From Ruminococcus sp. (GTDB lineage: Bacteria; Bacillota_A; Clostridia; Oscillospirales; Ruminococcaceae), in contig NZ_JAEEMU010000033.1 of NCBI RefSeq assembly GCF_016283395.1, positions 214,499-278,498 on the forward strand: a stretch of 64,000 nt of DNA. Direction: 5' to 3'. This document shows, piece after piece, positions 1 through 64,000 of this stretch (positions are counted from its first letter, which is position 1; each line of letters begins with the position of its first letter). The notes under the pieces were generated by a model that saw nothing but the letters and a program-made list of their open reading frames with translations, ran no database searches and was not told the DNA's origin. A program made the position numbers and the translations under genes.

Positions 1-1
1 A

Positions 2-589
2 AAGGGCAAGGACAGAGACAGCCTTATAAAGTCTATCGAAGAGGCTTTCGAGTTCGCTGACCGTATTCTCATCGAGCCATGCGTAGTTCAGCTCAAAGAG
101 ATAAACTGTGCCGTAGCAGGCGACAGCGAGTCCGCAGAAGCTTCCGTATGTGAAGAACCTGTACAGGCAAGCGGCGATGATATCCTCAGCTACGACCAGA
201 AGTACGTAGGCGGCGGCAAGGGCGGCAGCAAGGGCATGGCTACACTCAAGAGAAAGATACCTGCTGATATTACTCCCGAGCAGGACGAATTCATCAGAAA
301 GACTGCTGTTGACGCATTCCGCTATCTTGGACTCAACGGCGTTACACGTATCGACTTCATGATAGATATGGCTACCGACAAGGTATACATCAACGAAATA
401 AACACTATCCCCGGCTCACTCGCATTCTACCTCTGGGAACCTAAGGGAGTGAAGTATACAGAGCTTCTCGAAAGACTTATCCAGCTTGCTCTCAAACGCT
501 ACAGACAGGGCGAGAAGATAAGCTATACATTTGATACAAATATCCTTTCAATGGGTGGAAGCTTCGGTTCTAAGGGCAGCAAACGCTAA
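2..589 (+). CDS. ddl: D-alanine--D-alanine ligase, C-terminal part (5' cut by window)
   Basis: The reading frame is open from the window edge to the stop at 587-589. The visible part is the C-terminal ATP-grasp region of a cytoplasmic ligase that joins two D-alanines for peptidoglycan. Landmarks are EINCAVAGD followed by a cysteine-containing ASVCEEP segment, the glycine- and lysine-rich loop around 205-235, and the metal-binding stretch TRIDFMIDMATDKVYINEIN ending in NTIPG, all typical of Ddl. The first in-frame ATG (236) is internal and not a start. The protein ends GGSFGSKGSKR. Start and N-terminal domain are outside the window. Confidence 0.93.
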   Translation, partial: KGKDRDSLIKSIEEAFEFADRILIEPCVVQLKEINCAVAGDSESAEASVCEEPVQASGDDILSYDQKYVGGGKGGSKGMATLKRKIPADITPEQDEFIRKTAVDAFRYLGLNGVTRIDFMIDMATDKVYINEINTIPGSLAFYLWEPKGVKYTELLERLIQLALKRYRQGEKISYTFDTNILSMGGSFGSKGSKR

Positions 590-756
590 AGCGCGGAGCC
601 CGCGCTGGCTAATCACATTGTCGCTCGTAAACTCGCTCACTCTAAAAAAATTCCTTACTCGTACATCGCTTACGGTACTTTTAATTCCGAATTAAATCCG
701 CCGCCCCTACAGGGGCTAAAGGCTAAGGGCTAACGGCTATATAACAGGGGGGAGAA
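589..756. repeat. Intergenic gap with a GGCTAA-type repeat
   Basis: No gene is visible. The segment begins with GGCTAATCACA near 607 and ends with GGCTAAGGGCTAACGGCTA at 720-738, matching the ends of similar elements near 9210, 16680, 22940 and 55010. A short CCCCTACAGGGG inverted repeat (705-716) sits near the right end. It lies between ddl and the tandem membrane genes. Confidence 0.5.
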
Positions 757-1575
757 ATGGAAAAGATAAATTTACTTCCTGTGGCAGAGAAGATAGATGA
801 TATTTACGTGTACAATGATCTACCCGAGAAGAAAGACTTCTGTTTAGACTTCTCTCGTGATGTATATATCCGCCTTTTGGCAGATTTGCTTATCGGCTTT
901 TTAATGTCTGCAATCCTCGGAGTTTGTGTATTCGGAGCAATATTAATAATTTTGCCTTTAGATAAGAAAGTAACGACCAAAATCAATAGCAGGTTCGTCA
1001 GGAACACTTTCTGGAACCGTTTGCCTTTTCAGCTCTTCGGTTTAACGCTCATAGTCTTTTACGTGGTCTGCGGGATTATCGAGATGGAAAAAAGGAAAAC
1101 AGGTGCAGCATACCAAATAAACGGAACAAGCATGATGATAATAAAGTACTATATCGCCTTTATTATCGCAATTATAGTCGGCAGGCTCATATATCTCATA
1201 GTGACGGCTTTCGCAATAGCAAACCGAAAAAAGAAATGTACCGTTCCTGTGAACATTGAGCTGAGTGCAAACTATTCCCAGGACAAAAGCAGAATATTCA
1301 AATACTATTACGAGGGAGAAACATACCGTTTCATCGACCACGAAAAACAGGCAAATATCCTATACAACTCTCTTCAGAGAGAGTACGATATCACTCCCGA
1401 TCATGTATATATCGCCCCAAATGAGCCCGAGTGCTATTACTCACGTCAGATATTCGGTTACAATTCAAAGAAGCTGAAACACTATTTCGTCTCGCTTTTC
1501 CTGTTTTTGTTTTTTACGTCATTCTTTTGGATAATTCCTGTATTCAGATACATAGTGGATCACATCTGCGCATAA
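757..1575 (+). CDS. Tandem membrane protein paralogue 1
   Basis: Function not recognised. This is the first of four adjacent paralogues of about 270 residues. It opens with the shared signature LLPVAEKID, has two hydrophobic segments early (about residues 42-70), two more mid-protein (about 90-107 and 125-150), and a last one at the C-terminus (about 245-262). Between the fourth and fifth lies a soluble part with RKKKCTVPV, YYYEGETYRFIDH and YIAPNEPECYYS. The order Cys-Thr-x-x-Val, aromatic-Tyr-x-Gly-x-x-Tyr, then x-Pro-x-x-Pro recalls DUF3592-type membrane proteins, but that is inference only. The start follows a GGGGGGAG ribosome site. It is the likely first gene of the array. Confidence 0.75.
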   Translation: MEKINLLPVAEKIDDIYVYNDLPEKKDFCLDFSRDVYIRLLADLLIGFLMSAILGVCVFGAILIILPLDKKVTTKINSRFVRNTFWNRLPFQLFGLTLIVFYVVCGIIEMEKRKTGAAYQINGTSMMIIKYYIAFIIAIIVGRLIYLIVTAFAIANRKKKCTVPVNIELSANYSQDKSRIFKYYYEGETYRFIDHEKQANILYNSLQREYDITPDHVYIAPNEPECYYSRQIFGYNSKKLKHYFVSLFLFLFFTSFFWIIPVFRYIVDHICA

Positions 1576-1603
1576 AAGCAGCGAGAGAATTTGGAATATG
1601 ACA

Positions 1604-2398
1604 ATGAAAAAGTTAGAGTTACTGCCAAGAGCAGAAAGAATAAGAAACGAATATTTCGACGAACAGCCTAAGCCCACAGTCGTTAAAAAGCGTAATATGT
1701 CAATAGCATGGGGCATACTTGTCATCATAACTTTAGTACTGTCCTGTTTTGACAATTCTATCATAATTAGCGGCATAGGAGCAGGCTGCTTACTCGGGGA
1801 ATTTTCAAAGTACACTGGGAATGACCTGAGTGTTATAAAAGAAAAAGACACTCTGTGGAAGAAATTTCCTGTCATAGTTTTTGGTACAGCACTGATATTT
1901 ACCGGCATCATAGGTACTGTCTCGGTGGCGAGCGGCTCGGAGACGCTGACCTCAAAGGTCTTAAAAAAGCTTCTGACAGTATTTATTGCCATAGTTCTCT
2001 GCGGATTTATCATCAGACTGATATTTCTCCTTGCAGCCACTGTAGCATTAAGGAAACGCAAAAAGAGATGTACCTCTCCTGTTATGGCGGAGTTCATAGG
2101 TTATGCGGCAATAAACTCCGATATATCGCTGAACCGCGAAGAACCGCACGGGTTAGATCCGCTGTTCAGGTATCACTATGAGGCAGTGAGCTACCGTTTT
2201 GCGGTGTCGGAGAATTCTCCTCTGCTCGAAGATATTGAAAGTAATTTTAAGATATACATTGACCCAGACCAGCCCGATGCTTACTATCTGGAAGAAATGT
2301 CCGAGGACAATAAAAGGATATTTTTCAATTACTTCATAACCTTTGGCATAGCTATCATATTTCCATTAGCTCTGGCTCTTCCTTTTATACTTCATTAA
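1604..2398 (+). CDS. Tandem membrane protein paralogue 2
   Basis: Second of four paralogues, 28 bases after the first. The start is placed at the second ATG (MKKLELLPRAERI) because the other copies begin at the equivalent residue and GGA lies 8 bases upstream; an ATG 6 bases earlier (1598) is also possible. It keeps the hydrophobic layout, the LWKKFPV segment (NxWNRLPF in the others), RKRKKRCTSPV, a YHYEAVSYRF segment and YIDPDQPDAYYLEE. It is the most divergent copy: FIDH after the YRF motif is replaced by AVSE, and the soluble domain carries a longer insert. Function unknown. Confidence 0.73.
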   Translation: MKKLELLPRAERIRNEYFDEQPKPTVVKKRNMSIAWGILVIITLVLSCFDNSIIISGIGAGCLLGEFSKYTGNDLSVIKEKDTLWKKFPVIVFGTALIFTGIIGTVSVASGSETLTSKVLKKLLTVFIAIVLCGFIIRLIFLLAATVALRKRKKRCTSPVMAEFIGYAAINSDISLNREEPHGLDPLFRYHYEAVSYRFAVSENSPLLEDIESNFKIYIDPDQPDAYYLEEMSEDNKRIFFNYFITFGIAIIFPLALALPFILH

Positions 2399-2422
2399 TG
2401 TACTGTTTAACAGAGGGAAAAA

Positions 2423-3235
2423 ATGAAAAAATTCAGTGTACTTCCGCTGGCAGAAAAAATAGACCCGAGCGACTTGTTCAGTCCTATGCCCGAGCGAAAA
2501 AGGTTCGGGATAAAGCTCGATAAAAGGGTAAAGTATGTTCTGCTCGCTATCTATGCGATATTAATGTATATCGCGCTTTTGAAAAATATTTTGGTGTTTG
2601 TTTTCGGCTTCGGACTTCTATTCCTGTACGCAGGTCTCAGCAAAGAAGGTCAGGTGTCAAAAGGAACAAGAGACACACAAAGAACCGTGGAGAATAACAT
2701 ATGGAACCGTCTGCCTTTCCTGCTTGCAGGATTGTTCTTTACCTTTTCTCTTGGTGCAGATTTTATCAATAAAAAATTAGGCATAAGGCTAAGAGACTAC
2801 AAAGTACTTACTATGCTGACAAAGGGTGTCATATTGGCTCTTATCATAGGAAGGATCGTCTTTCTCATAGCAAGTCTGTGCGCTGTAGCTTCAAGAAAAA
2901 AGCACTGCACAGAGCAAGTACACACAGAGCCAGAAGGCTCAGCATCAGGATTGGGCGCAAGCTTTAACTTTACCTCTGACGGTATGCCTGTATTCAGATA
3001 CAATTTTGAGGGCGAGGACTATCGCTTCATAGACCATGATAACGCAACAGCATATCTTGATCTTGACGATACCTTTAAAAACGATCTCAAGCTCATCGAC
3101 CTGCATATTGACCCAAATGCTCCCGAAAGGTATTTTTCCGAGATCATTTTCAGAAGAACAGGCACAAAACTCAAGGATTTTTTCATAACGCTCGCATTTA
3201 TACTTCTTTTTTACTATGGAATACACCACAAATAA
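2423..3235 (+). CDS. Tandem membrane protein paralogue 3
   Basis: Third paralogue, 24 bases after the second, with an AGAGGG ribosome site. It starts MKKFSVLPLAEKIDPSDLF, then has paired hydrophobic segments (about residues 38-72), the shared NNIWNRLPFLLAG segment, another hydrophobic pair (about 95-155), SRKKHCTEQV, RYNFEGEDYRFIDHD and HIDPNAPERYFSE, and a C-terminal hydrophobic stretch. The high conservation of the cytosol/membrane boundary motifs with copies 1 and 4 supports a real protein family maintained by duplication. Partner and function unknown. Confidence 0.74.
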   Translation: MKKFSVLPLAEKIDPSDLFSPMPERKRFGIKLDKRVKYVLLAIYAILMYIALLKNILVFVFGFGLLFLYAGLSKEGQVSKGTRDTQRTVENNIWNRLPFLLAGLFFTFSLGADFINKKLGIRLRDYKVLTMLTKGVILALIIGRIVFLIASLCAVASRKKHCTEQVHTEPEGSASGLGASFNFTSDGMPVFRYNFEGEDYRFIDHDNATAYLDLDDTFKNDLKLIDLHIDPNAPERYFSEIIFRRTGTKLKDFFITLAFILLFYYGIHHK

Positions 3236-3268
3236 GAAGATCAGATAATAACATCAGAGGCTGTAAAA

Positions 3269-4075
3269 ATGAAAAAGCTGCATATATTACCGTTGGCTGA
3301 AAAAATAACTGCCGACAACCTTTACTCTGCACCAACTGAAAGAAAGCTGCCGTCTGTAAAAATACCCTCGGCAGTATATACCGTCTTAGCTGTTATATCA
3401 TTTATCGCCTGTTATACCGACCCTGTTATCGGCATTATCGCAGTCGGTATACTGTTCATTGTCGCAGGTATTGACGGCAAAACAGGAAAGAACAAAAAAC
3501 GCAGAACAGTAGAGAAAATGATATGGACAAGGCTCCCCTTATTATTTATGGGTATTTTCTTCATATTAACGGGTATATTCATATTAATATCGGAAGAGAC
3601 CTCAAGAAGCATCAATACCGACATGACCAGAGCGTATTTCATGTTGATGCTGAAACTGTTTCTTATTGCTTTTGCAGTATTGGGAATATCGAGACTTATC
3701 ATGCTTGTGACTGTCGAGCTTGCCCTTCGCAGCAGACGGGAACACTGCGGTACACTTGTACACATCGAGCCCGACTTAACGGCAGCGGACTATACAGTCA
3801 ACGCAACGGATACTGAATACAAGTGCCATGTTCCCGTATACAAATACTACTACGAGGGAAAAGGCTATCGCTTCACGGACCATTCCAGAGACCTGTATTT
3901 CTTTTCACCTACCGACTCATCTCAGGTATACGTAGATCCCGAAAAGCCTGACCGCTATTATTCTCCCAATCTCTTTGCAGATAACGGTGAGAACCTTATA
4001 GAATTCCTTCAGTTTTTAGGGTATATGTTCTTTTTTTCAATTCCCTTGCTGGTAATACTGCTTCTCAACTGGTAA
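3269..4075 (+). CDS. Tandem membrane protein paralogue 4
   Basis: Fourth and last paralogue, 34 bases after the third, with AGAGG upstream of the ATG. It carries MKKLHILPLAEKIT, KMIWTRLPLLFMG, RREHCGTLVHIEPD, KYYYEGKGYRFTDHS and YVDPEKPDRYYSPN, with the same hydrophobic segments as the other copies. Only 32 bases separate it from the acetyltransferase at 4108, so the four membrane genes may share a transcript with it. No catalytic motif can be seen; the extracytoplasmic or cytoplasmic side of the conserved domain cannot be decided from sequence alone. Confidence 0.74.
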   Translation: MKKLHILPLAEKITADNLYSAPTERKLPSVKIPSAVYTVLAVISFIACYTDPVIGIIAVGILFIVAGIDGKTGKNKKRRTVEKMIWTRLPLLFMGIFFILTGIFILISEETSRSINTDMTRAYFMLMLKLFLIAFAVLGISRLIMLVTVELALRSRREHCGTLVHIEPDLTAADYTVNATDTEYKCHVPVYKYYYEGKGYRFTDHSRDLYFFSPTDSSQVYVDPEKPDRYYSPNLFADNGENLIEFLQFLGYMFFFSIPLLVILLLNW

Positions 4076-4107
4076 ACATATAAAATCAAGATCAAGGAGG
4101 GTTTAAA

Positions 4108-4782
4108 ATGACCGAAAAAGAAAAACAGCAGGCAGGAGAGCTTTACAACGCAGGTGCTCCCGAGCTTGTAAACGAGAGGATAAAAGCCAAGAAGCTTTGC
4201 TCTGAGTACAACGCTGTCGAATACAACGATTATCAAAGGCGCGAACGCGTCCTTGCAAGACTTCTTCCGCTGAAAAGCGAAAATGCAATAATAGAGCCGA
4301 ATTTCTTCTGCGACTATGGATATAATATCATAATGGGAAGTAACTTCTACGCAAACCATAATCTCGTTATCCTTGACTGTGCAGAAGTCACCTTCGGCGA
4401 TAACGTCTTTATCGGTCCGAACTGCGGCTTCTATACCGCAGACCACCCTATTGACGCAGATACGAGAAATCAGGGACTTGAGTCCGCAAAGCCAATAAAT
4501 GTTGGAAACAATGTATGGATAGGCGGTAACGTTACCGTACTCGGCGGAGTTAACATAGGCGATAATACAGTCATCGGCGCAGGAAGCGTTGTTATAAATG
4601 ATATCCCTGCAAACTGCGTTGCCGCAGGAAATCCCTGCAAGCCCATAAAGCCCATAGAGTCAAAGCCTGCAGAAATAATGCCTCAGAGCGAAGAAACTAA
4701 ATTCAAGGCACCTGCTAAGCCCGAGCCTCCCAAGCGCAGACACATCGAGGTCAAGCTTGTGAGCAGCAGTGACGATAAATAA
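4108..4782 (+). CDS. Maltose/galactoside O-acetyltransferase family protein
   Basis: Left-handed beta-helix acetyl-CoA:sugar O-acetyltransferase of the LacA/Maa/NodL type. The N-terminal helix region (LYNAGAPELVNERIKAKKL) matches the family's cap, followed by hexapeptide repeats (about residues 60-185) with the catalytic histidine in TADHPID and the closing GNVTVLGGVNIGDNTVIGAGSVV and AAGNPCKPIKPI. The family acetylates a sugar hydroxyl; the substrate here is not known. It has an unusual tail of about 35 residues rich in Pro, Lys and Glu (about 187-224) beyond the usual family end. The ribosome site AAGGAGGG precedes the ATG. It is followed 20 bases later by a LysR regulator. Confidence 0.88.
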   Translation: MTEKEKQQAGELYNAGAPELVNERIKAKKLCSEYNAVEYNDYQRRERVLARLLPLKSENAIIEPNFFCDYGYNIIMGSNFYANHNLVILDCAEVTFGDNVFIGPNCGFYTADHPIDADTRNQGLESAKPINVGNNVWIGGNVTVLGGVNIGDNTVIGAGSVVINDIPANCVAAGNPCKPIKPIESKPAEIMPQSEETKFKAPAKPEPPKRRHIEVKLVSSSDDK

Positions 4783-4802
4783 TACGAAAGGACGACTGAA
4801 CC

Positions 4803-5753
4803 ATGAACACCCTGCACTTCAAATACGCTGTTGAGATCGAAAAAACGCGCTCTATAACACAGGCTGCTGAAAATCTCTACATGGCTCAGCCTAATCTGAG
4901 CAAGGCTATAAAAGAACTGGAAAGCACCCTCGGCATCACTATCTTCCGCCGTACATCAAAGGGCGTTATCCCTACGGATCAGGGACTTAAATTCCTCGAT
5001 TACGCAAAGCAGATACTCATACAAATAGACAATATGGAGGCTATACACTCCCCTGACAAGCCCAAAAACAGCCGTCTTCGCATATCCGTGCCGAGAACAG
5101 GCTATATCTCAAAGGCTTTCTCGGAGTATATCGCTTCCCTTGATACTCCCGAGGATATGGAAGTATTCTTCTGCGAGACAAACTCACTGAGAACTATCGA
5201 GAATGTCCGCGAAAACGGCTATGATTTCGGCGTTATACGCTATAATACCGCTCACGAGAAGTACTTCACAGACTTCCTCGCCGAGAAAAACTTAGACGGC
5301 AAGCTCCTCTGGGAGTTCGAGATGCTGGCTGTAATGTCAGCCGAACACCCTGCCGCAGGTGCTGATGTGATAACCTATTCAGACCTGTCCTGCAACTACA
5401 CCGAGCTTGGACAGGGAGACGACTCTGTTCCCTATGTTTCGGGAGCTGTGGAGAAGCTCTACGCTTCAAACCGTCCTGCCGATGTACCCGTGAGAAAGGT
5501 CTGTATGTACGACCGCGGAAGTGCTCTCGACTTCCTTCTGACAGTGCCTCAGGCTTTCATGCTGGACTCTCCCATGCCTGCAAGCCTTTGCGGAAAATAC
5601 GGACTCGTCCAGAGAAAATGCGCTTTCCCCGACAACAGCTTCAAGGATATGCTCATCTACACATCGGGACATAAGCTCTCGGATAACGAGCTGAAGCTGG
5701 TAAACCGCCTGTATGAGGTAAGAAACGAAAGTGCTTTTGCCGAGTATAAATAA
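4803..5753 (+). CDS. LysR-family transcriptional regulator
   Basis: DNA-binding regulator of 316 residues. The N-terminal winged helix-turn-helix is clear (ITQAAENLYMAQPNLSKAIKELE, then FRRTSKGVIPTDQG), followed by the linker helix and a substrate-binding-like effector domain (about residues 90-300). Length and order are normal for LysR. The inducer is unknown. It follows the acetyltransferase by 20 bases with an AAAGGA site, so the two may be co-transcribed. It is followed by a strong terminator and then the nfn promoter, which has a palindrome just upstream that could be bound by this or another regulator. Confidence 0.92.
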   Translation: MNTLHFKYAVEIEKTRSITQAAENLYMAQPNLSKAIKELESTLGITIFRRTSKGVIPTDQGLKFLDYAKQILIQIDNMEAIHSPDKPKNSRLRISVPRTGYISKAFSEYIASLDTPEDMEVFFCETNSLRTIENVRENGYDFGVIRYNTAHEKYFTDFLAEKNLDGKLLWEFEMLAVMSAEHPAAGADVITYSDLSCNYTELGQGDDSVPYVSGAVEKLYASNRPADVPVRKVCMYDRGSALDFLLTVPQAFMLDSPMPASLCGKYGLVQRKCAFPDNSFKDMLIYTSGHKLSDNELKLVNRLYEVRNESAFAEYK

Positions 5754-5822
5754 GGCATATTGCATATGGAATATGAGTATTCCGTGTAGGAATAAACAAA
5801 AACTGTAAAAATAACAAAACAC

Positions 5823-5851
5823 AAAGGCGGCTTTATGCCGCCTTTTCTCTT
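5823..5851 (+). terminator. Rho-independent terminator after the LysR gene
   Basis: AAAGGCGGC, a short TTTAT loop and GCCGCCTTTT form a GC-rich stem followed by CTCTTTTTT. It closes the acetyltransferase-LysR transcript. Confidence 0.85.
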
Positions 5852-5916
5852 TTTTCCATTCATTTCCGCCCTTGACACGGCTTTGTCAAGCAATTGTCAA
5901 GGTTTATTTCGTTACA

Positions 5917-5985
5917 AGAATATCGATATCGGAATACCGATATTCTACTGTTATATTTGTGAAAGATAGTTTATTATGATATAAT
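5917..5985 (+). promoter_or_regulatory. Promoter and palindromic operator-like site of nfnA-nfnB-rex
   Basis: A near-perfect promoter TTGTGA (5957-5962), 17 bases, TATAAT (5980-5985) lies about 100 bases before nfnA. Immediately upstream, 5917-5946 is an inverted repeat whose outer arms AGAATATCG and CGATATTCT are exact complements; an inner arm ATATCGG/CCGATAT uses the same right half. The -35 is embedded in TTGTGAAA, which resembles one half of a Rex site, but the second half is poor. Confidence 0.65.
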
Positions 5986-6082
5986 ATTGAATATATCGTG
6001 CAGTACCTGTATCTGATGAGGTCAATGGGGATATCACGGAAATTTCCCGTACTGCAAATCTAAAGCAAGGAAGGTTAGGACA

Positions 6083-6922
6083 ATGTTTGAAATTCTTGAA
6101 AAAAGAACTCTCAATCCCACCGTTACTCTTATGAGAATCAACGCTCCAAAGGTAGCAAGAAAGGCTGAACCGGGTCAGTTCATCATTCTCAGAACTGATG
6201 CTGACGGAGAGCGTATACCGCTTACTATTGCGGATTTCGACCGTGAAAAGGGCTCTGTTACTATCATTTTCCAGATAGTAGGAGCTACAACAGAAAAACT
6301 CAACCACATGAACGAGGGCGACTGCCTCCAGGACTTCGTTGGTCCTCTCGGCAGAGCTACAGAAACAGAGGGACTTAAAAAGGTAGCCGTTGTGGGCGGC
6401 GGCGTTGGCTGTGCTATCGCTTACCCTGTTGCCAAGAAGCTCCACGAGCTTGGCGTTGAGGTTCATTCTATAGTTGGTTTCAGAAATAAAGATCTCGTTA
6501 TCCTTGAAGACGAATTCAAGGCTTCAAGCTCTAAGTTCGTACTTATGAGCGATGACGGCACAGCTGGCGAAAAGGGACTTGTTACAGATGCTCTCAAAAA
6601 GCTCATCGAAAGCGGTGAGAAGTATGACAGAGTTATCACTATCGGTCCTCTCATTATGATGAAGTTCGTCTGTCGTCTTACAAAAGAATACGAGATACCC
6701 ACTGTTGCTTCCATGAACCCTATTATGATAGACGGTACAGGTATGTGCGGCGGCTGTCGTCTTACTGTCGGCGGCGAGACAAAGTTTGCCTGCGTTGACG
6801 GTCCTGAGTTCGACGGTCATCTCATCGACTTCGATGAGGCTATGGCAAGAGGTGCTATGTACAAGCCTTTCGAGCGTCATGCCTACGAAGAAGCCTGCAA
6901 TCTGTTCAAGGAGGTAAAGTAA
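6083..6922 (+). CDS. nfnA: NfnA-type ferredoxin:NADP oxidoreductase small subunit (sulfide dehydrogenase/GltA-associated flavoprotein)
   Basis: FAD and [2Fe-2S] flavoprotein of the ferredoxin-NADP reductase/PyrK superfamily. The FAD-binding barrel covers about residues 1-95 (PGQFIILRT, RIPLTIADFD), the nucleotide-binding domain starts at VAVVGGGVGCAIA (about 101), and the C-terminal cluster motif is MCGGCRLTVGG followed by FACVDGPEFDGH, giving three cysteines and nearby acidic ligands. In the family this subunit pairs with NfnB to bifurcate electrons between NADH, ferredoxin and NADPH. Its stop is 1 base from the start of nfnB, with the AAGGAGGT site of nfnB inside its last codons, so the pair is translationally coupled. 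Expression is likely tied to redox state through the downstream rex. Confidence 0.88.
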   Translation: MFEILEKRTLNPTVTLMRINAPKVARKAEPGQFIILRTDADGERIPLTIADFDREKGSVTIIFQIVGATTEKLNHMNEGDCLQDFVGPLGRATETEGLKKVAVVGGGVGCAIAYPVAKKLHELGVEVHSIVGFRNKDLVILEDEFKASSSKFVLMSDDGTAGEKGLVTDALKKLIESGEKYDRVITIGPLIMMKFVCRLTKEYEIPTVASMNPIMIDGTGMCGGCRLTVGGETKFACVDGPEFDGHLIDFDEAMARGAMYKPFERHAYEEACNLFKEVK

Positions 6923-6923
6923 A

Positions 6924-8309
6924 ATGCCTAATATGTCACTTACAAGAAACGAGATGCCAGTACAGGCTCCCGATGTGAGAAATAAGAATTTCAGCGAGGT
7001 AGCTCTCGGCTATACCGAGGAACAGGCTATCGACGAGGCTAAGAGATGCCTCAACTGCAAGAACAAGCCATGTTCCACAGGATGTCCCGTACAGATAGAT
7101 ATCCCTGCATTTATTGCTCAGGTAGCTGAGGGTAATTTCGCAGAGGCTTACAAGATAATCACAAAGTCAAGCTCACTCCCTGCTGTATGCGGCAGAGTAT
7201 GTCCTCAGGAGACACAGTGCGAGAGCAAGTGCGTAAGAGGCGTAAAGGGCGAGCCTGTTGCTATCGGAAGATTAGAGCGTTTCGTTGCAGACTGGCACAA
7301 TGCACAGCCTGAGACAGCTCCCGAGATACCTGCAAAGAACGGTCACAAGGCTGCTGTTATCGGTTCAGGTCCTTCAGGTCTTGCCTGTGCAGGCGACCTT
7401 GCAAAGAAGGGCTATGACGTTACTATATTTGAAGCTCTCCACGTTGCTGGCGGAGTTCTCTCCTACGGTATCCCTGAGTTCAGACTTCCAAAGTCTATCG
7501 TTCAGAAAGAAATCGGCGGTCTCAAGGCTCTCGGCGTAAAGGTAGAGACTAATACTGTAGTCGGCAAGACTATCTCAGTTGACGAGCTTATGAAGGAGGA
7601 AGGCTTCGAGAGCGTATTCATCGGCTCAGGTGCAGGTCTCCCAAGATTTATGAATATCCCCGGTGAGAACCTCAACGGCGTTTATTCCGCTAACGAGTTC
7701 CTCACACGTATCAACCTCATGAAAGCATACAAGGAGGGCAGTGCTACTCCTATCAAGGCAGGTACAAAAGCTGTAATCGTAGGCGGCGGCAACGTTGCTA
7801 TGGACGCAGCACGCTGCGCTAAGAGACTTGGTGCTGAGGTATATATCGTATACAGACGTACAGAAGCAGAGCTTCCTGCAAGAGCTGAGGAAGTAGAGCA
7901 CGCTAAGGAAGAGGGCATCATCTTCAAGTTCCTCACAAATCCTATTGAGATTCAGGCTACAGATGACGGCTGGGTAAAGAGCGTTCACTGTCAGCAGATG
8001 GAGCTCTCAGAGCCTGATGCTTCGGGCAGAGCTAAGCCTGTTCCGATAGAGGGTGCTTTCGTTGATATCGAGGCTGACTGCGTTATCATGTCTATCGGTA
8101 CTTCACCAAATCCGCTCATCAAGTCTACTACAGCTGGTCTTGATACTCAGAAATGGGGCGGTATCATCGCAGATGACAACGGTCTCACATCTAAGGAAGG
8201 CGTTTACGCTGGCGGAGACGCTGTAACAGGTGCAGCAACTGTTATCCTTGCTATGGGTGCAGGCAAAAAGGCTGCTGCTGCTATGGACGAATATATGCAG
8301 AACAAGTAA
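6924..8309 (+). CDS. nfnB: NfnB-type / NADPH-dependent glutamate synthase-like oxidoreductase, large subunit
   Basis: Protein of 461 residues of the GltD/NfnB/SudA family. The N-terminal ferredoxin-like part has two cysteine groups, CLNCKNKPCSTGCPV and CGRVCPQETQCESKC, for two [4Fe-4S] clusters. The FAD fold begins GSGPSGLACAGDLAKKGYD (about residue 147), the NADPH fold has VGGGNVAMDAARCAKRLGAE (about 288), and the closing FAD motif is GVYAGGDAVTGAATVILAMG. The product alone is often annotated as homotetrameric glutamate synthase, but coupling to nfnA argues for NADH-dependent reduced ferredoxin:NADP transhydrogenase. Rex follows 21 bases later. Confidence 0.9.
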   Translation: MPNMSLTRNEMPVQAPDVRNKNFSEVALGYTEEQAIDEAKRCLNCKNKPCSTGCPVQIDIPAFIAQVAEGNFAEAYKIITKSSSLPAVCGRVCPQETQCESKCVRGVKGEPVAIGRLERFVADWHNAQPETAPEIPAKNGHKAAVIGSGPSGLACAGDLAKKGYDVTIFEALHVAGGVLSYGIPEFRLPKSIVQKEIGGLKALGVKVETNTVVGKTISVDELMKEEGFESVFIGSGAGLPRFMNIPGENLNGVYSANEFLTRINLMKAYKEGSATPIKAGTKAVIVGGGNVAMDAARCAKRLGAEVYIVYRRTEAELPARAEEVEHAKEEGIIFKFLTNPIEIQATDDGWVKSVHCQQMELSEPDASGRAKPVPIEGAFVDIEADCVIMSIGTSPNPLIKSTTAGLDTQKWGGIIADDNGLTSKEGVYAGGDAVTGAATVILAMGAGKKAAAAMDEYMQNK

Positions 8310-8330
8310 GCCCTCTGACGGAGGTATACC

Positions 8331-8951
8331 ATGGAAAAAAACATTACCTCACAGACACTTTCAAGGCTTCCGATATACTTCAATTACCTTGTATCACTTC
8401 CGGAGGAGAGAAAAAAAGGAAACATATCAGCTACAGCTATTGCTGAGGCTCTCGGGCTCAACGATGTACAGGTGCGAAAAGACCTTGCTTCGGTCAGCAG
8501 CGGCGGTCGTCCCAAGGTGGGATATATGACCTCTGAGCTTATCGGCGATATCGGTAAATTCCTCGGCTTTGAGAACCACGACAAGGTGGTAGTGGCAGGT
8601 ATGGGAAACTTCGGAAGAGCTATGCTGGAATACAACGGCTTCGAGGCTTACGGGTTTGATATAATCTGCGGCTTCGACTGCAATAAGGAGCGCGTCGGTA
8701 AAAATGTTGGCGGAAAGCCTGTGCGTCATATCGACGAGCTTGAGGATTTCTGCCTGAAAAACGATATCCGTATCGGTATCATAACTGTGCCCGAAACAGC
8801 CGCACAGGAGGTCTGTGACCGTATGGCAGAGGCTGGGATAAAATTTATCCTTAACTTTGCAGCAGTACATATAAACGCTCCTAAGGGAGTTGCTGTGCAT
8901 AACGAAAATATTTCCCTCACTCTTGCAATGCTTGCAAGATGCGGTGCATAA
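8331..8951 (+). CDS. rex: Redox-sensing transcriptional repressor Rex
   Basis: Repressor of 206 residues that senses the NADH/NAD ratio. The N-terminal winged helix is visible (LSRLPIYFNYLVSL and ISATAIAEALGLNDVQVRKDLA), then GRPKVGY and the Rossmann fold VVVAGMGNFGRAML (about residues 86-99). The C-terminal domain-swap helix (ENISLTLAMLAR) is present. Start chosen at the ATG after GGAGG. As third gene of the nfn operon it probably controls, or is controlled with, the redox enzymes upstream; a canonical two-half Rex site is not clear in the nfn promoter. Confidence 0.95.
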   Translation: MEKNITSQTLSRLPIYFNYLVSLPEERKKGNISATAIAEALGLNDVQVRKDLASVSSGGRPKVGYMTSELIGDIGKFLGFENHDKVVVAGMGNFGRAMLEYNGFEAYGFDIICGFDCNKERVGKNVGGKPVRHIDELEDFCLKNDIRIGIITVPETAAQEVCDRMAEAGIKFILNFAAVHINAPKGVAVHNENISLTLAMLARCGA

Positions 8952-8956
8952 AATAA

Positions 8957-8987
8957 ACGGGGCTGTCAGACAGTCCCGTTTTTTATT
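8957..8987 (+). terminator. Terminator of the nfn-rex operon
   Basis: ACGGGGCTGT, loop CAG, ACAGTCCCGT and a run TTTTTT form a clear intrinsic terminator 6 bases after rex. Confidence 0.88.
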
Positions 8988-8989
8988 AG

Positions 8990-9253
8990 TTTGGCGCAAG
9001 TCACAAAGAGCGTTCATTTTATTTATTTTATAAGGCTCGGACTGGTTTTATCAGAATTGGCGGATGACCAATGGTAGTCTCTACAAGCTAAACGACTAAG
9101 GGCTCGGAACGCCGAGGGCGGCGTTCCCTACACATTGATTTAGTTATACATAATGGTTACGTGGGTTACTCGGGCGAGCGGAACTCGCCCCTACAGACCT
9201 AACGGCTAAAAGCTAAGGGCTAACGGCTAAGAGTGGGCTAAGGGCTAAAAAAA
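8990..9253. repeat. Gene-free gap with several short repeats
   Basis: No gene seen. Two hairpin-like units, GGAACGCCGAGGGCGGCGTTCC (about 9106-9127) and GGGCGAGCGGAACTCGCCC (about 9171-9189), each end in CCCTAC or CCCCTAC. They are followed by a run of GCTAA units (GGCTAAGGGCTAACGGCTAA style) at 9209-9250. Similar blocks occur at 16570-16718. Confidence 0.5.
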
Positions 9254-9281
9254 AAGACGGCATAAAGCCGGCCTTTTTTTA
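9254..9281 (-). terminator. Terminator of the reverse-strand lipoprotein gene
   Basis: On the reverse strand an AGGCCGGC stem with loop TTTAT and GCCGTC is followed by nine T residues, just after the stop at 9282. One stem mismatch. Confidence 0.65.
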
Positions 9282-9920
9282 TTATTCTTTTTCCTCAGCA
9301 GCTGATGTTGCTGTTGCAGCTTCTTCTAAACCAAAGTCTGCTTCTGCCTCTGTTTCAAGGTCTATCTTCATTTCCATATCTTCGGGGATCTCCTTGAATT
9401 CGTCTACGTTTTCAAGAACTGCCTCGTTCTGCATGGTATCGCCCTCTTCTGAAAGATTAAGGATCATCTTACCGTTTTCATATACGAGGTATACCTCATC
9501 TTCGTCAAATACTTCCTTGCTGATGAGCTGGATCTTTCCGTCCTTGTTCTCCCACTCGATATCCTCAGGCTTGTTCTCTTCATTGAAAAGGAAAGAATAG
9601 AATGTGCCCTTGTTATCGTCTGTAAGCTCAATCTGGAAAAGTGCATATGCATCTACACCATAAAGGCTGTCCATTTCCTGACCGTCAAGAATAAGCTTGC
9701 TGCACTGCCATTTACCTATAGCATCTTTGCTGTCAATGCTTTCAGTTTTTCCTGCTTCTGTTGTTGTCTCAGCTTCTTCTGTTGTTGCCTCAGTAGCTTC
9801 TGTTGTTTCTGCAACAGTTGTAGTCTCTTCCTTTGCGTCTTTTTCCTTAGTATCGCCGCAGCCTACCATAGATGATAAGATACAAACGAGTGCGAGAGAT
9901 GAACAAATAAGTTTTTTCAT
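9282..9920 (-). CDS. Putative lipoprotein with acidic Thr/Glu-rich linker
   Basis: Lipoprotein of 212 residues, function unknown. It has a signal peptide ending in a lipobox SSMVGC (Cys about 21), then a linker of Thr and Glu repeats (TTTVAETTEATEATTEEAE, about 33-55), and a domain opening IGKWQCSKLILDGQEMDSLYGVDAYALFQIEL. The domain is shared with the next lipoprotein (10225-10758), where the same IGKW/LGKW and MD-x-x-GVDAYA features occur. It looks like a small lipocalin-like or immunoglobulin-like beta domain, anchored on the outer face of the membrane; this is inference. The acidic tail ends AAEEKE. The start is preceded by GGAGG. Confidence 0.8.
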   Translation of the reverse strand: MKKLICSSLALVCILSSMVGCGDTKEKDAKEETTTVAETTEATEATTEEAETTTEAGKTESIDSKDAIGKWQCSKLILDGQEMDSLYGVDAYALFQIELTDDNKGTFYSFLFNEENKPEDIEWENKDGKIQLISKEVFDEDEVYLVYENGKMILNLSEEGDTMQNEAVLENVDEFKEIPEDMEMKIDLETEAEADFGLEEAATATSAAEEKE

Positions 9921-9994
9921 AGTTTTTATCCTCCATAAAATAAGCCTTAGTCAGTTTAATATCCCATTTTTACCTGACTTTTTTGACCTCGTGA

Positions 9995-10023
9995 ATTATA
10001 TCACCCTTTTTTTCATCTGTCAA
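9995..10023 (-). promoter_or_regulatory. Promoter of the lipoprotein gene at 9282-9920
   Basis: Reading the reverse strand: TTGACA (10018-10023), 17 bases, TATAAT (9995-10000). The following gap to 10190 has no other visible gene. The same TTGACA-17-TATAAT promoter in a similar context precedes the paralogue. Confidence 0.85.
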
Positions 10024-10193
10024 GTTTTTCAAAAATGTCCGTACAGCCGTTTTCGGGCTGTTTCGCACTGTTTTCAGCCGATTTATCAGCAATTAGCAAC
10101 AAAAATAACATTTCGTTCTTGATATATTTCGCTATTAGATAGAATTTTTAAACTATTATTTCAAAGCTGCCCGATAAAGTCGCTTAAAACGCG

Positions 10194-10221
10194 AAAAACG
10201 GCGGAATGACCGCCGTTTTCG
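10194..10221 (-). terminator. Terminator of the second lipoprotein gene
   Basis: AAACGGCGG, loop TCATT, CCGCCGTTT on the reverse strand, flanked by A and T runs; it probably works in both directions. Confidence 0.8.
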
Positions 10222-10224
10222 TTA

Positions 10225-10758
10225 TTATTCTTCGTCGTCAGTTTCTACAGCATCATCTTCGTCAGCGTCATCATCGTCGCTGCCAAGATCACCAAATGGA
10301 TTTTCAGGCATTTCCTTGAAGGAGTCTACCTTTACAAAATACATCTTCACCTCTTCGCCCTTGCCGTCTTCCGACGATTCGTCTTCATCAGCAACGCTCA
10401 TTATCATTTTGCTGCCGCTCTTTTCGAGAATAGCCTCTTCACCGTCAAATGCTTCATCGTTGACAAGCTTGATCTTTCCGTCATCCTGCTTCTCCCATGT
10501 GAGATCAACAGGCTTTCCTTCAGTGCTGAAAGCTGAATCTACTGTACCCTTGTTGCCCTCTTTAAGCTCGATCTGATATATAGCATAAGCGTCTACGCCA
10601 AAGAAATTATCCATTTCTTCGCCGCCCATAACGATCTTTTCGCACTCCCACTTGCCGAGGAAGTCGTCCTTCTTTTCCTTCTTGGAACCGCAGCTTGCAA
10701 ATGATGTTGCAACACAAATTACAGCGAGTGATGAGCAAAATAATCTTTTCATAGTCAT
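10225..10758 (-). CDS. Putative lipoprotein, paralogue of the 9282-9920 product
   Basis: Lipoprotein of 177 residues. Start set at the ATG 8 bases after GGAGG (MTMKRLFCSSL); a further ATG lies two codons on. Lipobox SFASC follows the signal peptide. The domain FLGKWECEKIVMGGEEMDNFFGVDAYAIYQIELKEGNKGTV is clearly related to the neighbour, and FKEMPENPF parallels FKEIPEDME there. The C-terminus is a run of Asp/Glu (DDDDADEDDAVETDDEE). The two genes are adjacent, same strand, each with its own promoter, so they look like a recent tandem duplication with diverged linkers. Function unknown. Confidence 0.8.
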   Translation of the reverse strand: MTMKRLFCSSLAVICVATSFASCGSKKEKKDDFLGKWECEKIVMGGEEMDNFFGVDAYAIYQIELKEGNKGTVDSAFSTEGKPVDLTWEKQDDGKIKLVNDEAFDGEEAILEKSGSKMIMSVADEDESSEDGKGEEVKMYFVKVDSFKEMPENPFGDLGSDDDDADEDDAVETDDEE

Positions 10759-10844
10759 AATAAATTCCTCCATAAATCTATGTATGTTTAGTTCGGGTTC
10801 AGAGTAACTTTGAATAAGTTCATCCGAACCTTTCGACATTATGA

Positions 10845-10873
10845 ATTATATCACACTTTTTTCAGTTTGTCAA
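10845..10873 (-). promoter_or_regulatory. Promoter of the lipoprotein gene at 10225-10758
   Basis: Reverse strand TTGACA (10868-10873), 17 bases, TATAAT (10845-10850). It is a consensus sigma-A promoter with about 85 bases of leader. Confidence 0.88.
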
Positions 10874-10994
10874 GTTTTTGCCCCAAAATCTTTATTCGCT
10901 GTTTTTGCCTGTTCTGCGACAAATCCGAATTATTTGTTAGTATATGATAACGAATAAAGTCTTTTACGGAGCATTTTCAGGAATAGGCTCTGCG

Positions 10995-11023
10995 TTGACA
11001 CATATCGCCTTTAATGATATAAT
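10995..11023 (+). promoter_or_regulatory. Promoter of the MutS-like gene
   Basis: TTGACA (10995-11000), 17 bases, TATAAT (11018-11023), about 85 bases before the ATG at 11109. Confidence 0.88.
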
Positions 11024-11108
11024 TAAAGCGTACCAAATAACCGTCTGACGGCGATCATTGCCCCGATCGCGGTTCGGTAAACGCTTCATTTCACAGAAGG
11101 GAAAAACT

Positions 11109-12764
11109 ATGCAGGATAAAAGTACCAACGATATACGCGAATTCAGTCTCCTTGCTCCGGACAGTTCTGACAGATACTTCAACCTTAGCGGCAATACCGC
11201 AAACGATCTCTCGGTAGACTTCATCGCACAAAGCATTACAAGCAATTCTACAGAAAAAAACATCATTAGCAGGATATTGCTTGATATGCCCACTGACGAA
11301 AGAATAATAAACTACCGCAGAGCAGTCTATACGGAACTCAGCAGCTCCCCCGAGCTTTGCGAAGAGCTGTTTGAAATATTTGACGCTATGCGCTTCTATG
11401 TCAGCGATTCATTCAACCGTATCGAAAAAGGCTCTACTATATGGGAGCTTCTCACGCGGCTCAAATCCCTTGAACATTATTCAAGCTCAATAATCAGGCT
11501 GAATGATACTATAAAAGGTCACGATTTCAAATCAGAGGGCATGAAAAAGTTCGCTGATTATATCTCTGATATATATGATAACAGCGGCTTTGATGAGCTT
11601 ACAAAGGACATCGCAGGCATAAGCGACGAAATTGCCAATATCCACAGCCTTACTATCGGCGTTAATCTGAATGAGAACTTCTATCCCGAGGAAACGGGTA
11701 TTATCTCACTGAATACTTACTGGTTCGGCGAACAGAGCGTTCTTGGACGCTTTATGAAGTATCACCGTCAGGATCAGATAAACGATAAGGACCTCATGCC
11801 GTTCACAATGGAGATGCATAATGACGGTCTTGACAGGATATCAAAGAAATTCGGCAGAGACAGTGCCATGAACCGTCCCACAGACAGTCCCCTCATGAAC
11901 AATCTCAACAAGATAATAGAGCGTATGCTCCCGAGCATGACAGCCAAACTGAAAAAAGTGCTCAATAAATATGTTGATACCAGTGGAAAAGCTCTCAGCG
12001 AGCTTGCTGACGAGTTCCTGTTCTATCTCAGATTTATCGAGCTTGAAAAAAAGCTCCGCAAACTCGGGCTTCCCTGCTGTTTCGGCGAATACTCCGCAGA
12101 CGACTCTCATATCAGGGACTTTTACAACGTCAAGCTTGCCATATGCAAGCTGCAAAACAAGATAGATGAAGATATAGTATGCAACGATGTTGAATTTTCT
12201 GATGCTAAAACTGTTCAGATACTGACAGGTCCTAACCGCGGCGGAAAAACCATACTCACTCAGGGTATCGGTCTTACATTCCTATTTTTCCAGAGCGGAG
12301 TCTTTGTTCCTGCAGCTTCTGCGGAAATACGCCCCTGTGACGGTATCTACACTCACTTCCCCGTAGAGGAGGAGCGCACAGTATCTCTCGGCAGGCTCGG
12401 TGAAGAGGCTGAAAGATTTAATTCTATCTGCAAAACCGCAGACCACGACAGCCTGCTGCTGTTCAATGAGTCCTTTGCTACCACGAGCCATACCGAGTCA
12501 CTTTACATAGCGGAAGATGTACTGAAATACCTCTGCTTCATCGGTGCGCGTACCTGCTTCAACACTCATATGCATGAGCTTGGCGAAAACGCAGATAAGC
12601 TCAGCGGTTCAGCCTACAAAGCTGTCAGCGTAGTCATGGAAAACGAAAACGGCAAACGCTCTTACAAAATAAGCTACAAAAAGCCAGACGGTAAGAGCTA
12701 CGCACACGAAATAGCCCTTAAATACGGCATAACCTTTGAACAGCTGTGCGATAACAAAAAATAA
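11109..12764 (+). CDS. MutS-family ATPase domain protein (soluble)
   Basis: Protein of 551 residues related to the C-terminal core and ATPase of MutS/MutS2, without the mismatch-recognition domains of MutS and without a Smr domain. A helical lever-like region (about residues 50-330) precedes Walker A GPNRGGKT (about 374-381). Then come a VPAASAEIRPCDGI segment typical of MutS domain V, an ERTVSLGRLGEE segment, a Walker B region LLLFNESFATTSHTE, and a switch THMHELGE. The usual Asp-Glu of Walker B is Asn-Glu here. Start chosen at the ATG after GAAGGGAAAA; an upstream ATG at 11058 lies too close to the promoter and lacks a site. Role in DNA repair is not assured; a second MutS-like gene lies at 20446. 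Confidence 0.8.
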   Translation: MQDKSTNDIREFSLLAPDSSDRYFNLSGNTANDLSVDFIAQSITSNSTEKNIISRILLDMPTDERIINYRRAVYTELSSSPELCEELFEIFDAMRFYVSDSFNRIEKGSTIWELLTRLKSLEHYSSSIIRLNDTIKGHDFKSEGMKKFADYISDIYDNSGFDELTKDIAGISDEIANIHSLTIGVNLNENFYPEETGIISLNTYWFGEQSVLGRFMKYHRQDQINDKDLMPFTMEMHNDGLDRISKKFGRDSAMNRPTDSPLMNNLNKIIERMLPSMTAKLKKVLNKYVDTSGKALSELADEFLFYLRFIELEKKLRKLGLPCCFGEYSADDSHIRDFYNVKLAICKLQNKIDEDIVCNDVEFSDAKTVQILTGPNRGGKTILTQGIGLTFLFFQSGVFVPAASAEIRPCDGIYTHFPVEEERTVSLGRLGEEAERFNSICKTADHDSLLLFNESFATTSHTESLYIAEDVLKYLCFIGARTCFNTHMHELGENADKLSGSAYKAVSVVMENENGKRSYKISYKKPDGKSYAHEIALKYGITFEQLCDNKK

Positions 12765-12765
12765 A

Positions 12766-12793
12766 AAGCCTCCGCCTTACGCGGAGGTTTTCT
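12766..12793. terminator. Bidirectional terminator between the MutS-like gene and mscL
   Basis: AAAGCCTCCGC, loop CTTAC, GCGGAGGTTTTCT: a 7-bp GC-rich stem between convergent genes, with A run on one side and T run on the other. Confidence 0.85.
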
Positions 12794-12806
12794 ATGTAAT
12801 AAAAAC

Positions 12807-13232
12807 TTATTTCTTTTCGTTCTGTGCCTTGAGAAGATCTCTGATCTCTGTAAGAAGAACTTCTTCCTTTGGTGGTTCAGCAGGCTTTTTCTCTTCTTCC
12901 TTCTTCTTGCCTACTGTCATTGCCTTGTTAACTGCTTTGATGATGCAGAAGAGAATGATAGCGATAATAAGGAAATTAAGAACTGCGGAAATAAATGCAC
13001 CGTAGTTGAAGTCAACGCCTGCAACTGTAAACTTTCCGCCTACAAGCTGCATAACACCGTTTTCGTCCTTCTCTGCGCCGCCAGTAATAACAGCGATAAG
13101 TGGATTGATGAAGTTATCAGTAAGAGAACTTACGATGCTTCCGAAAGCTGCACCGATGATAACACCGATAGCCATATCCATTACGTTGCCTTTGAGTGCG
13201 AATTCTTTGAATTCCTGTAAAAACTTCTTCAT
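12807..13232 (-). CDS. mscL: Large-conductance mechanosensitive channel MscL
   Basis: Membrane channel of 141 residues that opens under membrane tension to release solutes in hypo-osmotic shock. It shows the N-terminal amphipathic helix (MKKFLQEFKEFALKGNV), TM1 with the glycine-rich gate (MAIGVIIGAAFGSIVSSL), a periplasmic-loop equivalent and TM2 (FISAVLNFLIIAIILFCII), and the charged cytoplasmic helix ending EIRDLLKAQNEKK. Length is normal. The loop carries a small insert (TGGAEKDENGVMQ). Probably monocistronic; it converges on the MutS-like gene. Confidence 0.96.
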   Translation of the reverse strand: MKKFLQEFKEFALKGNVMDMAIGVIIGAAFGSIVSSLTDNFINPLIAVITGGAEKDENGVMQLVGGKFTVAGVDFNYGAFISAVLNFLIIAIILFCIIKAVNKAMTVGKKKEEEKKPAEPPKEEVLLTEIRDLLKAQNEKK

Positions 13233-13272
13233 TTTTTACAACATCTCCTTAAAAGTGTTAGAATATAGTTTA

Positions 13273-14856
13273 TTAAAATTCCGGCAAGCCGGGAATTTCC
13301 GTTTTATTGGTCTTTTTCGCTTTCATCTCTTCAGGAAGCTCTATCGCATCTATCTCATCGTTATAGGTCTTTGCTTTTTTGGGCATTGCCTGAACAGCGC
13401 GATCCGCCTGAGCCATCATCGAACCTGTACGCTGTTTTGGAGTATTTGCCTGCAATTCGCTGGGATCAGCCATACCTGCCGACGACATTACATTCCATGA
13501 CTTGCGCTCTTCCTTTGCGCGGAGCTCTGATGCGTCAACAGTTTTTGTTGAACCCATATAATCAAAGCGTCGCTGTTCCTTTTTGGCTTCGAGAGCACCT
13601 GGATCGGCAACTTCTGCCGAACGCATGAACATCTTGTTGTATTTTGACTCCTCATTTTTCTTGAGCTTGCTTGCATCAACAAGAGGAGTATCGTTCATAT
13701 AGGATACTTTCTTCTTCTCGGGACGCTTTAAGCTGCCGAGATCCTCATTGCGCTTACCGAAAAAGTCATCGGTAGGATCTGTCTCGGCGTGTTCCGTAGC
13801 CTTGCCGCCGTCAAAGAATTCCCAGAAATCATCAGGTACTTCGACCTTGTTCTTGTCCTCTACAGGAGGAGGAACAGGCTGGTTCATCTGCATATTTCCG
13901 CCCATTGGGGGAACAACAGGTATACCACCCATAGCAGGCACAACGGGTATATCAGCCAGCTCGCCTGCCTGCGCAGGATTTATGACTACGGGCTGTCCGT
14001 AGACGGGCATACCGTTCTGGTCGTAGCCGATTATCTGCGGCTGAGCATACATTACAGGCTGACCGTATACAGGCATACCGTTCTGGTCATAGCCTATCAG
14101 CTGAGGCTGATTATACATCACAGGCTGACCGTACAGAGGCATACCGTTCTGGTCATAACCGATTATCTGCGGCTGACCGTACATTACGGGCTGACCGTAA
14201 ACAGGCATACCGTTTGCCTGTGCGCCGCCGTTCTGAGCAGAAACTCCCTGCATCGCAGCAGGCTGTGGTATTCCCTGCATACCATTAGGCGCAGAGATAC
14301 CTTGCATACCGCCCTGTGGCGGGATACCCTGCATACCACTTGGCGCAGGAATTCCCTGCATACCGCCCTGTGGTGCTATACTCTGCATACCGCTTGGTAC
14401 AGGGATACCCTGCATCGCAGCAGGCTGCGGTATTCCCGGCATACCGTTAGGCGCAGGAATTCCCTGCATAGCACTTTGCTGGCGCATTTGATTTACATTA
14501 TTCATCTGAGCCTGACGGACTGCTCTTGTCTGTTCAGGCAGAGTAACTCGTCCTGTGTCGAGCTTTGGTATAAAAGGCTCATCTTCAAAGCCGCTGAAAT
14601 CAAACTCTTCGTCTGTATCATTAAGTTCAGCAGCAGTATAAAGATCTGAAGAAGAATCGTTAGAAGGGGTATCGCTTATAGTAAAAGTGCCGCTTCCGAA
14701 GGTAAAACCGCCCGAGGCAGAGTCTTCTTCGGAGTAATAGCCGCCCATATCCAGCTGTTCAATGTTAATATCCTGCGGATCTTCGAGGTTAACGCCGCAT
14801 TTAACGCAGAACCTGAAACCCGCTTCGTTGTCTGTTCCGCACCGTGGACATTTCAT
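13273..14856 (-). CDS. Zinc-ribbon protein with Pro/Gln/Met tandem repeats
   Basis: Protein of 527 residues. Start chosen at MKCPRCG after AAGGAAG, since the zinc ribbon then sits at the N-terminus (CPRCGTDNEAGFRFCVKCG). A low-complexity middle has about eight short MQGIPAPSG/MQGIPPQGG units (about residues 135-215), then 22-residue units QNGMPVYGQPVMYGQPQIIG repeated about four times (66 bases each, + strand about 13985-14220). The C-terminal half has three degenerate motifs: YMNDTPLVDASKLKKNEE, YMGSTKTVDASELRAKEE and VMSSAGMADPSELQ. No transmembrane segment is obvious. The layout suggests a scaffold or adaptor, but function is not known. Confidence 0.78.
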   Translation of the reverse strand: MKCPRCGTDNEAGFRFCVKCGVNLEDPQDINIEQLDMGGYYSEEDSASGGFTFGSGTFTISDTPSNDSSSDLYTAAELNDTDEEFDFSGFEDEPFIPKLDTGRVTLPEQTRAVRQAQMNNVNQMRQQSAMQGIPAPNGMPGIPQPAAMQGIPVPSGMQSIAPQGGMQGIPAPSGMQGIPPQGGMQGISAPNGMQGIPQPAAMQGVSAQNGGAQANGMPVYGQPVMYGQPQIIGYDQNGMPLYGQPVMYNQPQLIGYDQNGMPVYGQPVMYAQPQIIGYDQNGMPVYGQPVVINPAQAGELADIPVVPAMGGIPVVPPMGGNMQMNQPVPPPVEDKNKVEVPDDFWEFFDGGKATEHAETDPTDDFFGKRNEDLGSLKRPEKKKVSYMNDTPLVDASKLKKNEESKYNKMFMRSAEVADPGALEAKKEQRRFDYMGSTKTVDASELRAKEERKSWNVMSSAGMADPSELQANTPKQRTGSMMAQADRAVQAMPKKAKTYNDEIDAIELPEEMKAKKTNKTEIPGLPEF

Positions 14857-14887
14857 AGAATCACTTCCTTTAACGCGAAGATGAAAT

Positions 14888-14925
14888 AAAGACCGCAGAT
14901 CAATATCCCCAACGGAGCGGTCTTT
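14888..14925 (-). promoter_or_regulatory. Hairpin in the leader of the zinc-ribbon gene
   Basis: AAAGACCGC and GCGGTCTTT form a perfect 9-bp stem with a 20-base loop inside the 5' leader, about 35-70 bases before the ATG. On the reverse strand it is followed by ATTTCATCTT, so it is at best a weak terminator; an attenuator or stability element is possible. Confidence 0.45.
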
Positions 14926-14969
14926 AACAAATCGCTTAATTAAAGAATTTGCCCATACTTCCACTATAC

Positions 14970-14998
14970 ATTATAACATTTTTTTAAAGCATTTTCAA
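14970..14998 (-). promoter_or_regulatory. Promoter of the zinc-ribbon gene
   Basis: Reverse strand TTGAAA (14993-14998), 17 bases, TATAAT (14970-14975). The remaining gap to 15355 has no convincing gene; a TATAAT at 15233-15238 may be the -10 of the VanY gene, but its -35 is poor. Confidence 0.75.
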
Positions 14999-15355
14999 GT
15001 GATTAAAAAAAGATTGTGCAATACTGTCTTAATTGCCATACCCTTTTTGTGAAGATTAACATTATATTACGCACTTATAAGCCTTTAGCTATTTTATATA
15101 TCAGCTTGCAGGGCATCTCAAGCGGCGAAAAAATTGTCGAAAGCTCACAATTTATAGATTTTATCGACATATCCAATACAGCACCTTTACAAAGATGTAT
15201 CGCTAACACTATATTTTTAGCGCGAACTATGGTATAATAAGCTTATACGTCCATTTATACGGAATTTATAGAGATAAAAAGAACAAAAGTAAAGCGGAAC
15301 CAGTGAGTTCCCCAATGATGCGGCTGCTTATGGAGCAGCGGAATGGAGCAGACAT

Positions 15356-16486
15356 ATGTCCAAAAAGAAAATCAGCAAAGAAAAAAGTATACAACACGCA
15401 AAAATGACAACTGAGATAGTTATAAGCCTTGTCCTTCTCGGAACTTGCGCGTTCTTTATCAGGAACAGTCTTAATCATGCAAAGACCGTTGAGCCTTCAC
15501 CTTATGTTGAACATAATAATAATATAGATATCGAGGATCCGTCAGCTACAACTTTGCCCGATCCAAATCAGACTATCTACGAATCACTTTCTGTCAATAC
15601 AAAGGACAAGTTCCGCGGCGATCTTATCCTTGTAAATAAGGAGCATCAGTACTTCGGCGGTGACGAAGATCTCGTAAGCATCACTGATATGAACTATGAG
15701 AACGAGATAAACTTTTTCAGCGCAGTTGACTCGACTTATACCATACTCAAAGAAGTCTACTCACCTATGGTAAAGATGATACAGGACTTCTACGACAAAT
15801 ACCAGAATGACACTCTCATTATCTACGGTTCATACAGAACAACGGATTTCCAGCAGGAGCTTTATGATAACGATGTTGCAAACAACGGCGGAGAAGAGTC
15901 CACAAGAGTTGCAAAGCCGGGATTCAGCGAACATGAAACAGGTCTTGCATTCGACTTCAGTGAGACTGAAAACAACGATTATCAGGGCACAGGCGATTTT
16001 GAATGGATAAACGCTAACTGCTATAAATACGGCTTTATAGTGCGCTATACTTCAAGCAAGGAGAAGATAACAGGCTTCCAGAACGAGCCATGGCATTTCC
16101 GCTATGTAGGCGTACCTCACGCATACTATATGGACGCTAACGACCTTTGCCTTGAAGAGTATATCAAGCTCATAGGCGAGCACCCATATGACAAGGAGCA
16201 TCTGGAATTTTCAGACGATAAGGGCAATGACTACGAGGTCTACTTCGTAAAGTCTGATGACGGAAACGACAAGACTACCGTTCCTGTACCTGCAGGTGTA
16301 AGATACGATATCTCAGGCAATAATGTAGACGGCTTCATAGTGACTGTATACAAGGGACAGAAGCCTATCGTGGAAGAAGCTCCCACAAAAACATTTGAGG
16401 ACGCTTCCGAAGAAAATACCGAAAACAACACCGATGAAGGTGAAGATGAAAATTCGGAAGATACTGACGATTACAGCGAATATTAA
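15356..16486 (+). CDS. VanY-type D-alanyl-D-alanine carboxypeptidase, membrane-anchored
   Basis: Zinc peptidase of the M15B (VanY/DdcY) family that removes the terminal D-Ala from peptidoglycan stems outside the cell. A single N-terminal membrane segment (TEIVISLVLLGTCAFFI, about residues 19-35) follows a Lys-rich start. The catalytic domain (about 120-285) has IIYGSYRTTDFQQ, the zinc motif SEHETGLAFDF and EPWHFRY. The C-terminal ~90 residues form a small acidic domain ending in a Glu/Asp/Asn-rich tail. VanY homologues are common cell-wall maintenance enzymes and are not in themselves evidence of vancomycin resistance; no vanHAX genes are near. Confidence 0.93.
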   Translation: MSKKKISKEKSIQHAKMTTEIVISLVLLGTCAFFIRNSLNHAKTVEPSPYVEHNNNIDIEDPSATTLPDPNQTIYESLSVNTKDKFRGDLILVNKEHQYFGGDEDLVSITDMNYENEINFFSAVDSTYTILKEVYSPMVKMIQDFYDKYQNDTLIIYGSYRTTDFQQELYDNDVANNGGEESTRVAKPGFSEHETGLAFDFSETENNDYQGTGDFEWINANCYKYGFIVRYTSSKEKITGFQNEPWHFRYVGVPHAYYMDANDLCLEEYIKLIGEHPYDKEHLEFSDDKGNDYEVYFVKSDDGNDKTTVPVPAGVRYDISGNNVDGFIVTVYKGQKPIVEEAPTKTFEDASEENTENNTDEGEDENSEDTDDYSEY

Positions 16487-16491
16487 TGACA

Positions 16492-16520
16492 AAGCGGACG
16501 ACTCAGATCGTCCGCTTTTT
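16492..16520 (+). terminator. Terminator of the VanY-type gene
   Basis: AGCGGACGA, loop CTCAGA, TCGTCCGCT, then TTTTT. Confidence 0.9.
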
Positions 16521-16730
16521 GCGTTGGATACAGTCAGTGCAAAGCCTGCGTCCCTCCCCCTGTTGTTGCTTGCAAGCATTGACGGGACGTCGAGGATGCC
16601 GTCCCCTACATATCATATCTTGTCTCTTGCATCGGGGTTGACGGGCGGATAATATCCGCCACTACAGTGCTGCTCACTTGCTAACGGCTAATGGCTAAGG
16701 GCTAAGGGCTAAGGGCTGCAATTATGAATT
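16521..16730. repeat. Gene-free gap with hairpins and GCTAA repeats
   Basis: Contains GACGGGACGTCGAGGATGCCGTCCC-type and GGGCGGATAATATCCGCC hairpin units, each ending in CCTACA or ACTACA, followed by GCTAACGGCTAATGGCTAAGGGCTAAGGGCTAAGGGCT at 16678-16718. Same composition as the gap at 8990-9253. No gene seen. Confidence 0.5.
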
Positions 16731-16765
16731 AAAAGTGCCGCTCCATTACGAAGCGGCACTTGTTT
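16731..16765 (-). terminator. Terminator of carB
   Basis: AAGTGCCGCT and AGCGGCACTT form a perfect 10-bp stem around CCATTACGA or its complement, with TTTTAATT on the reverse strand, just after the carB stop. Confidence 0.85.
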
Positions 16766-16768
16766 ATA

Positions 16769-19700
16769 TTACTTAATATCAGCGTGATGAGCCTGAAGTG
16801 ACTTAACGCCGAGGTGAGTATTGTGCTTGATAGCCTTGATACCCTCTGCACTTGCCTTTGCAGCAGCCATAGTTGTCATGTATGGTATTCTGTGCTTGAT
16901 AGCAGCCTTTCTGATATAGCTGTCATCGTGTACACTTGTCTTGCCGGCAGGTGTATTTATTATCATCTGAATCTCGCCGTTTGCGATCTGGTCTGCAATG
17001 TTCGGACGTCCCTCGTAAAGCTTGAATATCTTATCGCATGGGATACCTGCTTCCTTTATCATCTCGTAGCTTCTGCCTGTTGCAATGATGTGGAAACCGA
17101 GCTCGTTGAATGACTTAGCGATGTCTACAAGCTCAGGCTTGTCTCTCTCACATACGCTGAGGAGAACTGTTCCCTCAAGCGGGAGCTTGTTCTTTGTAGC
17201 TTCCTGTGCCTTGTAGTATGCTTCACCGAATGATGGTGAGATACCGAGAACTTCACCTGTTGAACGCATCTCAGGTCCGAGGAGAGGATCTACCTCAGGG
17301 AACATATTGAACGGGAATACAGCTTCCTTAACGCCGTAGTGACCGATCTGCTTGTCCTTGAGCTCAGGTACAGGAGAAGGTCTGCCTGTAAGTGAAGATG
17401 TGATTATATCTGTAGCGATCTTTACCATGTTGATATCGCATACCTTTGATACAAGCGGAACTGTTCTTGATGCACGCGGATTAGCTTCGAGCACGTATAC
17501 TGTATCGCCCTCGATAGCGTACTGCATATTCATAAGTCCGCATACGTTCATCTCTACAGCTATCTTCTTTGTGTACTCCTTTATAGTTGCTACCTGCTTC
17601 TCTGTCAGGTTCTTTGAAGGAAGTATACAAGCGGAGTCGCCAGAATGTACGCCTGCAAGCTCGATATGCTCCATAACAGCAGGAACAAAGCAATGTGTAC
17701 CGTCTGAGATAGCGTCAGCCTCGCACTCTGTAGCGTGGTTGAGGAAACGGTCGATGAGGATAGGTCTGTCAGGAGTTACGCCTACAGCAGCGTTCATGTA
17801 TACTCTCATCATCTCGTCATCGTGTACTATCTCCATTCCGCGTCCGCCGAGAACGTAGGAAGGACGAACCATTACAGGATAACCGATCTTGTTTGCAATA
17901 GCGATAGCTTCGTCAGCATTTACAGCCATTCCAGCCTCAGGCATAGGTATGCCGAGCTTGTCCATCATTGCGCGGAAGTGATCTCTGTCCTCTGCAAGGT
18001 CGATAGTCTCGGGAGTTGTACCGAGGATATTTACACCGTACTTCTTGAGGTCGTTTGCAAGGTTAAGAGGAGTCTGTCCACCAAACTGAGCGATAACGCC
18101 TACAGGCTTTTCCTTTTCGTGGATAGCGAGAACATCTTCAAGTGTAAGAGGCTCGAAATAGAGCTTATCTGATGTATCATAGTCAGTAGAAACTGTCTCA
18201 GGGTTGCAGTTTACGATAATTGACTCAAAGCCAAGCTTTTTAAGTGCAAGTGCAGCGTGAACGCAGCAGTAGTCGAACTCGATACCCTGACCTATTCTGT
18301 TAGGACCGCCGCCGAGGATCATTATCTTTGGCTTATCTGTATTTACAGGGCTCTTGTCAGCATCAAGGTGATATGTTGAATAGTAATATGCAGCATTCTG
18401 AGTACCGCTTACGTGAACACCTTCCCATGCTTCCTTAACGCCGATAGCTGTACGTGCGTTTCTTATCTCTTCCTCTGTTACTTCAAGGATAGAGCTGAGG
18501 TAACGGTCTGAGAAACCGTCCAGCTTAGCCTGCTTGAGTACGTCATTTGCAGGAACAGCACCCTTGTTCTTGAGGAGTGCCTCTTCTTCGTCAACAAGCT
18601 CCTTCATCTGCTCGATGAAGTACTTCTTTATCTTTGTAAGGTCATGGAGCTCATTAACAGTTGCACCCTTGCGGAGTGCCTCATACATGACGAACTGTCT
18701 CTCGCTTGTTGGGAAACGAAGCTGTGAAAGGAGCTCTTCCTTTGTCATATTGTTGAAGTTCTTAGCAAATCCGAGACCATAGCGTCCTGTTTCAAGTGAA
18801 CGGATAGCCTTCTGGAATGCTTCCTTATAGGTCTTGCCGATGCTCATTACCTCACCGACAGCCTTCATCTGTGTACCAAGCTTGTCCTCTGCGCCCTTGA
18901 ATTTCTCAAATGCCCAGCGAGCGTACTTGATAACTATATAATCACCATCGGGAACGTACTTGTCAAGAGTGCCGTACTTTCCGCACGGGATATCTTTAAG
19001 TGTGAGTCCGCAGGCAAGCATAGCGGATACGAGAGCTATCGGGAAGCCTGTAGCCTTTGAAGCAAGTGCGGAAGAACGTGAAGTTCTTGGGTTGATCTCG
19101 ATAACAACGATACGTCCTGTCTCAGGATCACGGGCGAACTGACAGTTACAGCCGCCGATAACTTCGATAGACTCGATTATCTTGTATGACATCTCCTGTA
19201 ACTGAGCCTGTACGTCCTCAGGAATAGTGAGCATTGGTGCAGAACAGAAGGAATCACCTGTATGTACGCCGATAGGATCAATATTCTCGATGAAACATAC
19301 TGTGATCTTGTTGTTCTCAGCATCACGTACTACTTCAAGCTCAAGCTCTTCCCAGCCGAAGATACATTCTTCAACAAGTACCTGTCCAACGAGAGAAGCC
19401 TGAAGTCCTCTTGCACATACGACTTTGAGTTCGTCAACATTATATACCATGCCGCCGCCTGCGCCGCCCATAGTGTATGCAGGACGCAGAACAACAGGAT
19501 ATTTCAGCTTTTCAGCTATCTTTACAGCCTCGTCTACGGAATAAGCAACTTCACTTCTCGGCATACCGATACCGAGTGCGCTCATAGCATTCTTGAATTC
19601 GATACGGTCCTCACCGCGCTCGATAGCGTCTACCTGTACACCGATTACCTGTACATTGTACTTTTTGAGTACGCCTGCCTGATCAAGCTCGGAACAGAGG

Positions 19701-19990
19701 TTAAGTCCCGACTGTCCGCCAAGGTTAGGAAGGAGAGCATCAGGACGTTCTTTTTCGATGATCTGTGTAAGTCTTTCGAGATTAAGAGGCTCAATGTAAG
19801 TGATATCCGCAACATCGGGGTCTGTCATGATAGTTGCAGGGTTTGAGTTAACAAGAACGATCTCATAGCCCAGCTGACGCAGAGCCTTACAAGCCTGTGT
19901 TCCCGAATAATCAAACTCGCAAGCCTGTCCTATGATGATAGGACCTGAACCGATGATCATGATCTTGTTAATATCCTGTCTTTTTGGCAT
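16769..19990 (-). CDS. carB: Carbamoyl phosphate synthase large chain
   Basis: Protein of 1073 residues, the usual CarB length. It makes carbamoyl phosphate from bicarbonate, ammonia and two ATP for pyrimidines and arginine. The N-terminal half has IMIIGSGPIIIGQACEFDYSG, an ATP-grasp domain and an oligomerisation region; the second half repeats this plan from IMILGGGPNRIGQGIEFDYC (about residue 560). The C-terminal MGS-like allosteric domain starts near GTVLLSVCERDKPELVDIA. Start chosen at MPKRQDINKIMI after GGAGAATAAT; an upstream in-frame ATG at 20089 would add 33 unrelated residues and overrun the promoter. The small glutaminase subunit carA is not next to it. Confidence 0.97.
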   Translation of the reverse strand: MPKRQDINKIMIIGSGPIIIGQACEFDYSGTQACKALRQLGYEIVLVNSNPATIMTDPDVADITYIEPLNLERLTQIIEKERPDALLPNLGGQSGLNLCSELDQAGVLKKYNVQVIGVQVDAIERGEDRIEFKNAMSALGIGMPRSEVAYSVDEAVKIAEKLKYPVVLRPAYTMGGAGGGMVYNVDELKVVCARGLQASLVGQVLVEECIFGWEELELEVVRDAENNKITVCFIENIDPIGVHTGDSFCSAPMLTIPEDVQAQLQEMSYKIIESIEVIGGCNCQFARDPETGRIVVIEINPRTSRSSALASKATGFPIALVSAMLACGLTLKDIPCGKYGTLDKYVPDGDYIVIKYARWAFEKFKGAEDKLGTQMKAVGEVMSIGKTYKEAFQKAIRSLETGRYGLGFAKNFNNMTKEELLSQLRFPTSERQFVMYEALRKGATVNELHDLTKIKKYFIEQMKELVDEEEALLKNKGAVPANDVLKQAKLDGFSDRYLSSILEVTEEEIRNARTAIGVKEAWEGVHVSGTQNAAYYYSTYHLDADKSPVNTDKPKIMILGGGPNRIGQGIEFDYCCVHAALALKKLGFESIIVNCNPETVSTDYDTSDKLYFEPLTLEDVLAIHEKEKPVGVIAQFGGQTPLNLANDLKKYGVNILGTTPETIDLAEDRDHFRAMMDKLGIPMPEAGMAVNADEAIAIANKIGYPVMVRPSYVLGGRGMEIVHDDEMMRVYMNAAVGVTPDRPILIDRFLNHATECEADAISDGTHCFVPAVMEHIELAGVHSGDSACILPSKNLTEKQVATIKEYTKKIAVEMNVCGLMNMQYAIEGDTVYVLEANPRASRTVPLVSKVCDINMVKIATDIITSSLTGRPSPVPELKDKQIGHYGVKEAVFPFNMFPEVDPLLGPEMRSTGEVLGISPSFGEAYYKAQEATKNKLPLEGTVLLSVCERDKPELVDIAKSFNELGFHIIATGRSYEMIKEAGIPCDKIFKLYEGRPNIADQIANGEIQMIINTPAGKTSVHDDSYIRKAAIKHRIPYMTTMAAAKASAEGIKAIKHNTHLGVKSLQAHHADIK

Positions 19991-20067
19991 ATTATTCTCC
20001 TGACTCGTACAAAAACGTACGTTTATATATTTGCCATGTAACGTCATGGCGCAACTTCTTACCTTAT

Positions 20068-20096
20068 ATAATAACACAAATCTCCACAAAATGCAA
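20068..20096 (-). promoter_or_regulatory. Candidate promoter of carB
   Basis: Reverse strand TTGCAT (20091-20096), 17 bases, TATTAT (20068-20073). The leader to the ATG carries two small inverted repeats, CCATG/CATGG and CGTAC/GTACG. No recognisable riboswitch. Confidence 0.6.
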
Positions 20097-20189
20097 TATA
20101 AAAATTAGCTTTTACGATCAGTACAATTTTGGGAAATATGTGAAAAAGGCCGCCGTAAATGCATTGCTTGTATAGAAGTTTATAGTTAT

Positions 20190-20395
20190 TTATCGGGGAA
20201 AACCTTTCTGAGGAAAGGTTCTTCCCCGAACCCCTTTCCAAAGACTTTTATCTGATTTTTTTCGGATAGGGCGCGCGAAAAATAAAAAAGACCTGCCGAT
20301 TTGCAGATTGCGCCCTATCCGAAAAAAATAAAAACAGAAGTTTTAGGAGGGGAGTTTGAGGGGAGACCCTTTTTCAAAAGGGTCCTCCTCAATAG
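20190..20395. repeat. Palindromic intergenic element with a 19-bp perfect inverted repeat
   Basis: Centre: TTTTTTTCGGATAGGGCGC (20256-20274) and its exact complement (20310-20328) flank 35 bases. On the left is a hairpin GGGGAAAACCTTTC...GAAAGGTTCTTCCCC (about 20195-20227) followed by CGAACCCCTTTCCAAAGACTTTTA. On the right, read on the other strand, is a similar hairpin GAGGAGGACCCTTTT...AAAAGGGTCTCC followed by CTCAAACTCCCCTCCTAAAACTTC. The two flanks therefore form an imperfect inverted repeat around the perfect core. It looks like a MITE or REP-type element. No gene in 19991-20445. Confidence 0.6.
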
Positions 20396-20445
20396 ACAAC
20401 CGTAGATTTCTTTACAGGCATTGCACTTATGACAGTCTTTTAGCA

Positions 20446-22089
20446 TCACAGCTCCGAAAGAGCGTCGTTTATTATCTCTTCGGGGAAACCGATAACGCTC
20501 AGGAGCTTTATAGCGTTGCTTGAACGGCATATGCCCTTATGTATCCTGTAATCGAATACAACATCTTCCTCATCAAGCTTTTCGCAGAAATAATAGTTTT
20601 CGTACTGACCTTCAAAGGCTTCCGCAAGCTCGATATCATGCGTAGCCACCATGAGCATACAGTTTGACCTGTCAAAATAGCGCAGTATCGCCTTTGAGGC
20701 GGCTATCCTCTCCTTGGTGTTAGTTCCTTTGAGTATCTCGTCTATGGCAAAGAAGAGCAGTCTGCCGTCCTTTGCCGCCTCAGTCATACGTTTCAGATAC
20801 TTTATCTCGCGGATATAGTAACTCTCCCCCGAAGCAAGGTCGTCGCGGACTGCCATTGACGTAATGACTCCGCAGTGGGGTATTGAAGCATGCTCCGCTG
20901 TACAGGTAAATATGGACTGTCCGAGGATAAGATTTATAGCAGCAGCCTTTATGAATGTGGATTTTCCCGAAGCATTCGAGCCTGTAAGGAGCATATTTTT
21001 CTCCTGTGTCAGGTCATTTGCAACAGGTTCGGAGATAAGCGGATGAAAAAGTCCTCTGTATTCTATACGCTTTTCGCTGTTTATTTCGGGTACGCAGTAG
21101 CCTTCAAGGCTTCTTCTGAACGAAGCAATGGCGATAGAACAGTCGATCTCGCCTACAAATCTGAATATTTTCATGTAATCCTGAGTTTTTCCCTCAAGCT
21201 CCTTTAAGCCTATGTTGTAAAGTATAAAATCTATCATGAACGGACCTGTAAAATATGCCATAAGCATAGTCAGTCCGTCATCTGACTTTGACATTGACTT
21301 TTTCATATTCAGAAGATTCATTATGGTTGCGGATCTTTTCAGCTTTTTAAAGCTTTCGTCCGCTTCCTTTGACAGCTCGGGAACTATTTCCTTTATGCCA
21401 AAGCCTGCATTGATAGTCATTCCCATTGAAAAAAGAGTTTCAAGCTTTCTGTCAAAGCTGTTTTTGAGGAACATATGAACTACTAAATTAAAAAAGTAAT
21501 TGCATATGCCAAGCATCAACAGCAGCGGATTTTTAAGAACAATTCCAAGAATTACCAGTGTGATCAATGATATCAGCAGCAGCGGATATACGAACTTGTA
21601 CGGAAGGTACTCCGAGTCGATATCCTCAGCTACATCTACCGAATAATAGGCACTTATAGGCTTGCCCACGCCGTGAAGGATCTTCCTTACCTTGTTGCGC
21701 TTTTCCTCGTTTTTATCAAAGAACTCCACCGTCTTATTGCTCAGCAGTCCGTCCGTATCTCTGTCGCTGAGAATATGCATGGACGAATAAAGGCACTGTT
21801 CACCTGCATAGCTGTCGGTATGGTCTGCACGGAAAAACACCGTTTTCATGTCAAGGTCTTCCCATGTTACATCATCTACAAGCTCGGACTCGGGATACTT
21901 CTTTTTCTCACTTTCAAACAGGCGCGAGATAGCTTCTAACCTGTCCATAACATCGTCCTTTACGCGGCTGCTGTCACCAAAGGAATGTCTTATGTAATAG
22001 TCAACGGCTCTTTTATTCCTTATACTGAATACGATCATGCAGATAACAAAAAGTGCTGCGATAACTGATATGATGATTACTACTTCCAT
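20446..22089 (-). CDS. Membrane-anchored MutS-family ATPase
   Basis: Protein of 547 residues with an N-terminal membrane helix (VVIIISVIAALFVICMIVFSI, about 3-23), a second hydrophobic pair (YPLLLISLITLVILGIVL and LLLMLGICNYFFNLVV, about 168-205), a helical lever region and a MutS-type ATPase. The ATPase has Walker A LTGSNASGKSTF (about 370), a CTAEHASIPHCGVITSM segment, Walker B LLFFAIDEILKGTNTKERIA with Asp-Glu intact, and a signature histidine in MVATHDIEL. Mismatch-binding domains are absent, so it is probably not classic mismatch repair. It follows a DUF3795 gene by 27 bases and a VOC gene further upstream, likely as one transcript. Role unknown. Confidence 0.82.
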   Translation of the reverse strand: MEVVIIISVIAALFVICMIVFSIRNKRAVDYYIRHSFGDSSRVKDDVMDRLEAISRLFESEKKKYPESELVDDVTWEDLDMKTVFFRADHTDSYAGEQCLYSSMHILSDRDTDGLLSNKTVEFFDKNEEKRNKVRKILHGVGKPISAYYSVDVAEDIDSEYLPYKFVYPLLLISLITLVILGIVLKNPLLLMLGICNYFFNLVVHMFLKNSFDRKLETLFSMGMTINAGFGIKEIVPELSKEADESFKKLKRSATIMNLLNMKKSMSKSDDGLTMLMAYFTGPFMIDFILYNIGLKELEGKTQDYMKIFRFVGEIDCSIAIASFRRSLEGYCVPEINSEKRIEYRGLFHPLISEPVANDLTQEKNMLLTGSNASGKSTFIKAAAINLILGQSIFTCTAEHASIPHCGVITSMAVRDDLASGESYYIREIKYLKRMTEAAKDGRLLFFAIDEILKGTNTKERIAASKAILRYFDRSNCMLMVATHDIELAEAFEGQYENYYFCEKLDEEDVVFDYRIHKGICRSSNAIKLLSVIGFPEEIINDALSEL

Positions 22090-22116
22090 TATTATTCTCC
22101 CTATATCAATACAAAA

Positions 22117-22512
22117 TCAATTCCCGTTTCTTATAAAGCCCATGAGCTTTTCCATGTCGTCAAACTCATCATAATCGCCCATAATACCCTCGCGATGATA
22201 AACTATTCCTGCTTTCTCGTTGCGTTCAAGGCAGTCCAGCAATTCGTCAACACCGTATCTCCTTGCGAATTCCGCAAATGCTCTTGCCTTGATCTTCTCG
22301 GCATACAGACCTTTTCTACAGCTTGCAGGCTCACATTCATAGCAGCCTCTGAGTCCCTTTGCTATAACGCATTTTCTGTTCTCGCACCATTCAGCGTCCC
22401 TGCACCATGAGAGCTCCTTAAAGCCGTCACGCTTACAGCCCTTGCACTCAGCATTTTCAGAGCAGAGACAGCAGGCAAGTCCGCACCTTGCTATACCTAA
22501 TTCACGTTTCAT
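22117..22512 (-). CDS. DUF3795-type cysteine-rich protein
   Basis: Protein of 131 residues with twelve or more cysteines. CGLACCLCSENAECKGCKRDG at the N-terminus and WCENRKCVIAKGLRGCYECEPASC after it are the DUF3795 layout, suggesting metal (zinc or Fe-S) binding. The C-terminal third is helical (FAEFARRYGVDELLDCLERN). No enzymatic role is known for the family. The middle gene of a reverse-strand trio: VOC protein, this gene, membrane MutS-like protein, spaced by 21 and 27 bases. Confidence 0.85.
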   Translation of the reverse strand: MKRELGIARCGLACCLCSENAECKGCKRDGFKELSWCRDAEWCENRKCVIAKGLRGCYECEPASCRKGLYAEKIKARAFAEFARRYGVDELLDCLERNEKAGIVYHREGIMGDYDEFDDMEKLMGFIRNGN

Positions 22513-22533
22513 AGTTCATTCCTCCGTATAAGT

Positions 22534-22917
22534 TCAGACAGTTATTTCGATAAGATTTCCCTCAATTGCAGCGATACAGCTCTCATAGTACCCGTCACCC
22601 GTAGTGCGCGGACCGCTCTTTACTTCGTAGCCTGCCAAGCGCAGACGCTCAGTAAGTTCATCAACTTTTTCCCTGCTGCCTACGCTGAACGCAATATGGG
22701 TATACCCCATGTGCTCGGCTGAAACATCTGCATTGGCTACCTGCGGTTTGTTCATCAGTTCAAGCCTTGCGCCGTCATCAAAGGTGATAAAGTAAGATCT
22801 GAAATCAGTTGTTTTATTGAGATAGCCGCTGTTTGAGTGTCCACCGAGATATTCCGTAAAAAAAACACGGGCAGCTTCAAGATCTCTCACAAACATGGCA
22901 ATGTGTTCTATACGCAT
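22534..22917 (-). CDS. VOC-family (glyoxalase/bleomycin-resistance fold) protein
   Basis: Protein of 127 residues. Start at MRIEHIAMFV, five bases after GGAGG; an ATG four codons earlier overlaps the ribosome site. Two beta-alpha-beta-beta-beta modules are visible: IEHIAMFVRDLEAARVFFTEYLGG then LELMNKPQ, and YTHIAFSVGSREKVDELTERL then GNLIEITV. Candidate metal ligands are His (residue 5), Glu (in RLELM), His (in YTHIAF) and Glu (in IEITV), the glyoxalase I pattern. Substrate unknown; members act as lyases, dioxygenases or drug-binding proteins. Confidence 0.88.
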   Translation of the reverse strand: MRIEHIAMFVRDLEAARVFFTEYLGGHSNSGYLNKTTDFRSYFITFDDGARLELMNKPQVANADVSAEHMGYTHIAFSVGSREKVDELTERLRLAGYEVKSGPRTTGDGYYESCIAAIEGNLIEITV

Positions 22918-22938
22918 TTTTTCCTCCATTCCGGAACT

Positions 22939-23050
22939 TAGCCGTTAGCCATGAGCCGTTAGCCTAAAGTGTTCGCTTACGCTCACATTATTTAAATAAT
23001 TCGCCGAAGGCGACACATTGGCTAATAGCTAAAGGCTAACGGCTAAGGGC
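22939..23050. repeat. Small intergenic element with GGCTAACGGCTA ends
   Basis: About 107 bases bounded by TAGCCGTTAGCC (22939-22950) and its exact complement GGCTAACGGCTA (23034-23045). The core carries CGCTTACGCTCACATTATTT and TTCGCCGAAGGCGACACATT. An inverted copy with almost the same core lies at 55008-55114. It looks like a non-autonomous miniature element. Confidence 0.65.
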
Positions 23051-23188
23051 TCTATTTGATATCATTATACAGCAATGCACGGAAAATTTCAATATATATG
23101 CTTGACGAACACTATATAGTTAAATTAATTCATCAAGCCACAGAAATAGCTCTTCTTTGTGAATGATGTGTAAAAATTTGTAATACTG

Positions 23189-23217
23189 TTGACATTCGTT
23201 TGTTAGCATGATACAAT
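23189..23217 (+). promoter_or_regulatory. Promoter of the mcrB-like gene
   Basis: TTGACA (23189-23194), 17 bases, TACAAT (23212-23217), 36 bases before the ATG. Confidence 0.82.
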
Positions 23218-23253
23218 TATTTTAGGATATTATTGGAAAGGTAGTCAGATAAA

Positions 23254-25011
23254 ATGGATAAAGAGATTATTATTGACAAACTTAAACACAAAAATGAGAT
23301 CCTGCCTAATGAATTTGACGGAACATACCGCTCGGTACAGGAAGCGGTAGAATGCTATGCAAAGGTGAGAAAAACCGCTATAATCGACTACAATGACCTG
23401 GAACTGATGTATTATCTCTCACTCGGACTATGGAAAAGCGATAAAAAAGAACTGAAGCACTATATACAGAAAAGCCACCTGCTACACAACGACAAGCTGA
23501 TTTTTGAGAAAAAGCTTGAAAAGATATGGAGCAAGGGCGCAAGGATGCTATACGGTCATGTCGTTGAAAAACAGGAAATGGAATTTCTTACATCTCATGT
23601 TTCATTCAAAGACCTCCACAGTACCAAAAATTCCGAGGCAATACAGTTCTTTTTCAAGATGTGCATAAACATCTCAGGCCTAGAAAATGACGGCAAGCTG
23701 CTTGATACAGCTCAGCAAATGCTAAATTCCAAAGTAAGGGATTCGGGACTTCCTGTATATGCTGTATCAAGGATACTTCACTGTCTGAAGCCATTCACTT
23801 TCGCTATCCTCTGCGAGAGTGTAACTGATTCCAATATATATAAGGCTCTCGATATAGGTGTCTGCTGTTTTGATGACATAACGCAGTATATCACAAACTG
23901 CCGCAAGATACTGGATTTCCGCAATTCTATCTTCAAATTCCAGAACATGAGAGTCTTTGATGTCATGTCTTGGGAAATGCTCTACGCTAAGGACGAGTTC
24001 GACGAAGACAATGCACAGTCCAGAGTGCGTCACCGAAAAAAATCTAAAGCTTCTCTCAATCAGATACTGTACGGACCTCCAGGCACAGGTAAGACCTACA
24101 ATATTGTGAAATATGCGGTCGAGCTTATCGAAGGCGAAAAGATAGCCGAGGGCGAGACTTATGCAGCAATAAAGGAACGCTATGACAAATACGCTTCTTC
24201 GGGACAGATAAAGTTCACCACATTCCACCAGTCATTCAGCTATGAGGAATTTGTCGAAGGTATACGCCCTGTTGTAGTTGATAAATACGGCAACGATACA
24301 AATATCGCCCACGCTGATACTACTGTAGTTTACCGCCCTTATAACGGAGTTTTCAAGACATTGTGCGAGAAGGCTGCAAAGAGTCAGCACATGAACTTTG
24401 TAGCTATCATAGACGAGATAAACCGCGGTAATATTTCAAGGATATTCGGCGAACTAATCACCCTTATCGAAGAAACAAAACGCGGAACCGCTGTTATCCT
24501 TCCGTATTCGCAGGCTGAATTTTATGTACCTCAAAATCTGTATATCCTAGGTACTATGAATACTGCCGACCGTTCTATAGCTATGCTTGATACCGCTCTG
24601 AGAAGAAGATTTGATTTCATTGAGATGATGCCTGAACCATGGCTTCTCTCAAACTGTGAAGGAGTTGACCTTTGTGAATTGCTTACCGCTTTGAACGAGC
24701 GCATAGAATATTACTACGACCGCGAACACGCTATCGGTCATGCATACTTCATGAACAGCAAAGGCAGTATCAAGACCCTTGATGAACTGAGAGATGTCTT
24801 CGCCACAAAGATAATACCTCTTCTTCAGGAGTATTTCTTCGATGACTATGAGAGGATAAAGCTTATACTGAATGACAAAAATACTTTTATAGAGTGTATT
24901 ACTCCGAAGTATATCAAAAAGTTCGATTCAGGACAAAAGCTTTACCGTCTCGGCAACCCAGAAAACTGGGATATGGATCACTTCATAAACATCTACCGCG
25001 ATATTACCTGA
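23254..25011 (+). CDS. McrB-like AAA+ GTPase of an McrBC-type restriction system
   Basis: Protein of 585 residues. The N-terminal ~260 residues are a helical domain of unrecognised type that would recognise the DNA target. The motor follows: Walker A LYGPPGTGKTYN (about 272-283), a TTFHQSFSYEEFVEGIRP segment, Walker B FVAIIDEINRGNISRIFGELI (about 381-401), the family signature GTMNTADRSIAMLDTALRRRF, and a helical lid. McrB proteins use GTP to translocate DNA and drive the McrC nuclease against methylated or foreign DNA. The companion gene begins 15 bases downstream but lacks its nuclease domain, so activity of the pair is in doubt. Confidence 0.92.
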   Translation: MDKEIIIDKLKHKNEILPNEFDGTYRSVQEAVECYAKVRKTAIIDYNDLELMYYLSLGLWKSDKKELKHYIQKSHLLHNDKLIFEKKLEKIWSKGARMLYGHVVEKQEMEFLTSHVSFKDLHSTKNSEAIQFFFKMCINISGLENDGKLLDTAQQMLNSKVRDSGLPVYAVSRILHCLKPFTFAILCESVTDSNIYKALDIGVCCFDDITQYITNCRKILDFRNSIFKFQNMRVFDVMSWEMLYAKDEFDEDNAQSRVRHRKKSKASLNQILYGPPGTGKTYNIVKYAVELIEGEKIAEGETYAAIKERYDKYASSGQIKFTTFHQSFSYEEFVEGIRPVVVDKYGNDTNIAHADTTVVYRPYNGVFKTLCEKAAKSQHMNFVAIIDEINRGNISRIFGELITLIEETKRGTAVILPYSQAEFYVPQNLYILGTMNTADRSIAMLDTALRRRFDFIEMMPEPWLLSNCEGVDLCELLTALNERIEYYYDREHAIGHAYFMNSKGSIKTLDELRDVFATKIIPLLQEYFFDDYERIKLILNDKNTFIECITPKYIKKFDSGQKLYRLGNPENWDMDHFINIYRDIT

Positions 25012-25026
25012 CGAACGGAGATCATT

Positions 25027-25860
25027 ATGTATACAAGACTCTTTTGCGTATCAGTCAATGAAAAGATCGCGGACTTTTCTTCCGAAAACGGCGATCTTTC
25101 CGAAATGCTCGGTGAATTCGCCGAGAACTGTGCAGCTGACGGCAGAAAAGCCGTTGCTGTCAGTCACAGAAATGGCAAAAAATACTTCAAGGCAGGCTCT
25201 TACTGTGGATTTGCAAGTCTTATCGACGGTACTCTTGTGGAGATACTCCCTCATACAAAAGGCAGTATCGCTGATGCAAGAAAAGAGCTGTGTGCCGAGT
25301 TTTGCAGACGGTGCGGCTTTGCGTTCGATCCCTCAGGACTTGATCCCGAGATGAACTTCATGGAGTACTTCATATCAGTTTTTGCAGGAGAAACAATGAA
25401 GATCATCAAAAGCGGCGTGCTTTCAACATATGCAAGCCGCGAAGAGAACATGACAACGGTACACGGAACTATCCTCTTCCCTGAGAATATACGCCGAAAT
25501 CTTATACACCGCGAACGTATTTACGTAAGACATGACGTTTTTACTCCCGACCGTGCGGAAAACCGCCTCATAAAAGCCGCTGCTGCAAAGCTCATAAAGG
25601 TGACAGGCAATGCACACAGCTCACACCTGCTGAAAGAAGCTCTGTCCTTTCTTGATGAGGTATCAAAGCCTTATAACATTGCCGCGGAGTTCAGCAAGTG
25701 CATAAATACCCGCAACACAAAGAAGTACAGCACCACCCTCAATATATGCAGAATGCTTCTGGATAAAAGAGAGGGAACTGCTTTTTCGGGTAAGTACATT
25801 TCCTGCGCTCAGTTCTACGATATGCCTGTTCAGCCGTCAGGCAGACATAAGGCATCATAA
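25027..25860 (+). CDS. McrC-like protein, C-terminal nuclease domain missing
   Basis: Protein of 277 residues. The N-terminal beta-rich part (YFKAGSYCGFASLIDGTLVEILPHTKG) and the helical middle (MEYFISVFAGETMKIIKSGV, then YASREENMTTVHGTILFPENIRRNLIHRERIYVRHDVFTPDRAENRLIK in pieces) match McrC family proteins, which stimulate McrB GTP hydrolysis. Typical McrC proteins are about 350-440 residues and end in a PD-(D/E)xK nuclease. Here the chain stops at FYDMPVQPSGRHKAS, about where that domain should begin. The 3' flank holds only a terminator and a reverse-strand gene, so the domain has been lost rather than frameshifted out of view. Confidence 0.83.
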   Translation: MYTRLFCVSVNEKIADFSSENGDLSEMLGEFAENCAADGRKAVAVSHRNGKKYFKAGSYCGFASLIDGTLVEILPHTKGSIADARKELCAEFCRRCGFAFDPSGLDPEMNFMEYFISVFAGETMKIIKSGVLSTYASREENMTTVHGTILFPENIRRNLIHRERIYVRHDVFTPDRAENRLIKAAAAKLIKVTGNAHSSHLLKEALSFLDEVSKPYNIAAEFSKCINTRNTKKYSTTLNICRMLLDKREGTAFSGKYISCAQFYDMPVQPSGRHKAS

Positions 25861-25875
25861 GTTAAGATGTAAAAG

Positions 25876-25903
25876 AAAAGGTCGGGCAAATGCCCGACCT
25901 TAA
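25876..25903. terminator. Bidirectional terminator GGTCGGGCA-type (copy 1)
   Basis: GGTCGGGCA, loop AA, TGCCCGACC between A-rich and T-rich flanks; serves the mcrC side and the reverse gene ending at 25910. The same stem recurs at 27002, 28800 and 31401. Confidence 0.85.
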
Positions 25904-25909
25904 ATAATG

Positions 25910-26428
25910 TCAATATATTGTTCCGTTTTTATGGTATCTTATCTGAGCTTCACTAAGCTTCATTCCATTGCAATGACTGACGTGATCTTCATCAAGTCCG
26001 TCATCTTCCCAATCACAAACAGGACATATAAAATATTGACCTCTCTCCGACAGGGTATTATTATGACAGCACGGACAAACGTATAATTTACGATCATCAG
26101 CTTTATCAGGATCAGTGATACCTACAGTTATTCCCGTATAAGCACGGTACATCTCAATAAGCTCTTTGTTATTTGCTTCCGATAATTCAGAAGCAATAAT
26201 GTCCTTTATCAACGGAGCATAAAACTCACTCATTATATCATGCTGCGGAAAATATTCATTCAATAATTCTTCTTTTAGTTCATAAGGATAGTCTTTCCAA
26301 GCTGCCTCATCTGCTGTCAAGCCCCAGTTGTTATTGATAATAAGATCACGTTCATCATGATCTGCTTCCTTATATTTTATTTCAAGAAGTTCATTGATAA
26401 GTGTTTTTCTGTCTTTATTGTTTTCCAT
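25910..26428 (-). CDS. CPCC-type cysteine-rich protein, candidate immunity gene
   Basis: Protein of 172 residues. The N-terminal helical part is unrecognised (HDERDLIINNNWGLTADEAAW). The C-terminal part is a Cys-rich CPCC domain: YVCPCCHNNTLSERGQYFICPVCDWEDDG in sequence, with four zinc-type cysteines, then HCNGMKLSEAQIRYHKNGTIY. This family is frequent among immunity genes next to polymorphic toxins; here it is the last gene in the Rhs-associated cluster. Toxin partner not identified. AGAGG precedes the ATG. Confidence 0.8.
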   Translation of the reverse strand: MENNKDRKTLINELLEIKYKEADHDERDLIINNNWGLTADEAAWKDYPYELKEELLNEYFPQHDIMSEFYAPLIKDIIASELSEANNKELIEMYRAYTGITVGITDPDKADDRKLYVCPCCHNNTLSERGQYFICPVCDWEDDGLDEDHVSHCNGMKLSEAQIRYHKNGTIY

Positions 26429-26474
26429 TGTTTAAACCTCTGGCAAATTCATTTGCAGTTGAAAATGGAGCATT

Positions 26475-26909
26475 TCAATTCAGAATACTTTCTATAAGCT
26501 CTTTGCTGCATACTATTTCCATTCCTGTTATTTTATTACCAGATATGTCAAATGCAATATACAGCTCTTCACTTGGACTATAAATATACCTTGTGCAGCC
26601 TGTAATATGATCTTCCGTAAAGTCTTCTCTTCCGAATGCTTTATAAATATCACTGATATCAGAATTGAACGAAACAGGAAATCCCATCTCTTTCAAAATC
26701 GAATTACAAAGCTCCGCCTCTTCTTCATCTTCTATATCAAACAATCTTATTGCATCAAAACAGGTACTGTTTTTATCCATTCTGAATAAAACTATCTTCC
26801 AGCCAATTATTTCGGCAACGCCCTTTTTCTCTGCATATTCAAATTCCGACTCATGATATATCATTTTTTCATCAAAGAGATCTGAAAGCTTTATATCCTT
26901 TTTTATCAT
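26475..26909 (-). CDS. Hypothetical protein, candidate immunity gene
   Basis: Protein of 144 residues, not recognised. It is acidic, with alternating beta and helical stretches (GVAEIIGWKIVLFRMD, FDIEDEEEAELCNSILKEMG, YIYSPSEELYIAFDISGNKITGMEIVCS). No signal peptide or membrane segment. GAAGGG precedes the ATG. Its size, acidic nature and place downstream of an Rhs toxin resemble immunity proteins, but no family can be named. Confidence 0.7.
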   Translation of the reverse strand: MIKKDIKLSDLFDEKMIYHESEFEYAEKKGVAEIIGWKIVLFRMDKNSTCFDAIRLFDIEDEEEAELCNSILKEMGFPVSFNSDISDIYKAFGREDFTEDHITGCTRYIYSPSEELYIAFDISGNKITGMEIVCSKELIESILN

Positions 26910-26999
26910 GGTTTTACCCTTCCGCGACCTGTATGTTAATTATGCAGTAAAATTTCCAACTATATTATTTTACCACATATCCACATAAAAAGCAAGAAA

Positions 27000-27024
27000 A
27001 TGGTCGGGCATTCGCCCGACCTTA
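27000..27024 (-). terminator. Terminator GGTCGGGCA-type (copy 2)
   Basis: GGTCGGGC, loop ATTC, GCCCGACC, after the pseudogene stop, in the context GCAAGAAAATGGTCGGGC shared with copies 3 and 4. Confidence 0.8.
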
Positions 27025-27037
27025 TATAATTTCAGTT

Positions 27038-27853
27038 TCATATGGAAGCTTCAAGTCCTACCGCAATATAATATGCGCATTTAAGACTTTCCGCAAGGTA
27101 TGTCTTGTCCTTTCCGTACTTTTTCCTATACAGTATAGCCACTGCTTTTTCGCTGCACAGCTCTTTCAGAAAATCCGCAAGAGTTGCTTCATTTTCTTTC
27201 AGCTTCAATCCATATACTGTCTCACCGTTCGCAGTTCTTTCTCCCAAAGTTACCTGTTCAAGGGGATCATCAGAATAAAACATACTGAATAAATATTCGT
27301 ATATATCAGAAAAAGCTTTCTGGTCTTTAAAGATAGTCCCCTTTTTATGAGACTGCACTTCGCTCAGTATATACGGGATAAAAATACTGTTGTACTGTAT
27401 TATCTCTTCTCCGTCAAACATCGCTCTCTGCTCATCGGTAATACCGAATATACTGTCAAGTCTGACATAAAAGATCTCAAGTTCATACATTAAAGCAAAA
27501 GCAACATCAATAAACGCACATATCTCAGCTTCTGTATATCCGCCGAGTGCAGCGCAGAGCTTTTTTCTGATAGAGCTGAAACTTTCAAAGCGATAAGAAA
27601 TATCAGATAAAATATCCTCAACAGACATTACCGACGTTCCCGGCATATATCTTGTATTATTATCTTCGGTATATCTTTTTATACTGATATGCCTGAATCC
27701 AAGCTCCAAAAAAGTTCAATCAGCGTCTTTAAGATCAATGATACTTTCACTTTTGTATTCTGAAACAACACGCATTTCATCTGAAATAACCCTGCAATTG
27801 CAAGCTCTGTCATTAAAACGCATTATTGCTTTTAACAGTTCTTTATTTTCCAT
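27038..27853 (-). pseudogene. Broken duplicate of the 275-residue protein at 31436-32263
   Basis: From the ATG at 27853 the frame reads MENKELLKAIMRFNDRACN and continues in step with the intact copy at 32251-31436, but codon 46 is TGA (27716-27718) where the intact copy has CGA (Arg). This is a single C-to-T change. After the stop the frame runs open to 27038 with only scattered substitutions. An internal restart at a TTG (27709) is possible but has no ribosome site. The 3' flank including the terminator is also duplicated. Likely an inactive immunity gene copy. Confidence 0.88.
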
Positions 27854-27873
27854 ATTTTTCGCCTTAACCTAAG

Positions 27874-28209
27874 TTAAACTAACTCTGTTGATTCCAAAAA
27901 AGCGTCTTGCAGGCTGTCTTCGACCTCGACATCATCTATTCTCAGTTTTATTTCATGTTCAAAATCACCGAGCGAAACATTTCCGTCTATTATTCCAAGA
28001 ATATTTGAGATCGTATCGATCATTACCTGCTTAAAGATCTCAATAATTGTAAGCTTTTTATCCTTATCAACCAAGTTGTACAAAGTTATAACTTCCTGCC
28101 AGTATTTATCAGTAACTTCTGTTAACGGAGTATCTAAAATTTCTTTGTACATTGTTAGGTTTTCCTTGACTATACCGTCAAGCAAACAATCAACAAATTT
28201 TTCTTCCAT
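27874..28209 (-). CDS. Hypothetical small acidic protein, candidate immunity gene
   Basis: Protein of 111 residues, not recognised, mainly helical and acidic (EEKFVDCLLDGIVKENLTMYKEIL; VSLGDFEHEIKLRIDDVEVED). GAGGA precedes the ATG. It ends 21 bases before the pseudogene start and sits among other small genes downstream of the Rhs toxin. No signal peptide. An immunity role is inferred only from location and size. Confidence 0.7.
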   Translation of the reverse strand: MEEKFVDCLLDGIVKENLTMYKEILDTPLTEVTDKYWQEVITLYNLVDKDKKLTIIEIFKQVMIDTISNILGIIDGNVSLGDFEHEIKLRIDDVEVEDSLQDAFLESTELV

Positions 28210-28269
28210 TTACTTTTCCTCATTTCAGGATACTATTTTTAGATATATGCTAAAAACACGCCTAAAAAC

Positions 28270-28674
28270 TCAGTCTTGCATATTAAATAGTTTGCGACCA
28301 CAAAACGGACATATCCTCATATCTGAATTATCTGTGTAAACCTTACAGTATGCGCACCATTTTCCCTGCTCGTTAGTATTAATATCATGCTGCTCAGGTT
28401 CTAATTTCTTAAAGATATAATCAGAACAGTATTCATACCAATAATAATATTCTGGAGACAATTCATAAGAAACCGTGATATGTTCCCATTTCAAACCATT
28501 ATGATAAACGGCTTTTTCTTCACTTTCCTTGATTATTTCATCAATATCTTTTTCAGGCCAATCCGTATCATCAAAGAATTCTTTTTCAAATACTGCCCAA
28601 TCTTCCCATGAATTAACGGTACTCATTCTTTTTTCTAAATATGTAATATCTAAATTATAATTATCCATAATCAT
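28270..28674 (-). CDS. Hypothetical protein with C-terminal zinc ribbon
   Basis: Protein of 134 residues. The N-terminal part is acidic and rich in Trp and Tyr (SWEDWAVFEKEFFDDTDWPEKD; YELSPEYYYWYEYCSDY). The C-terminal part has two CxxC pairs, WCAYCKVYT and MRICPFCGRKL, typical of a zinc ribbon. No family recognised. It lies within the cluster of candidate immunity genes downstream of the Rhs toxin; a CPCC gene with a similar zinc-binding tail lies at 25910. Confidence 0.72.
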   Translation of the reverse strand: MIMDNYNLDITYLEKRMSTVNSWEDWAVFEKEFFDDTDWPEKDIDEIIKESEEKAVYHNGLKWEHITVSYELSPEYYYWYEYCSDYIFKKLEPEQHDINTNEQGKWCAYCKVYTDNSDMRICPFCGRKLFNMQD

Positions 28675-28797
28675 TTTAATCTCGGAAGCCTGGAAGTTCC
28701 CTTATCAGGAAGTCCGTTTGTTTTTAATCGTTTATCAAAACACTTTTTTATGTGCTCAATTACTATTTTAACACTTAATAGCGGAAAAAGCAAGAAA

Positions 28798-28822
28798 ATG
28801 GTCGGGCATTTGCCCGACCACA
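28798..28822 (-). terminator. Terminator GGTCGGGCA-type (copy 3)
   Basis: GGTCGGGCA, loop TT, TGCCCGACC at 28800-28819, downstream of the gene ending at 28826. Confidence 0.8.
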
Positions 28823-28825
28823 ATT

Positions 28826-29464
28826 TCAGATAATCATTTTTCTGTGAGGTAGATTTGTAAGCTTTAATTTTTCTTCCTGTTCCTTGACGATAACTCTCAT
28901 TTTTTCACACTCGTCAATACTCTGTGGCAGAGTCTCTGTAAATTCTTTTCTTACAGCTTCAGTCCCAAACATTTCAGAACAATCATTAAGTTTATTCTCA
29001 ATAAATCGTTTTACATCATTGAATACTTCTTCTACCCCAGACCATACAGCAAGATAAGCCATTATTTGCAGCAAATTTGACTTAAAGCAAGTTATGTCAA
29101 AATGTTTTTTTAAACTTTCTATAAGAGCTATCAGACTGACATCACCATCAATCGGAATATACGAAGATTCTTTAAACTTTTTTGATACTTCGAGATACTC
29201 ATTTCTTGTATCATCAGCATAAATGTACAAAGCATCGATCGGTACATTTAATGATACCGCCTCTGAATCCTTGCATAGATTATGTATATGAAAGACAGGC
29301 TCATAAACCGTCTTATCTGATTTTACAAGCAAAGCTATTCCAACAGCCAATGGTCCACATATATTCATTAGCCACATTGGTTTGTATACACCCATACTCG
29401 GGAACTGTTCATTCCATTTTTGAGTGATCTGTTTTTTTAATGATAATGTCAGTGATTTTCTCAT
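28826..29464 (-). CDS. Hypothetical protein, candidate immunity gene
   Basis: Protein of 212 residues. The start is set at MRKSLTLSLKKQIT because AAAGGAG lies 10 bases upstream; the frame extends further up into a HINT-domain remnant (next entry), which is not part of this gene. The sequence has a hydrophobic patch (WLMNICGPLAVGIALLVKS) and otherwise alternates strands and helices (YEPVFHIHNLCKDSEAVSLNVPIDALYIY; LIALIESLKKHFDIT). Not recognised. Its position directly after a truncated Rhs HINT fragment suggests that it was once the immunity gene of a displaced toxin tip. Confidence 0.72.
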   Translation of the reverse strand: MRKSLTLSLKKQITQKWNEQFPSMGVYKPMWLMNICGPLAVGIALLVKSDKTVYEPVFHIHNLCKDSEAVSLNVPIDALYIYADDTRNEYLEVSKKFKESSYIPIDGDVSLIALIESLKKHFDITCFKSNLLQIMAYLAVWSGVEEVFNDVKRFIENKLNDCSEMFGTEAVRKEFTETLPQSIDECEKMRVIVKEQEEKLKLTNLPHRKMII

Positions 29465-29596
29465 TATGGATTTATCTCCTTTACTGTCAATAAAAACAGT
29501 ATTGCCGTTTGCATCGCGGAGCATATCTCCTGCTTCAAGGAACTTAGCCTTTGTCCAGCCCTGTCCCCCTACCCGAAATGGGTGCTCCTTTGCAGT
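29465..29596 (-). pseudogene. Remnant of an Rhs HINT domain
   Basis: Reverse strand reads TAKEHPFRVGGQGWTKAKF, then LEAGDMLRDANGNTVFIDS, nearly identical to residues of the intact Rhs HINT (TTKEHPFWVEGQGWTK...). A TAA stop lies immediately before the first matching codon, and similarity ends after the IDS codons, where the ribosome site of the next gene begins. It has two substitutions of conserved residues (W to R, E to G). It is a scar of an earlier Rhs C-terminal module. Confidence 0.85.
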
Positions 29597-29643
29597 TTAT
29601 GTGCTCAACTATCATTTTACCACATATAGCCACAAGTTGCAAG

Positions 29644-29677
29644 AAAAAGCAGCAAAGCACTCGGCTTTGCTGCTCAA
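29644..29677 (-). terminator. Terminator of the Imm26-like gene
   Basis: On the reverse strand AGCAGCAAAGC, loop CGAGT, GCTTTGCTGCT, then TTTTTC: an 11-bp stem right after the stop at 29680. Confidence 0.85.
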
Positions 29678-29679
29678 AA

Positions 29680-30093
29680 TCAAACATTAATAGTTGGAGT
29701 CCATTTATTATCGCCCAACAGTCGGTCTATGATATGCTCCAATTCCCATACAGCACACACTTCCAGCTCTTTACATTCTTCATAATCGGAAGGTATTATC
29801 ATACCCTCCTTATAAATAGAATACTCACCTGAAATCGGATCTTTTATGCTCATCGAAGGTGCCGTTACCTCCTCAATTGAACTGTACGCCCTTTTTTCAA
29901 CAAGCTTCATTTTTCTAACTCCGCTGTCGTATACTCCTACAATAAAAGCATAGTCCTCAGTCTGAGGTATATCTCCTTCGGACACACCGATATGCTTGTA
30001 AAAAGCTACAGCAGTTTCCTGAAATATCCTACCGAAGCCGTATCTTCCGTCAGGCATTTTGAAGCAACCTATATTACCGACTATTCTTCTCAA
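29680..30093 (-). CDS. Imm26-like immunity protein
   Basis: Protein of 137 residues resembling the Imm26 immunity family, with an opening strand containing MPDGRYGFGRIFQE and the following YAFIVGVYDSGV. The start is TTG at 30093, because a stop codon (TAA) lies two codons upstream and no ATG is in reach; AAAGGAG is 11 bases before it. The gene is 36 bases after the previous immunity candidate (30129). Its cognate toxin is not obvious and may have been lost. Confidence in the family name is moderate; in the gene, good. Confidence 0.7.
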   Translation of the reverse strand: MRRIVGNIGCFKMPDGRYGFGRIFQETAVAFYKHIGVSEGDIPQTEDYAFIVGVYDSGVRKMKLVEKRAYSSIEEVTAPSMSIKDPISGEYSIYKEGMIIPSDYEECKELEVCAVWELEHIIDRLLGDNKWTPTINV

Positions 30094-30128
30094 AGCTTAC
30101 CAAACTCCTTTATTGATACAAGTACATA

Positions 30129-30749
30129 TCATGAACCCAAAACTTCTTTAATATAAGCGTATGCATCAAAGCTGTTGTTAAAAAATAATAGATAATTATA
30201 ATTTGCATAATAAGGCGTTTTTATCAACATCGCTGCATTTAAAGAAAGCACTTTATCTATTCCGACCAGATCATTACAATAAAACTCAATGTCCTCAAAG
30301 TCTTTAAATGATAACTCTTTTTCGGATATAATAAAACCACTAAAACTATCTGTATCGGAATATAAAACATCTTGTGAGATTTTCTTATTATCATATATTG
30401 AATATACATGATAACCCATTCTCTTTGTTATATTATAGATAGTTTCTTCAAAGCATATATCCGAATTGTTAAAGCCGATATCAAAGTCACTATCAATAGG
30501 ATCGGGTTCGGTAATATTTGAATACATAAGATAGCATAGATTAAATGCGGCAAACTGCTTTTCAAACTCCTTGAAATGCGGATTAGGCTGCATTTGATTT
30601 CCTTTGCTTTTTATCAAACATTTTCTGTGATAAGCACAGAATATGATCTGAAACATATCAGCAATATTCGGATCATAAATATTTACATTATTGGCAATGC
30701 AATAATCAATCCTATACTTATCGTTTTTAGTTAAACATTGTAAGTTCAT
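30129..30749 (-). CDS. Probable immunity protein of the orphan toxin at 30746
   Basis: Protein of 206 residues, no named family. Its ATG overlaps the TGA of the upstream toxin frame (ATGA at 30746-30749), the coupling typical of toxin-immunity pairs. It is rich in aromatic residues and Asp (FDIGFNNSDICFEETIYNITKRMGYHVYSIYD; FKDFEDIEFYCNDLVGIDK), with no signal peptide. The pairing argues that it neutralises the toxin in the cytoplasm. Composition is AT-richer than the flanking core genes, consistent with horizontal origin. Confidence 0.75.
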   Translation of the reverse strand: MNLQCLTKNDKYRIDYCIANNVNIYDPNIADMFQIIFCAYHRKCLIKSKGNQMQPNPHFKEFEKQFAAFNLCYLMYSNITEPDPIDSDFDIGFNNSDICFEETIYNITKRMGYHVYSIYDNKKISQDVLYSDTDSFSGFIISEKELSFKDFEDIEFYCNDLVGIDKVLSLNAAMLIKTPYYANYNYLLFFNNSFDAYAYIKEVLGS

Positions 30750-31348
30750 GTTTTTTTCCAGTTTTCAATTTCTGACATAAAATCGTCCCACATTCCATTT
30801 CTTTTTATTTTATCCTTCAAGAAAATATGTCCAATTGTTTTTCCGCCATCCATAGAATAATTAATATGCGGAAATCTTGAAAGACCATCGCCCGTCATCC
30901 AATCGCCATGATTCCAATAAGCCTTATTTCCATTTTCCAGATTACGCCAACCCTGCCAAACTTTATTTGAGCTTTTAGCAGAAGGTAAACCCATAATTTT
31001 TTCAGTATTATTACCAACTATATTTTTTCTTGCATAATTTTTAGCACTTCCTAAATCATCAGCAAGGTAATTGACTTTATGATAACCTTTTTTAGTGTAT
31101 TTTTCGGCTATTTCCTCAACACATACATTATGCACCAGAATACTTGAATCAGTTACATAATATGTATGGAAGTCAGCAACTTCGAGATTATATACAAGAG
31201 TATACTGATCTGACGGAAGCGGAACTATCTCTACGCTGTCAATAGCAACAGTATTGCCGTTTGCATCGCGGAGCGCATCTCCTGCTTCAAGGAACTTAGC
31301 CTTTGTCCAGCCCTGTCCCTCTACCCAGAATGGGTGCTCCTTTGTAGT
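30746..31348 (-). CDS. Orphan Rhs C-terminal cassette: partial HINT plus toxin tip
   Basis: The frame begins just after an in-frame TAA with TTKEHPFWVEGQGWTKAKF, the same codon at which the intact Rhs HINT matches, runs through the HINT end FHTYYVTDSSILVHN, and goes on into a tip of about 130 residues: VCVEEIAEKYTKKGYHKV, NKVWQGWRNLENGNKAYWNHGD and PHINYSMDGGKTIGHIFLKD in order. The tip differs completely from that of the main Rhs protein. There is no good ATG; a GTG at 31135 within LVHN could start the tip alone. It is probably a silent cassette that could be expressed after recombination into the main gene. Tip activity unknown; the His-rich end suggests a nuclease, which is only a guess. 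Confidence 0.8.
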   Translation of the reverse strand, partial: TTKEHPFWVEGQGWTKAKFLEAGDALRDANGNTVAIDSVEIVPLPSDQYTLVYNLEVADFHTYYVTDSSILVHNVCVEEIAEKYTKKGYHKVNYLADDLGSAKNYARKNIVGNNTEKIMGLPSAKSSNKVWQGWRNLENGNKAYWNHGDWMTGDGLSRFPHINYSMDGGKTIGHIFLKDKIKRNGMWDDFMSEIENWKKT

Positions 31349-31398
31349 TTATTTGCTCAATACTATTTTAACACTTATCAGAGCAAAAAGCAAGAAAA

Positions 31399-31424
31399 TG
31401 GTCGGGCATTTGCCCGACCTTATA
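31399..31424 (-). terminator. Terminator GGTCGGGCA-type (copy 4)
   Basis: GGTCGGGCA, loop TT, TGCCCGACC at 31401-31420, after the gene ending at 31436 and before the orphan HINT cassette. Flank GCAAGAAAAT is identical to copies 2 and 3. Confidence 0.82.
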
Positions 31425-31435
31425 TCATTTCAGTT

Positions 31436-32263
31436 TCATATGGAAGTTTCAAGTCCTGCCGCAATATAATATGCGCATTTAAGACTTTCCGCAAGATATG
31501 TCTTATCCTTTCCGTACTTTTTCTTATACAGTATATCCACTATTTTGTCGCTGCACAGCTCTTTCAGAAAATCCGCAAGAGTTGCTTCCTTTTCCTTCAG
31601 CTTCAATCCGTATACTGTCTCACCATTTACGGTTCTTTCTCCGAACGTTATCTGTTCAAGAGGATCATCAGAATAAAACATACTGAATAAATATTCGTAT
31701 ATATCAGAAAAAGCTTTCTGGTCTTTAAAGATATCTCCTTTTTTATGGGACTGCACTTCACTCAGTACATACGGAACAAAAATACTGTTGTACTGTATTA
31801 TCTCTTCACCGTCAAACATCGCTCTCTGCTCATCGGTAATACCGAATATACTGTCAAGTCTGACATAAAAGATCTCAAGTTCATACATCAAAGCAAAAGC
31901 AACATCAATAAACGCACATAGCTCAGCTTCTGTATATCCGCCGAGTGCAGAGCAGAGCTTTTTTCTGACAGAGCTGAAACTTTCAAAGCGATAAGAAATA
32001 TCAGATAAAATATCCTCAACAGACATTACCGACGTTCCCGGCATATATCTTGTATTATTATCTTCGGTATATCTTTTTATATTGATATGCCTGAATCCAA
32101 GCTCCAAAAAAGTTCGATCAGCGTCTTTAAGATCAATGATACTTTCACTTTTGTATTCTGAAACAACACGCATTTCATCTGAAATAACCCTGCAATTGCA
32201 AGCCCTGTCATTAAAACGCATTATTGCTTTTAACAGTTCTTTAGTTTCCATATTTTTCACCAT
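31436..32263 (-). CDS. Candidate immunity protein of the main Rhs toxin
   Basis: Protein of 275 residues (or 271 from the internal METKELLKAIMRF start at 32251). No named family. It is mainly helical with conserved stretches FRHINIKRYTEDNNTRYMPG, YRFESFSSVRKKLCSALGG and AFIDVAFALMYELEIFYVRLDSIFG. It is the first gene after the main Rhs stop (14 bases), the usual place for the cognate immunity gene. A second copy at 27038-27853 is broken by a nonsense codon. No signal peptide, so it would act in the cytoplasm on the toxin tip. Confidence 0.78.
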   Translation of the reverse strand: MVKNMETKELLKAIMRFNDRACNCRVISDEMRVVSEYKSESIIDLKDADRTFLELGFRHINIKRYTEDNNTRYMPGTSVMSVEDILSDISYRFESFSSVRKKLCSALGGYTEAELCAFIDVAFALMYELEIFYVRLDSIFGITDEQRAMFDGEEIIQYNSIFVPYVLSEVQSHKKGDIFKDQKAFSDIYEYLFSMFYSDDPLEQITFGERTVNGETVYGLKLKEKEATLADFLKELCSDKIVDILYKKKYGKDKTYLAESLKCAYYIAAGLETSI

Positions 32264-32277
32264 TTTTATATACTGTT

Positions 32278-35200
32278 TTAGCGTCTCTTTTTGACATAAC
32301 CAACGCTGGTAACTTTCTCATTGAATTTTGAAAGCAAATCATAGCCAACGCCCATAGCACCATTTTCGGTGGTTTTGAATATGACCTTGTTCATAACACT
32401 CTTTTCATCCCCGATAAATTCGTGAAGAATTCCGTTATCTTTCAGCCACTGAGTAGTTCCTTTTTTAACTTTGATAGTAACCATGCATTCTCGACCTGAT
32501 TTACCCCAACTCTTAGCGATCTTACTGCCGTATTCGCTTCCGCTTTCTGCGATCCACTTAGCACCCTTGCTGCCATTCTTACCGGGAACAAGTCCTTTGG
32601 CATTTTTCATCGCCTTTGCCTCAGCTTCACTACAGTATCTTACAAGCTCTTCGCACGCATTATGTACAAGGATAGAAGAATCTGCAACATAATATGTATG
32701 GAAGTCAGCAACTTCGAGGTTGTATACAAGAGTATACTGGTTTTCATGAAGCGGAACTATCTCTACGCTGTCAATAGCAACAGTATTGCCGTTTGCATCG
32801 CGGAGCTCATCTCCTGCTTCAAGGAACTTAGCCTTTGTCCAGCCCTGTCCCTCTACCCAGAATGGGTGCTCCTTTGTAGTCTCGATAGTTTCACCGTTTA
32901 CGTTAACGTATACAAGAGTATCCTTGACATAAGTATATGTTTTCAGTACTTCCTTGTATGCTGTTGCGCCTGTTTCAGGATCAGAAGCAAGTACCTTATC
33001 GCCGACCTTTATGGTCTCGATAGCCTTGCTGCCGTGAATAGTTGCGACCAGAGTTCCGGCAACGAAACAACCCTTACCTGTTACGGCACACTTAGCCTTG
33101 TTGAATACAGCAGGTGCCTTTGCCATTGCAGCCTTGCCGATTGCACCTTCGACTATTCCGACAGAAGCTCCGCCCAATGCATATGCAGCCTTGTTCGCGA
33201 CGCTCTGCCAGTCTCCGTTTCGTATATCCTTATAGAGAGCACAAGCAGAATTGTACTTCTCAACTACCGCGCTCTTTACAGTGCCTACAGGGTCATTTAC
33301 AAACGACTTTACGCCGCTTACGACTGATTTAGCCGTCTGAACAGGGTGCCTTACAGCACTGATCTGCGAACCGAGAGTATCGACTACGCCCTGACTGTAG
33401 CTTGCAAATACCTGTCCCGCAGGGCCGCTGTTCTGGAGAGATTTTATACCTGTTTTCCAGTCGTCAGCTCTGTCCTTGCCCCACTGCTTTATAGCCTTGC
33501 CTGCACTTGAAGCAGCCTTAGTCACCTTAGAAGTGACCTTTTTAGCTGTACTTGTGACCTTCTTAGCAGCCGACTTAAAGAAGCTCTTGATAGAGTGTCC
33601 GCTTGGATCACAGTTGAGTATCGGGTTGTTATGGCAGTATGTGTAAAGGTTAAGGCTGAGCGGATCGCCTGCTGAACCGCTTACACTGTCGCGTGTGATA
33701 AATCTTCCGTTATCAGGTGAATAATATCTCGCTCTGAGATATATAGTATCAGATTCTGTATCAAAGTACTCTCCGCAGTATCTGAATACGTTTACATCGC
33801 TCTCGTCAATGTTCTTCTCAACACCGAAAGCATCGTATCTGTAAGTCTTGACATTGTTTGCAGAAGCATCTGTAATGCTTACTACATCGCCGTGAGCATT
33901 CTTACGGTAATAGTTGTAATCCGACTTTACGCCGTTTGCATAGTTGTATTTTGCTGTGATGCCTGCTCCGAAGAAATAGCATTTTGCAGAATACGGGCCT
34001 GATTCATTGACATCAGCGATTATCTGCTGATTGCCGTCCCATACATGACCTACAGTATGACCGTTTACAGTCTTTGTAGCTCTGAGACCGTTTGCGTCGT
34101 AAGTATAGCTTGCAACATCTTCACCGTCAGTATATCCGATAAGCTGATCGAATACGTCGTATGTGAAGTTCTCGGTCTTTTCGTTTGATATCTTTGTGAG
34201 CTGATTGCCGTTTGCGTCGTAGGTATATGCAGTTATCGCTGTTTCTTCAGTGTCTGTTTCCTCATTGATACCTGTCTTGGTCTCGCTCTGGAGAAGAGCT
34301 GTGTACTTGCTGTCGGGATCATTGTAATTATAGACAGTAGTGAAGTTCTCTGAACCTGTTGCTGTCATTCTTAAACGGTTGCCGTGATCGTCATAAGCAT
34401 ATGTATACTTATCTGTCAGAGCGCCGTTCTCGACTTTTTCCTCAGTTAACTGACCAAAACCGTTATAAACATAAGATGTCTTTTCTATTATATCATTTTC
34501 TGATACAGTTTTGCAAGAGTCTGAACCGTCAAGATAATATTTATATGTTGATGAAGCTATTTCATCTTCGCCGTTGAAGCTTCTTATGTCAACAACAGCG
34601 TTCACGCAGTTATATGCGTATTTTGTGGTTATGCCGTTTGCAAGTATTTCCTTGCTCTTGTTGCCGTTTGCATCGTATTCATAGGATACGATCTCTTTGC
34701 CTGATTCGGATATGGTTGAGATACGCATCTCATCATCGTATGTGTAATTAACATCTGAATAGATGATAAGATTTCTCTGACCTGTTATGGCTCTGCTGAT
34801 ATAGTCAGAAATACCAATGTAGAAATATCCCTTGAAGTTGCCGTTGCCGTCAGTCTCGCTGACAACACGTCCCATTTTGTCGTATTCATATGATGTTGTT
34901 GCACTGCCGACCTTTGCCATAACGGTTCTGCCCATTCTGTCAAAGCGATACTCTGTAATAACTGTATCATCTTCGTCTGAACCGTTTGTAGCCTCTGATC
35001 TTATTATCCTATCAAGGTCATCATATGTATTTACAGTGATATTGCCGTTAGGATCAGTTGATCTGATAACATTGCCGTTTACATCGTAAACTACTGTGCC
35101 TGAGTCATAGCCTGTGCTGTCTGTTGTTTTAAGAGGTCTGAGATACTGGTCATACTCATACTCTGTGATAAGGTAATCTGTGTCATTTTCAGATGACATA

Positions 35201-38200
35201 CCTGTGTATCTCTTTGTGACGTTTCCTGCATCATCATAGAAATACTTTGTGATGTTCTCGTTATTGCTTGCAGGATCAACAAGCTTTACCTCGATAAGGT
35301 TGCCTTCTGCGTTGTACTTGTTTTCGGTTATCCTGTACTTTTCTGTTGCAGAATCCTGCTCAGCTGCGGGCTCGATAGTCTTGATAACATTGCCGTTCTT
35401 GTCGTACTGTATCTCGGCAACTGCATATCTTACATTTCCGTCGCTGTCCTTTGTGAAAGGAGTATAGGTCTTTGTAAGTGCGCCGAGGAAGCCGTACTCA
35501 TACTTTTCAGTATTGCCGAGAGCGTCTGTCTGTCTTGCAAGAGTACCGTCTGCATAGTAGCAGCTCGTTCTCTTTACGACACCGTTTACAGATTCGGAAA
35601 CTGTGTTTCCTCTGAAGTCCTGAACTGTTTCGGAAACCACCTGCTTATCAGCTGTGATGTAAGCATAGCTTCTTTCCTTGAGCCCGTGGAGATGCTTTGT
35701 TGTGTATTCATCGAGAGATGTGTATACGTCGTAATCAGCCTCTGTATACTCATACTCGTTCTTTGAAATTATCTGTCTCGGTGAAGAAGCACCGTCCTGG
35801 AAGTATTCAGCTAACTCTCTCTGGAGAGCATCATACTCTGTACTGCTGATAGAACCGTCAGGGTTGATAGTTCTTACAGCATTGCCGTATGCGTCATACT
35901 CATAGTATGTAACATTGCCGAGATTGTCCTTGATAGAAACAGGAAGGTTTCCGCGGTTGTAGGTATATTTCGAGCCTACGCTCTTGTCTGCGGAATGTTT
36001 GGGAGTATATTCAGCTGTCTTTCTGCCCAGCTGGTCGTACTCAAATACTGTGACTATACCCTCTGTGCCAGTACCGTAGGAAGTTACCTTTGTGATATTG
36101 TTGAGTGCATCGTATTCATATACATCTCTTGTGTATACGTCATTTGCAATATCGGTATACTCTCTTACCTCAGCAGGCTGGAGAGACTCATTATAAGTAT
36201 ATGAGATCTTGCTTACTAAATTGCCGCTGCTGTCCTTTGTAACAGCTGTCTCAACAAGTCCTTCTGCGTTATAGATGTTCTCGCAGACATTGCCTTCGGG
36301 ATCGGTAGTCGATCTGATAAGACCTGCAATTACTGCTCCCTTATCTTCGCTGAACTCATAGTAGTCATATGTTGTTACAGCATAGCCGCTGAGATCTACC
36401 TTGCTGAGATCAAAGCCCGATGCAAGCATATCATATGCATTGGCAACAGGGTGGATACTGTTGCTTTCCTTTACAACATTGATACCATTTGCATCGTACT
36501 CATAGATAGTAACGTTCTTGACTTCGTCTATCTCTACAAGAGGATTGTTCTTAGCGTTATATCTTGTACGTGTATATGTGCCGTCAGGATTTATTGTCTT
36601 TGTAACATTGCCGTTTGCATCATACTCATACTGTGTAACGTTGCCTGCAACATCAGTTGCTTTCTTTATCTCGTCGTACTTGTTCTTGCCATCTTCATTC
36701 TTGTAGTATTCGGTCTTGTCAATGTATTCCTTGCCGTCAACGAATGTGTGGTTTCCGACGATAGCATAATCCTCATCATAGTCGTATGTTACCTTTTTGA
36801 GGAGCTTGATTCCGTCATACTCCTCCATGCCTGTCTGGCAGTTTTCCTTGTCGTAAACATATACCTGCTTCAAGCCCTGCTCGTTGACAGTATTGTCAAC
36901 TCTGCCGTTGCTGACATAAGTAACGTTGAGTGTTACCTCATTGAAGCAGTTAACGATCCTGTTCAGCTTGCCGTTGTTGTCATAGTAATATGACTCCTTT
37001 GCGCCCTTTTCATTTGTATAGGACATGAGCTGATTTTTGTCGTTATACTCATAGGTAACTTCCTTATGAGCTGAAGGATCTTCGATCTTTGTTATCCTTT
37101 TGTGGCCGCCGTTATCGGTATAGTAGATATAGTACTTTCTGCCGATAGAGTCGGTAATAGTTCTCTTGTTGTCAACGATAGAAGATATTTCAAGCTTGTT
37201 GCCGTTTTCATCATATATCTTGTCGAGCATACCCTCTGCATTGAAGTGATACTTGCTGAATGCGGAGTTTGTAAGTGTATACTCGCCGCCTGACTTTTCA
37301 AGTGTGCTGTGAGCGTTTATGCACTTGAAGCTGTTTTCGCCCTTCTTCTCGAATGTGGTATTTGAGCCGTCGGGAAGAACTACCTGAACGTAATCGCTGT
37401 ATTCGTTTGCAGCTATCTTGCTCACATCAAGGTTGAATTCCCAGCCTGTACCGAATGAGCCTTCCTCAGGACTTGTAGAATTATAGGAACGTAAAAAGTC
37501 TGCTCCTACACCGGGGGCTGTAACGCTGTAATCTTCAAAGTCTTTCTTATAGTTACCTGTTGCAGCGTTAACGCCGTCTGCACCTTCCCATGCCTTGCGG
37601 TAAGCTGTAAGATCACCGTCAGCAGGCTTGAACCACGGTCTGAACCAGTACATCTCTGTGGAATAGCCGTAAGGGAAGATAACGCCGAGGCTGTTGCCGT
37701 TTACATCCTTATAGTCGAAGTTGAAGCGTCTGCCTGTTGAAGTGTTTCCTGCGTCATCAGTGTATGTCTCTGTATTTGCCCAAAGAACAGTCTGAAGTCC
37801 GTTAGGATTGAAGAACTCAATGGAATGTGTTCCCGATGAGTAGATAGACTTGTCGCCCGAAGCTTCGTTTACATTCCAGTTAGCTCCGTAGAAGTGTATC
37901 TGTCCTGCTGTCCACTTGCCTTCCATATCTGTATCTGTAACGTATGTCCAGTTTCCGCATATAGTAAGTTCGTCGGAAGGATTTGTCATAAGGATAGTAT
38001 CAAGACAGTGAGGCTGTCCGAAGTCGAAATTTCCACCAATGAAGATCGAACCGCCGTTCATATCGAGAGTCTGTCCCGGCTTTGAGTCTCCCCAGCCGTC
38101 AGGAGAAGCTGTTCTGAATACGAAATTGCGTCCTACCTGAAGCGAACCGCCGTTGAGATCAAGACGAGCACCAACGCCGTCTGACCAGTACTGCGGAATA

Positions 38201-39543
38201 TCGGTATTGAACGACATATACTCTGCAACAGCGAGAGTATGACCGTTCACATCAAGGTCAGTATCATGGAGATTGAAGCTGTACGGGAAGCTTGCTCCGC
38301 TCTCAAGTCTCAGATACTTCTTGAATGCCTGATCACAGCCAAGATCGCTGCTGTATGCAGCCTCGAACCATGCAAGGTCATCTGTTCCGATAGTGCCGTC
38401 ACAGTTCTTGTCCATGTACTCGAAGTAATTATCAGAGCGTTTGGAAAGATTTGCATAATATTCAAGACCGCTCTGGTCATCGGAGTTTACAACTCCGTCA
38501 TGATTGAGGTCGAGATCATACCATTTAAGGATATCCGCACCTGCACTGCCGAAGATAAAGCTGTTGTATGCAGTACAGTCATCGTGATCTATGTCGCCGT
38601 CACCGTCAAAATCTCTTGCATTGGGAAGTGATGTGATAACATTGTCGACGTACTTTTCAAAGTCGGCAAAGTCGTTGGAATTTATCATTCCATCGCCGTT
38701 GAGGTCGTATGAAGCAGCCGCAGCACTTACAGTGACTTCTTCATCATTCTCGCCCATTTCGATAAACTTATCCTGCCAGTAGCTAAGCTCTTCCTGAGAT
38801 ACATTGCCGTCACCGTCATTGTCAAGGGCAGGAGAAAAATCACTTGCTCCCTTTATTGCACCAAGACAGCTTTCAACGTATTCAACATCGTAGGTGTTGA
38901 GCCAGTCATCGCTCCACTGGTTATCACAGTCAGGGTTATTTTTAGTATCACCGGGTACAAGTGTAAGTGTATCCTGTGAACCGCCCGAACCGAGGGCAAA
39001 TGAGCCTGTGCCGAAATCCTTGAGATAGAACGGCAGATAGCCGTCACACTCAAACTTGACATGGTAAACATCAGATGAACCGCCTGCTACGGATATGCTG
39101 TAGCTGTCACCGTTATGGCAGGTGCGGTGTGTAAGCTCCTCCCAGTTACCGTTGAAAATGCGGATAAAAATAGGCGGATCGTCATTTCTGCCTACTCCTG
39201 CCACTTCGCCGAGAGCTACCTTACCTGCAATAGTCAGCGATGTGCTGATATCGCTTCCTGCTCCTGCGTAAGCAGATTTTGCCAACGTTCTCTTTGCAGA
39301 CCTTGTGGAAGCTGATGTGTCAGTTGTTTCAAAGTAATCAACTGCTCCAAGCTCTGATGCAGCCTGCTTGAATTCAGCGGAAAGCTCTTTCTGACTTTTC
39401 CACTCTTCGACGAGCTCTGCCGCGCGGGCGATATTCTCGGGACCGAGAATGCCCTGTGCATTGCCGTCACCGTTGATCAGCACCTGTCCGACAAAAACAG
39501 CCGAAAGAGAGGCAGCGATCACACGATTGATTTTCTTGCTCAT
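32278..39543 (-). CDS. Secreted Rhs/YD-repeat polymorphic toxin with EF-hand repeats, HINT domain and C-terminal tip
   Basis: Protein of 2421 residues. Order: signal peptide (about 1-40); five dockerin/EF-hand-like calcium loops (about 240-410: DNDGDGNVSQEEL, DLNGDGMINSNDF, DFDGDGDIDHDD, DLNHDGVVNSDD, DKNCDGTIGTDD); a beta-rich region with DLDVNGHTLAV and LDLNGGSLQVG; a DUF6531-like start of the shell (GVNAATGNYKKDFEDYSV, about 650); many YD repeats (about 800-1900); the Rhs core end (SPDNGRFITRDSVSG, YCHNNPILNCDPSG, about 1935-1980); a linker; a HINT/pretoxin domain (CFVAGTLVATIHGSKAIETI to SSILVHN, about 2153-2293); and a tip of about 128 residues (CEELVRYCSEAEAKAMKNAKG, then KWIAESGSEYGSKIAKSWG). 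The tip may be an ADP-ribosyltransferase-like toxin, but this is uncertain. Likely released by HINT autocleavage for contact-dependent competition. Confidence 0.9.
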   Translation of the reverse strand: MSKKINRVIAASLSAVFVGQVLINGDGNAQGILGPENIARAAELVEEWKSQKELSAEFKQAASELGAVDYFETTDTSASTRSAKRTLAKSAYAGAGSDISTSLTIAGKVALGEVAGVGRNDDPPIFIRIFNGNWEELTHRTCHNGDSYSISVAGGSSDVYHVKFECDGYLPFYLKDFGTGSFALGSGGSQDTLTLVPGDTKNNPDCDNQWSDDWLNTYDVEYVESCLGAIKGASDFSPALDNDGDGNVSQEELSYWQDKFIEMGENDEEVTVSAAAASYDLNGDGMINSNDFADFEKYVDNVITSLPNARDFDGDGDIDHDDCTAYNSFIFGSAGADILKWYDLDLNHDGVVNSDDQSGLEYYANLSKRSDNYFEYMDKNCDGTIGTDDLAWFEAAYSSDLGCDQAFKKYLRLESGASFPYSFNLHDTDLDVNGHTLAVAEYMSFNTDIPQYWSDGVGARLDLNGGSLQVGRNFVFRTASPDGWGDSKPGQTLDMNGGSIFIGGNFDFGQPHCLDTILMTNPSDELTICGNWTYVTDTDMEGKWTAGQIHFYGANWNVNEASGDKSIYSSGTHSIEFFNPNGLQTVLWANTETYTDDAGNTSTGRRFNFDYKDVNGNSLGVIFPYGYSTEMYWFRPWFKPADGDLTAYRKAWEGADGVNAATGNYKKDFEDYSVTAPGVGADFLRSYNSTSPEEGSFGTGWEFNLDVSKIAANEYSDYVQVVLPDGSNTTFEKKGENSFKCINAHSTLEKSGGEYTLTNSAFSKYHFNAEGMLDKIYDENGNKLEISSIVDNKRTITDSIGRKYYIYYTDNGGHKRITKIEDPSAHKEVTYEYNDKNQLMSYTNEKGAKESYYYDNNGKLNRIVNCFNEVTLNVTYVSNGRVDNTVNEQGLKQVYVYDKENCQTGMEEYDGIKLLKKVTYDYDEDYAIVGNHTFVDGKEYIDKTEYYKNEDGKNKYDEIKKATDVAGNVTQYEYDANGNVTKTINPDGTYTRTRYNAKNNPLVEIDEVKNVTIYEYDANGINVVKESNSIHPVANAYDMLASGFDLSKVDLSGYAVTTYDYYEFSEDKGAVIAGLIRSTTDPEGNVCENIYNAEGLVETAVTKDSSGNLVSKISYTYNESLQPAEVREYTDIANDVYTRDVYEYDALNNITKVTSYGTGTEGIVTVFEYDQLGRKTAEYTPKHSADKSVGSKYTYNRGNLPVSIKDNLGNVTYYEYDAYGNAVRTINPDGSISSTEYDALQRELAEYFQDGASSPRQIISKNEYEYTEADYDVYTSLDEYTTKHLHGLKERSYAYITADKQVVSETVQDFRGNTVSESVNGVVKRTSCYYADGTLARQTDALGNTEKYEYGFLGALTKTYTPFTKDSDGNVRYAVAEIQYDKNGNVIKTIEPAAEQDSATEKYRITENKYNAEGNLIEVKLVDPASNNENITKYFYDDAGNVTKRYTGMSSENDTDYLITEYEYDQYLRPLKTTDSTGYDSGTVVYDVNGNVIRSTDPNGNITVNTYDDLDRIIRSEATNGSDEDDTVITEYRFDRMGRTVMAKVGSATTSYEYDKMGRVVSETDGNGNFKGYFYIGISDYISRAITGQRNLIIYSDVNYTYDDEMRISTISESGKEIVSYEYDANGNKSKEILANGITTKYAYNCVNAVVDIRSFNGEDEIASSTYKYYLDGSDSCKTVSENDIIEKTSYVYNGFGQLTEEKVENGALTDKYTYAYDDHGNRLRMTATGSENFTTVYNYNDPDSKYTALLQSETKTGINEETDTEETAITAYTYDANGNQLTKISNEKTENFTYDVFDQLIGYTDGEDVASYTYDANGLRATKTVNGHTVGHVWDGNQQIIADVNESGPYSAKCYFFGAGITAKYNYANGVKSDYNYYRKNAHGDVVSITDASANNVKTYRYDAFGVEKNIDESDVNVFRYCGEYFDTESDTIYLRARYYSPDNGRFITRDSVSGSAGDPLSLNLYTYCHNNPILNCDPSGHSIKSFFKSAAKKVTSTAKKVTSKVTKAASSAGKAIKQWGKDRADDWKTGIKSLQNSGPAGQVFASYSQGVVDTLGSQISAVRHPVQTAKSVVSGVKSFVNDPVGTVKSAVVEKYNSACALYKDIRNGDWQSVANKAAYALGGASVGIVEGAIGKAAMAKAPAVFNKAKCAVTGKGCFVAGTLVATIHGSKAIETIKVGDKVLASDPETGATAYKEVLKTYTYVKDTLVYVNVNGETIETTKEHPFWVEGQGWTKAKFLEAGDELRDANGNTVAIDSVEIVPLHENQYTLVYNLEVADFHTYYVADSSILVHNACEELVRYCSEAEAKAMKNAKGLVPGKNGSKGAKWIAESGSEYGSKIAKSWGKSGRECMVTIKVKKGTTQWLKDNGILHEFIGDEKSVMNKVIFKTTENGAMGVGYDLLSKFNEKVTSVGYVKKRR

Positions 39544-40201
39544 TAGATCAAACCTTTCTGAATAATTACTGTGCCTGTGATATGGATAATAGAAAAATTA
39601 TTTCTGAAACACGGAATGTATATTGCGCGGTCTTAGCTGCGCATTATGTTACACATTCGTTAAAAGAATGAATTGACCGATCATATTTCACATCTATATC
39701 AGTATTTTTTTCCTACAGCCAAACAGTCACAAAGAACATTCTATCACAGCTGCCGCTCATTTTCAAATGTTTATTTTTTATCGGTATATATTGAAATAAT
39801 ATGATTTTACACAAGGCTGTATTTAGCCAAAAAATGAACTGTAGTCATTAATTTGCGACTCAATCCAAACATACGTTTCGGCATTTTTACGCAATGCACA
39901 AAAATGTATATCTGTAAAACTTCGCATCACTGTCGCAAATTTCACATCACAAAGTGACACTTATCGTCATTATTCACCTTTATCTACGTTATACGGTTAA
40001 ATGAGCGGTCAGAACACCAAGTTTCTTACACATTATATATATAATCAATTCACATAATATACATCAGAAGCAATGTTTTCTGTAAAATGAGCAGCACATT
40101 GTCAATATGCTATATCAGAATAATGCATGGGTAAGCCATTTGTATTTTTGTGAAATACAGAGATTTTTGATTTATATATTTATCCCTAATCGCAAACAAA
40201 G
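39544..40201. other. Long AT-rich region between divergent surface genes
   Basis: About 650 bases with no reading frame of note between the reverse Rhs gene and the forward LRR gene. It must hold the Rhs promoter, but no consensus pair was found on the reverse strand. It is AT-rich with many short T and A runs. No repeat, RNA gene or terminator was recognised. Confidence 0.6.
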
Positions 40202-40230
40202 TTGACAATAATTATGATTAAATGTATAAT
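40202..40230 (+). promoter_or_regulatory. Promoter of the large LRR protein gene
   Basis: TTGACA (40202-40207), 17 bases, TATAAT (40225-40230), then a short leader and AGGAGGT before the ATG at 40277. Confidence 0.9.
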
Positions 40231-40276
40231 AGTAATTGCTGTGTAAACAGTAAATTTTTTATAGGAGGTTGCTTAA

Positions 40277-43200
40277 ATGATAAAACGAGTCATTGCAGGA
40301 GCACTGAGTGCAGCTTTATGTACTACAATGGTCCTGTCAAACGGCAACAAATTCATCACAAGTATCGATCCTGAAAGCAAAAACAATGCTTCGATCGACC
40401 GTGTAAGCAATCTGGACTTTGAATCCTCCAACTCATTGGGTAACTTTATCACCCATGCGGCGGAAGAAGACCAGACTGTGAAAAAGCTCGCCAATACTGA
40501 TGTCAGTGACAGCGATTACATGGTTACAGGTCTGGATTATGACCCTGCCACAGGAAAGATAGTTGTGACATCCACACAACCTTACGACAGCAAGTTCGTT
40601 ATCACTTTCGTTGACGAAAAAAACGGTGAACTGTTCGCTTCCGTTGAGGGAACTGCCGAGGCAGGACGTTTAAAGCGAAGCGAAGCTTCTGTTGACGCTT
40701 CCAAGCTTGGAGAGTACTTTATTATAAAGGTACAGCTCTTCGACTTATTCAATCATCCTGTCGGCGATACTTTCGTAGTCAAAAAGTATACCGAGGAAGT
40801 TGCTGATATCCTTTCTAAAACTACTAAGGATTTCTCACAGGACAGAGTCGTAAACTTCGATGACGATGAAACAAACAACTTCGTTGTTCTCAGTGATGAC
40901 ACAGTTATCGCTGAAAGTGCGGACGGTAAGAACGAACTTGTTTCTTCCGACTTTGATAATAACGTTTTCGTTTTCAGCAATGCAGACGATACGGTCAAAA
41001 ACCTCGAAAAGGGTGAATTCTTCTACATTCAGCCAAGTCCCGAAGCTATCGTATCTATTGCAGTTGAGGACGTAAAGATCGACGGCGATACAGTTACCGT
41101 ATCAGGTAACAGCAACATTGACGATATGCTTGCATTCGTTAAGTTTGAGTCACATTCCGATCCAAGAGACGCTGTTCTCGATATGGAAACTGCTGATGAA
41201 GGTATCGTTCGTACAGATACAGATTTTGAAGAGACAGGTGTCATGACATTCGATATGGCACAGTATCTCCTTTCATATTCAAAGACCGCAAGCGAATCTT
41301 TCACTCTCAGCGGCGATATCCCGCTTGGTAATTCGGGTATCAGTCTCGGCGCAGAGGCAGGAGTTTCATTTACTCAGTCCTTTGAGTTCTACAAAGAGTG
41401 GGGATATACATACGCTTATTTTGAATTATCCACTGAGTTCTCATTCTCTATACAGCTCAGTGCTGATAACGGTGACAATGATGTCCTCAAAAACCTGAAG
41501 GAGAAGGAATGCGAGCCAAGAATAGGCAGCGTGGTCATACCTACAGGTATCCCTGGTGCAACAGTAAAGATATCTGTTGATTTCGTTCTCGAGCTTGAAG
41601 GCTCACTTGGCGTAACATTCTCGGGAACTACTACCCACGGCTTCCAGTACGATACAGATGACGGTATGGAGCCTATCGACAAGACTGAGGAAAAATCAAA
41701 GGGTATCACTGTAAAGCTTGAGGGTGAAGCATTTGTCGGTATCAAGCTCTCAGCTTCACTTGACGCAGTAGACCTCGGCTTTATCACTCTTCTTGAATTC
41801 TCACTCTATGCAAAGGCAGGTCTTGACATAACAGGTTCACTTGAATTCTCTTATGCAAAAAGCGGCGAGTCAAAGTCGTTCTCAAACACAGCCTTTGTAT
41901 GCTTCGATACATCGGGCGATACGAAACACGCTTGTGATACGTGTCTCTCAGGTGATGTAAGCTTTGTCGTAACGGCAGGCGTTGAATTCAAATGCCTGAA
42001 GATCGTAGATATCGAATGCGAGATCGCATCATTCAGTATAAAGCTTTTTGACTGGTATCTCAGCCTTGATAATCTCGGACTTGTAGCAGGTGCAGCAGGT
42101 CTTCCTGCTTCATGGATAGCTGCCGCAGGTCTTGCAAAGTTCGGCATCGGTTCGTGCCCGAATATTGCATATAAGACTACATTCAATGTTACTGCTACGA
42201 ATTCAGACGGCGATACATTCACTCCGAATGTTGAGATCATTGTTGACGGCGATGTTTCAACAGGCGTTGTCGGCGGCAGCAACGTAGTTGTATACTGTAA
42301 GAGCGGCAGCCATACTGTTGACGTTATTATAGACGGCAAGAATGTAAAGCATACTTCATTCCATATCAACAACAAGACAAAGGAACTGAACTACAGCTTT
42401 GATCTCAGCGATGAGGGCAACTACAGTTCAGACGGTGCAAGCAGCAGCGATGGTGCTCCTATCGTTACTACTACAGCTACAACAAATCACGTAAAGCGCA
42501 GCGTTACAACTGCAAAAGCACCTGATCCCGATCATTACTGCCTCGAATCAGGCTCGCTCGGCGACCACATAGTATATATGCTCTATCCTACAGGATATAT
42601 GTATATCTTCGGTCATGGCGATATGTATGATTTCAACTATACACCTATCAGAAACATATCCAAGGTAAAGAACGTAGTTATGGAAAACTACGACACAGAG
42701 CACGGTTATGTTATCAATAACATCGGTGCTTCTGTATTCTACGGCGGTTCTAACATCGAGACCGTTGAAATGCCTAAGTCAGTAAAGAGCTTCGGCGACG
42801 CTGCTTTCTACAACTGCTCAAAGTTCAATCATATCATCTATGACCATGAGCACGATGATGATCCCGAGTCATTCGTACTTCCATACGATACTACATACAT
42901 CGGAAACAATGCATTCTATAATTGCAGCTCTGCAAAATTCGGTGATGTAAAGTTTGCTGATACTCTTACATACATCGGAAGCAGTGCATTCTATAACTGT
43001 GTAGGCATTACAGGCATTACAGTTCCTAAGACTGTTACAAGCATAGGAGACAGTGCATTCAGATACTGTACTTCTATGGTATATGCAGATGTCAAGGACG
43101 GCGTAGGCAATATCGAAAGAGCAGCTTTCGCTAACTGTACAGCTCTTGAATCACTTACACTTCCTTACGCAGGCAGAAGCCTTGCTGAGGTAAATGAAGG

Positions 43201-46200
43201 CGAAAGTCCTTACCCTGTATCGTTCCTGTTCTACTACAGCGGTACAGGCACATACTCAGGCTACTACAGCGGTATCCCTGCAACTCTCACAAATATCGTT
43301 ATCACAGGCGGTACAAGAGTACCTGACAATGCTTTCTACGGATTTACTTCTCTCAAGACAATTTCACTTCCCGAGAGCGTAACATCTATAGGAAATAATT
43401 CATTCTACAACTGTTCGAGCCTTGAATTCAACAAGGGACTTATGACAAACAAGCTCGTATCCATAGGACACAGTGCTTTCTATAACTGCTGCTCCGCTAA
43501 GTTCGACAATATCGAATTCCCGACATCACTTAAAACTATCGGAAACAGCGCATTCTATAACTGTACAGGCATCACAAGCCTTTATATCCCCGGCACAGTT
43601 GAAAGCGTAGGAGACAGTGCATTCAGATACTGTACTTCTATTAAGAGCATTGTTGTTGATAATGGCGTAGGAACTCTCAGCAGAGCCGTATTCGCTAACT
43701 GCACATCTCTTGAATCACTTACACTTCCTTATGCAGGATTAAATCTTGCCGAGGTAAATGAAGGTGAAAGTCCTTACCCTGTATCGTTCCTGTTCTACTA
43801 CAGCGGCACAGGTACATACTCAGGCTACTACAGCGGTATCCCTGCAAAACTCAGCAAGATCGCTATTACAGGCGGTACAAGAGTACCTGACAATTCATTC
43901 TACGGATTTACTTCTCTCAAAACAATTTCACTTCCCGAGAGCGTAACATCTATCGGAAACAATTCATTCTTCAATTGTACAAGCCTTGAATTTAACAAGG
44001 AGCTTATGACAAACAAGCTCGTATCCATAGGACACAGTGCTTTCTACAACTGTAATTCAGCTAAGTTCGATAATATCGACTTCCCGACATCACTTAAAAC
44101 TATCGGAAACAGCGCGTTCTACAACTGCACAGGCATCACAAACATCACTATCCCGGGTACAGTTGAAAGCGTAGGAGACAGTGCATTCAGATACTGTTCT
44201 TCTATTAAAAGCATAGTTGTTGACAAGGGTGTGGGAACTCTCAGCAGAGCTGTATTCGCTAACTGTACATCTCTTGAGTCTCTTACACTTCCTTACGCAG
44301 GCTTAAACCTCGCTGAGGTAAATGAAGGCGACAGTCCTTACCCTGTATCATTCCTGTTCTACTACAGCGGCACAGGTACATATTCAGGCTACTACAGCGG
44401 TATCCCTGCAACTCTTACAAATATCGTTATCACAGGCGGTAACAAAGTACCTAACAATTCATTCTACGGCTTTACTTCTCTCAAGACAATTTCACTTCCC
44501 GAGAGCGTAACTTACATAGGAAGCAATGCATTCTTCAACTGCACAAGCCTTGAATTCAACGAAGGTCTTATGACAAACAAGCTCACAGCTATCGGAAGCA
44601 GTGCTTTCTATAACTGTAATTCGGCTAAGTTCAACAATATCTGCTTCCCGACATCACTTACAACTATCGGAAACAGTGCATTCTATAACTGCACAGGTAT
44701 CACAAGCATCATTATCCCCGGTACTGTAAAGACTATCGGCGACAGTGCGTTCAGATACTGTTCCAACATTAAGAAAGCTGTCGTAGAGGACGGTGTTGAA
44801 AGCATAAGCAGAGCCGTATTCGCTAACTGCACATCTCTCGAATCTCTTACACTTCCTTATGCAGGCACAAGCCTTGAAGAAGTAAACAAAGAGGACAGCA
44901 ACTGCCCTGTATCTTATCTGTTCTACTACGGCGGTGAAGGTACATACTCAGGCTATTACGGCGGTATCCCTGCAACTCTCACAAGCATTACTATCACAGG
45001 CGGTACAAGAGTACCTGACAATGCATTCTACGGCTTTACAAACCTTGTTAATGCAACACTCCCAAGCGGACTGGATTCTATAGGAAACAATGCATTCTAC
45101 AATTGTTCAAACCTTGAATTCAGCAAGGGGCTTATGACAAACGATCTTGAAACTATCGGAAATGCTGCATTCTATAACTGTAGCTCGGCTAATTTCAATA
45201 ACATTGAATTCCCGACATCACTCAGAACTATCGGAAACAGTGCGTTCTATAACTGTAAAGGTATCACAAGCATCATTATCCCGGGTACTGTAAAGGCTAT
45301 CGGCGACAGTGCGTTCAGATACTGCTCAAATATGGAAGAAGTCGTTGTAGAAAACGGTGTTGAAAGCCTGAACAGAGCAGTATTTGCTAACTGTACATCT
45401 CTTGAATCTCTCACACTTCCTTTCGCAGGCACAAGCCTTGATGAGGTCAACGGAGACGGAAGCACAAGCTGCGTATCTTTCCTGTTCTATTACGGCGGCG
45501 AAGGTACATACTCAGGCTATTACAGCGGTATCCCTGCAACTCTCGCAAACGTAACTATCACAGGCGGAAATAAGATACCAAGCTATGCATTCTATGGTTT
45601 CAGCAAGCTCAAGCACATTTCAATTTCCGACAGTGTAACATCTATCGGCAATAACGCATTCTACAACTGTTCAGATCTTGAATTTGATACAGATATCTTC
45701 AAAAACAGACTCGAATCTATCGGAAACGATGCATTCTACAACTGCTCATCTGCTAAATTCGGCGATATCGAGTTCCAGCCACCTCTCAGCTACATAGGTT
45801 CATCTGCATTCTATAACTGCACAGGTATCACAAGTATATATGTAAACGGCACAGTCGAGACTGTAGGTGACAGTGCTTTCAGATACTGCACAGGCATGAC
45901 GACAGCTGTTATTGACAACGGTACAGGCAAGATTGAAAGAGCTGCATTCGCTAACTGCACAGCTCTCGAATCACTTACACTTCCTTATGCAGGCACAAGT
46001 CTTGATGACGTAAATGCTGAGAACAGCAGCAGTGCTGTATCTTATCTGTTCTACTACAGCGGTGCAGGTACATACTCAGGCTACTACAGCGGTATCCCTG
46101 CAACTCTTACAGATATCACTATCACAGGCGGCGAAAGAATACCAAACAACGCATTCTATGGATTAAGCAAAGTAAGCAGTATAACTATCCCGAACAAGAT

Positions 46201-46711
46201 CAAGACTATCGGCAGCAATTCATTCTATAACTGCTCAGGTCTTGAAACACTTTACTACACAGGTACTGAGGAAACATGGCCAAACATTGCTATCGGCGGC
46301 GGCAATACTGCTATCGACGGCAAGGTGGTTTGCCTCGGTGCTAAGATCATCAATCATCCTGTCGGCGCAATTGCTGAGGACGGAAGCGATGTTGAATTCA
46401 CTGTTGAAGCAGAGGGTGAAGACCTTCTCTACAGCTGGTCCTACTCTGTACAGAGCGGTATCAACTGGCAGGATATAAGAAACAAGAACTCCGATCCTTC
46501 AACTTTAGTTGTTCCTGCAAGTGCAGATAACAATGGTTATTCTTATCAGTGTATGATCGTCGACAAGTACGGCAATCAGATCTTCTCAGATGCTGCTAAG
46601 CTCACAGTTGTTCCTGCTGAGGATAAAACTCAGGAAACAGAAACACCTGATGAAACAGAAACAGTTATCGAAACCGAATCTGAGGAAAACGAAGAAGACA
46701 CAGCTGCATGA
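40277..46711 (+). CDS. Very large secreted BspA-type leucine-rich repeat protein
   Basis: Protein of 2144 residues. A signal peptide (MIKRVIAGALSAALCTTMVL) is followed by a beta-rich region of about 700 residues with amphipathic strands (LSGDIPLGNSGISLGAEAGVS; KGITVKLEGEAFVGIKLSASL), a Ser/Thr linker (about 710-750), then BspA/LRR_5 repeats (TSIGNNSFYNCSSLEF; VESVGDSAFRYCTSI). The LRR part is built of a 188-residue (564-base) unit in tandem: the PSGIPAT-like site recurs at 43271, 43835, 44399, 44963, 45527 and 46091, exactly 564 apart. It ends in an Ig-like domain (LLYSWSYSVQSGINWQDI) and an acidic tail rich in Glu/Thr. No LPXTG or dockerin is seen. BspA-type proteins are surface adhesins; a ligand cannot be named. 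Confidence 0.9.
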   Translation: MIKRVIAGALSAALCTTMVLSNGNKFITSIDPESKNNASIDRVSNLDFESSNSLGNFITHAAEEDQTVKKLANTDVSDSDYMVTGLDYDPATGKIVVTSTQPYDSKFVITFVDEKNGELFASVEGTAEAGRLKRSEASVDASKLGEYFIIKVQLFDLFNHPVGDTFVVKKYTEEVADILSKTTKDFSQDRVVNFDDDETNNFVVLSDDTVIAESADGKNELVSSDFDNNVFVFSNADDTVKNLEKGEFFYIQPSPEAIVSIAVEDVKIDGDTVTVSGNSNIDDMLAFVKFESHSDPRDAVLDMETADEGIVRTDTDFEETGVMTFDMAQYLLSYSKTASESFTLSGDIPLGNSGISLGAEAGVSFTQSFEFYKEWGYTYAYFELSTEFSFSIQLSADNGDNDVLKNLKEKECEPRIGSVVIPTGIPGATVKISVDFVLELEGSLGVTFSGTTTHGFQYDTDDGMEPIDKTEEKSKGITVKLEGEAFVGIKLSASLDAVDLGFITLLEFSLYAKAGLDITGSLEFSYAKSGESKSFSNTAFVCFDTSGDTKHACDTCLSGDVSFVVTAGVEFKCLKIVDIECEIASFSIKLFDWYLSLDNLGLVAGAAGLPASWIAAAGLAKFGIGSCPNIAYKTTFNVTATNSDGDTFTPNVEIIVDGDVSTGVVGGSNVVVYCKSGSHTVDVIIDGKNVKHTSFHINNKTKELNYSFDLSDEGNYSSDGASSSDGAPIVTTTATTNHVKRSVTTAKAPDPDHYCLESGSLGDHIVYMLYPTGYMYIFGHGDMYDFNYTPIRNISKVKNVVMENYDTEHGYVINNIGASVFYGGSNIETVEMPKSVKSFGDAAFYNCSKFNHIIYDHEHDDDPESFVLPYDTTYIGNNAFYNCSSAKFGDVKFADTLTYIGSSAFYNCVGITGITVPKTVTSIGDSAFRYCTSMVYADVKDGVGNIERAAFANCTALESLTLPYAGRSLAEVNEGESPYPVSFLFYYSGTGTYSGYYSGIPATLTNIVITGGTRVPDNAFYGFTSLKTISLPESVTSIGNNSFYNCSSLEFNKGLMTNKLVSIGHSAFYNCCSAKFDNIEFPTSLKTIGNSAFYNCTGITSLYIPGTVESVGDSAFRYCTSIKSIVVDNGVGTLSRAVFANCTSLESLTLPYAGLNLAEVNEGESPYPVSFLFYYSGTGTYSGYYSGIPAKLSKIAITGGTRVPDNSFYGFTSLKTISLPESVTSIGNNSFFNCTSLEFNKELMTNKLVSIGHSAFYNCNSAKFDNIDFPTSLKTIGNSAFYNCTGITNITIPGTVESVGDSAFRYCSSIKSIVVDKGVGTLSRAVFANCTSLESLTLPYAGLNLAEVNEGDSPYPVSFLFYYSGTGTYSGYYSGIPATLTNIVITGGNKVPNNSFYGFTSLKTISLPESVTYIGSNAFFNCTSLEFNEGLMTNKLTAIGSSAFYNCNSAKFNNICFPTSLTTIGNSAFYNCTGITSIIIPGTVKTIGDSAFRYCSNIKKAVVEDGVESISRAVFANCTSLESLTLPYAGTSLEEVNKEDSNCPVSYLFYYGGEGTYSGYYGGIPATLTSITITGGTRVPDNAFYGFTNLVNATLPSGLDSIGNNAFYNCSNLEFSKGLMTNDLETIGNAAFYNCSSANFNNIEFPTSLRTIGNSAFYNCKGITSIIIPGTVKAIGDSAFRYCSNMEEVVVENGVESLNRAVFANCTSLESLTLPFAGTSLDEVNGDGSTSCVSFLFYYGGEGTYSGYYSGIPATLANVTITGGNKIPSYAFYGFSKLKHISISDSVTSIGNNAFYNCSDLEFDTDIFKNRLESIGNDAFYNCSSAKFGDIEFQPPLSYIGSSAFYNCTGITSIYVNGTVETVGDSAFRYCTGMTTAVIDNGTGKIERAAFANCTALESLTLPYAGTSLDDVNAENSSSAVSYLFYYSGAGTYSGYYSGIPATLTDITITGGERIPNNAFYGLSKVSSITIPNKIKTIGSNSFYNCSGLETLYYTGTEETWPNIAIGGGNTAIDGKVVCLGAKIINHPVGAIAEDGSDVEFTVEAEGEDLLYSWSYSVQSGINWQDIRNKNSDPSTLVVPASADNNGYSYQCMIVDKYGNQIFSDAAKLTVVPAEDKTQETETPDETETVIETESEENEEDTAA
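42880..46220 (+). repeat. 564-base tandem coding repeat (six units)
   Basis: Internal to the LRR gene. Units share ACATCTATAGGAAACAAT-type LRR cores and the spacer encoding FYYSGTGTYSGYYSGIPA. Landmarks recur at 43271, 43835, 44399, 44963, 45527 and 46091 with no length change. Units 1-3 are nearly identical in the spacer; units 4-6 are more diverged (GGEGTYSGYYGG, SGAGTYSGYYSG). Confidence 0.9.
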
Positions 46712-46754
46712 TATCTTCTCTGAAAGACAGATATCATAAAGCAAAATATCAATA

Positions 46755-46797
46755 AAAAGATCTCCCGTGTTACGGCAAGTACACGGGAGATCTTTTC
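46755..46797 (+). terminator. Terminator of the LRR gene
   Basis: AAAGATCTCCCGTGT, loop TACGGCAAGT, ACACGGGAGATCTTTT: a perfect 15-bp stem with T run. Confidence 0.92.
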
Positions 46798-46882
46798 TGC
46801 GTTTTTAGTTGTAATATAATAAATACGATATGTCATAGAACGATCAATTATTAAATTATTATAAATATTACCTGAAATAATA

Positions 46883-46911
46883 TTGACATTTGTTTAAACG
46901 AGCAGTATAAT
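46883..46911 (+). promoter_or_regulatory. Promoter of the CHAP-like/dockerin/LRR gene
   Basis: TTGACA (46883-46888), 17 bases, TATAAT (46906-46911); the ATG with GGAGG follows at 46964. Confidence 0.9.
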
Positions 46912-46963
46912 AATATTGCTATTAATATTAGCAAATTATCTATTAATTCAGGAGGAAAAACAC

Positions 46964-48796
46964 ATGAAACTATTTAAGCACTTGACTTCAGCAACGCTCG
47001 CACTGACAGTTGCAGCAGGCGCAGCAGCTGCATCTATCCCTGCAAAAGCAGATGCAGCAGACGGACAAATCATCTATGATACTGTTCTCAACGAATGGCA
47101 GCAGCGTATCGACGCAGAAATGGTAAAGTTTCCGCATCTTTCATACTGGAACTACAAACAGACAGGTGTGATCAGTGAGGATACCTATTCCGAATACACA
47201 CCTGACAAAAGGTACAGATCCTACCTTACCGAAGAAAAAGTAAAAGGATTAAATTATGACAGCAAATTCTTCTGCCGCAAGGCATATTACACAGACTGGA
47301 CAAAAACTACAGAACCGGAAGTTGACAACGGTGAATGTGTAGGATTTGCACGAAAGCTTTCCAATGATATATGGGGACCTGTTGTACTTATCCGTCACAA
47401 AGTAAAAAAGAACACTTATGGTGCAAACAGCAATCAGGATCCAATGGCTGAGGACTATATACCTCAGATAGGTGATATCGTTCGTCTGGATTACAAGGTA
47501 TCGACAAGTAAGGGCGATAAAACTCCCGGACACAGTATCTTTATTACTGATATCGATTCAAACGGTAAAATTACTTTTGCAGAGTGTAACGGTGAAATGA
47601 ACGATTGCCAGATACGCTGGGGACGTGACCGCTATTATCACGCACTCAACTGGAAAGCTGTTGATCTTCCGGACCAAAACGGTAACCCTGTTAATATGAT
47701 CATGTTTACAGGCAATACAAACTCTCAGGCAACTGTTACAAGAGAATTCTTCCTTGATCACGCAACATATTTCGAGCGTCCCGGCATCGCAGGCGATCTT
47801 AACTTTGACGGTCAGTTCACCGGTGAAGACGCAGAAATATTTGAAAGTACTGTTATGTATAACGGCTATACAAGCAACTCAGATCAGGCTCCATTAGCTT
47901 TCTATGATGTTAACGGCGACGGATACGTAAATGATGCTGATATCAACGCGATCCGTTACGGCAATCCTGAACGCAGACTTGTTAAGCTCAGTGAAATTTA
48001 TAGTGACGTAAAATGCAAGTGGAACCGTATTAACAATGTAAGCGGATTCCGTTTTACTGACGGCTGCTACTATGTCAAGAACAACATTGGCGGAGTTTCA
48101 TGGATCGGTACTGTTGATTCAGAACTTACCAGCGTTTCTGTTCCGTCAAGAGTATATTCTTCAAACGACAACTGCTGGTACACCGTTAATGAGATAGGTT
48201 ACTATTCACAATTCAACAACAGTGGAAACAGATATCCTACCTGCACAGAAAATTGCGGCATAAAAACACTTACTATCCCTGATACTGTAAAGAGGATACA
48301 TGAATATGCTTTCTCAAAGGGCGCACTTACAACTCTTAAATTTGCAGGTAATAATTCTCAGCTTGAAGAGATAGACCAGTGTGCTTTTTCTAACTGCAAA
48401 TCACTCAGAACACTCGATCTTCGCCCTGCTAAAAATCTGAAGGTTATAGGTGCATTTGCATTTGACGGCTGCTCCAATCTCAATTACATAGACCTTCCTT
48501 ATACAAAGCAGAATCTTTCACTTGGTACTTTCATGAACAGTGCAACCAGTCAGAGTATTTTCGGCAGCAATTTGACAAAAACCATTACACTGTATATCAA
48601 TGATGAAGACAGGACCCTCACATCATCAAGCACTATCCAACCACTGATATTCGGAAGAAGCGACTACGATTACATGAAGAATAATAAAGTAAGAGTATAC
48701 GGCAAAATGTTCAGGGCAAAATGCCGTGGTAATAACAACAACTTTATAGATATCGGTCAAAGAGGTATAACAAACGGTTTTCTGTATGTTAACTAA
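46964..48796 (+). CDS. Secreted CHAP-like amidase with dockerin-type repeats and BspA-type LRR
   Basis: Protein of 610 residues; start at MKLFKHLTSATLALT after GGAGG, giving a clean signal peptide ending near SIPAKADA. Residues about 75-250 resemble a CHAP/NlpC-type cysteine peptidase: candidate Cys in NGECVGFARKL, His in TPGHSIFITD, and a polar residue in FAECNGE. Then two calcium-loop repeats of the dockerin kind (GDLNFDGQFTGEDAEIF; FYDVNGDGYVNDADINAIR, about 268-330) and BspA-type LRR units at the C-terminus (IPDTVKRIHEYAFSKGAL; LEEIDQCAFSNCKSL). It may hydrolyse peptidoglycan or bind other cells. If the two repeats are a true dockerin, it would attach to a cohesin scaffold. Confidence 0.82.
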   Translation: MKLFKHLTSATLALTVAAGAAAASIPAKADAADGQIIYDTVLNEWQQRIDAEMVKFPHLSYWNYKQTGVISEDTYSEYTPDKRYRSYLTEEKVKGLNYDSKFFCRKAYYTDWTKTTEPEVDNGECVGFARKLSNDIWGPVVLIRHKVKKNTYGANSNQDPMAEDYIPQIGDIVRLDYKVSTSKGDKTPGHSIFITDIDSNGKITFAECNGEMNDCQIRWGRDRYYHALNWKAVDLPDQNGNPVNMIMFTGNTNSQATVTREFFLDHATYFERPGIAGDLNFDGQFTGEDAEIFESTVMYNGYTSNSDQAPLAFYDVNGDGYVNDADINAIRYGNPERRLVKLSEIYSDVKCKWNRINNVSGFRFTDGCYYVKNNIGGVSWIGTVDSELTSVSVPSRVYSSNDNCWYTVNEIGYYSQFNNSGNRYPTCTENCGIKTLTIPDTVKRIHEYAFSKGALTTLKFAGNNSQLEEIDQCAFSNCKSLRTLDLRPAKNLKVIGAFAFDGCSNLNYIDLPYTKQNLSLGTFMNSATSQSIFGSNLTKTITLYINDEDRTLTSSSTIQPLIFGRSDYDYMKNNKVRVYGKMFRAKCRGNNNNFIDIGQRGITNGFLYVN

Positions 48797-48802
48797 GACA
48801 AA

Positions 48803-48837
48803 AATAGGGACTTTCCGAACGGAAAGTCCCTATTAGT
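48803..48837 (+). terminator. Terminator after the CHAP/LRR gene
   Basis: ATAGGGACTTTCC, loop GAAC, GGAAAGTCCCTAT, then TAGTTTT: a perfect 13-bp stem. Confidence 0.9.
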
Positions 48838-48852
48838 TTTAAAGCCTATATA

Positions 48853-49035
48853 TTATTTATTATTATCATTATCTTCCGGCCAGGGCGACGTATAGTGAAA
48901 TTTGCCTGAGTTCATATCCATAGCTACATAATCATCTAAACGCCTCATTAAATTGCCCTTGGAATCCATGCCCATTTTATTGTCAAACGGCATTATAAAA
49001 TCATTATCATTATAATCAAAAACTGCTGCACACAT
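48853..49035 (-). CDS. Small hypothetical protein
   Basis: Protein of 60 residues, unrecognised, rich in Asp, Asn and Met (FDYNDNDFIMPFDNKMGMDSKG; DDYVAMDMNSGKFHYTSP). No signal peptide, no cysteine motif. It is supported by a strong AAGGAGG site 7 bases before the ATG and a consensus promoter upstream, so it is likely real despite its length. Confidence 0.72.
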   Translation of the reverse strand: MCAAVFDYNDNDFIMPFDNKMGMDSKGNLMRRLDDYVAMDMNSGKFHYTSPWPEDNDNNK

Positions 49036-49160
49036 ATCGGATCCTCCTTCTTATAGCTTTGGATCTGCCATTAACGGAAATACGCGCATTATCATAGCTG
49101 TTTTTATTCAATAAACATTTAAATCACCCCTATACAAGTTCTGCTTTATATTGTATATTT

Positions 49161-49189
49161 ATTATATCACATTTCCACATATTTGTCAA
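49161..49189 (-). promoter_or_regulatory. Promoter of the small protein gene
   Basis: Reverse strand TTGACA (49184-49189), 17 bases, TATAAT (49161-49166), leaving about 120 bases of leader with no clear structure. Confidence 0.85.
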
Positions 49190-49254
49190 TATATAGTTTG
49201 ATATGCACAATCAGCATTAAGAAGGATAATTTATCAGCAGTTTCAGACGCGATC

Positions 49255-49899
49255 TTATTTTCTGCGCTTATTGTCAGCTTCTACAGAGCACTTCCAAGTC
49301 TTATTCAGTCCCTTTTTTGCTCTTACGCTGCTTACTGCGCAGCCTACTGCTTCGTAAAGCACTTCCGTACCGCAGCAGTCAGCATGATAGTCAACTGCAT
49401 TCTCAGCTCTGATACCGATAGAGCCTGCGGTCTCGGCAGCATCGATATTAGCTCCGAGGAAAACGAACTCCCAGCCCTTTTCCTCCTGCACTTTTTCGAT
49501 GAGCTTCTTCACGTCCTTGTGGCTGTACTTTCTGCTGGCGTTCTCCATACCGTCAGTTGTAATAACAAACAGCGTCTTTTCGGGCACGTCCTCTTCACGG
49601 GCATACTTATGGATATTTGCGATGTGGTGAACTGCGTCACCAACTGCGTCAAGAAGAGCAGTACAGCCTGAGGGAACATAATCCCTGTCGGTAAGCTTTG
49701 GAACGTCATTCAGCTTCACTCTGTCATGTATCACTTTGGAATCATTGCTGAAAAATACCGTTGATACAAGTGCTTCGCCCTCTTCTTTCTTCTGCTTTGC
49801 AATAAGGGAATTGAAGCCGCCGATAGTATCAGCTGTAAGTCCGCTCATTGAGCCGCTCTCGTCAAGGATAAATACCAGTTCAGTTAAGTTCTTTTTCAT
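49255..49899 (-). CDS. von Willebrand factor A domain protein
   Basis: Protein of 214 residues with no signal peptide. The start is at MKKNLTELVFIL after GGAGG. A full metal-ion-dependent adhesion site is seen: DESGSMS (about 11-17), Thr in SGCTALLD (about 78) and FVITTDGMEN (about 112-121). Cytosolic vWA proteins of this type often act with chaperone-like ATPases or in TerY-like tellurite and stress systems; the partner is not visible. It lies downstream of a macro-domain gene, and an inverted repeat TACTGTAATTACAGTA occurs about 55 bases upstream. Confidence 0.88.
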   Translation of the reverse strand: MKKNLTELVFILDESGSMSGLTADTIGGFNSLIAKQKKEEGEALVSTVFFSNDSKVIHDRVKLNDVPKLTDRDYVPSGCTALLDAVGDAVHHIANIHKYAREEDVPEKTLFVITTDGMENASRKYSHKDVKKLIEKVQEEKGWEFVFLGANIDAAETAGSIGIRAENAVDYHADCCGTEVLYEAVGCAVSSVRAKKGLNKTWKCSVEADNKRRK

Positions 49900-49950
49900 A
49901 ATAAAACCTCCGTTTTGATGTATTTTGCGGAACCGCTTTTGCGTTTCCTT

Positions 49951-49966
49951 TACTGTAATTACAGTA
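49951..49966. promoter_or_regulatory. Perfect 16-bp palindrome upstream of the vWA gene
   Basis: TACTGTAATTACAGTA is its own reverse complement, about 55 bases before the vWA ATG, and a TATACT-like -10 overlaps its edge on the reverse strand. It probably binds a dimeric regulator. Its inner TAATTA differs from the ATTACA-N4-TGTAAT boxes elsewhere. Confidence 0.6.
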
Positions 49967-50009
49967 TACATCATCACGGAGGTATTTTGGTCGCTTCAAA
50001 GGCGACAAA

Positions 50010-51071
50010 TCACGAACCTATCAAACTCTGGTCAAAGGCGAACAGTGCCTCGTTTATCTCGTAGATATTATAATTGCTGTGCTCGATAAAATAGCGGATT
50101 ATCAGGTCGAATTTCAGACTGTCCGACAGTGCAAAGCCCGCCTTTTTCAACAGTTCTTCCGTTTCACTGAGGTCAAGTTCAAGAGCTACTGCAAAAGCCA
50201 CAGCGGTCTGCTTTTTAGGCTTGTAGTTCTTGTCGCTGCGAATTTTTGAAAAGAGCTTGCGGTCAATATTGGCTTTTTTATAGGTCTCAACGTCTGTCAT
50301 GCCCTTTTCGTCTATGAGCCGCAGCAGAGCTTCCGAGAAAGACTCGTCATGTGCTTTGAGCATATTTTCAAGGTCAGCACTTGTTTCACAGCAAGCATCT
50401 TCTTCGAGCATGATATTTGCGGAGCTTTCTTTCATGCTCTCCTTTTTTCTGCCGAATAACAAGCCTGGTTTAGCACTTGAAAACTGGTGCATTTCGACTG
50501 CACCAGGTCTGCCCCTGTTTCTTCTGTCATGTTCAGCACATTTCTTTGCGTAAGCATCGCTTATATACTGCCTTATTTCGCCGACAATGCCCGAGCTTAC
50601 TTCAAAGGAGTCCTTATCGAATATGACAAGTGTTATCTCCATATCATTTTCTTCAAGGAAGCTTCTGAATTCGGACACAGCCGCGTCCAGAGCCTTGTCC
50701 TTGGGATATCCGTATATCCCCGAGGAAATAAGGGGAAAAGCCACGCTCTCGCAGCCCTTTTCCTTTGCAAGCTCAAGGGAATTCCTGTAGCATGAGCGCA
50801 GGAGCTCTTCCTCGCCGCGGTCGCCGCCGTGCCACACAGGACCTACCGTATGTATGATATATTTGCAGTCAAGAGCATAGCCTTTTGTAAGCTTTGCCTG
50901 ACCTGTTTTGCAGCCGCCGAGAGTCCGACATTCCGCAAGGAGCTGCGGACCTGCCGCATGATGTATAGCTCCGTCAACTCCGCCTCCCCCAAGCAGTGAG
51001 GAATTTGCAGCGTTTACTATGGCATCGGCTTTGACTTTGGTTATATCGTTCCTGATGATATTGAAAGGCAT
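50010..51071 (-). CDS. Macro-domain ADP-ribose hydrolase-like protein with C-terminal helical domain
   Basis: Protein of 353 residues; start at [10 protein letters not shown] after GGAGG. The N-terminal macro domain (about 1-170) has the ADP-ribose-binding residues in [22 protein letters not shown] and [15 protein letters not shown], as in O-acetyl-ADP-ribose deacetylases and MacroD proteins. A charged linker (about 185-250) leads to a helical C-terminal domain ([51 protein letters not shown] in pieces), which looks like a helix-turn-helix of the XRE type. It may therefore tie ADP-ribose signalling to gene control. The vWA gene follows 110 bases on; the two may form a transcript or be separately driven. 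Confidence 0.87.
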
Positions 51072-51243
51072 ACAAGCGACCTCCTTTTCACTCTGATTTA
51101 TAAAATTATACCATATCTGACGCAGATTATCAATACTTATGCCGATATACAGCATTGCCTGTATACGCATATGAACTATCTGTTATCTTTGATTTTTTGT
51201 ATTGTATTTGCAGCAAAAATGTGCTATTATATAAAGTAAGTTG

Positions 51244-52845
51244 TTATTCAACGGGCAGAGTGAACATAAATGAAGTTCCCTTGCCCACTTCGCTCTCAGC
51301 CCATATCCTGCCGCCGTGGGACTCGACTATGAACTTGCATATAAACAAGCCAAGTCCAGTGCCTGTTTCGGAGTGCTTTCCCTTGTAGTAACGCTCCCAG
51401 ATATGCGGCATATCCTCTTCGGAGATACCGCTTCCCGTATCTTTTACGGTAGCTTTGATAAAATTGTCCTCTTTTTCTGCCTTTACGAGTATCGTACCGT
51501 TTTTCGTATGCTTGAGAGCGTTGGAGATAAGATTTACGAATACACGCTGCAATCTCGAACTGTCAGCCTTTACCTGCGGCAATTCAAGCGGAATACGAAG
51601 TGCGAGCCTGTTGTTGTTCTTGTTGAGCACGGCAAAATAGGTCTCAATGGTCTCGCGCACAAGGCTGTCCAGATCGCAGGGAGTAAGCTCCAGCATCATT
51701 CTGCCTTCCTCTATTCGGGTTGCGTCGAGTATCTGCGTTACCATAAGAGCCATACGGTTGGCTTCCGACGAGATACGTTTCAGTTTTTCCTGTACAAGTG
51801 CGGTATCACCGCTGTTTATAAGCTCCATTTCAGCATTCTGAGCATAGCCTGACATAGCTGCCAAAGGAGTTTTCAACTCGTGGGAAGCATCTGATAGGAA
51901 GGCTGTTTTCATTGCGTTTACCTTTATCAGCAGGTCATGCTCGGAAACAATGGGATCTGACAATTTCTTGGAAAGAATTACAAATACAATGGTGAAAAGG
52001 ATCAGAACTCCGATTATCGAACTTACCATGATGAAAATGTACTTTTTGAAGAGATCGTCCATGTAACCCAGAAGTTCGGCGTTCTTTGCATTTACGCTTT
52101 CCTTTACAGGAACGATCCAGTCATTTACATCGTACATGACTACTCCAAAACAATGTTTGTAATATGAAATTGTAGAAGTATTAGTCCATGCAATAATATA
52201 TCCGTTTCCGTTTTTTGTGTAAGCACCGCGTTCTTCATTAAAATGCTCATACATATAGTCGGAAAGATCAGGCTGATCTTCGTAATAATCCGATTCATAC
52301 AGCTTGCGTTCATACGAAGAAGGCGAATGTATAGTATTATCACTGTTAAATGCAGCAAATACCTCGTCCATATCATAGACTGATTCATCAAAAAATGTCA
52401 GGCTGTAGGTCTGAAATGTTACACCGTCAAAAGTAAAAAAGAAGCGAGGATCGTCACTTGACAGCTCAGCCTGTGCCTGATTTCGCAGAAAGAAGCGCAT
52501 ATTTCTTTCAATACCCTCAACTTCACGCCAATTGGCATTTACATCAAACGGCTCAAAATCGTCAAATTCTTCATTGTATAAACATTCAGACATATATGAA
52601 GCGCTGCACAGGTTGTTCAGCTCCATCTGCAAAGAAGATACAAGCTGCTGATAGTAAATGTCAGCGGTCGTATTGAAAGTCTCATCGGTAAGCTTTGAAG
52701 TATTTGTGGTGACTGCATCGGCGGTCTTTCGATAAACCATATTAAAGATGAGAGTACATATAACCAAAACTGTCATAAGACAAATTATCATAGTCACTAA
52801 AAGCCGCCGCCTGAGTGTGCGGCTCTTGGATAAATTCTTTTTCAT
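51244..52845 (-). CDS. Sensor histidine kinase of a two-component system
   Basis: Membrane kinase of 533 residues. Two membrane helices (about 14-37 and 273-298) flank an extracellular sensor domain of about 230 residues with no named fold. The kinase part has the H box SDASHELKTPLAAMSG (about 335), N box NLISNALKHTKNG, G1 KDTGSGIS, F box HIWERYYKG and G2 GTGLGLFICK. The gene is divergent from the response regulator at 52976 and shares its control region, where an ATTACA-N4-TGTAAT box lies. AAAGGAG precedes the ATG. The signal is unknown. Confidence 0.95.
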   Translation of the reverse strand: MKKNLSKSRTLRRRLLVTMIICLMTVLVICTLIFNMVYRKTADAVTTNTSKLTDETFNTTADIYYQQLVSSLQMELNNLCSASYMSECLYNEEFDDFEPFDVNANWREVEGIERNMRFFLRNQAQAELSSDDPRFFFTFDGVTFQTYSLTFFDESVYDMDEVFAAFNSDNTIHSPSSYERKLYESDYYEDQPDLSDYMYEHFNEERGAYTKNGNGYIIAWTNTSTISYYKHCFGVVMYDVNDWIVPVKESVNAKNAELLGYMDDLFKKYIFIMVSSIIGVLILFTIVFVILSKKLSDPIVSEHDLLIKVNAMKTAFLSDASHELKTPLAAMSGYAQNAEMELINSGDTALVQEKLKRISSEANRMALMVTQILDATRIEEGRMMLELTPCDLDSLVRETIETYFAVLNKNNNRLALRIPLELPQVKADSSRLQRVFVNLISNALKHTKNGTILVKAEKEDNFIKATVKDTGSGISEEDMPHIWERYYKGKHSETGTGLGLFICKFIVESHGGRIWAESEVGKGTSFMFTLPVE

Positions 52846-52910
52846 CTCATTCTGCTCCTTTCAGGATATAATTGCCTGATCTGTAAGGGCGTATAATTTC
52901 CTTTAATAAC

Positions 52911-52959
52911 ATTATACCACATATTTATGAATAAGTGAACAAAATTACAGGATTGTAAT
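52911..52959. promoter_or_regulatory. Divergent control region of the two-component system with ATTACA-N4-TGTAAT box
   Basis: Box ATTACA-GGAT-TGTAAT at 52944-52959, in front of the response regulator ATG. On the reverse strand a -10 TATAAT (52911-52916) for the kinase follows with a weak -35 TTCACT (52934-52939). The box also occurs at 57934-57949, 59052-59067 and 60107-60122. Confidence 0.65.
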
Positions 52960-52975
52960 CACAGGGGGATACATT

Positions 52976-53662
52976 ATGTCACACATATTATTAGTAGAAG
53001 ACGACTCAGACATCATGCGTATCAACAGAACATTTCTCGAAAATGAGGGATATACCGTACATTGTGCGGACTCGGTACAGACCGCATCGTTTATGCTGGA
53101 GGAGTGCGTCCCCGATCTTGTGCTCCTTGACGTTATGCTGCCTGACGGCGACGGTATGGATTTCTGCAAGATACTGCGGCAGAAAACACAAGCTCCTGTT
53201 ATATTCCTTACAGCCCGTGACGAGAACGACAGCGTTGTAATGGGCTTCAGAAGCGGCGGTGACGACTACATAACCAAGCCCTACGACCTTAACGTACTAA
53301 AGGCGCGTATAGAAGCTCAGCTGCGCCGCAATGTCAAGCAGTCTCCACAACACCCGAAGATAGAGCTTCCTTATCTTACTGTAGACCTTTTTGCGGGAAC
53401 TGCAACGCTTGACGGCAATGAATACTCCCTGCCGCAGCGTGAATTGCAGATACTGTATATGCTGGCTTCGCAGATAGGCTCGCGTACAAGCTATCACGAC
53501 ATATACAAGACTATTTACGGCTGCGACATGGAGGACAGCAAAAATACCATAAGGGTAAATATATCCCGTCTGAAAAAGCATCTGAATATGGACGATATGA
53601 GCACATATGAGATAGCGTCCACCTCCGAGGGAGAGTACGTTCTGAGACGTGTCATGTTTTGA
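52976..53662 (+). CDS. OmpR-family response regulator
   Basis: Regulator of 228 residues. The receiver domain has acidic pocket VEDDSD, phosphoacceptor Asp in LVLLDVMLPDGDG (about 51) and Lys in YITKPYD (about 101). The C-terminal winged helix (about 130-228) has LPQRELQILYMLAS and NTIRVNISRLKKHL. The box ATTACA-N4-TGTAAT lies 16 bases upstream, so the gene may be autoregulated. It is followed 85 bases later by a lipoprotein gene in the same direction, probably co-transcribed. Confidence 0.95.
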   Translation: MSHILLVEDDSDIMRINRTFLENEGYTVHCADSVQTASFMLEECVPDLVLLDVMLPDGDGMDFCKILRQKTQAPVIFLTARDENDSVVMGFRSGGDDYITKPYDLNVLKARIEAQLRRNVKQSPQHPKIELPYLTVDLFAGTATLDGNEYSLPQRELQILYMLASQIGSRTSYHDIYKTIYGCDMEDSKNTIRVNISRLKKHLNMDDMSTYEIASTSEGEYVLRRVMF

Positions 53663-53747
53663 AAGCCTTTCCTGACTGCAATATGCTTTCTCAGACAATG
53701 AACATATATCCCGGAATAAAAAGTATAAAAGGAATGTGATAGCTGAT

Positions 53748-54266
53748 ATGAAAAAATTGTTTTCCTTTCTTGCAATGGTCTCAATATTTTCAGCAATGGT
53801 CTCGTGCAGCAAAATAAATAAAGATGATAATGCCAAAGCAAAAGAGTCTGTGTCTGCTGTAACAGCTACAGCATCGGGAGCTGAAAGCGCGTTAATAACA
53901 ACGGCTGCACCCGACACAGAAAAAAAGGCTGCAAGAACGACTGCCAACAACGCAAGACACGGACAGGTCGAGATAACCAATGATATTCAGGAAATTACAG
54001 GCATCTGGCTCGAAGAAAATGTATTTTATCCGAGAACTCTTACTATAAATGAGGATGGCAGTTTTGAACTTAAAGACAGCGAAGGTTATATAAACGGGAC
54101 CGTAAGGCTTATAACGGAAATATATCCCGAGGATTCTCTTAGCTATTATCAATTCTGTCACTCGGACGGAGAATTATGGGAATATTTCTTTAAAGACATC
54201 ACTGACACAGAGAATGACCGTATTACAGCAGGTCAGGGCGAACTCTGCTTTATCCGGAAAACGTAA
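53748..54266 (+). CDS. Putative lipoprotein downstream of the response regulator
   Basis: Protein of 172 residues; start at MKKLFSFLAMVS, with AAAGGA 14 bases before. Lipobox SAMVSC gives a cysteine near residue 20. A Ser/Ala/Thr linker (about 30-65) leads to one module: EITGIWLEENVFYPRTLTINEDGSFELKDSEGYINGTVRLI then SYYQFCHSDGELWEYFF. The same module occurs in the products at 55950 and 59075, so the lipoprotein probably belongs to the same regulon and may act as a sensor accessory at the cell surface. Confidence 0.85.
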   Translation: MKKLFSFLAMVSIFSAMVSCSKINKDDNAKAKESVSAVTATASGAESALITTAAPDTEKKAARTTANNARHGQVEITNDIQEITGIWLEENVFYPRTLTINEDGSFELKDSEGYINGTVRLITEIYPEDSLSYYQFCHSDGELWEYFFKDITDTENDRITAGQGELCFIRKT

Positions 54267-54324
54267 AGCCCTGATTCGTTCCTTTTTGATCTATATACTG
54301 CATTTTGTCTTTTCGGGTATATTC

Positions 54325-54406
54325 TTGGTATATTAAAAATAGACTAAAAATATCCTCAAAATATACCAAAAAAAACTTGTCATAAAATGAGTCTGTATGT
54401 TATAAT
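54325..54406 (+). promoter_or_regulatory. Promoter and inverted repeat before the Spo0A-C-like gene
   Basis: TTGTCA (54377-54382), 18 bases, TATAAT (54401-54406). Just upstream, TTGGTATATT (54325-54334) and its exact complement AATATACCAA (54360-54369) form an inverted repeat with a 25-base spacer, possibly an operator. Confidence 0.6.
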
Positions 54407-54541
54407 GCGAATGTACTGAACAAGCTAAATGATCGTTTACTTATGTTTGATAACATTTTATGTCAATATCTAAGGTATCAGGTACTAAAACAATTCAAAC
54501 CAAAAGCCATAGGCCGTAATAAATCAAAAAGGAGAATAAAT

Positions 54542-54958
54542 ATGCTATCAACTAATACTACCATTAACGAAAAAGAGATGTATCACTTTCCGACCGATAC
54601 ATATATGAGAAACACAGAGCTGCGCACAGATCAGCAGGAAATGGCTGTTATCAGATTTGTTCAGAAACTCGGGATACGTCCCAATCTTATCGGGTATCAT
54701 CTTCTTATAAAAGCAATTCTCATGGCTTTAAGATCACCCGAGCTCCTGAAATCACTGACAAAGGAACTTTACCCCAAGATCGCAGATGATTACGGCAAAA
54801 ACGTAAAAGCTGTCGAACGTAATATGAGAAAGGCGATAGACTCCGCTTACGAGTATGATCCGCAGCGTATCCGTTCCGTTTTTTATTATAAAGTGGACAA
54901 GCCTTATATCTCCGAAGTTCTTTCAATGGCTGTCGAGTCAATACGTCATGAGCTTTGA
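54542..54958 (+). CDS. Stand-alone Spo0A C-terminal-like DNA-binding protein
   Basis: Protein of 138 residues; start at MLSTNTTINEKEM after AAGGAG (an upstream ATG at 54443 adds 33 unlikely residues). It resembles only the DNA-binding half of sporulation regulator Spo0A: LGIRPNLIGYHLLIKAILMAL, LTKELYPKIADDYGKNVKAVERNMRKAIDSAY, then KPYISEVLSMAVESIRHEL. There is no receiver domain, so it would not respond to phosphorelay signals. It may be a dedicated regulator or a Spo0A competitor. It is not in a sporulation cluster. Confidence 0.82.
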   Translation: MLSTNTTINEKEMYHFPTDTYMRNTELRTDQQEMAVIRFVQKLGIRPNLIGYHLLIKAILMALRSPELLKSLTKELYPKIADDYGKNVKAVERNMRKAIDSAYEYDPQRIRSVFYYKVDKPYISEVLSMAVESIRHEL

Positions 54959-55007
54959 GCATTGATAATGATAGAAAAATATCTTAATTCCCACTTATCA
55001 CGAAACT

Positions 55008-55114
55008 AAGCCTTTAGGCGTTAGATGTTAGCCTGATGTGTCGCCTTCGGCGAATAATTTATATAATGTGAGCGTAAGCGGACTCTTTCGGCTAATGCCT
55101 AATGGCTAACGGCT
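55008..55114. repeat. Inverted second copy of the 22939-23050 element
   Basis: Its core TGTCGCCTTCGGCGAATAAT then ATAATGTGAGCGTAAGCG is the reverse complement of the core at 22971-23017, with few changes. The ends are TTAGCC-rich on the left and GGCTAATGGCTAACGGCT on the right. Confidence 0.65.
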
Positions 55115-55144
55115 GTATTACATAGTGTGTCCTCGTAAAAGGTC

Positions 55145-55192
55145 AAAAGCCATAGTAATTCTGAGCCTTCTTTCAGAATCCTATGGCTTTTT
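55145..55192. terminator. Hairpin, probable bidirectional terminator
   Basis: AAAAGCCATAG and CTATGGCTTTT form an 11-bp outer stem, ATTCTGA and TCAGAAT an inner stem, followed by TTTAATT. It sits between the Spo0A-C-like gene and the next promoter. Confidence 0.75.
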
Positions 55193-55194
55193 AA

Positions 55195-55223
55195 TTGACA
55201 ATCCGCGTTATTTATGGTATGAT
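55195..55223 (+). promoter_or_regulatory. Promoter of the coiled-coil regulator gene
   Basis: TTGACA (55195-55200), 17 bases, TATGAT (55218-55223). The leader to 55342 is about 120 bases. Confidence 0.85.
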
Positions 55224-55341
55224 GAAAACTAATCTGTATTTATGTATCATAAGATCATTTTGATAAGAAATTGTCTCATTTTTTCAAAAAAGCTGATTTA
55301 ACATTAAATACAACAAGAAAACCGCCAAAGGAGTAAATACA

Positions 55342-55824
55342 ATGGAAATCAACAAACTGAAACGTGATACCGTCGAAAGGCTTCGCAAGCTGAAAAAGGA
55401 TAACGGTCTTACCAATTCACAGATCATGGATATGCTCGAAAAGAATAATTGTTATATTTCCGAAGCAACTATCAAGAAAGTATTCTCTGAAAACAACGAT
55501 CCGGAAAGCTTTAAGTATCAGAGCACTATTGCTCCCCTTGCCGATGTGCTTCTTGATATGTACAGTGATGACAGCAGTTCTGAGGATATTGCAGTTTTAA
55601 AAGCACTGATACATGATAAAAATCAAATGATAAGTATTCTCGTGGTGAAAAATGAGGAGATCCGTGCTGACTATGAAAAACGCCTGAACCATTTGCAGAA
55701 ACAGATCGGAATGCTTGAAGATCATTTGATATTCAGAGAAAAGCAGATAGATAAAAAGGATGAGATCATCTCTAAGCTGCTTAATAAGGTCATAGATTGT
55801 CCCGGTTCATGTAACAAGTTATGA
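55342..55824 (+). CDS. Small HTH-like regulator with C-terminal coiled coil
   Basis: Protein of 160 residues. The N-terminal part (VERLRKLKKDNGLTNSQIMDMLEKNNCYISEATIKKVFSEN in pieces, about 10-52) looks like a helix-turn-helix of the XRE type. Residues about 85-150 form a long charged coiled coil (IHDKNQMISILVVKNEEIRADYEKRLNHLQKQIG in pieces). A final CPGSC motif near the C-terminus could bind a metal or form a disulfide. The protein probably dimerises through the coil. Target unknown. Confidence 0.8.
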   Translation: MEINKLKRDTVERLRKLKKDNGLTNSQIMDMLEKNNCYISEATIKKVFSENNDPESFKYQSTIAPLADVLLDMYSDDSSSEDIAVLKALIHDKNQMISILVVKNEEIRADYEKRLNHLQKQIGMLEDHLIFREKQIDKKDEIISKLLNKVIDCPGSCNKL

Positions 55825-55825
55825 T

Positions 55826-55874
55826 TAATCCCCCCCTGTATCATTCTGAAAAGATACAAGGGGGATTTTTTCTG
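55826..55874 (+). terminator. Terminator after the coiled-coil regulator
   Basis: AATCCCCCCCTGTATC, loop ATTCTGAAAA, GATACAAGGGGGATT, then TTTTT. Confidence 0.9.
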
Positions 55875-55949
55875 ACCTGATATTTGTTTATCTGTTATCA
55901 GATGACATTATTATTGCAGCATTCTCAGAAGCCGCTGCTTTTATTACTC

Positions 55950-57839
55950 TTACTCTTGTTCTTCTTTTTTGCGGAGCTTTCCCGACATTATTACAGCACC
56001 AAGACCAAGAAGTGCAACAGCTGCTGCTCCTGTTAATGTACCTGTAAGTACAAGGGAATTAACGCCTGTCTGTGGGAGATTGACTGTGCTGCCGTCAGAG
56101 AATTTCTCGCCAACACCTGTATCGGGATCAACTGTGTATGCGTCAAAATCTTCGCCTTTTTCATCTGTGAATACAACAGTGACAGAACCTTCTGCGTTAG
56201 TCATTGAATGTGTATCAGCAGGTTTGATACCTGTTTTTTCTTCGTAATCCTTTGCAGCCATTTTCTGAAGCTCATCTGATGAGTATTTGTGCTCGGGCTC
56301 TATATAGCGGACAAAGTGTTCTGAGCCGTCCTGACCTGTATAAAGGTCATTGAGGGGAGTCAGTGAAGTTGCTTCAAAGCCTGTATAGAACTCATTGTTT
56401 TCGTCGTAAAGATTGAACCATGTCTGTATGCCGCCATTGGGATAACCTATATCTTCCACCCTAACAGTACCGTACATTGCTCTTCCTGTAATGAATATAA
56501 GGGTAAATGAACCGTCGTTTCTTATAACGAGTTGTCTTGGATAAAGTGTATCAACTTCGTCCCATGTACCTGATATCTCGGAAACATCGTGTCTTTCGAC
56601 TCCGTAAAAATCACCGAATTCATATCTTTCGATATGCCATTTGCCGCTTACGCATTTGAGTACGGCTCTGCCAACACCGAAGAGTTCATCGCCCTTATTA
56701 GCTGTAGCTGTGCAGTAGTCCATAGCAGGGTCTGTGATGGTAACACCGTTCTCTGTATGGAACTGATAGAAAGAACGCGGTATAAATTGTACATAGAGCG
56801 AACCGTCCTTCTCAATGAAATAGCCATCAATGTATCTGATAAAAACTTCTTTTGCTTCTCCTGTGAAATTATCTGCAACAAATTCATTTAGATCAGCTAT
56901 AGAAGTAAAACGGCTGTCAGTTACCTTTACATAACCGTTTACTTTTCCGTCATCGGTAGTATAAGCAGGACTCGCACCGGTTAATGCCATAATTACATTG
57001 AAGTTTTCCATAACTCTTATAGCACCCTTAGTCTTATCCTCTTTATCAAATGATGCACTCTCGTTCTTGTCATCAGTCTTTCCGCCTTCTGATTGCTCCT
57101 GATCAACATTAGCATTTGTATCGGCGTTTTTGCGTCTGAGAGTAAACTCGCCTGCCTTTAACTCATTGACTGTTTCGCTGTCAGTCTTTGGGAAACCTAT
57201 CCATGCTTTTCCGCTTGCATTATAGAAATTGTAAAATTTTCCATCGCTGTTTTCGCTGAACATCTCGTTACCTATCTTGATAAAGCCCTGATCTGTTTTA
57301 GTATCAGGATATGTAACAGTATAACCACCGTTTGCGCTGATATCGAAAACTCTGCCGTCTCCGTTCACTTCTTCCCATTCGCCTGTTATTGCGGAAAAGT
57401 CAGCGTTTACTGATAAGAGCTGTGCCATTCCGCCGTTTCCGATGAGATATGTATTGGGGTTGTTCTGCTGACAGTAGCAGCCGATAAAGAACTCTTCGCC
57501 CTCATAGAATGCAAAGAACGGAACTTTGAACTCTCCCCCGAATGTATCATAATCTATCTTTACAGTTCCCGAATGTGTTTTGCCGTCAAGGTCGGTATAT
57601 GTATATGTACCGTCCTCCTTTACGGTTATAATGCCGTTGTCAACTGCGCTGACATCAACGTTTTTGTTTTCAGCAGCAAGCTGATACTTCCACTGTCCAA
57701 CAATGTTACTGATATCTGTTTCATCATAAGCTGCTTCTGCCGATACTGATACAGGTGCGGTGTCTGCTGCAAAAGCTGTAGCTGTAGGTACTGCTGCGAG
57801 CATTGCAAGAACTGCGAGACAAGAAATCATTTTTTTCAT
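55950..57839 (-). CDS. LPXTG-anchored surface protein with repeated W-module
   Basis: Protein of 629 residues: signal peptide (MKKMISCLAVLAMLAAVPTATAFA), then three copies of a beta module opening VGQWKYQLAAENKNVD, ITGEWEEVNGDGRVFD and ISGTWDEVDTLYPRQLVIRNDGSF, with a Glu-rich linker between copies two and three (EQSEGGKTDDKNESASF). A middle segment (RVMENFNVIMALTGAS to GDFYGVERH) resembles the adjacent lipoprotein's region YERVTDSRFTTVEDVKKYI. Near the C-terminus are LPQTGVNSLVLTG, a hydrophobic helix and KLRKKEEQE, the sortase A anchoring signal. It would be linked to peptidoglycan. The promoter carries the shared ATTACA-N4-TGTAAT box. Confidence 0.88.
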   Translation of the reverse strand: MKKMISCLAVLAMLAAVPTATAFAADTAPVSVSAEAAYDETDISNIVGQWKYQLAAENKNVDVSAVDNGIITVKEDGTYTYTDLDGKTHSGTVKIDYDTFGGEFKVPFFAFYEGEEFFIGCYCQQNNPNTYLIGNGGMAQLLSVNADFSAITGEWEEVNGDGRVFDISANGGYTVTYPDTKTDQGFIKIGNEMFSENSDGKFYNFYNASGKAWIGFPKTDSETVNELKAGEFTLRRKNADTNANVDQEQSEGGKTDDKNESASFDKEDKTKGAIRVMENFNVIMALTGASPAYTTDDGKVNGYVKVTDSRFTSIADLNEFVADNFTGEAKEVFIRYIDGYFIEKDGSLYVQFIPRSFYQFHTENGVTITDPAMDYCTATANKGDELFGVGRAVLKCVSGKWHIERYEFGDFYGVERHDVSEISGTWDEVDTLYPRQLVIRNDGSFTLIFITGRAMYGTVRVEDIGYPNGGIQTWFNLYDENNEFYTGFEATSLTPLNDLYTGQDGSEHFVRYIEPEHKYSSDELQKMAAKDYEEKTGIKPADTHSMTNAEGSVTVVFTDEKGEDFDAYTVDPDTGVGEKFSDGSTVNLPQTGVNSLVLTGTLTGAAAVALLGLGAVIMSGKLRKKEEQE

Positions 57840-57895
57840 AAAAACTACCTCATTCCTTTTAAAATTGTTATATTTCGGCGTGTGCCTTTACTGTG

Positions 57896-57949
57896 ATTAT
57901 ATAATAGCATATTTTTTCAGCCTTGTGTGCAGAATTACAAAATTGTAAT
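57896..57949 (-). promoter_or_regulatory. Promoter and box of the LPXTG gene
   Basis: Reverse strand -10 TATAAT (57896-57901), no -35 consensus, and box ATTACA-AAAT-TGTAAT at 57934-57949, with 32 bases between -10 and box. The same spacing holds in the two lipoprotein promoters at 59014 and 60069. Confidence 0.7.
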
Positions 57950-57999
57950 TGGTAAAGCCATTTCACGGCGATATGCGCTATGAACTGATTTTTATACGT

Positions 58000-58962
58000 T
58001 TATCTTGCGTTTTCCATACCATCGTCAACTGTAAAGGAGCTTGCCTTCCAAAGACCATTATCCTTGACAGCTTTGACTGTTATATTGGAATATCCGCCGA
58101 AATTATCAAATTTTGCCATTATCGTGAAAGAAGTGTCGGTAACATCTTTAACAACAACATCGTCCGTGTACGGGAAGCCTGAACCTCTGCCGATCTGCAT
58201 GAAATAGAGTGCTCCGTCTATTTCCTTAAATAAAGCTTCTTCACCCTCATAGAAACTGCTGTATCTGTTAAGAAGTGTGCCGCAGATATTATCGGTAATA
58301 TATTTCTTTACATCTTCAACCGTTGTAAAACGGCTGTCTGTTACCCTTTCATAGACAGCATTGCCTTCCTGCTTTGAATCGGACGAATCTACAGCAACAG
58401 CTCCTCCGCCTCCGATCATATCAATGTCATTCAGGCTCTTGAGTATAGCAGAAGCCTCGTTTATCATCGCAACGTTGCTGCCTATGCCCTGATCGCTTGA
58501 TTCTATCTCCTTGATATATTTTGCGCTTACATAACCCGATTTGCCGTTATAGCTTGTACAGTACCAGTCAGCTTTTCCGCATGAGTAAATATTTATCTGA
58601 GTTTTGTCTGGGATAGTGCCGATTATATCTGCTGTGGGGAAGGGCTCGTTTCTGAGGTTGAGAACGTCTCCCTGAGTATCAACATATGCGCCGAATAAGC
58701 GATCGGCTTCATTGAGGACAAGTGTATTTTCTCCGCTGTCTTTGGCTGATGCATCGGTTTTTGCGGAGTCCTTGGACTTTTCTGTAGCATTTGCAGCTGT
58801 TGTTTTTTCCTCTTTTGATGTATCAGCTGTAGTTGTTACAGCTGAAGATGTGGTTGATGATTTAGATACGTTTTCAGATGTTCCGCTGTTATCGGTACTT
58901 CCGCATGATACCATAGAAGCTAACATTGTAAGTATTGCAATACAAGAAATCATTTTTTTCAT
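58000..58962 (-). CDS. Lipoprotein with bacterial SH3 domain
   Basis: Protein of 320 residues; start at MKKMISCIAILTML, 11 bases after GAGG. Lipobox ASMVSC anchors it; a long Ser/Thr/Ala/Lys linker (about 25-85) follows. An SH3b domain is clear: GDVLNLRNEPFPTADIIGTIPD, KADWYCTSYNGKSGYVSAKYI (about 105-165). The C-terminal part (ERVTDSRFTTVEDVKKYI, then MQIGRGSGFPYTD) is shared with the LPXTG protein. SH3b domains bind peptidoglycan or other wall polymers. Its promoter has the shared box. Confidence 0.86.
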   Translation of the reverse strand: MKKMISCIAILTMLASMVSCGSTDNSGTSENVSKSSTTSSAVTTTADTSKEEKTTAANATEKSKDSAKTDASAKDSGENTLVLNEADRLFGAYVDTQGDVLNLRNEPFPTADIIGTIPDKTQINIYSCGKADWYCTSYNGKSGYVSAKYIKEIESSDQGIGSNVAMINEASAILKSLNDIDMIGGGGAVAVDSSDSKQEGNAVYERVTDSRFTTVEDVKKYITDNICGTLLNRYSSFYEGEEALFKEIDGALYFMQIGRGSGFPYTDDVVVKDVTDTSFTIMAKFDNFGGYSNITVKAVKDNGLWKASSFTVDDGMENAR

Positions 58963-59013
58963 AAAAACTACCTCATTCCTAAAAATATTTTTCGGCTTTG
59001 TGCCTTTGCTGTG

Positions 59014-59067
59014 ATTATATAATAGCACAGATCTTTCACTTTGTGTGCAGAATTACAAAATTGTAAT
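59014..59067 (-). promoter_or_regulatory. Promoter and box of the SH3 lipoprotein gene
   Basis: Reverse strand -10 TATAAT (59014-59019); box ATTACA-AAAT-TGTAAT at 59052-59067; 32 bases apart as at 57896. No -35 consensus, consistent with activator-dependent transcription. Confidence 0.7.
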
Positions 59068-59074
59068 TGCTTTT

Positions 59075-60019
59075 TCAGCAGCCTGTGAATACCATTTCGT
59101 CAGCTACGTTTGCGTAGTAGTCGTGCCACAGGAGATTTCCGTTATTATCGGTGTAGAACATTGCACTGCCGTTGTTATAGTTCTCCGTATGTGAGCTCTG
59201 ACCGTCTTCGGTATAAACATAATCCACGTTTACTCCCGAACCGCTGCAAACGAGAGCGTCATTCTCTGCGTCATATGTACAGATGTATGTCCATGCACTG
59301 CCCTCTGCCGCGCTGGAGCTCCACTTTACATCTGCATTGTATGTTCCGTCGCCATTGCTGCTGATACTGATATAGCATCTTCCGCAGCTCCAATTACCCA
59401 TAAATCTCTTGACTGCCGCCAGACTGTTGTCAGGCTCTCCTGATGAGTCGCCGTCACCTAATCCAAATACCGTCGCGGTATTGTCAAATCCCGAAACAAG
59501 TGCAGGAGACATATTTTCACGGGCTGTAAGACGGAAGCTCTCCCACAAAGTACCGTCCTCTCTGTAGAAGCAGTACCAGATATTTGTGACATCATCAGCA
59601 CCAAGCACCTGACGCTCTATCTGAATATTGCCGTATTCACTTCCACCGCCGCGGTATGAAAGCTTATATGTTCCGTCGCCGTCAATAGTAAGAGCACGGG
59701 TATCAAGAACGTTTTCCTCATACCATACACCTGCTATCTGCATATAATCGGTCTTTGTCACAGGTGAAGCTCCGATATTGTCATCAGCTACGACTGTTGT
59801 GCTGTTTCCGTTGCTTTCGGCTTTTTTATTGTCAGACTTTGCATTTGCAGCTGTTGTTTTCTCTTCTTTTGATGTATCTGCTGTAGTTGTGATTGCAGCT
59901 GATGTTGTGGCTGACACTTTCGATACGTTTTCAGATGTTCCGCCGCTTTCGGTATTTCCGCATGATACCATAGAAACCAACATTGTCAGTATTGCAATAC
60001 AAGAAATCATTTTTTTCAT
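59075..60019 (-). CDS. Lipoprotein with W-module, paralogue of neighbours
   Basis: Protein of 314 residues; start at MKKMISCIAILTMLVSMVSC, whose signal peptide is nearly identical to that of the SH3 lipoprotein. A Thr/Ala/Lys/Asn linker (about 25-85) leads to one module: MQIAGVWYEENVLDTRALTIDGDGTYKLSYRGGGSEYG then WYCFYREDGTLWESFRL, related to the modules in the 53748 and 55950 products. The C-terminal part (MGNWSCGRCYISISSNGDGTYNADVKWSSSA) is a further beta module with a W-x-C start. Its promoter has the shared box. Confidence 0.85.
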   Translation of the reverse strand: MKKMISCIAILTMLVSMVSCGNTESGGTSENVSKVSATTSAAITTTADTSKEEKTTAANAKSDNKKAESNGNSTTVVADDNIGASPVTKTDYMQIAGVWYEENVLDTRALTIDGDGTYKLSYRGGGSEYGNIQIERQVLGADDVTNIWYCFYREDGTLWESFRLTARENMSPALVSGFDNTATVFGLGDGDSSGEPDNSLAAVKRFMGNWSCGRCYISISSNGDGTYNADVKWSSSAAEGSAWTYICTYDAENDALVCSGSGVNVDYVYTEDGQSSHTENYNNGSAMFYTDNNGNLLWHDYYANVADEMVFTGC

Positions 60020-60068
60020 AAAAACTACCTCATTCCTATAATTGTTTTTGCTTTGTGCCTTTACTGTA

Positions 60069-60122
60069 ATCATATGATAGCATGGATCTTTCACTTTGTG
60101 CGCAGAATTACAAAATTGTAAT
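60069..60122 (-). promoter_or_regulatory. Promoter and box of the 59075-60019 lipoprotein gene
   Basis: Reverse strand -10 TATGAT (60069-60074), 32 bases, box ATTACA-AAAT-TGTAAT at 60107-60122. The sequence TTTGTGCGCAG before the box is also conserved (TTTGTGTGCAG at 59040). Confidence 0.68.
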
Positions 60123-60254
60123 CGCCGCACTCATATCTCGCAAATTTCTGCACATAAAGCCTGATCAATGATGTTTTGAGATGCTGTTTTTAAACACATT
60201 TCCTTATTGACCTTATCTATAACAAACAATAAAAAAGCGGTATATGCCGAAATA

Positions 60255-60283
60255 TTGACTTCCATCGCTCCAACATCTATAAT
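60255..60283 (+). promoter_or_regulatory. Promoter of cysE
   Basis: TTGACT (60255-60260), 17 bases, TATAAT (60278-60283), 38 bases before the start. No T-box, SAM riboswitch or other leader structure is evident. Confidence 0.82.
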
Positions 60284-60320
60284 AATGATAGGAATTGATA
60301 CCAGAAAGGAGCAATTGTAA

Positions 60321-61265
60321 TTGGACACTTTTGAAGACAATATAAACAGTATAGTGAACGATCTGATAGACGATTATCATAAAGGAAAAGAGATCGACAA
60401 AACAAGGATTTTCAATCACCCTAATAAAGAGGTGATAATAGATATTCTTTCAAGCCTGAGAAAGGTTATTTTTCCCGGATATTTCAAGAACGGCTCAATA
60501 AAGGTGTATACGCTGAGAAATAATCTGTCTATGCTTATTGAGGACGTTATGTTCAAGCTTACCAAGCAGATAACCATAGTTCTGGGCGGTGAAAGAAGAA
60601 ACGATGATGATATCATTGAAAAAGCAAGGCAAATGACTCTCGATTTTACGAAGCGTCTCCGTAAGATAAGGGAATACATAGAGACCGACGTTCAGGCAGC
60701 TTATGACGGAGATCCTGCTGCTTACAGCAAGGACGAGATAATATATTCCTACCCCGGACTTTTTGCTATCCTTATCAACAGGATAGCTCATGAGCTTTAT
60801 ACTCTGGGAGTCCCCATAATCCCCCGTATGATGACGGAATACGCTCACAGTGAGACAGGTATCGACATTCACCCCGGTGCTACCATTGGAAAATACTTTT
60901 TCATAGATCACGGTACAGGTATCGTTATAGGCGAGACCACCATAATAGGCGATAACGTGAAGATATATCAGGGCGTTACACTCGGTGCGCTGTCCACAAG
61001 GGGCGGTCAGGCACTAAAAAGCAAAAAGCGACATCCTACTATCGAGGATAATGTTACTATATATTCGGGAGCTTCCATTCTGGGCGGAGATACTGTCATA
61101 GGTAAGGACGTTGTTATAGGCGGTAACGCATTCATTACACGTTCGGTTCCCGACGGTGCAAAGGTAAGCGTTAAAAATCAGGAACTCCGCTACAATTACG
61201 ACGCTTCAAAGCCTGTTGAACGAGTAGAAATAGAGGAGGACGACAGCTGGTTCTATATAATCTGA
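60321..61265 (+). CDS. cysE: Serine O-acetyltransferase
   Basis: Cytoplasmic enzyme of 314 residues that acetylates L-serine with acetyl-CoA, the first step of cysteine synthesis. The start is TTG at 60321, 9 bases after AAAGGAG; the next ATG is 70 codons in and would remove the helical N-domain. Helical N-terminal domain (about 1-145), then DPAAYSKDEIIYSYPGLFAI with the catalytic region, HELYTLGVPIIPRM, and left-handed beta-helix hexapeptides: EYAHSETGIDIHPGATIGKYFFIDHGTGIVIGET in pieces, with catalytic His in FIDHGTG, and QGVTLGALSTRGG. It is about 40 residues longer than E. coli CysE, as in EpsC/plant-like forms. It heads the encapsulin operon. Confidence 0.93.
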   Translation: MDTFEDNINSIVNDLIDDYHKGKEIDKTRIFNHPNKEVIIDILSSLRKVIFPGYFKNGSIKVYTLRNNLSMLIEDVMFKLTKQITIVLGGERRNDDDIIEKARQMTLDFTKRLRKIREYIETDVQAAYDGDPAAYSKDEIIYSYPGLFAILINRIAHELYTLGVPIIPRMMTEYAHSETGIDIHPGATIGKYFFIDHGTGIVIGETTIIGDNVKIYQGVTLGALSTRGGQALKSKKRHPTIEDNVTIYSGASILGGDTVIGKDVVIGGNAFITRSVPDGAKVSVKNQELRYNYDASKPVERVEIEEDDSWFYII

Positions 61266-61331
61266 CCTTTAAAAGTGCAGGTTATAGAAAACAACTATAG
61301 CCGATACTAAGTTATTTATCAGGAAAAACTA

Positions 61332-61360
61332 TTGTGTTTTTTGTCACATAGTGCTATAAT
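61332..61360 (+). promoter_or_regulatory. Candidate second promoter between cysE and the E1 fusion gene
   Basis: TTGTGT (61332-61337), 17 bases, TATAAT (61355-61360), about 100 bases before the ATG at 61464. The 200-base gap suggests that the last genes can be transcribed without cysE. Confidence 0.62.
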
Positions 61361-61463
61361 ACATACATTGACGTTGTATATTAAAACCATAGTATTTATA
61401 TATGATAAATATGACATATAAGCTTTGGTCGATTACATAAAAGCCGTATAAAGGAGGCTGCAT

Positions 61464-62918
61464 ATGGCAGTTACAGTAGTTATTCCGACAACTCTGAGGC
61501 TCTTTACCGAGCACAGATCCGAAATAGAGCTTGAGGGCAGGACCGTAGGCGAGATACTTGATCTTCTTTCCGCGGAATATCCCGAAACTAAAAAGGCACT
61601 GTTTGACGAAGAAGGTCAGCTCAGAGCTTTCATAAATGTATTTTTGAATGACGAAATGGTCGATCCTGAAGTATTTGATACAGAAGTCAAAGACGGAGAC
61701 GAGGTAATACTTATCCCTGCTATCGCAGGAGGTTCGGGCGTTGAAAGCGTTATCGGAGACAGAAAAGGCGAAAAGCTCACCAATGATGAGATAAACCGTT
61801 ACAGCCGTCACCTGCTTTTGCAGGAGATAGGTGTTAAGGGACAGAAAAGACTCAAAGCCGCAAAGGTACTCATCGTAGGCGCAGGCGGCCTCGGCACTCC
61901 CCTTGCACAGTATCTTGCAGCAGCAGGCGTTGGTACCATCGGCATTATCGACAACGACGAGGTGGAGGAGTCAAATCTCCAGCGTCAGGTAATGCATAGT
62001 ACTCGTGATATCGGCAGACCTAAGGTAGCTTCCGCAAAGGACAGCATACGCCAGATAAATCCGCTGGTAAAGGTAGAGACATACAATATGCGTCTTACAG
62101 CCGAAAACGCTGAGGGTATCATCTCCGAATACGACGTTGTGGCTGACGCTTCCGACAATTATCCCACACGATATCTTGTGAACGACACCTGCGTACTTCT
62201 TGGAAAGCCCGATGTTTTCGGAGCCATGTACCAGTTCGAGGGACAGGTCTCCGTGTACTATGCAAAGGAAGGTCCGTGCTTCAGATGTATGTACCCTGCA
62301 CCTCCCCCGGCAGGACTTGTTCCTTCTTGCGCAATGGGCGGCGTAGTAGGTGTACTCCCCGGAGTTATCGGTACTTTGCAGGCTAACGAAGTAATAAAGC
62401 TTATCGTTGGCGGAGGAAAAAACCTCATCGGCAGAGTTGTCACCTTTGACGCATGGAATCTCAAATGGCGAGAGCTGAAAATACATAAAAACGATAACTG
62501 TCCGCTCTGCGGCAAGAAGAGGACTATTACCGAGATAGAGGATTTCGATTACGAGGATTTCTGCGGACTTACTCAGCAGAAAGAGGAAGAAGCAGAGGTA
62601 GAAGGAATTGAGCCTAAGGAGCTCAAACGCCGCATTGACGATGGTGAGAAGATAACTATCGTTGATGTCCGCGAACCTCACGAAAGAGCTATCGCAAAGT
62701 TCCCCGATGCCATAGTTATCCCTATAGGACAGCTTGAAAGACGTCAGAAGGAGCTCGATACTTCTGTTGATACAGTCTTTGTCTGCAAGGAGGGCAAGAG
62801 AAGCATACTTGCTGTGAATACTCTCCGCGAAGCAGGCTATACAGGTCCGCTTTACAACTTAAAGGGCGGTACAAACGCATGGGCAAGGGAAGTTGATAAG
62901 GATTTCCCAATCTATTGA
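61464..62918 (+). CDS. Ubiquitin-like sulfur carrier / E1-like adenylyltransferase / rhodanese fusion
   Basis: Protein of 484 residues with three units. Residues 1-90: a MoaD/ThiS/CysO-like ubiquitin fold ending DGDEVILIPAIAGG, with Gly-Gly at 89-90. Residues 105-365: a ThiF/MoeB/MoeZ E1-like enzyme with the ATP loop GAGGLGTPL (139-147), DNDEVEESNLQRQ, zinc cysteine pairs at C272/C275 and C346/C349, and C289 in PSCAMGGVVG. Residues 383-484: rhodanese domain with VDVREPHERAI and active-site loop CKEGKRS (C441). Known relatives adenylate and thiocarboxylate a separate carrier to deliver sulfur for cysteine or cofactors. Here the carrier is fused and its GG is internal (followed by SGVES), so it needs cleavage or acts differently. 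AAAGGAGG precedes the start. It is upstream of the encapsulin gene. Confidence 0.9.
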   Translation: MAVTVVIPTTLRLFTEHRSEIELEGRTVGEILDLLSAEYPETKKALFDEEGQLRAFINVFLNDEMVDPEVFDTEVKDGDEVILIPAIAGGSGVESVIGDRKGEKLTNDEINRYSRHLLLQEIGVKGQKRLKAAKVLIVGAGGLGTPLAQYLAAAGVGTIGIIDNDEVEESNLQRQVMHSTRDIGRPKVASAKDSIRQINPLVKVETYNMRLTAENAEGIISEYDVVADASDNYPTRYLVNDTCVLLGKPDVFGAMYQFEGQVSVYYAKEGPCFRCMYPAPPPAGLVPSCAMGGVVGVLPGVIGTLQANEVIKLIVGGGKNLIGRVVTFDAWNLKWRELKIHKNDNCPLCGKKRTITEIEDFDYEDFCGLTQQKEEEAEVEGIEPKELKRRIDDGEKITIVDVREPHERAIAKFPDAIVIPIGQLERRQKELDTSVDTVFVCKEGKRSILAVNTLREAGYTGPLYNLKGGTNAWAREVDKDFPIY

Positions 62919-62944
62919 TTATCGGACAGAGAAAGCTTTGAAAA

Positions 62945-62973
62945 ATATACATGGACTCAATACCCATGTATCA
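62945..62973 (+). promoter_or_regulatory. Small hairpin before the encapsulin gene
   Basis: TACATGG and CCATGTA pair around ACTCAATA in the 118-base gap between the E1 fusion and the shell gene. No T run follows, so it is not a terminator; it may affect mRNA processing or translation. Confidence 0.4.
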
Positions 62974-63036
62974 CGCCATACTAAAGCTTACTAAATCTGT
63001 CTGTAATATATACATTAATAAATGGAGGTAGACATT

Positions 63037-63990
63037 ATGTCTAAGGAAACAAAAAATGACACCATAGTTGCACTTGGCAAAAAAGCGGCATATAACCTTG
63101 CCGACGTTAACAAGACCAGACCTCAGTACGGTGCACTGACACCAAAGTGGATCACAAAGGTACTCGAATTCAAGGGACTTGACTCAGGTATTTACAGAAT
63201 AAACAAGGTTAAAGAGGGCGAAACTCCTCTTGACGTTCTTTGCAGCGTTGAGAAGAAGTCTGACATAATTCCTCAGGGTTATGTTGAGTATGAGGAAGAG
63301 CCAAGAGAGCTTCAGCTCGCTTCTATCTCAACTATCATAAACGTAAACACAGCAGTGGCTGATGTATACGGTTCGCCATACGATCAGGTAAAGGAGCAGC
63401 TCGACCTTGCTATCGAGAGCCTTCGTGAGCGTCAAGAGAGCCAGCTTATCAACAACGATGATTACGGCCTTTTAAAGAACGTTCCTGATTCTCAGAGAAT
63501 CCAGACAAGAAACGGTGCACCTACACCTGATGACCTCGATGAGCTTATCACAAAGGTTTGGAAAGAGCCTTCATTCTTCCTTGCACACCCAAGAGCTATT
63601 GCAGCATTTGAGAGAGAATGCACAAAGAGAGGCGTACCGCCCGTTACCACAAACATCGCAGGCGGCACATTCATCGTATGGAGAGGAATCCCGATTATTC
63701 CAACAGATAAGCTCCTTGTTGACGGTCTCAAGAATCCAAAGAGCAAGAGCGGAAAGACAAATATCCTTCTCGTTCGTACAGGTGAGGCTAAGAGAGGCGT
63801 TATCGGTCTTTTCCAGCGTAATCTGAAAAACGAACAGTCAAGAGGACTTTCAGTTCGTTTCAGAGGAATTGATGATAAGGGCGTTGCTTCTTATCTGCTT
63901 TCACTCTACTGCTCGGCAGCTATTCTCTCAGACGACGCTATCGCTGTTCTCGAGGATGTCGAGGTAGGTGAATACTATGACTACGACTAA
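63037..63990 (+). CDS. Family 2A encapsulin nanocompartment shell protein (SrpI-like)
   Basis: Shell protein of 317 residues that self-assembles into a protein-bounded nanocompartment (HK97 fold). The start is set at MSKETKNDTI, because the GGAGGT that would serve it overlaps the upstream ATG at 63022. Family marks: NKTRPQYGALTPKWITKVLEF near the N-terminus, REL-QLASISTIINV and DQVKEQLDLAIESLRERQE, INNDDYGLLKNV, PTPDDLDELITKVWKEPSFFLAHPRAIAAFEREC in pieces, and TFIVWRGIPIIPTDKL. Characterised family 2A shells enclose a cysteine desulfurase and store or process sulfur. Neighbouring cysE and the rhodanese fusion fit that role. The next gene overlaps its end. Confidence 0.94.
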   Translation: MSKETKNDTIVALGKKAAYNLADVNKTRPQYGALTPKWITKVLEFKGLDSGIYRINKVKEGETPLDVLCSVEKKSDIIPQGYVEYEEEPRELQLASISTIINVNTAVADVYGSPYDQVKEQLDLAIESLRERQESQLINNDDYGLLKNVPDSQRIQTRNGAPTPDDLDELITKVWKEPSFFLAHPRAIAAFERECTKRGVPPVTTNIAGGTFIVWRGIPIIPTDKLLVDGLKNPKSKSGKTNILLVRTGEAKRGVIGLFQRNLKNEQSRGLSVRFRGIDDKGVASYLLSLYCSAAILSDDAIAVLEDVEVGEYYDYD

Positions 63991-64000
63991 TTACGGTATA
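63977..64000 (+). CDS. Start of the next gene, overlapping the encapsulin end (cut by window)
   Basis: An ATG at 63977 inside the last codons of the shell gene reads MTTTNYGI and runs off the window. The 14-base overlap in another frame suggests translational coupling. In known family 2A loci the neighbour is a cargo cysteine desulfurase with a disordered N-terminal targeting stretch; identity here cannot be shown from 8 codons. Confidence 0.5.

Follow-up and report, generated by a model that had tools for sequence, protein, structure and literature searches.

Association of a family 2A encapsulin operon with a putative protein-thiocarboxylate gene set in Ruminococcus and its relatives

The window is the whole 64,000-nucleotide stretch of Ruminococcus sp. 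DNA that was analysed, and its end carries three complete genes and the beginning of a fourth (Table 1). The first-pass annotation had placed a serine acetyltransferase and a sulfur-carrier/E1/rhodanese fusion upstream of a shell gene, and both were recovered there by profile matches. The serine O-acetyltransferase (SAT) scored 167.5 bits with TIGR01172, below the cut-off of 210.65, and 153.8 with the EpsC model NF041874 (cut-off 150). In the fusion, PF02597, PF00899 and PF00581 matched residues 5-90, 113-347 and 384-475 respectively, and among solved structures Uba4 (6yub) is closest to the E1-rhodanese part. The shell gene was taken to start at the ATG of 63037, with GGAGG ahead of it at 63024-63028; the longer listed frame, with its start at 63022 inside that stretch, is less likely. 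Promoter-like sites such as the one in Table 1 occur 20 times in 4 kb against a shuffle mean of 7.4. At the Rfam gathering threshold, the window gave no match, and the operons of six loci gave no riboswitch.

Table 1. Positions of the genes and sites at the encapsulin locus.
Feature	Position	Strand	Evidence or remark
Serine O-acetyltransferase (SAT; CysE/EpsC type), 314 aa	60321..61265	+	profile match, same place in L001-L004
ThiS-like carrier / ThiF-MoeB E1 / rhodanese fusion, 484 aa	61464..62918	+	domain matches
Internal Ala-Gly-Gly closing the carrier domain (fusion residues 88-90), with a variable linker between it and the E1	61725..61733	+	
Rhodanese loop Cys441 (CKEGKR), taken as active-site cysteine	62784..62786	+	alignment of fusions
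Family 2A encapsulin shell protein (by likeness), 317 aa	63037..63990	+	NF041162, solved shells
Overlapping gene, first 8 codons; encapsulin cargo cysteine desulfurase in relatives	63977..64000	+	
Promoter-like site TTGACT-17-TATAAT, 11/12	60255..60283	+	consensus match only; directly 5' of the first gene

The shell protein scored 483.2 bits with NF041162 (cut-off 380) and 316 bits with PF19307, and matched the solved shells 8t6r (E 1.1e-110) and 6x8m (E 1.1e-107). The cNMP-binding domain that marks family 2B is absent: a single Pfam family was matched at E <= 0.001 in the 317 residues, and the 2B model NF041163 gave 369 bits, less than its cut-off of 400. Judged by these matches, the gene at 63037-63990 encodes a family 2A encapsulin shell, and its earlier description as SrpI-type holds. 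Likeness to SrpI/CyD of Synechococcus elongatus and to other solved shells extends over nearly the full length, and the pore Gly/Pro pair is common to SrpI (G194/P196) and the window shell (G199/P201). The HK97 fold is expected from likeness to the close solved shells; the structure prediction of the shell (mean pLDDT 32, from 16 similar sequences) is too low in confidence for use.

Four public loci (L001-L004) repeat the arrangement of the three genes, with shells that are 99-100% identical. Given this match, the gene arrangement is more than chance. As the window stops at 64000, the genes further downstream were read from relatives only. The eight visible residues of the gene overlapping the shell end, MTTTNYGI, also open the desulfurases of L001 and L002, and in colinear relatives of ~89% DNA identity the overlapping gene is a cargo-type cysteine desulfurase. 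The L002 enzyme scored 538 bits with the SufS model (vs 475), has an N-terminal extension of ~175 residues, and gave 790.5 with the 2A cargo model NF041166, just under the cut-off of 800. Thus, the overlapping frame noticed in the first-pass annotation, and the long-tailed desulfurase suggested for it, were borne out by the relatives, as was the sulfur context of the operon (SAT, rhodanese fusion and desulfurase). Counts at the shell were made on 79 of the 80 nearest GTDB loci (L001-L080), L018 being excluded for having no open shell frame. The desulfurase lies downstream of the shell in 76/76 loci with at least 1 kb downstream, and RxGHHCAQP is present in all 84 desulfurase frames above 600 bits (80 distinct, since a few genomes are represented by two loci). 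The shell of this rumen-type Ruminococcus most likely houses a cysteine-splitting enzyme.

An N-terminal motif like LARLANEFFS is known for family 2A cargo (PMC8049743). The corresponding stretch is LESLANSLFPDF in L001 and L002 and LSRLANELFPDL in L031, and a loose pattern of this type matched 56 of the 77 distinct cargo frames in loci with the fusion. SrpI-type systems and those studied here both place next to the shell a SufS-type desulfurase whose N-terminus is long and extended. The second cargo motif, AASPYYFLDG, which most SrpI-type cargo has, was in contrast seen in 0/81 cargo frames from loci with the fusion and in 8/12 from loci without it. In its place, 79 of the 81 frames (75/77 distinct) carry a Tyr/Phe-Ser-Pro-x-Val type stretch, a pattern picked post hoc. 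AASPYYFLDG is no strict criterion for family 2A, since according to PMC8049743 part of the SrpI-associated cargo lacks it, though most has it, and it is insufficient for loading.

Further operon genes follow the desulfurase in the relatives: MetY, TusA, thioredoxin, a free ThiS-like carrier, E1, a JAB protease, thioredoxin reductase and CysK. In L002, where adjacent genes in the stretch running from the shell to thioredoxin reductase do not overlap, the gaps between them are 75 bases at most. Among 46 complete chains, none of which touches a locus edge, the fusion, the desulfurase and JAB were present in 46 each, SAT in 42, ThiS and E1 in 29 each, MetY in 28, TusA in 27 and a cysteine synthase in 13. 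The synthase is of CysK type in L002 and OASS-B-like in L017, where O-acetylserine sulfhydrylase B is the nearest solved structure to the second cysteine synthase. MetY, free carrier, E1 and JAB occur together in L002 and in 26/46 complete chains. The JAMM motif was found in 51/51 and 61/61 JAB frames (50 and 59 distinct, a few genomes again being represented twice), and GGG followed by 1-6 residues in 55/55 free-carrier frames (52 distinct). The fusion in the window seems to be one part of a larger thiocarboxylate gene set that extends beyond the window end. The earlier list of sulfur genes named its members correctly and was incomplete, this larger set being cut off at the window end. L002, L015, L034 and L044 are named isolates among the operon bearers.

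Two further readings of the carrier genes were weighed against this gene content. In one, carrier, E1 and JAB would tag the shell or its cargo in the manner of ubiquitin, for example for shell turnover, with sulfur transfer secondary. The three proteins do match the archaeal SAMP models NF041918, NF047750 and NF041370; however, all scores are below the cut-offs and the same operons hold rhodanese, TusA, MetY, cysteine synthase and SAT, so that tagging is considered very improbable. In the other, the desulfurase would supply acceptors such as iron-sulfur clusters or thiolated cofactors, and the fusion would serve thiamine or molybdenum cofactor synthesis. E1 and ThiS domains are common to these pathways, and the R. 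flavefaciens genome has a further ThiS gene on a different contig. Against it, the genes typed downstream in L002, the one locus so typed, are sulfur amino acid and redox genes, and PMC1779556 describes thiamine and molybdenum cofactor operons as having no JAB gene. This reading is rated improbable.

The AGG closing the carrier domain is present in 84/84 fusion frames (79 distinct); both AGG and Cys441 are invariant in 10/10 aligned fusions. The structure model of the fusion has a mean pLDDT of 64, with residues 86-123 (AGG and linker) below 50. The fusion lies directly upstream of the shell in 72/72 loci, of the same set as above, with at least 1.7 kb upstream. Its linkage to the shell was also followed genome by genome in two families. 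A full-length fusion was found in 5/6 shell-positive and 0/191 other genomes in the G001 family (R. flavefaciens; Fisher p 2.6e-9), and in 5/5 and 0/195 in the G004 family (Pseudobutyrivibrio; p 3.9e-10), genomes being counted regardless of kinship. Pooled, these are 10/11 shell-positive against 0/386 other genomes; G001 and G004 themselves were chosen because they bear the operon, and without them the shell-positive counts are 4/5 and 4/4. One genome of the Pseudobutyrivibrio family has two shells and two fusions.

The linkage runs across one shell lineage and is incomplete at the scale of the phylum. In a phylum-wide sample, 5/7 shell-positive genomes were without the fusion, proteins of G213 and G310 aligned from carrier to rhodanese (42% identity) in genomes without a shell, and seven carrier-E1 fusions came from shell-less genomes. 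These shell-less occurrences rule out a fusion unique to encapsulin bearers. L116 (G745) has a shell of the same lineage without the fusion. L019 and L039, which also appear without it in the tree, are not real absences because their contigs end just before the shell. Related sets were seen with a fused carrier in L053 (Spirochaetota), and with unfused carriers in L111 (Spirochaetota; AGG plus 4 residues) and L090 (a Campylobacterota plasmid; AGG plus 1 residue). Shell-partner distance correlations (n 44-71) were 0.77 for the fusion, 0.74 for E1, 0.65 for MetY, 0.60 for SAT, 0.56 for JAB, 0.47 for JAB2 and 0.37 for the desulfurase; they are not argued from because they are too tied to kinship and partial frames.

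A third reading takes the locus as ordinary family 2A metabolism, with the carriers adjoining through a common regulator of sulfur shortage, such as an Rrf2/CymR-like protein, and no sulfur passing from shell to carrier. Five classical operons, all taken from plasmid records (L091-L093, L109, L110), combine shell and desulfurase; SAT is present in 4/5, and queries with the fusion and JAB gave no match in them. An Rrf2-family gene lies beside the operon in L001-L004 (typed in L002, on the opposite strand and CymR-like), stand-alone thiocarboxylate operons are described for many bacteria in PMC1779556, and a sulfite reductase is built into some carrier modules. Shared regulation alone could produce the linkage of shell and fusion; yet it leaves unexplained both the genome-by-genome tracking in two families and the fixed place directly upstream of the shell. 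Ordinary metabolism of this kind is judged unlikely, though a serious contender.

R. flavefaciens has one JAB gene, located in the operon, and no sulfite reductase domain was detected in it at E <= 0.001. A sulfite/nitrite reductase domain is present in 3/5 genomes checked. One of the three, YE71 (G002), shares the operon layout, and in G004 the domain is part of the carrier module. Because of this domain, carriers in such genomes may get sulfide from another source. R. flavefaciens also has three further Cys_Met_Meta_PP enzymes and other class-V aminotransferase/desulfurase genes; therefore homocysteine and sulfur release need not depend on the operon.

Gene content and order, conserved catalytic motifs and the linkage across one shell lineage form the basis of the reading preferred here, in which a SufS-type cysteine desulfurase is the cargo of the family 2A encapsulin and a protein-thiocarboxylate relay is expressed together with the shell. 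We hold this to be evenly poised between right and wrong. We infer each biochemical step, cargo loading and the direction of flow, as well as the coupling of vault and carrier, the last from gene content. Cysteine would enter the shell, where the desulfurase would remove its sulfur, to be kept as sulfane sulfur or to exit as sulfide or small persulfides. The shell would stop the desulfurase from passing persulfide directly to outside proteins; the SrpI pore, reported as 3.7 A (PMC8049743), would bar proteins, so hand-over would need a small sulfur form, a point against this reading. On demand, the rhodanese domain and TusA would collect sulfur outside, with electrons from thioredoxin and thioredoxin reductase. 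The JAB protease would trim the free ThiS-like carrier at its Gly-Gly-Gly plus one to six residues and cut the fused carrier behind the internal AGG. The exposed glycine would be adenylated by the E1 enzymes, leading to a thiocarboxylate on the carrier. Its sulfur would then be joined by MetY to O-acetylhomoserine, giving homocysteine, or by cysteine synthase to SAT-made O-acetylserine, giving cysteine; JAB would release the amino acid and the carrier would recycle. Remaking cysteine from cysteine sulfur is futile unless the two are separated in time, and this counts against the mechanism; such a cycle would be avoided if sulfur were stored at one time and released at another.

In its fuller form the proposal is a sulfur bank, into which the encapsulated desulfurase would deposit cysteine sulfur. 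A dedicated carrier system, with a carrier joined to its own E1 and activated by JAB cleavage, would take this sulfur out again for new cysteine or for homocysteine, and the cargo-loading peptide would have changed alongside. This form is put forward tentatively, as something short of an even chance. The carrier genes beside the shell hint at how stored sulfur might get paid out to cysteine and methionine precursors. The fusion itself would be a natural case of a ubiquitin-like protein joined to its own E1, in need of cutting before use. An Acinetobacter encapsulin is reported to store sulfur. The fate of the sulfur released by family 2A encapsulins is to our knowledge unsettled. Operons joining an encapsulin with a thiocarboxylate route would offer a direct handle on this fate and on the sulfur source of CysO-type pathways, which PMC3227635 calls unknown.

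The combination of shell, desulfurase, SAT and rhodanese is already known: PMC8346489 (2021) reports family 2A desulfurase operons from 12 phyla and ranks SAT and rhodanese first among their enriched accessory genes. NCBI has already named the R. flavefaciens shell. The sulfur operon of the first-pass annotation stands as a gene set, with less novelty than was suggested there. SAT and rhodanese are shared with SrpI-type operons, whereas carrier, E1 and JAB genes are extra. Among the published papers searched, few of them from subscription journals, none mentions encapsulins together with thiocarboxylates. The CysO/MoeZ/CysM/Mec+ pathway of Mycobacterium tuberculosis likewise combines a ubiquitin-like carrier with an E1-rhodanese, a cysteine synthase and a JAB-type protease (PMC3227635). 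In contrast to it, most loci here have the carrier fused to the E1, the operon includes an encapsulin desulfurase, and SAT suggests O-acetylserine instead of O-phosphoserine. A second known system is found in Wolinella succinogenes. Its components are HcyS, HcyF, HcyD and MetY. The existence of this thiocarboxylate-dependent homocysteine pathway is cited in PMC6225789. A free carrier with residues past the glycines, an E1 without rhodanese, JAB, TusA (SirA) and O-acetylhomoserine sulfhydrylase are shared with it, a make-up classed as type 4e in PMC1779556. A sulfite reductase domain was not detected in R. flavefaciens, yet occurs in three of the five genomes checked. Unlike the Wolinella type, the operons described here join this gene set to an encapsulin and its desulfurase.

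All three genes that the first-pass annotation had assigned to a cysteine/sulfur operon with a family 2A encapsulin, namely serine O-acetyltransferase (SAT), a carrier/E1/rhodanese gene (the fusion) and the shell, are present on the + strand at the right end of the window. Against the NCBIfam 2A model (cut-off 380) the shell reached 483 bits, and the solved shells 8t6r and 6x8m align to it over almost its full length.

Features of the window, by position
Feature	Position	Strand	Remark
AAA ATPase gene, then McrBC-family gene	23254-25860		likely a modification-dependent restriction system
Small gene without Pfam match	27038-27709		similar to the next; possibly immunity-like copies
Small gene without Pfam match	31436-32263
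RHS-repeat protein	32278-39543		2421 residues, with pretoxin-HINT domain
Protein with BspA-type leucine-rich repeats	40277-46711		2144 residues, 11 matched stretches
Three genes with similar signal-peptide-like starts	55950-60130	-	just ahead of the operon; two lipoprotein-like by appearance, one of those two with an SH3_3 domain
Serine O-acetyltransferase	60321-61265	+
ThiS-like carrier, ThiF/MoeB-type E1 and rhodanese domain in one protein	61464-62918	+	484 residues
Family 2A encapsulin shell	63037-63990	+	NCBIfam 2A model
Overlapping gene, start inside the shell's end	63977		first eight codons only within window

The records closest to the window come from Ruminococcus flavefaciens and from rumen Ruminococcus assemblies. 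Its stretch 60200-64000 is colinear with two public loci, L001 and L002 (the latter from R. flavefaciens ATCC 19208), the DNA identity being about 89%. The overlapping gene had been expected to encode a cysteine desulfurase. This holds in L002, where it is a SufS-type cysteine desulfurase of 573 residues, extended at its N-terminus by about 175 residues that lack a Pfam match, whereas the window itself shows only eight matching residues, identical in window, L001 and L002. The sequence match strongly suggests that the window gene encodes the same desulfurase as in these relatives. Behind it in L002 lie, in order, genes for a MetY-type protein, TusA, thioredoxin, a free ThiS-like carrier (68 residues, C-terminal end GGGQ), an E1 that lacks rhodanese, a Prok-JAB protease and thioredoxin reductase; CysK comes next, 174 bases further on. 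Adjacent genes from shell to thioredoxin reductase overlap or are at most 75 bases apart, and an Rrf2-family gene is oriented opposite to the operon. The third-best solved relative of the L002 MetY is 3ri6, which we take to be the Wolinella enzyme.

Gene linkage was compared in the best 80 of 517 relatives, which were picked by shell similarity and are hence kin; partner genes were identified by comparing proteins with queries taken from L002, L017 and L031, a procedure that distant partner forms could escape. Among these best 80 of 517, the fusion lies directly upstream of the shell in 72/72 loci whose upstream sequence reaches 1.7 kb or more, and the desulfurase downstream in 76/76 loci with 1 kb or more on that side. 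All 46 complete chains (those clear of the locus edge) contain the fusion, the desulfurase and a JAB-type protease gene (JAB); SAT is present in 42, a homocysteine core (MetY, carrier, E1, JAB) in 26 and cysteine synthase in 13. The layout of the R. flavefaciens group is SAT-fusion-shell-desulfurase-MetY-TusA-Trx-carrier-E1-JAB, in some with TrxR and CysK behind. Outside this group the recurrent layout is JAB2-fusion-shell-desulfurase-SAT, frequently preceded by MetY or a second cysteine synthase. Shared regulation alone, with no hand-over of sulfur from shell to carriers, may account for such linkage.

Family and phylum samples were also compared, whose members were not picked by shell similarity; the centres G001 (R. 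flavefaciens) and G004 (Pseudobutyrivibrio) are included in the family counts. The shell was over cut-off in 6 of 197 genomes of the G001 family, five of them with the full-length fusion, which was found in none of the other 191 genomes. In the G004 family (200 genomes), all five genomes with a shell over cut-off and 0/195 of the remainder have the fusion; the single genome with two shells also has two fusions. Without the centres, the fusion is present in 4/5 and 4/4 shell-positive genomes. The phylum sample (398 genomes, including G001) has seven genomes with a shell, two with the fusion (G001, G344) and five, mostly with more distant shells, without it; carrier-E1 fusions occur in seven shell-less genomes. 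Among 247 Spirochaetota genomes, centre G005 included, three have a shell over cut-off; the fusion or its parts adjoin it in two and are absent from one (G581). Fusion and JAB queries were unmatched near shells on Synechococcus, Azospirillum, Methylosinus, Variovorax and Paraburkholderia plasmids, and an Aliarcobacter plasmid carries cysteine synthase, JAB, an unfused carrier, a split E1-rhodanese, shell, desulfurase and SAT. On the shell tree, one clade (99/83) contains all 41 fusion-bearing rows, together with the fusion-less, long-branched locus L116 and two unreadable rows. Taken together, the samples, plasmid loci and tree therefore make the fusion link a trait of one shell lineage, found across three phyla, rather than of family 2A as a whole.

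In the Aliarcobacter cibarius plasmid locus (L090, 8955-11985), an IS5-family transposase splits the E1-rhodanese gene; shell, desulfurase and SAT are open. Shell, desulfurase and SAT are accompanied by the fusion or its parts both on this Campylobacterota plasmid and in Spirochaetota (L053, Treponema zioleckii). L053 is placed among Lachnospiraceae on the shell tree, as if the block had moved between phyla. In the G581 locus (L121, 5845-11522), two adjacent shell genes in 487- and 495-residue open frames lie with SAT and a single desulfurase, perhaps forming a two-shell operon; carrier queries gave no match there. Two phylum-sample genomes without encapsulin (G213, G310) each encode a protein that can be aligned all the way from carrier to rhodanese (42% identity) and whose role could reveal the fusion's original function.

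The fused carrier domain ends in AGG in 84/84 fusion frames, with a linker behind it varying from almost nothing to more than 20 residues. Free carriers of the homocysteine module have GGG and then one to six residues in 55/55 frames (one or two in 52); none of the 55 has a bare glycine-glycine end, and all would therefore need trimming before the thiocarboxylate forms. The JAMM motif is intact in 51/51 and 61/61 JAB frames, and RxGHHCAQP is present in 84/84 desulfurase frames above 600 bits. These conserved motifs appear to be signs of working carrier parts. The operon JAB is the only JAB found in the R. flavefaciens genome. A sulfite reductase domain was not found there by a search positive in 11/14 control genomes; its presence in 3/5 genomes checked (in G004 within the carrier module) speaks against its absence as a general rule.

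Judged from gene content, the most economical reading is that the shell operon would serve as a sulfur store equipped with an arm for withdrawal. The pore of SrpI, the Synechococcus elongatus 2A shell, is reported to be 3.7 Å wide and cysteine is thought to get through (PMC8049743); carriers and rhodanese are too large for it, and sulfur would therefore have to exit as some small species. Once outside, the sulfur would be handed on by rhodanese and TusA; the carriers, matured by JAB, would be loaded by the E1s and then used by MetY and cysteine synthase. Remaking cysteine from cysteine would be sensible only with deposit and withdrawal at separate times; homocysteine synthesis would require no such separation.

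The N-terminal domain of desulfurases associated with SrpI has two known motifs (PMC8049743). A stretch similar to the first is present, LESLANSLFPDF, and a loose pattern for this motif was matched by 56/77 distinct cargo frames. The second, AASPYYFLDG, was found in 0/81 cargo frames of fusion-bearing loci and is replaced in 79 of them by a Tyr/Phe-Ser-Pro-x-Val type stretch, the YYFL type being present in 8/12 cargo frames from loci without the fusion; since the patterns were defined post hoc, this difference is a lead. The literature searched, with supplements, preprints and most subscription journals lying outside it, revealed no constant joining of the 2A shell to genes for carrier, E1 and JAB. 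Carrier gene sets like that of L002 were described in 2006 (PMC1779556), with no encapsulin mentioned in the available text and zero occurrences of SrpI or cysteine desulfurase in its main text. The encapsulin/sulfur operon of the first-pass annotation is real, but its combination of shell, desulfurase, SAT and rhodanese was already known (PMC8346489), and the finding as first described therefore belongs to a known type, its host being less studied.
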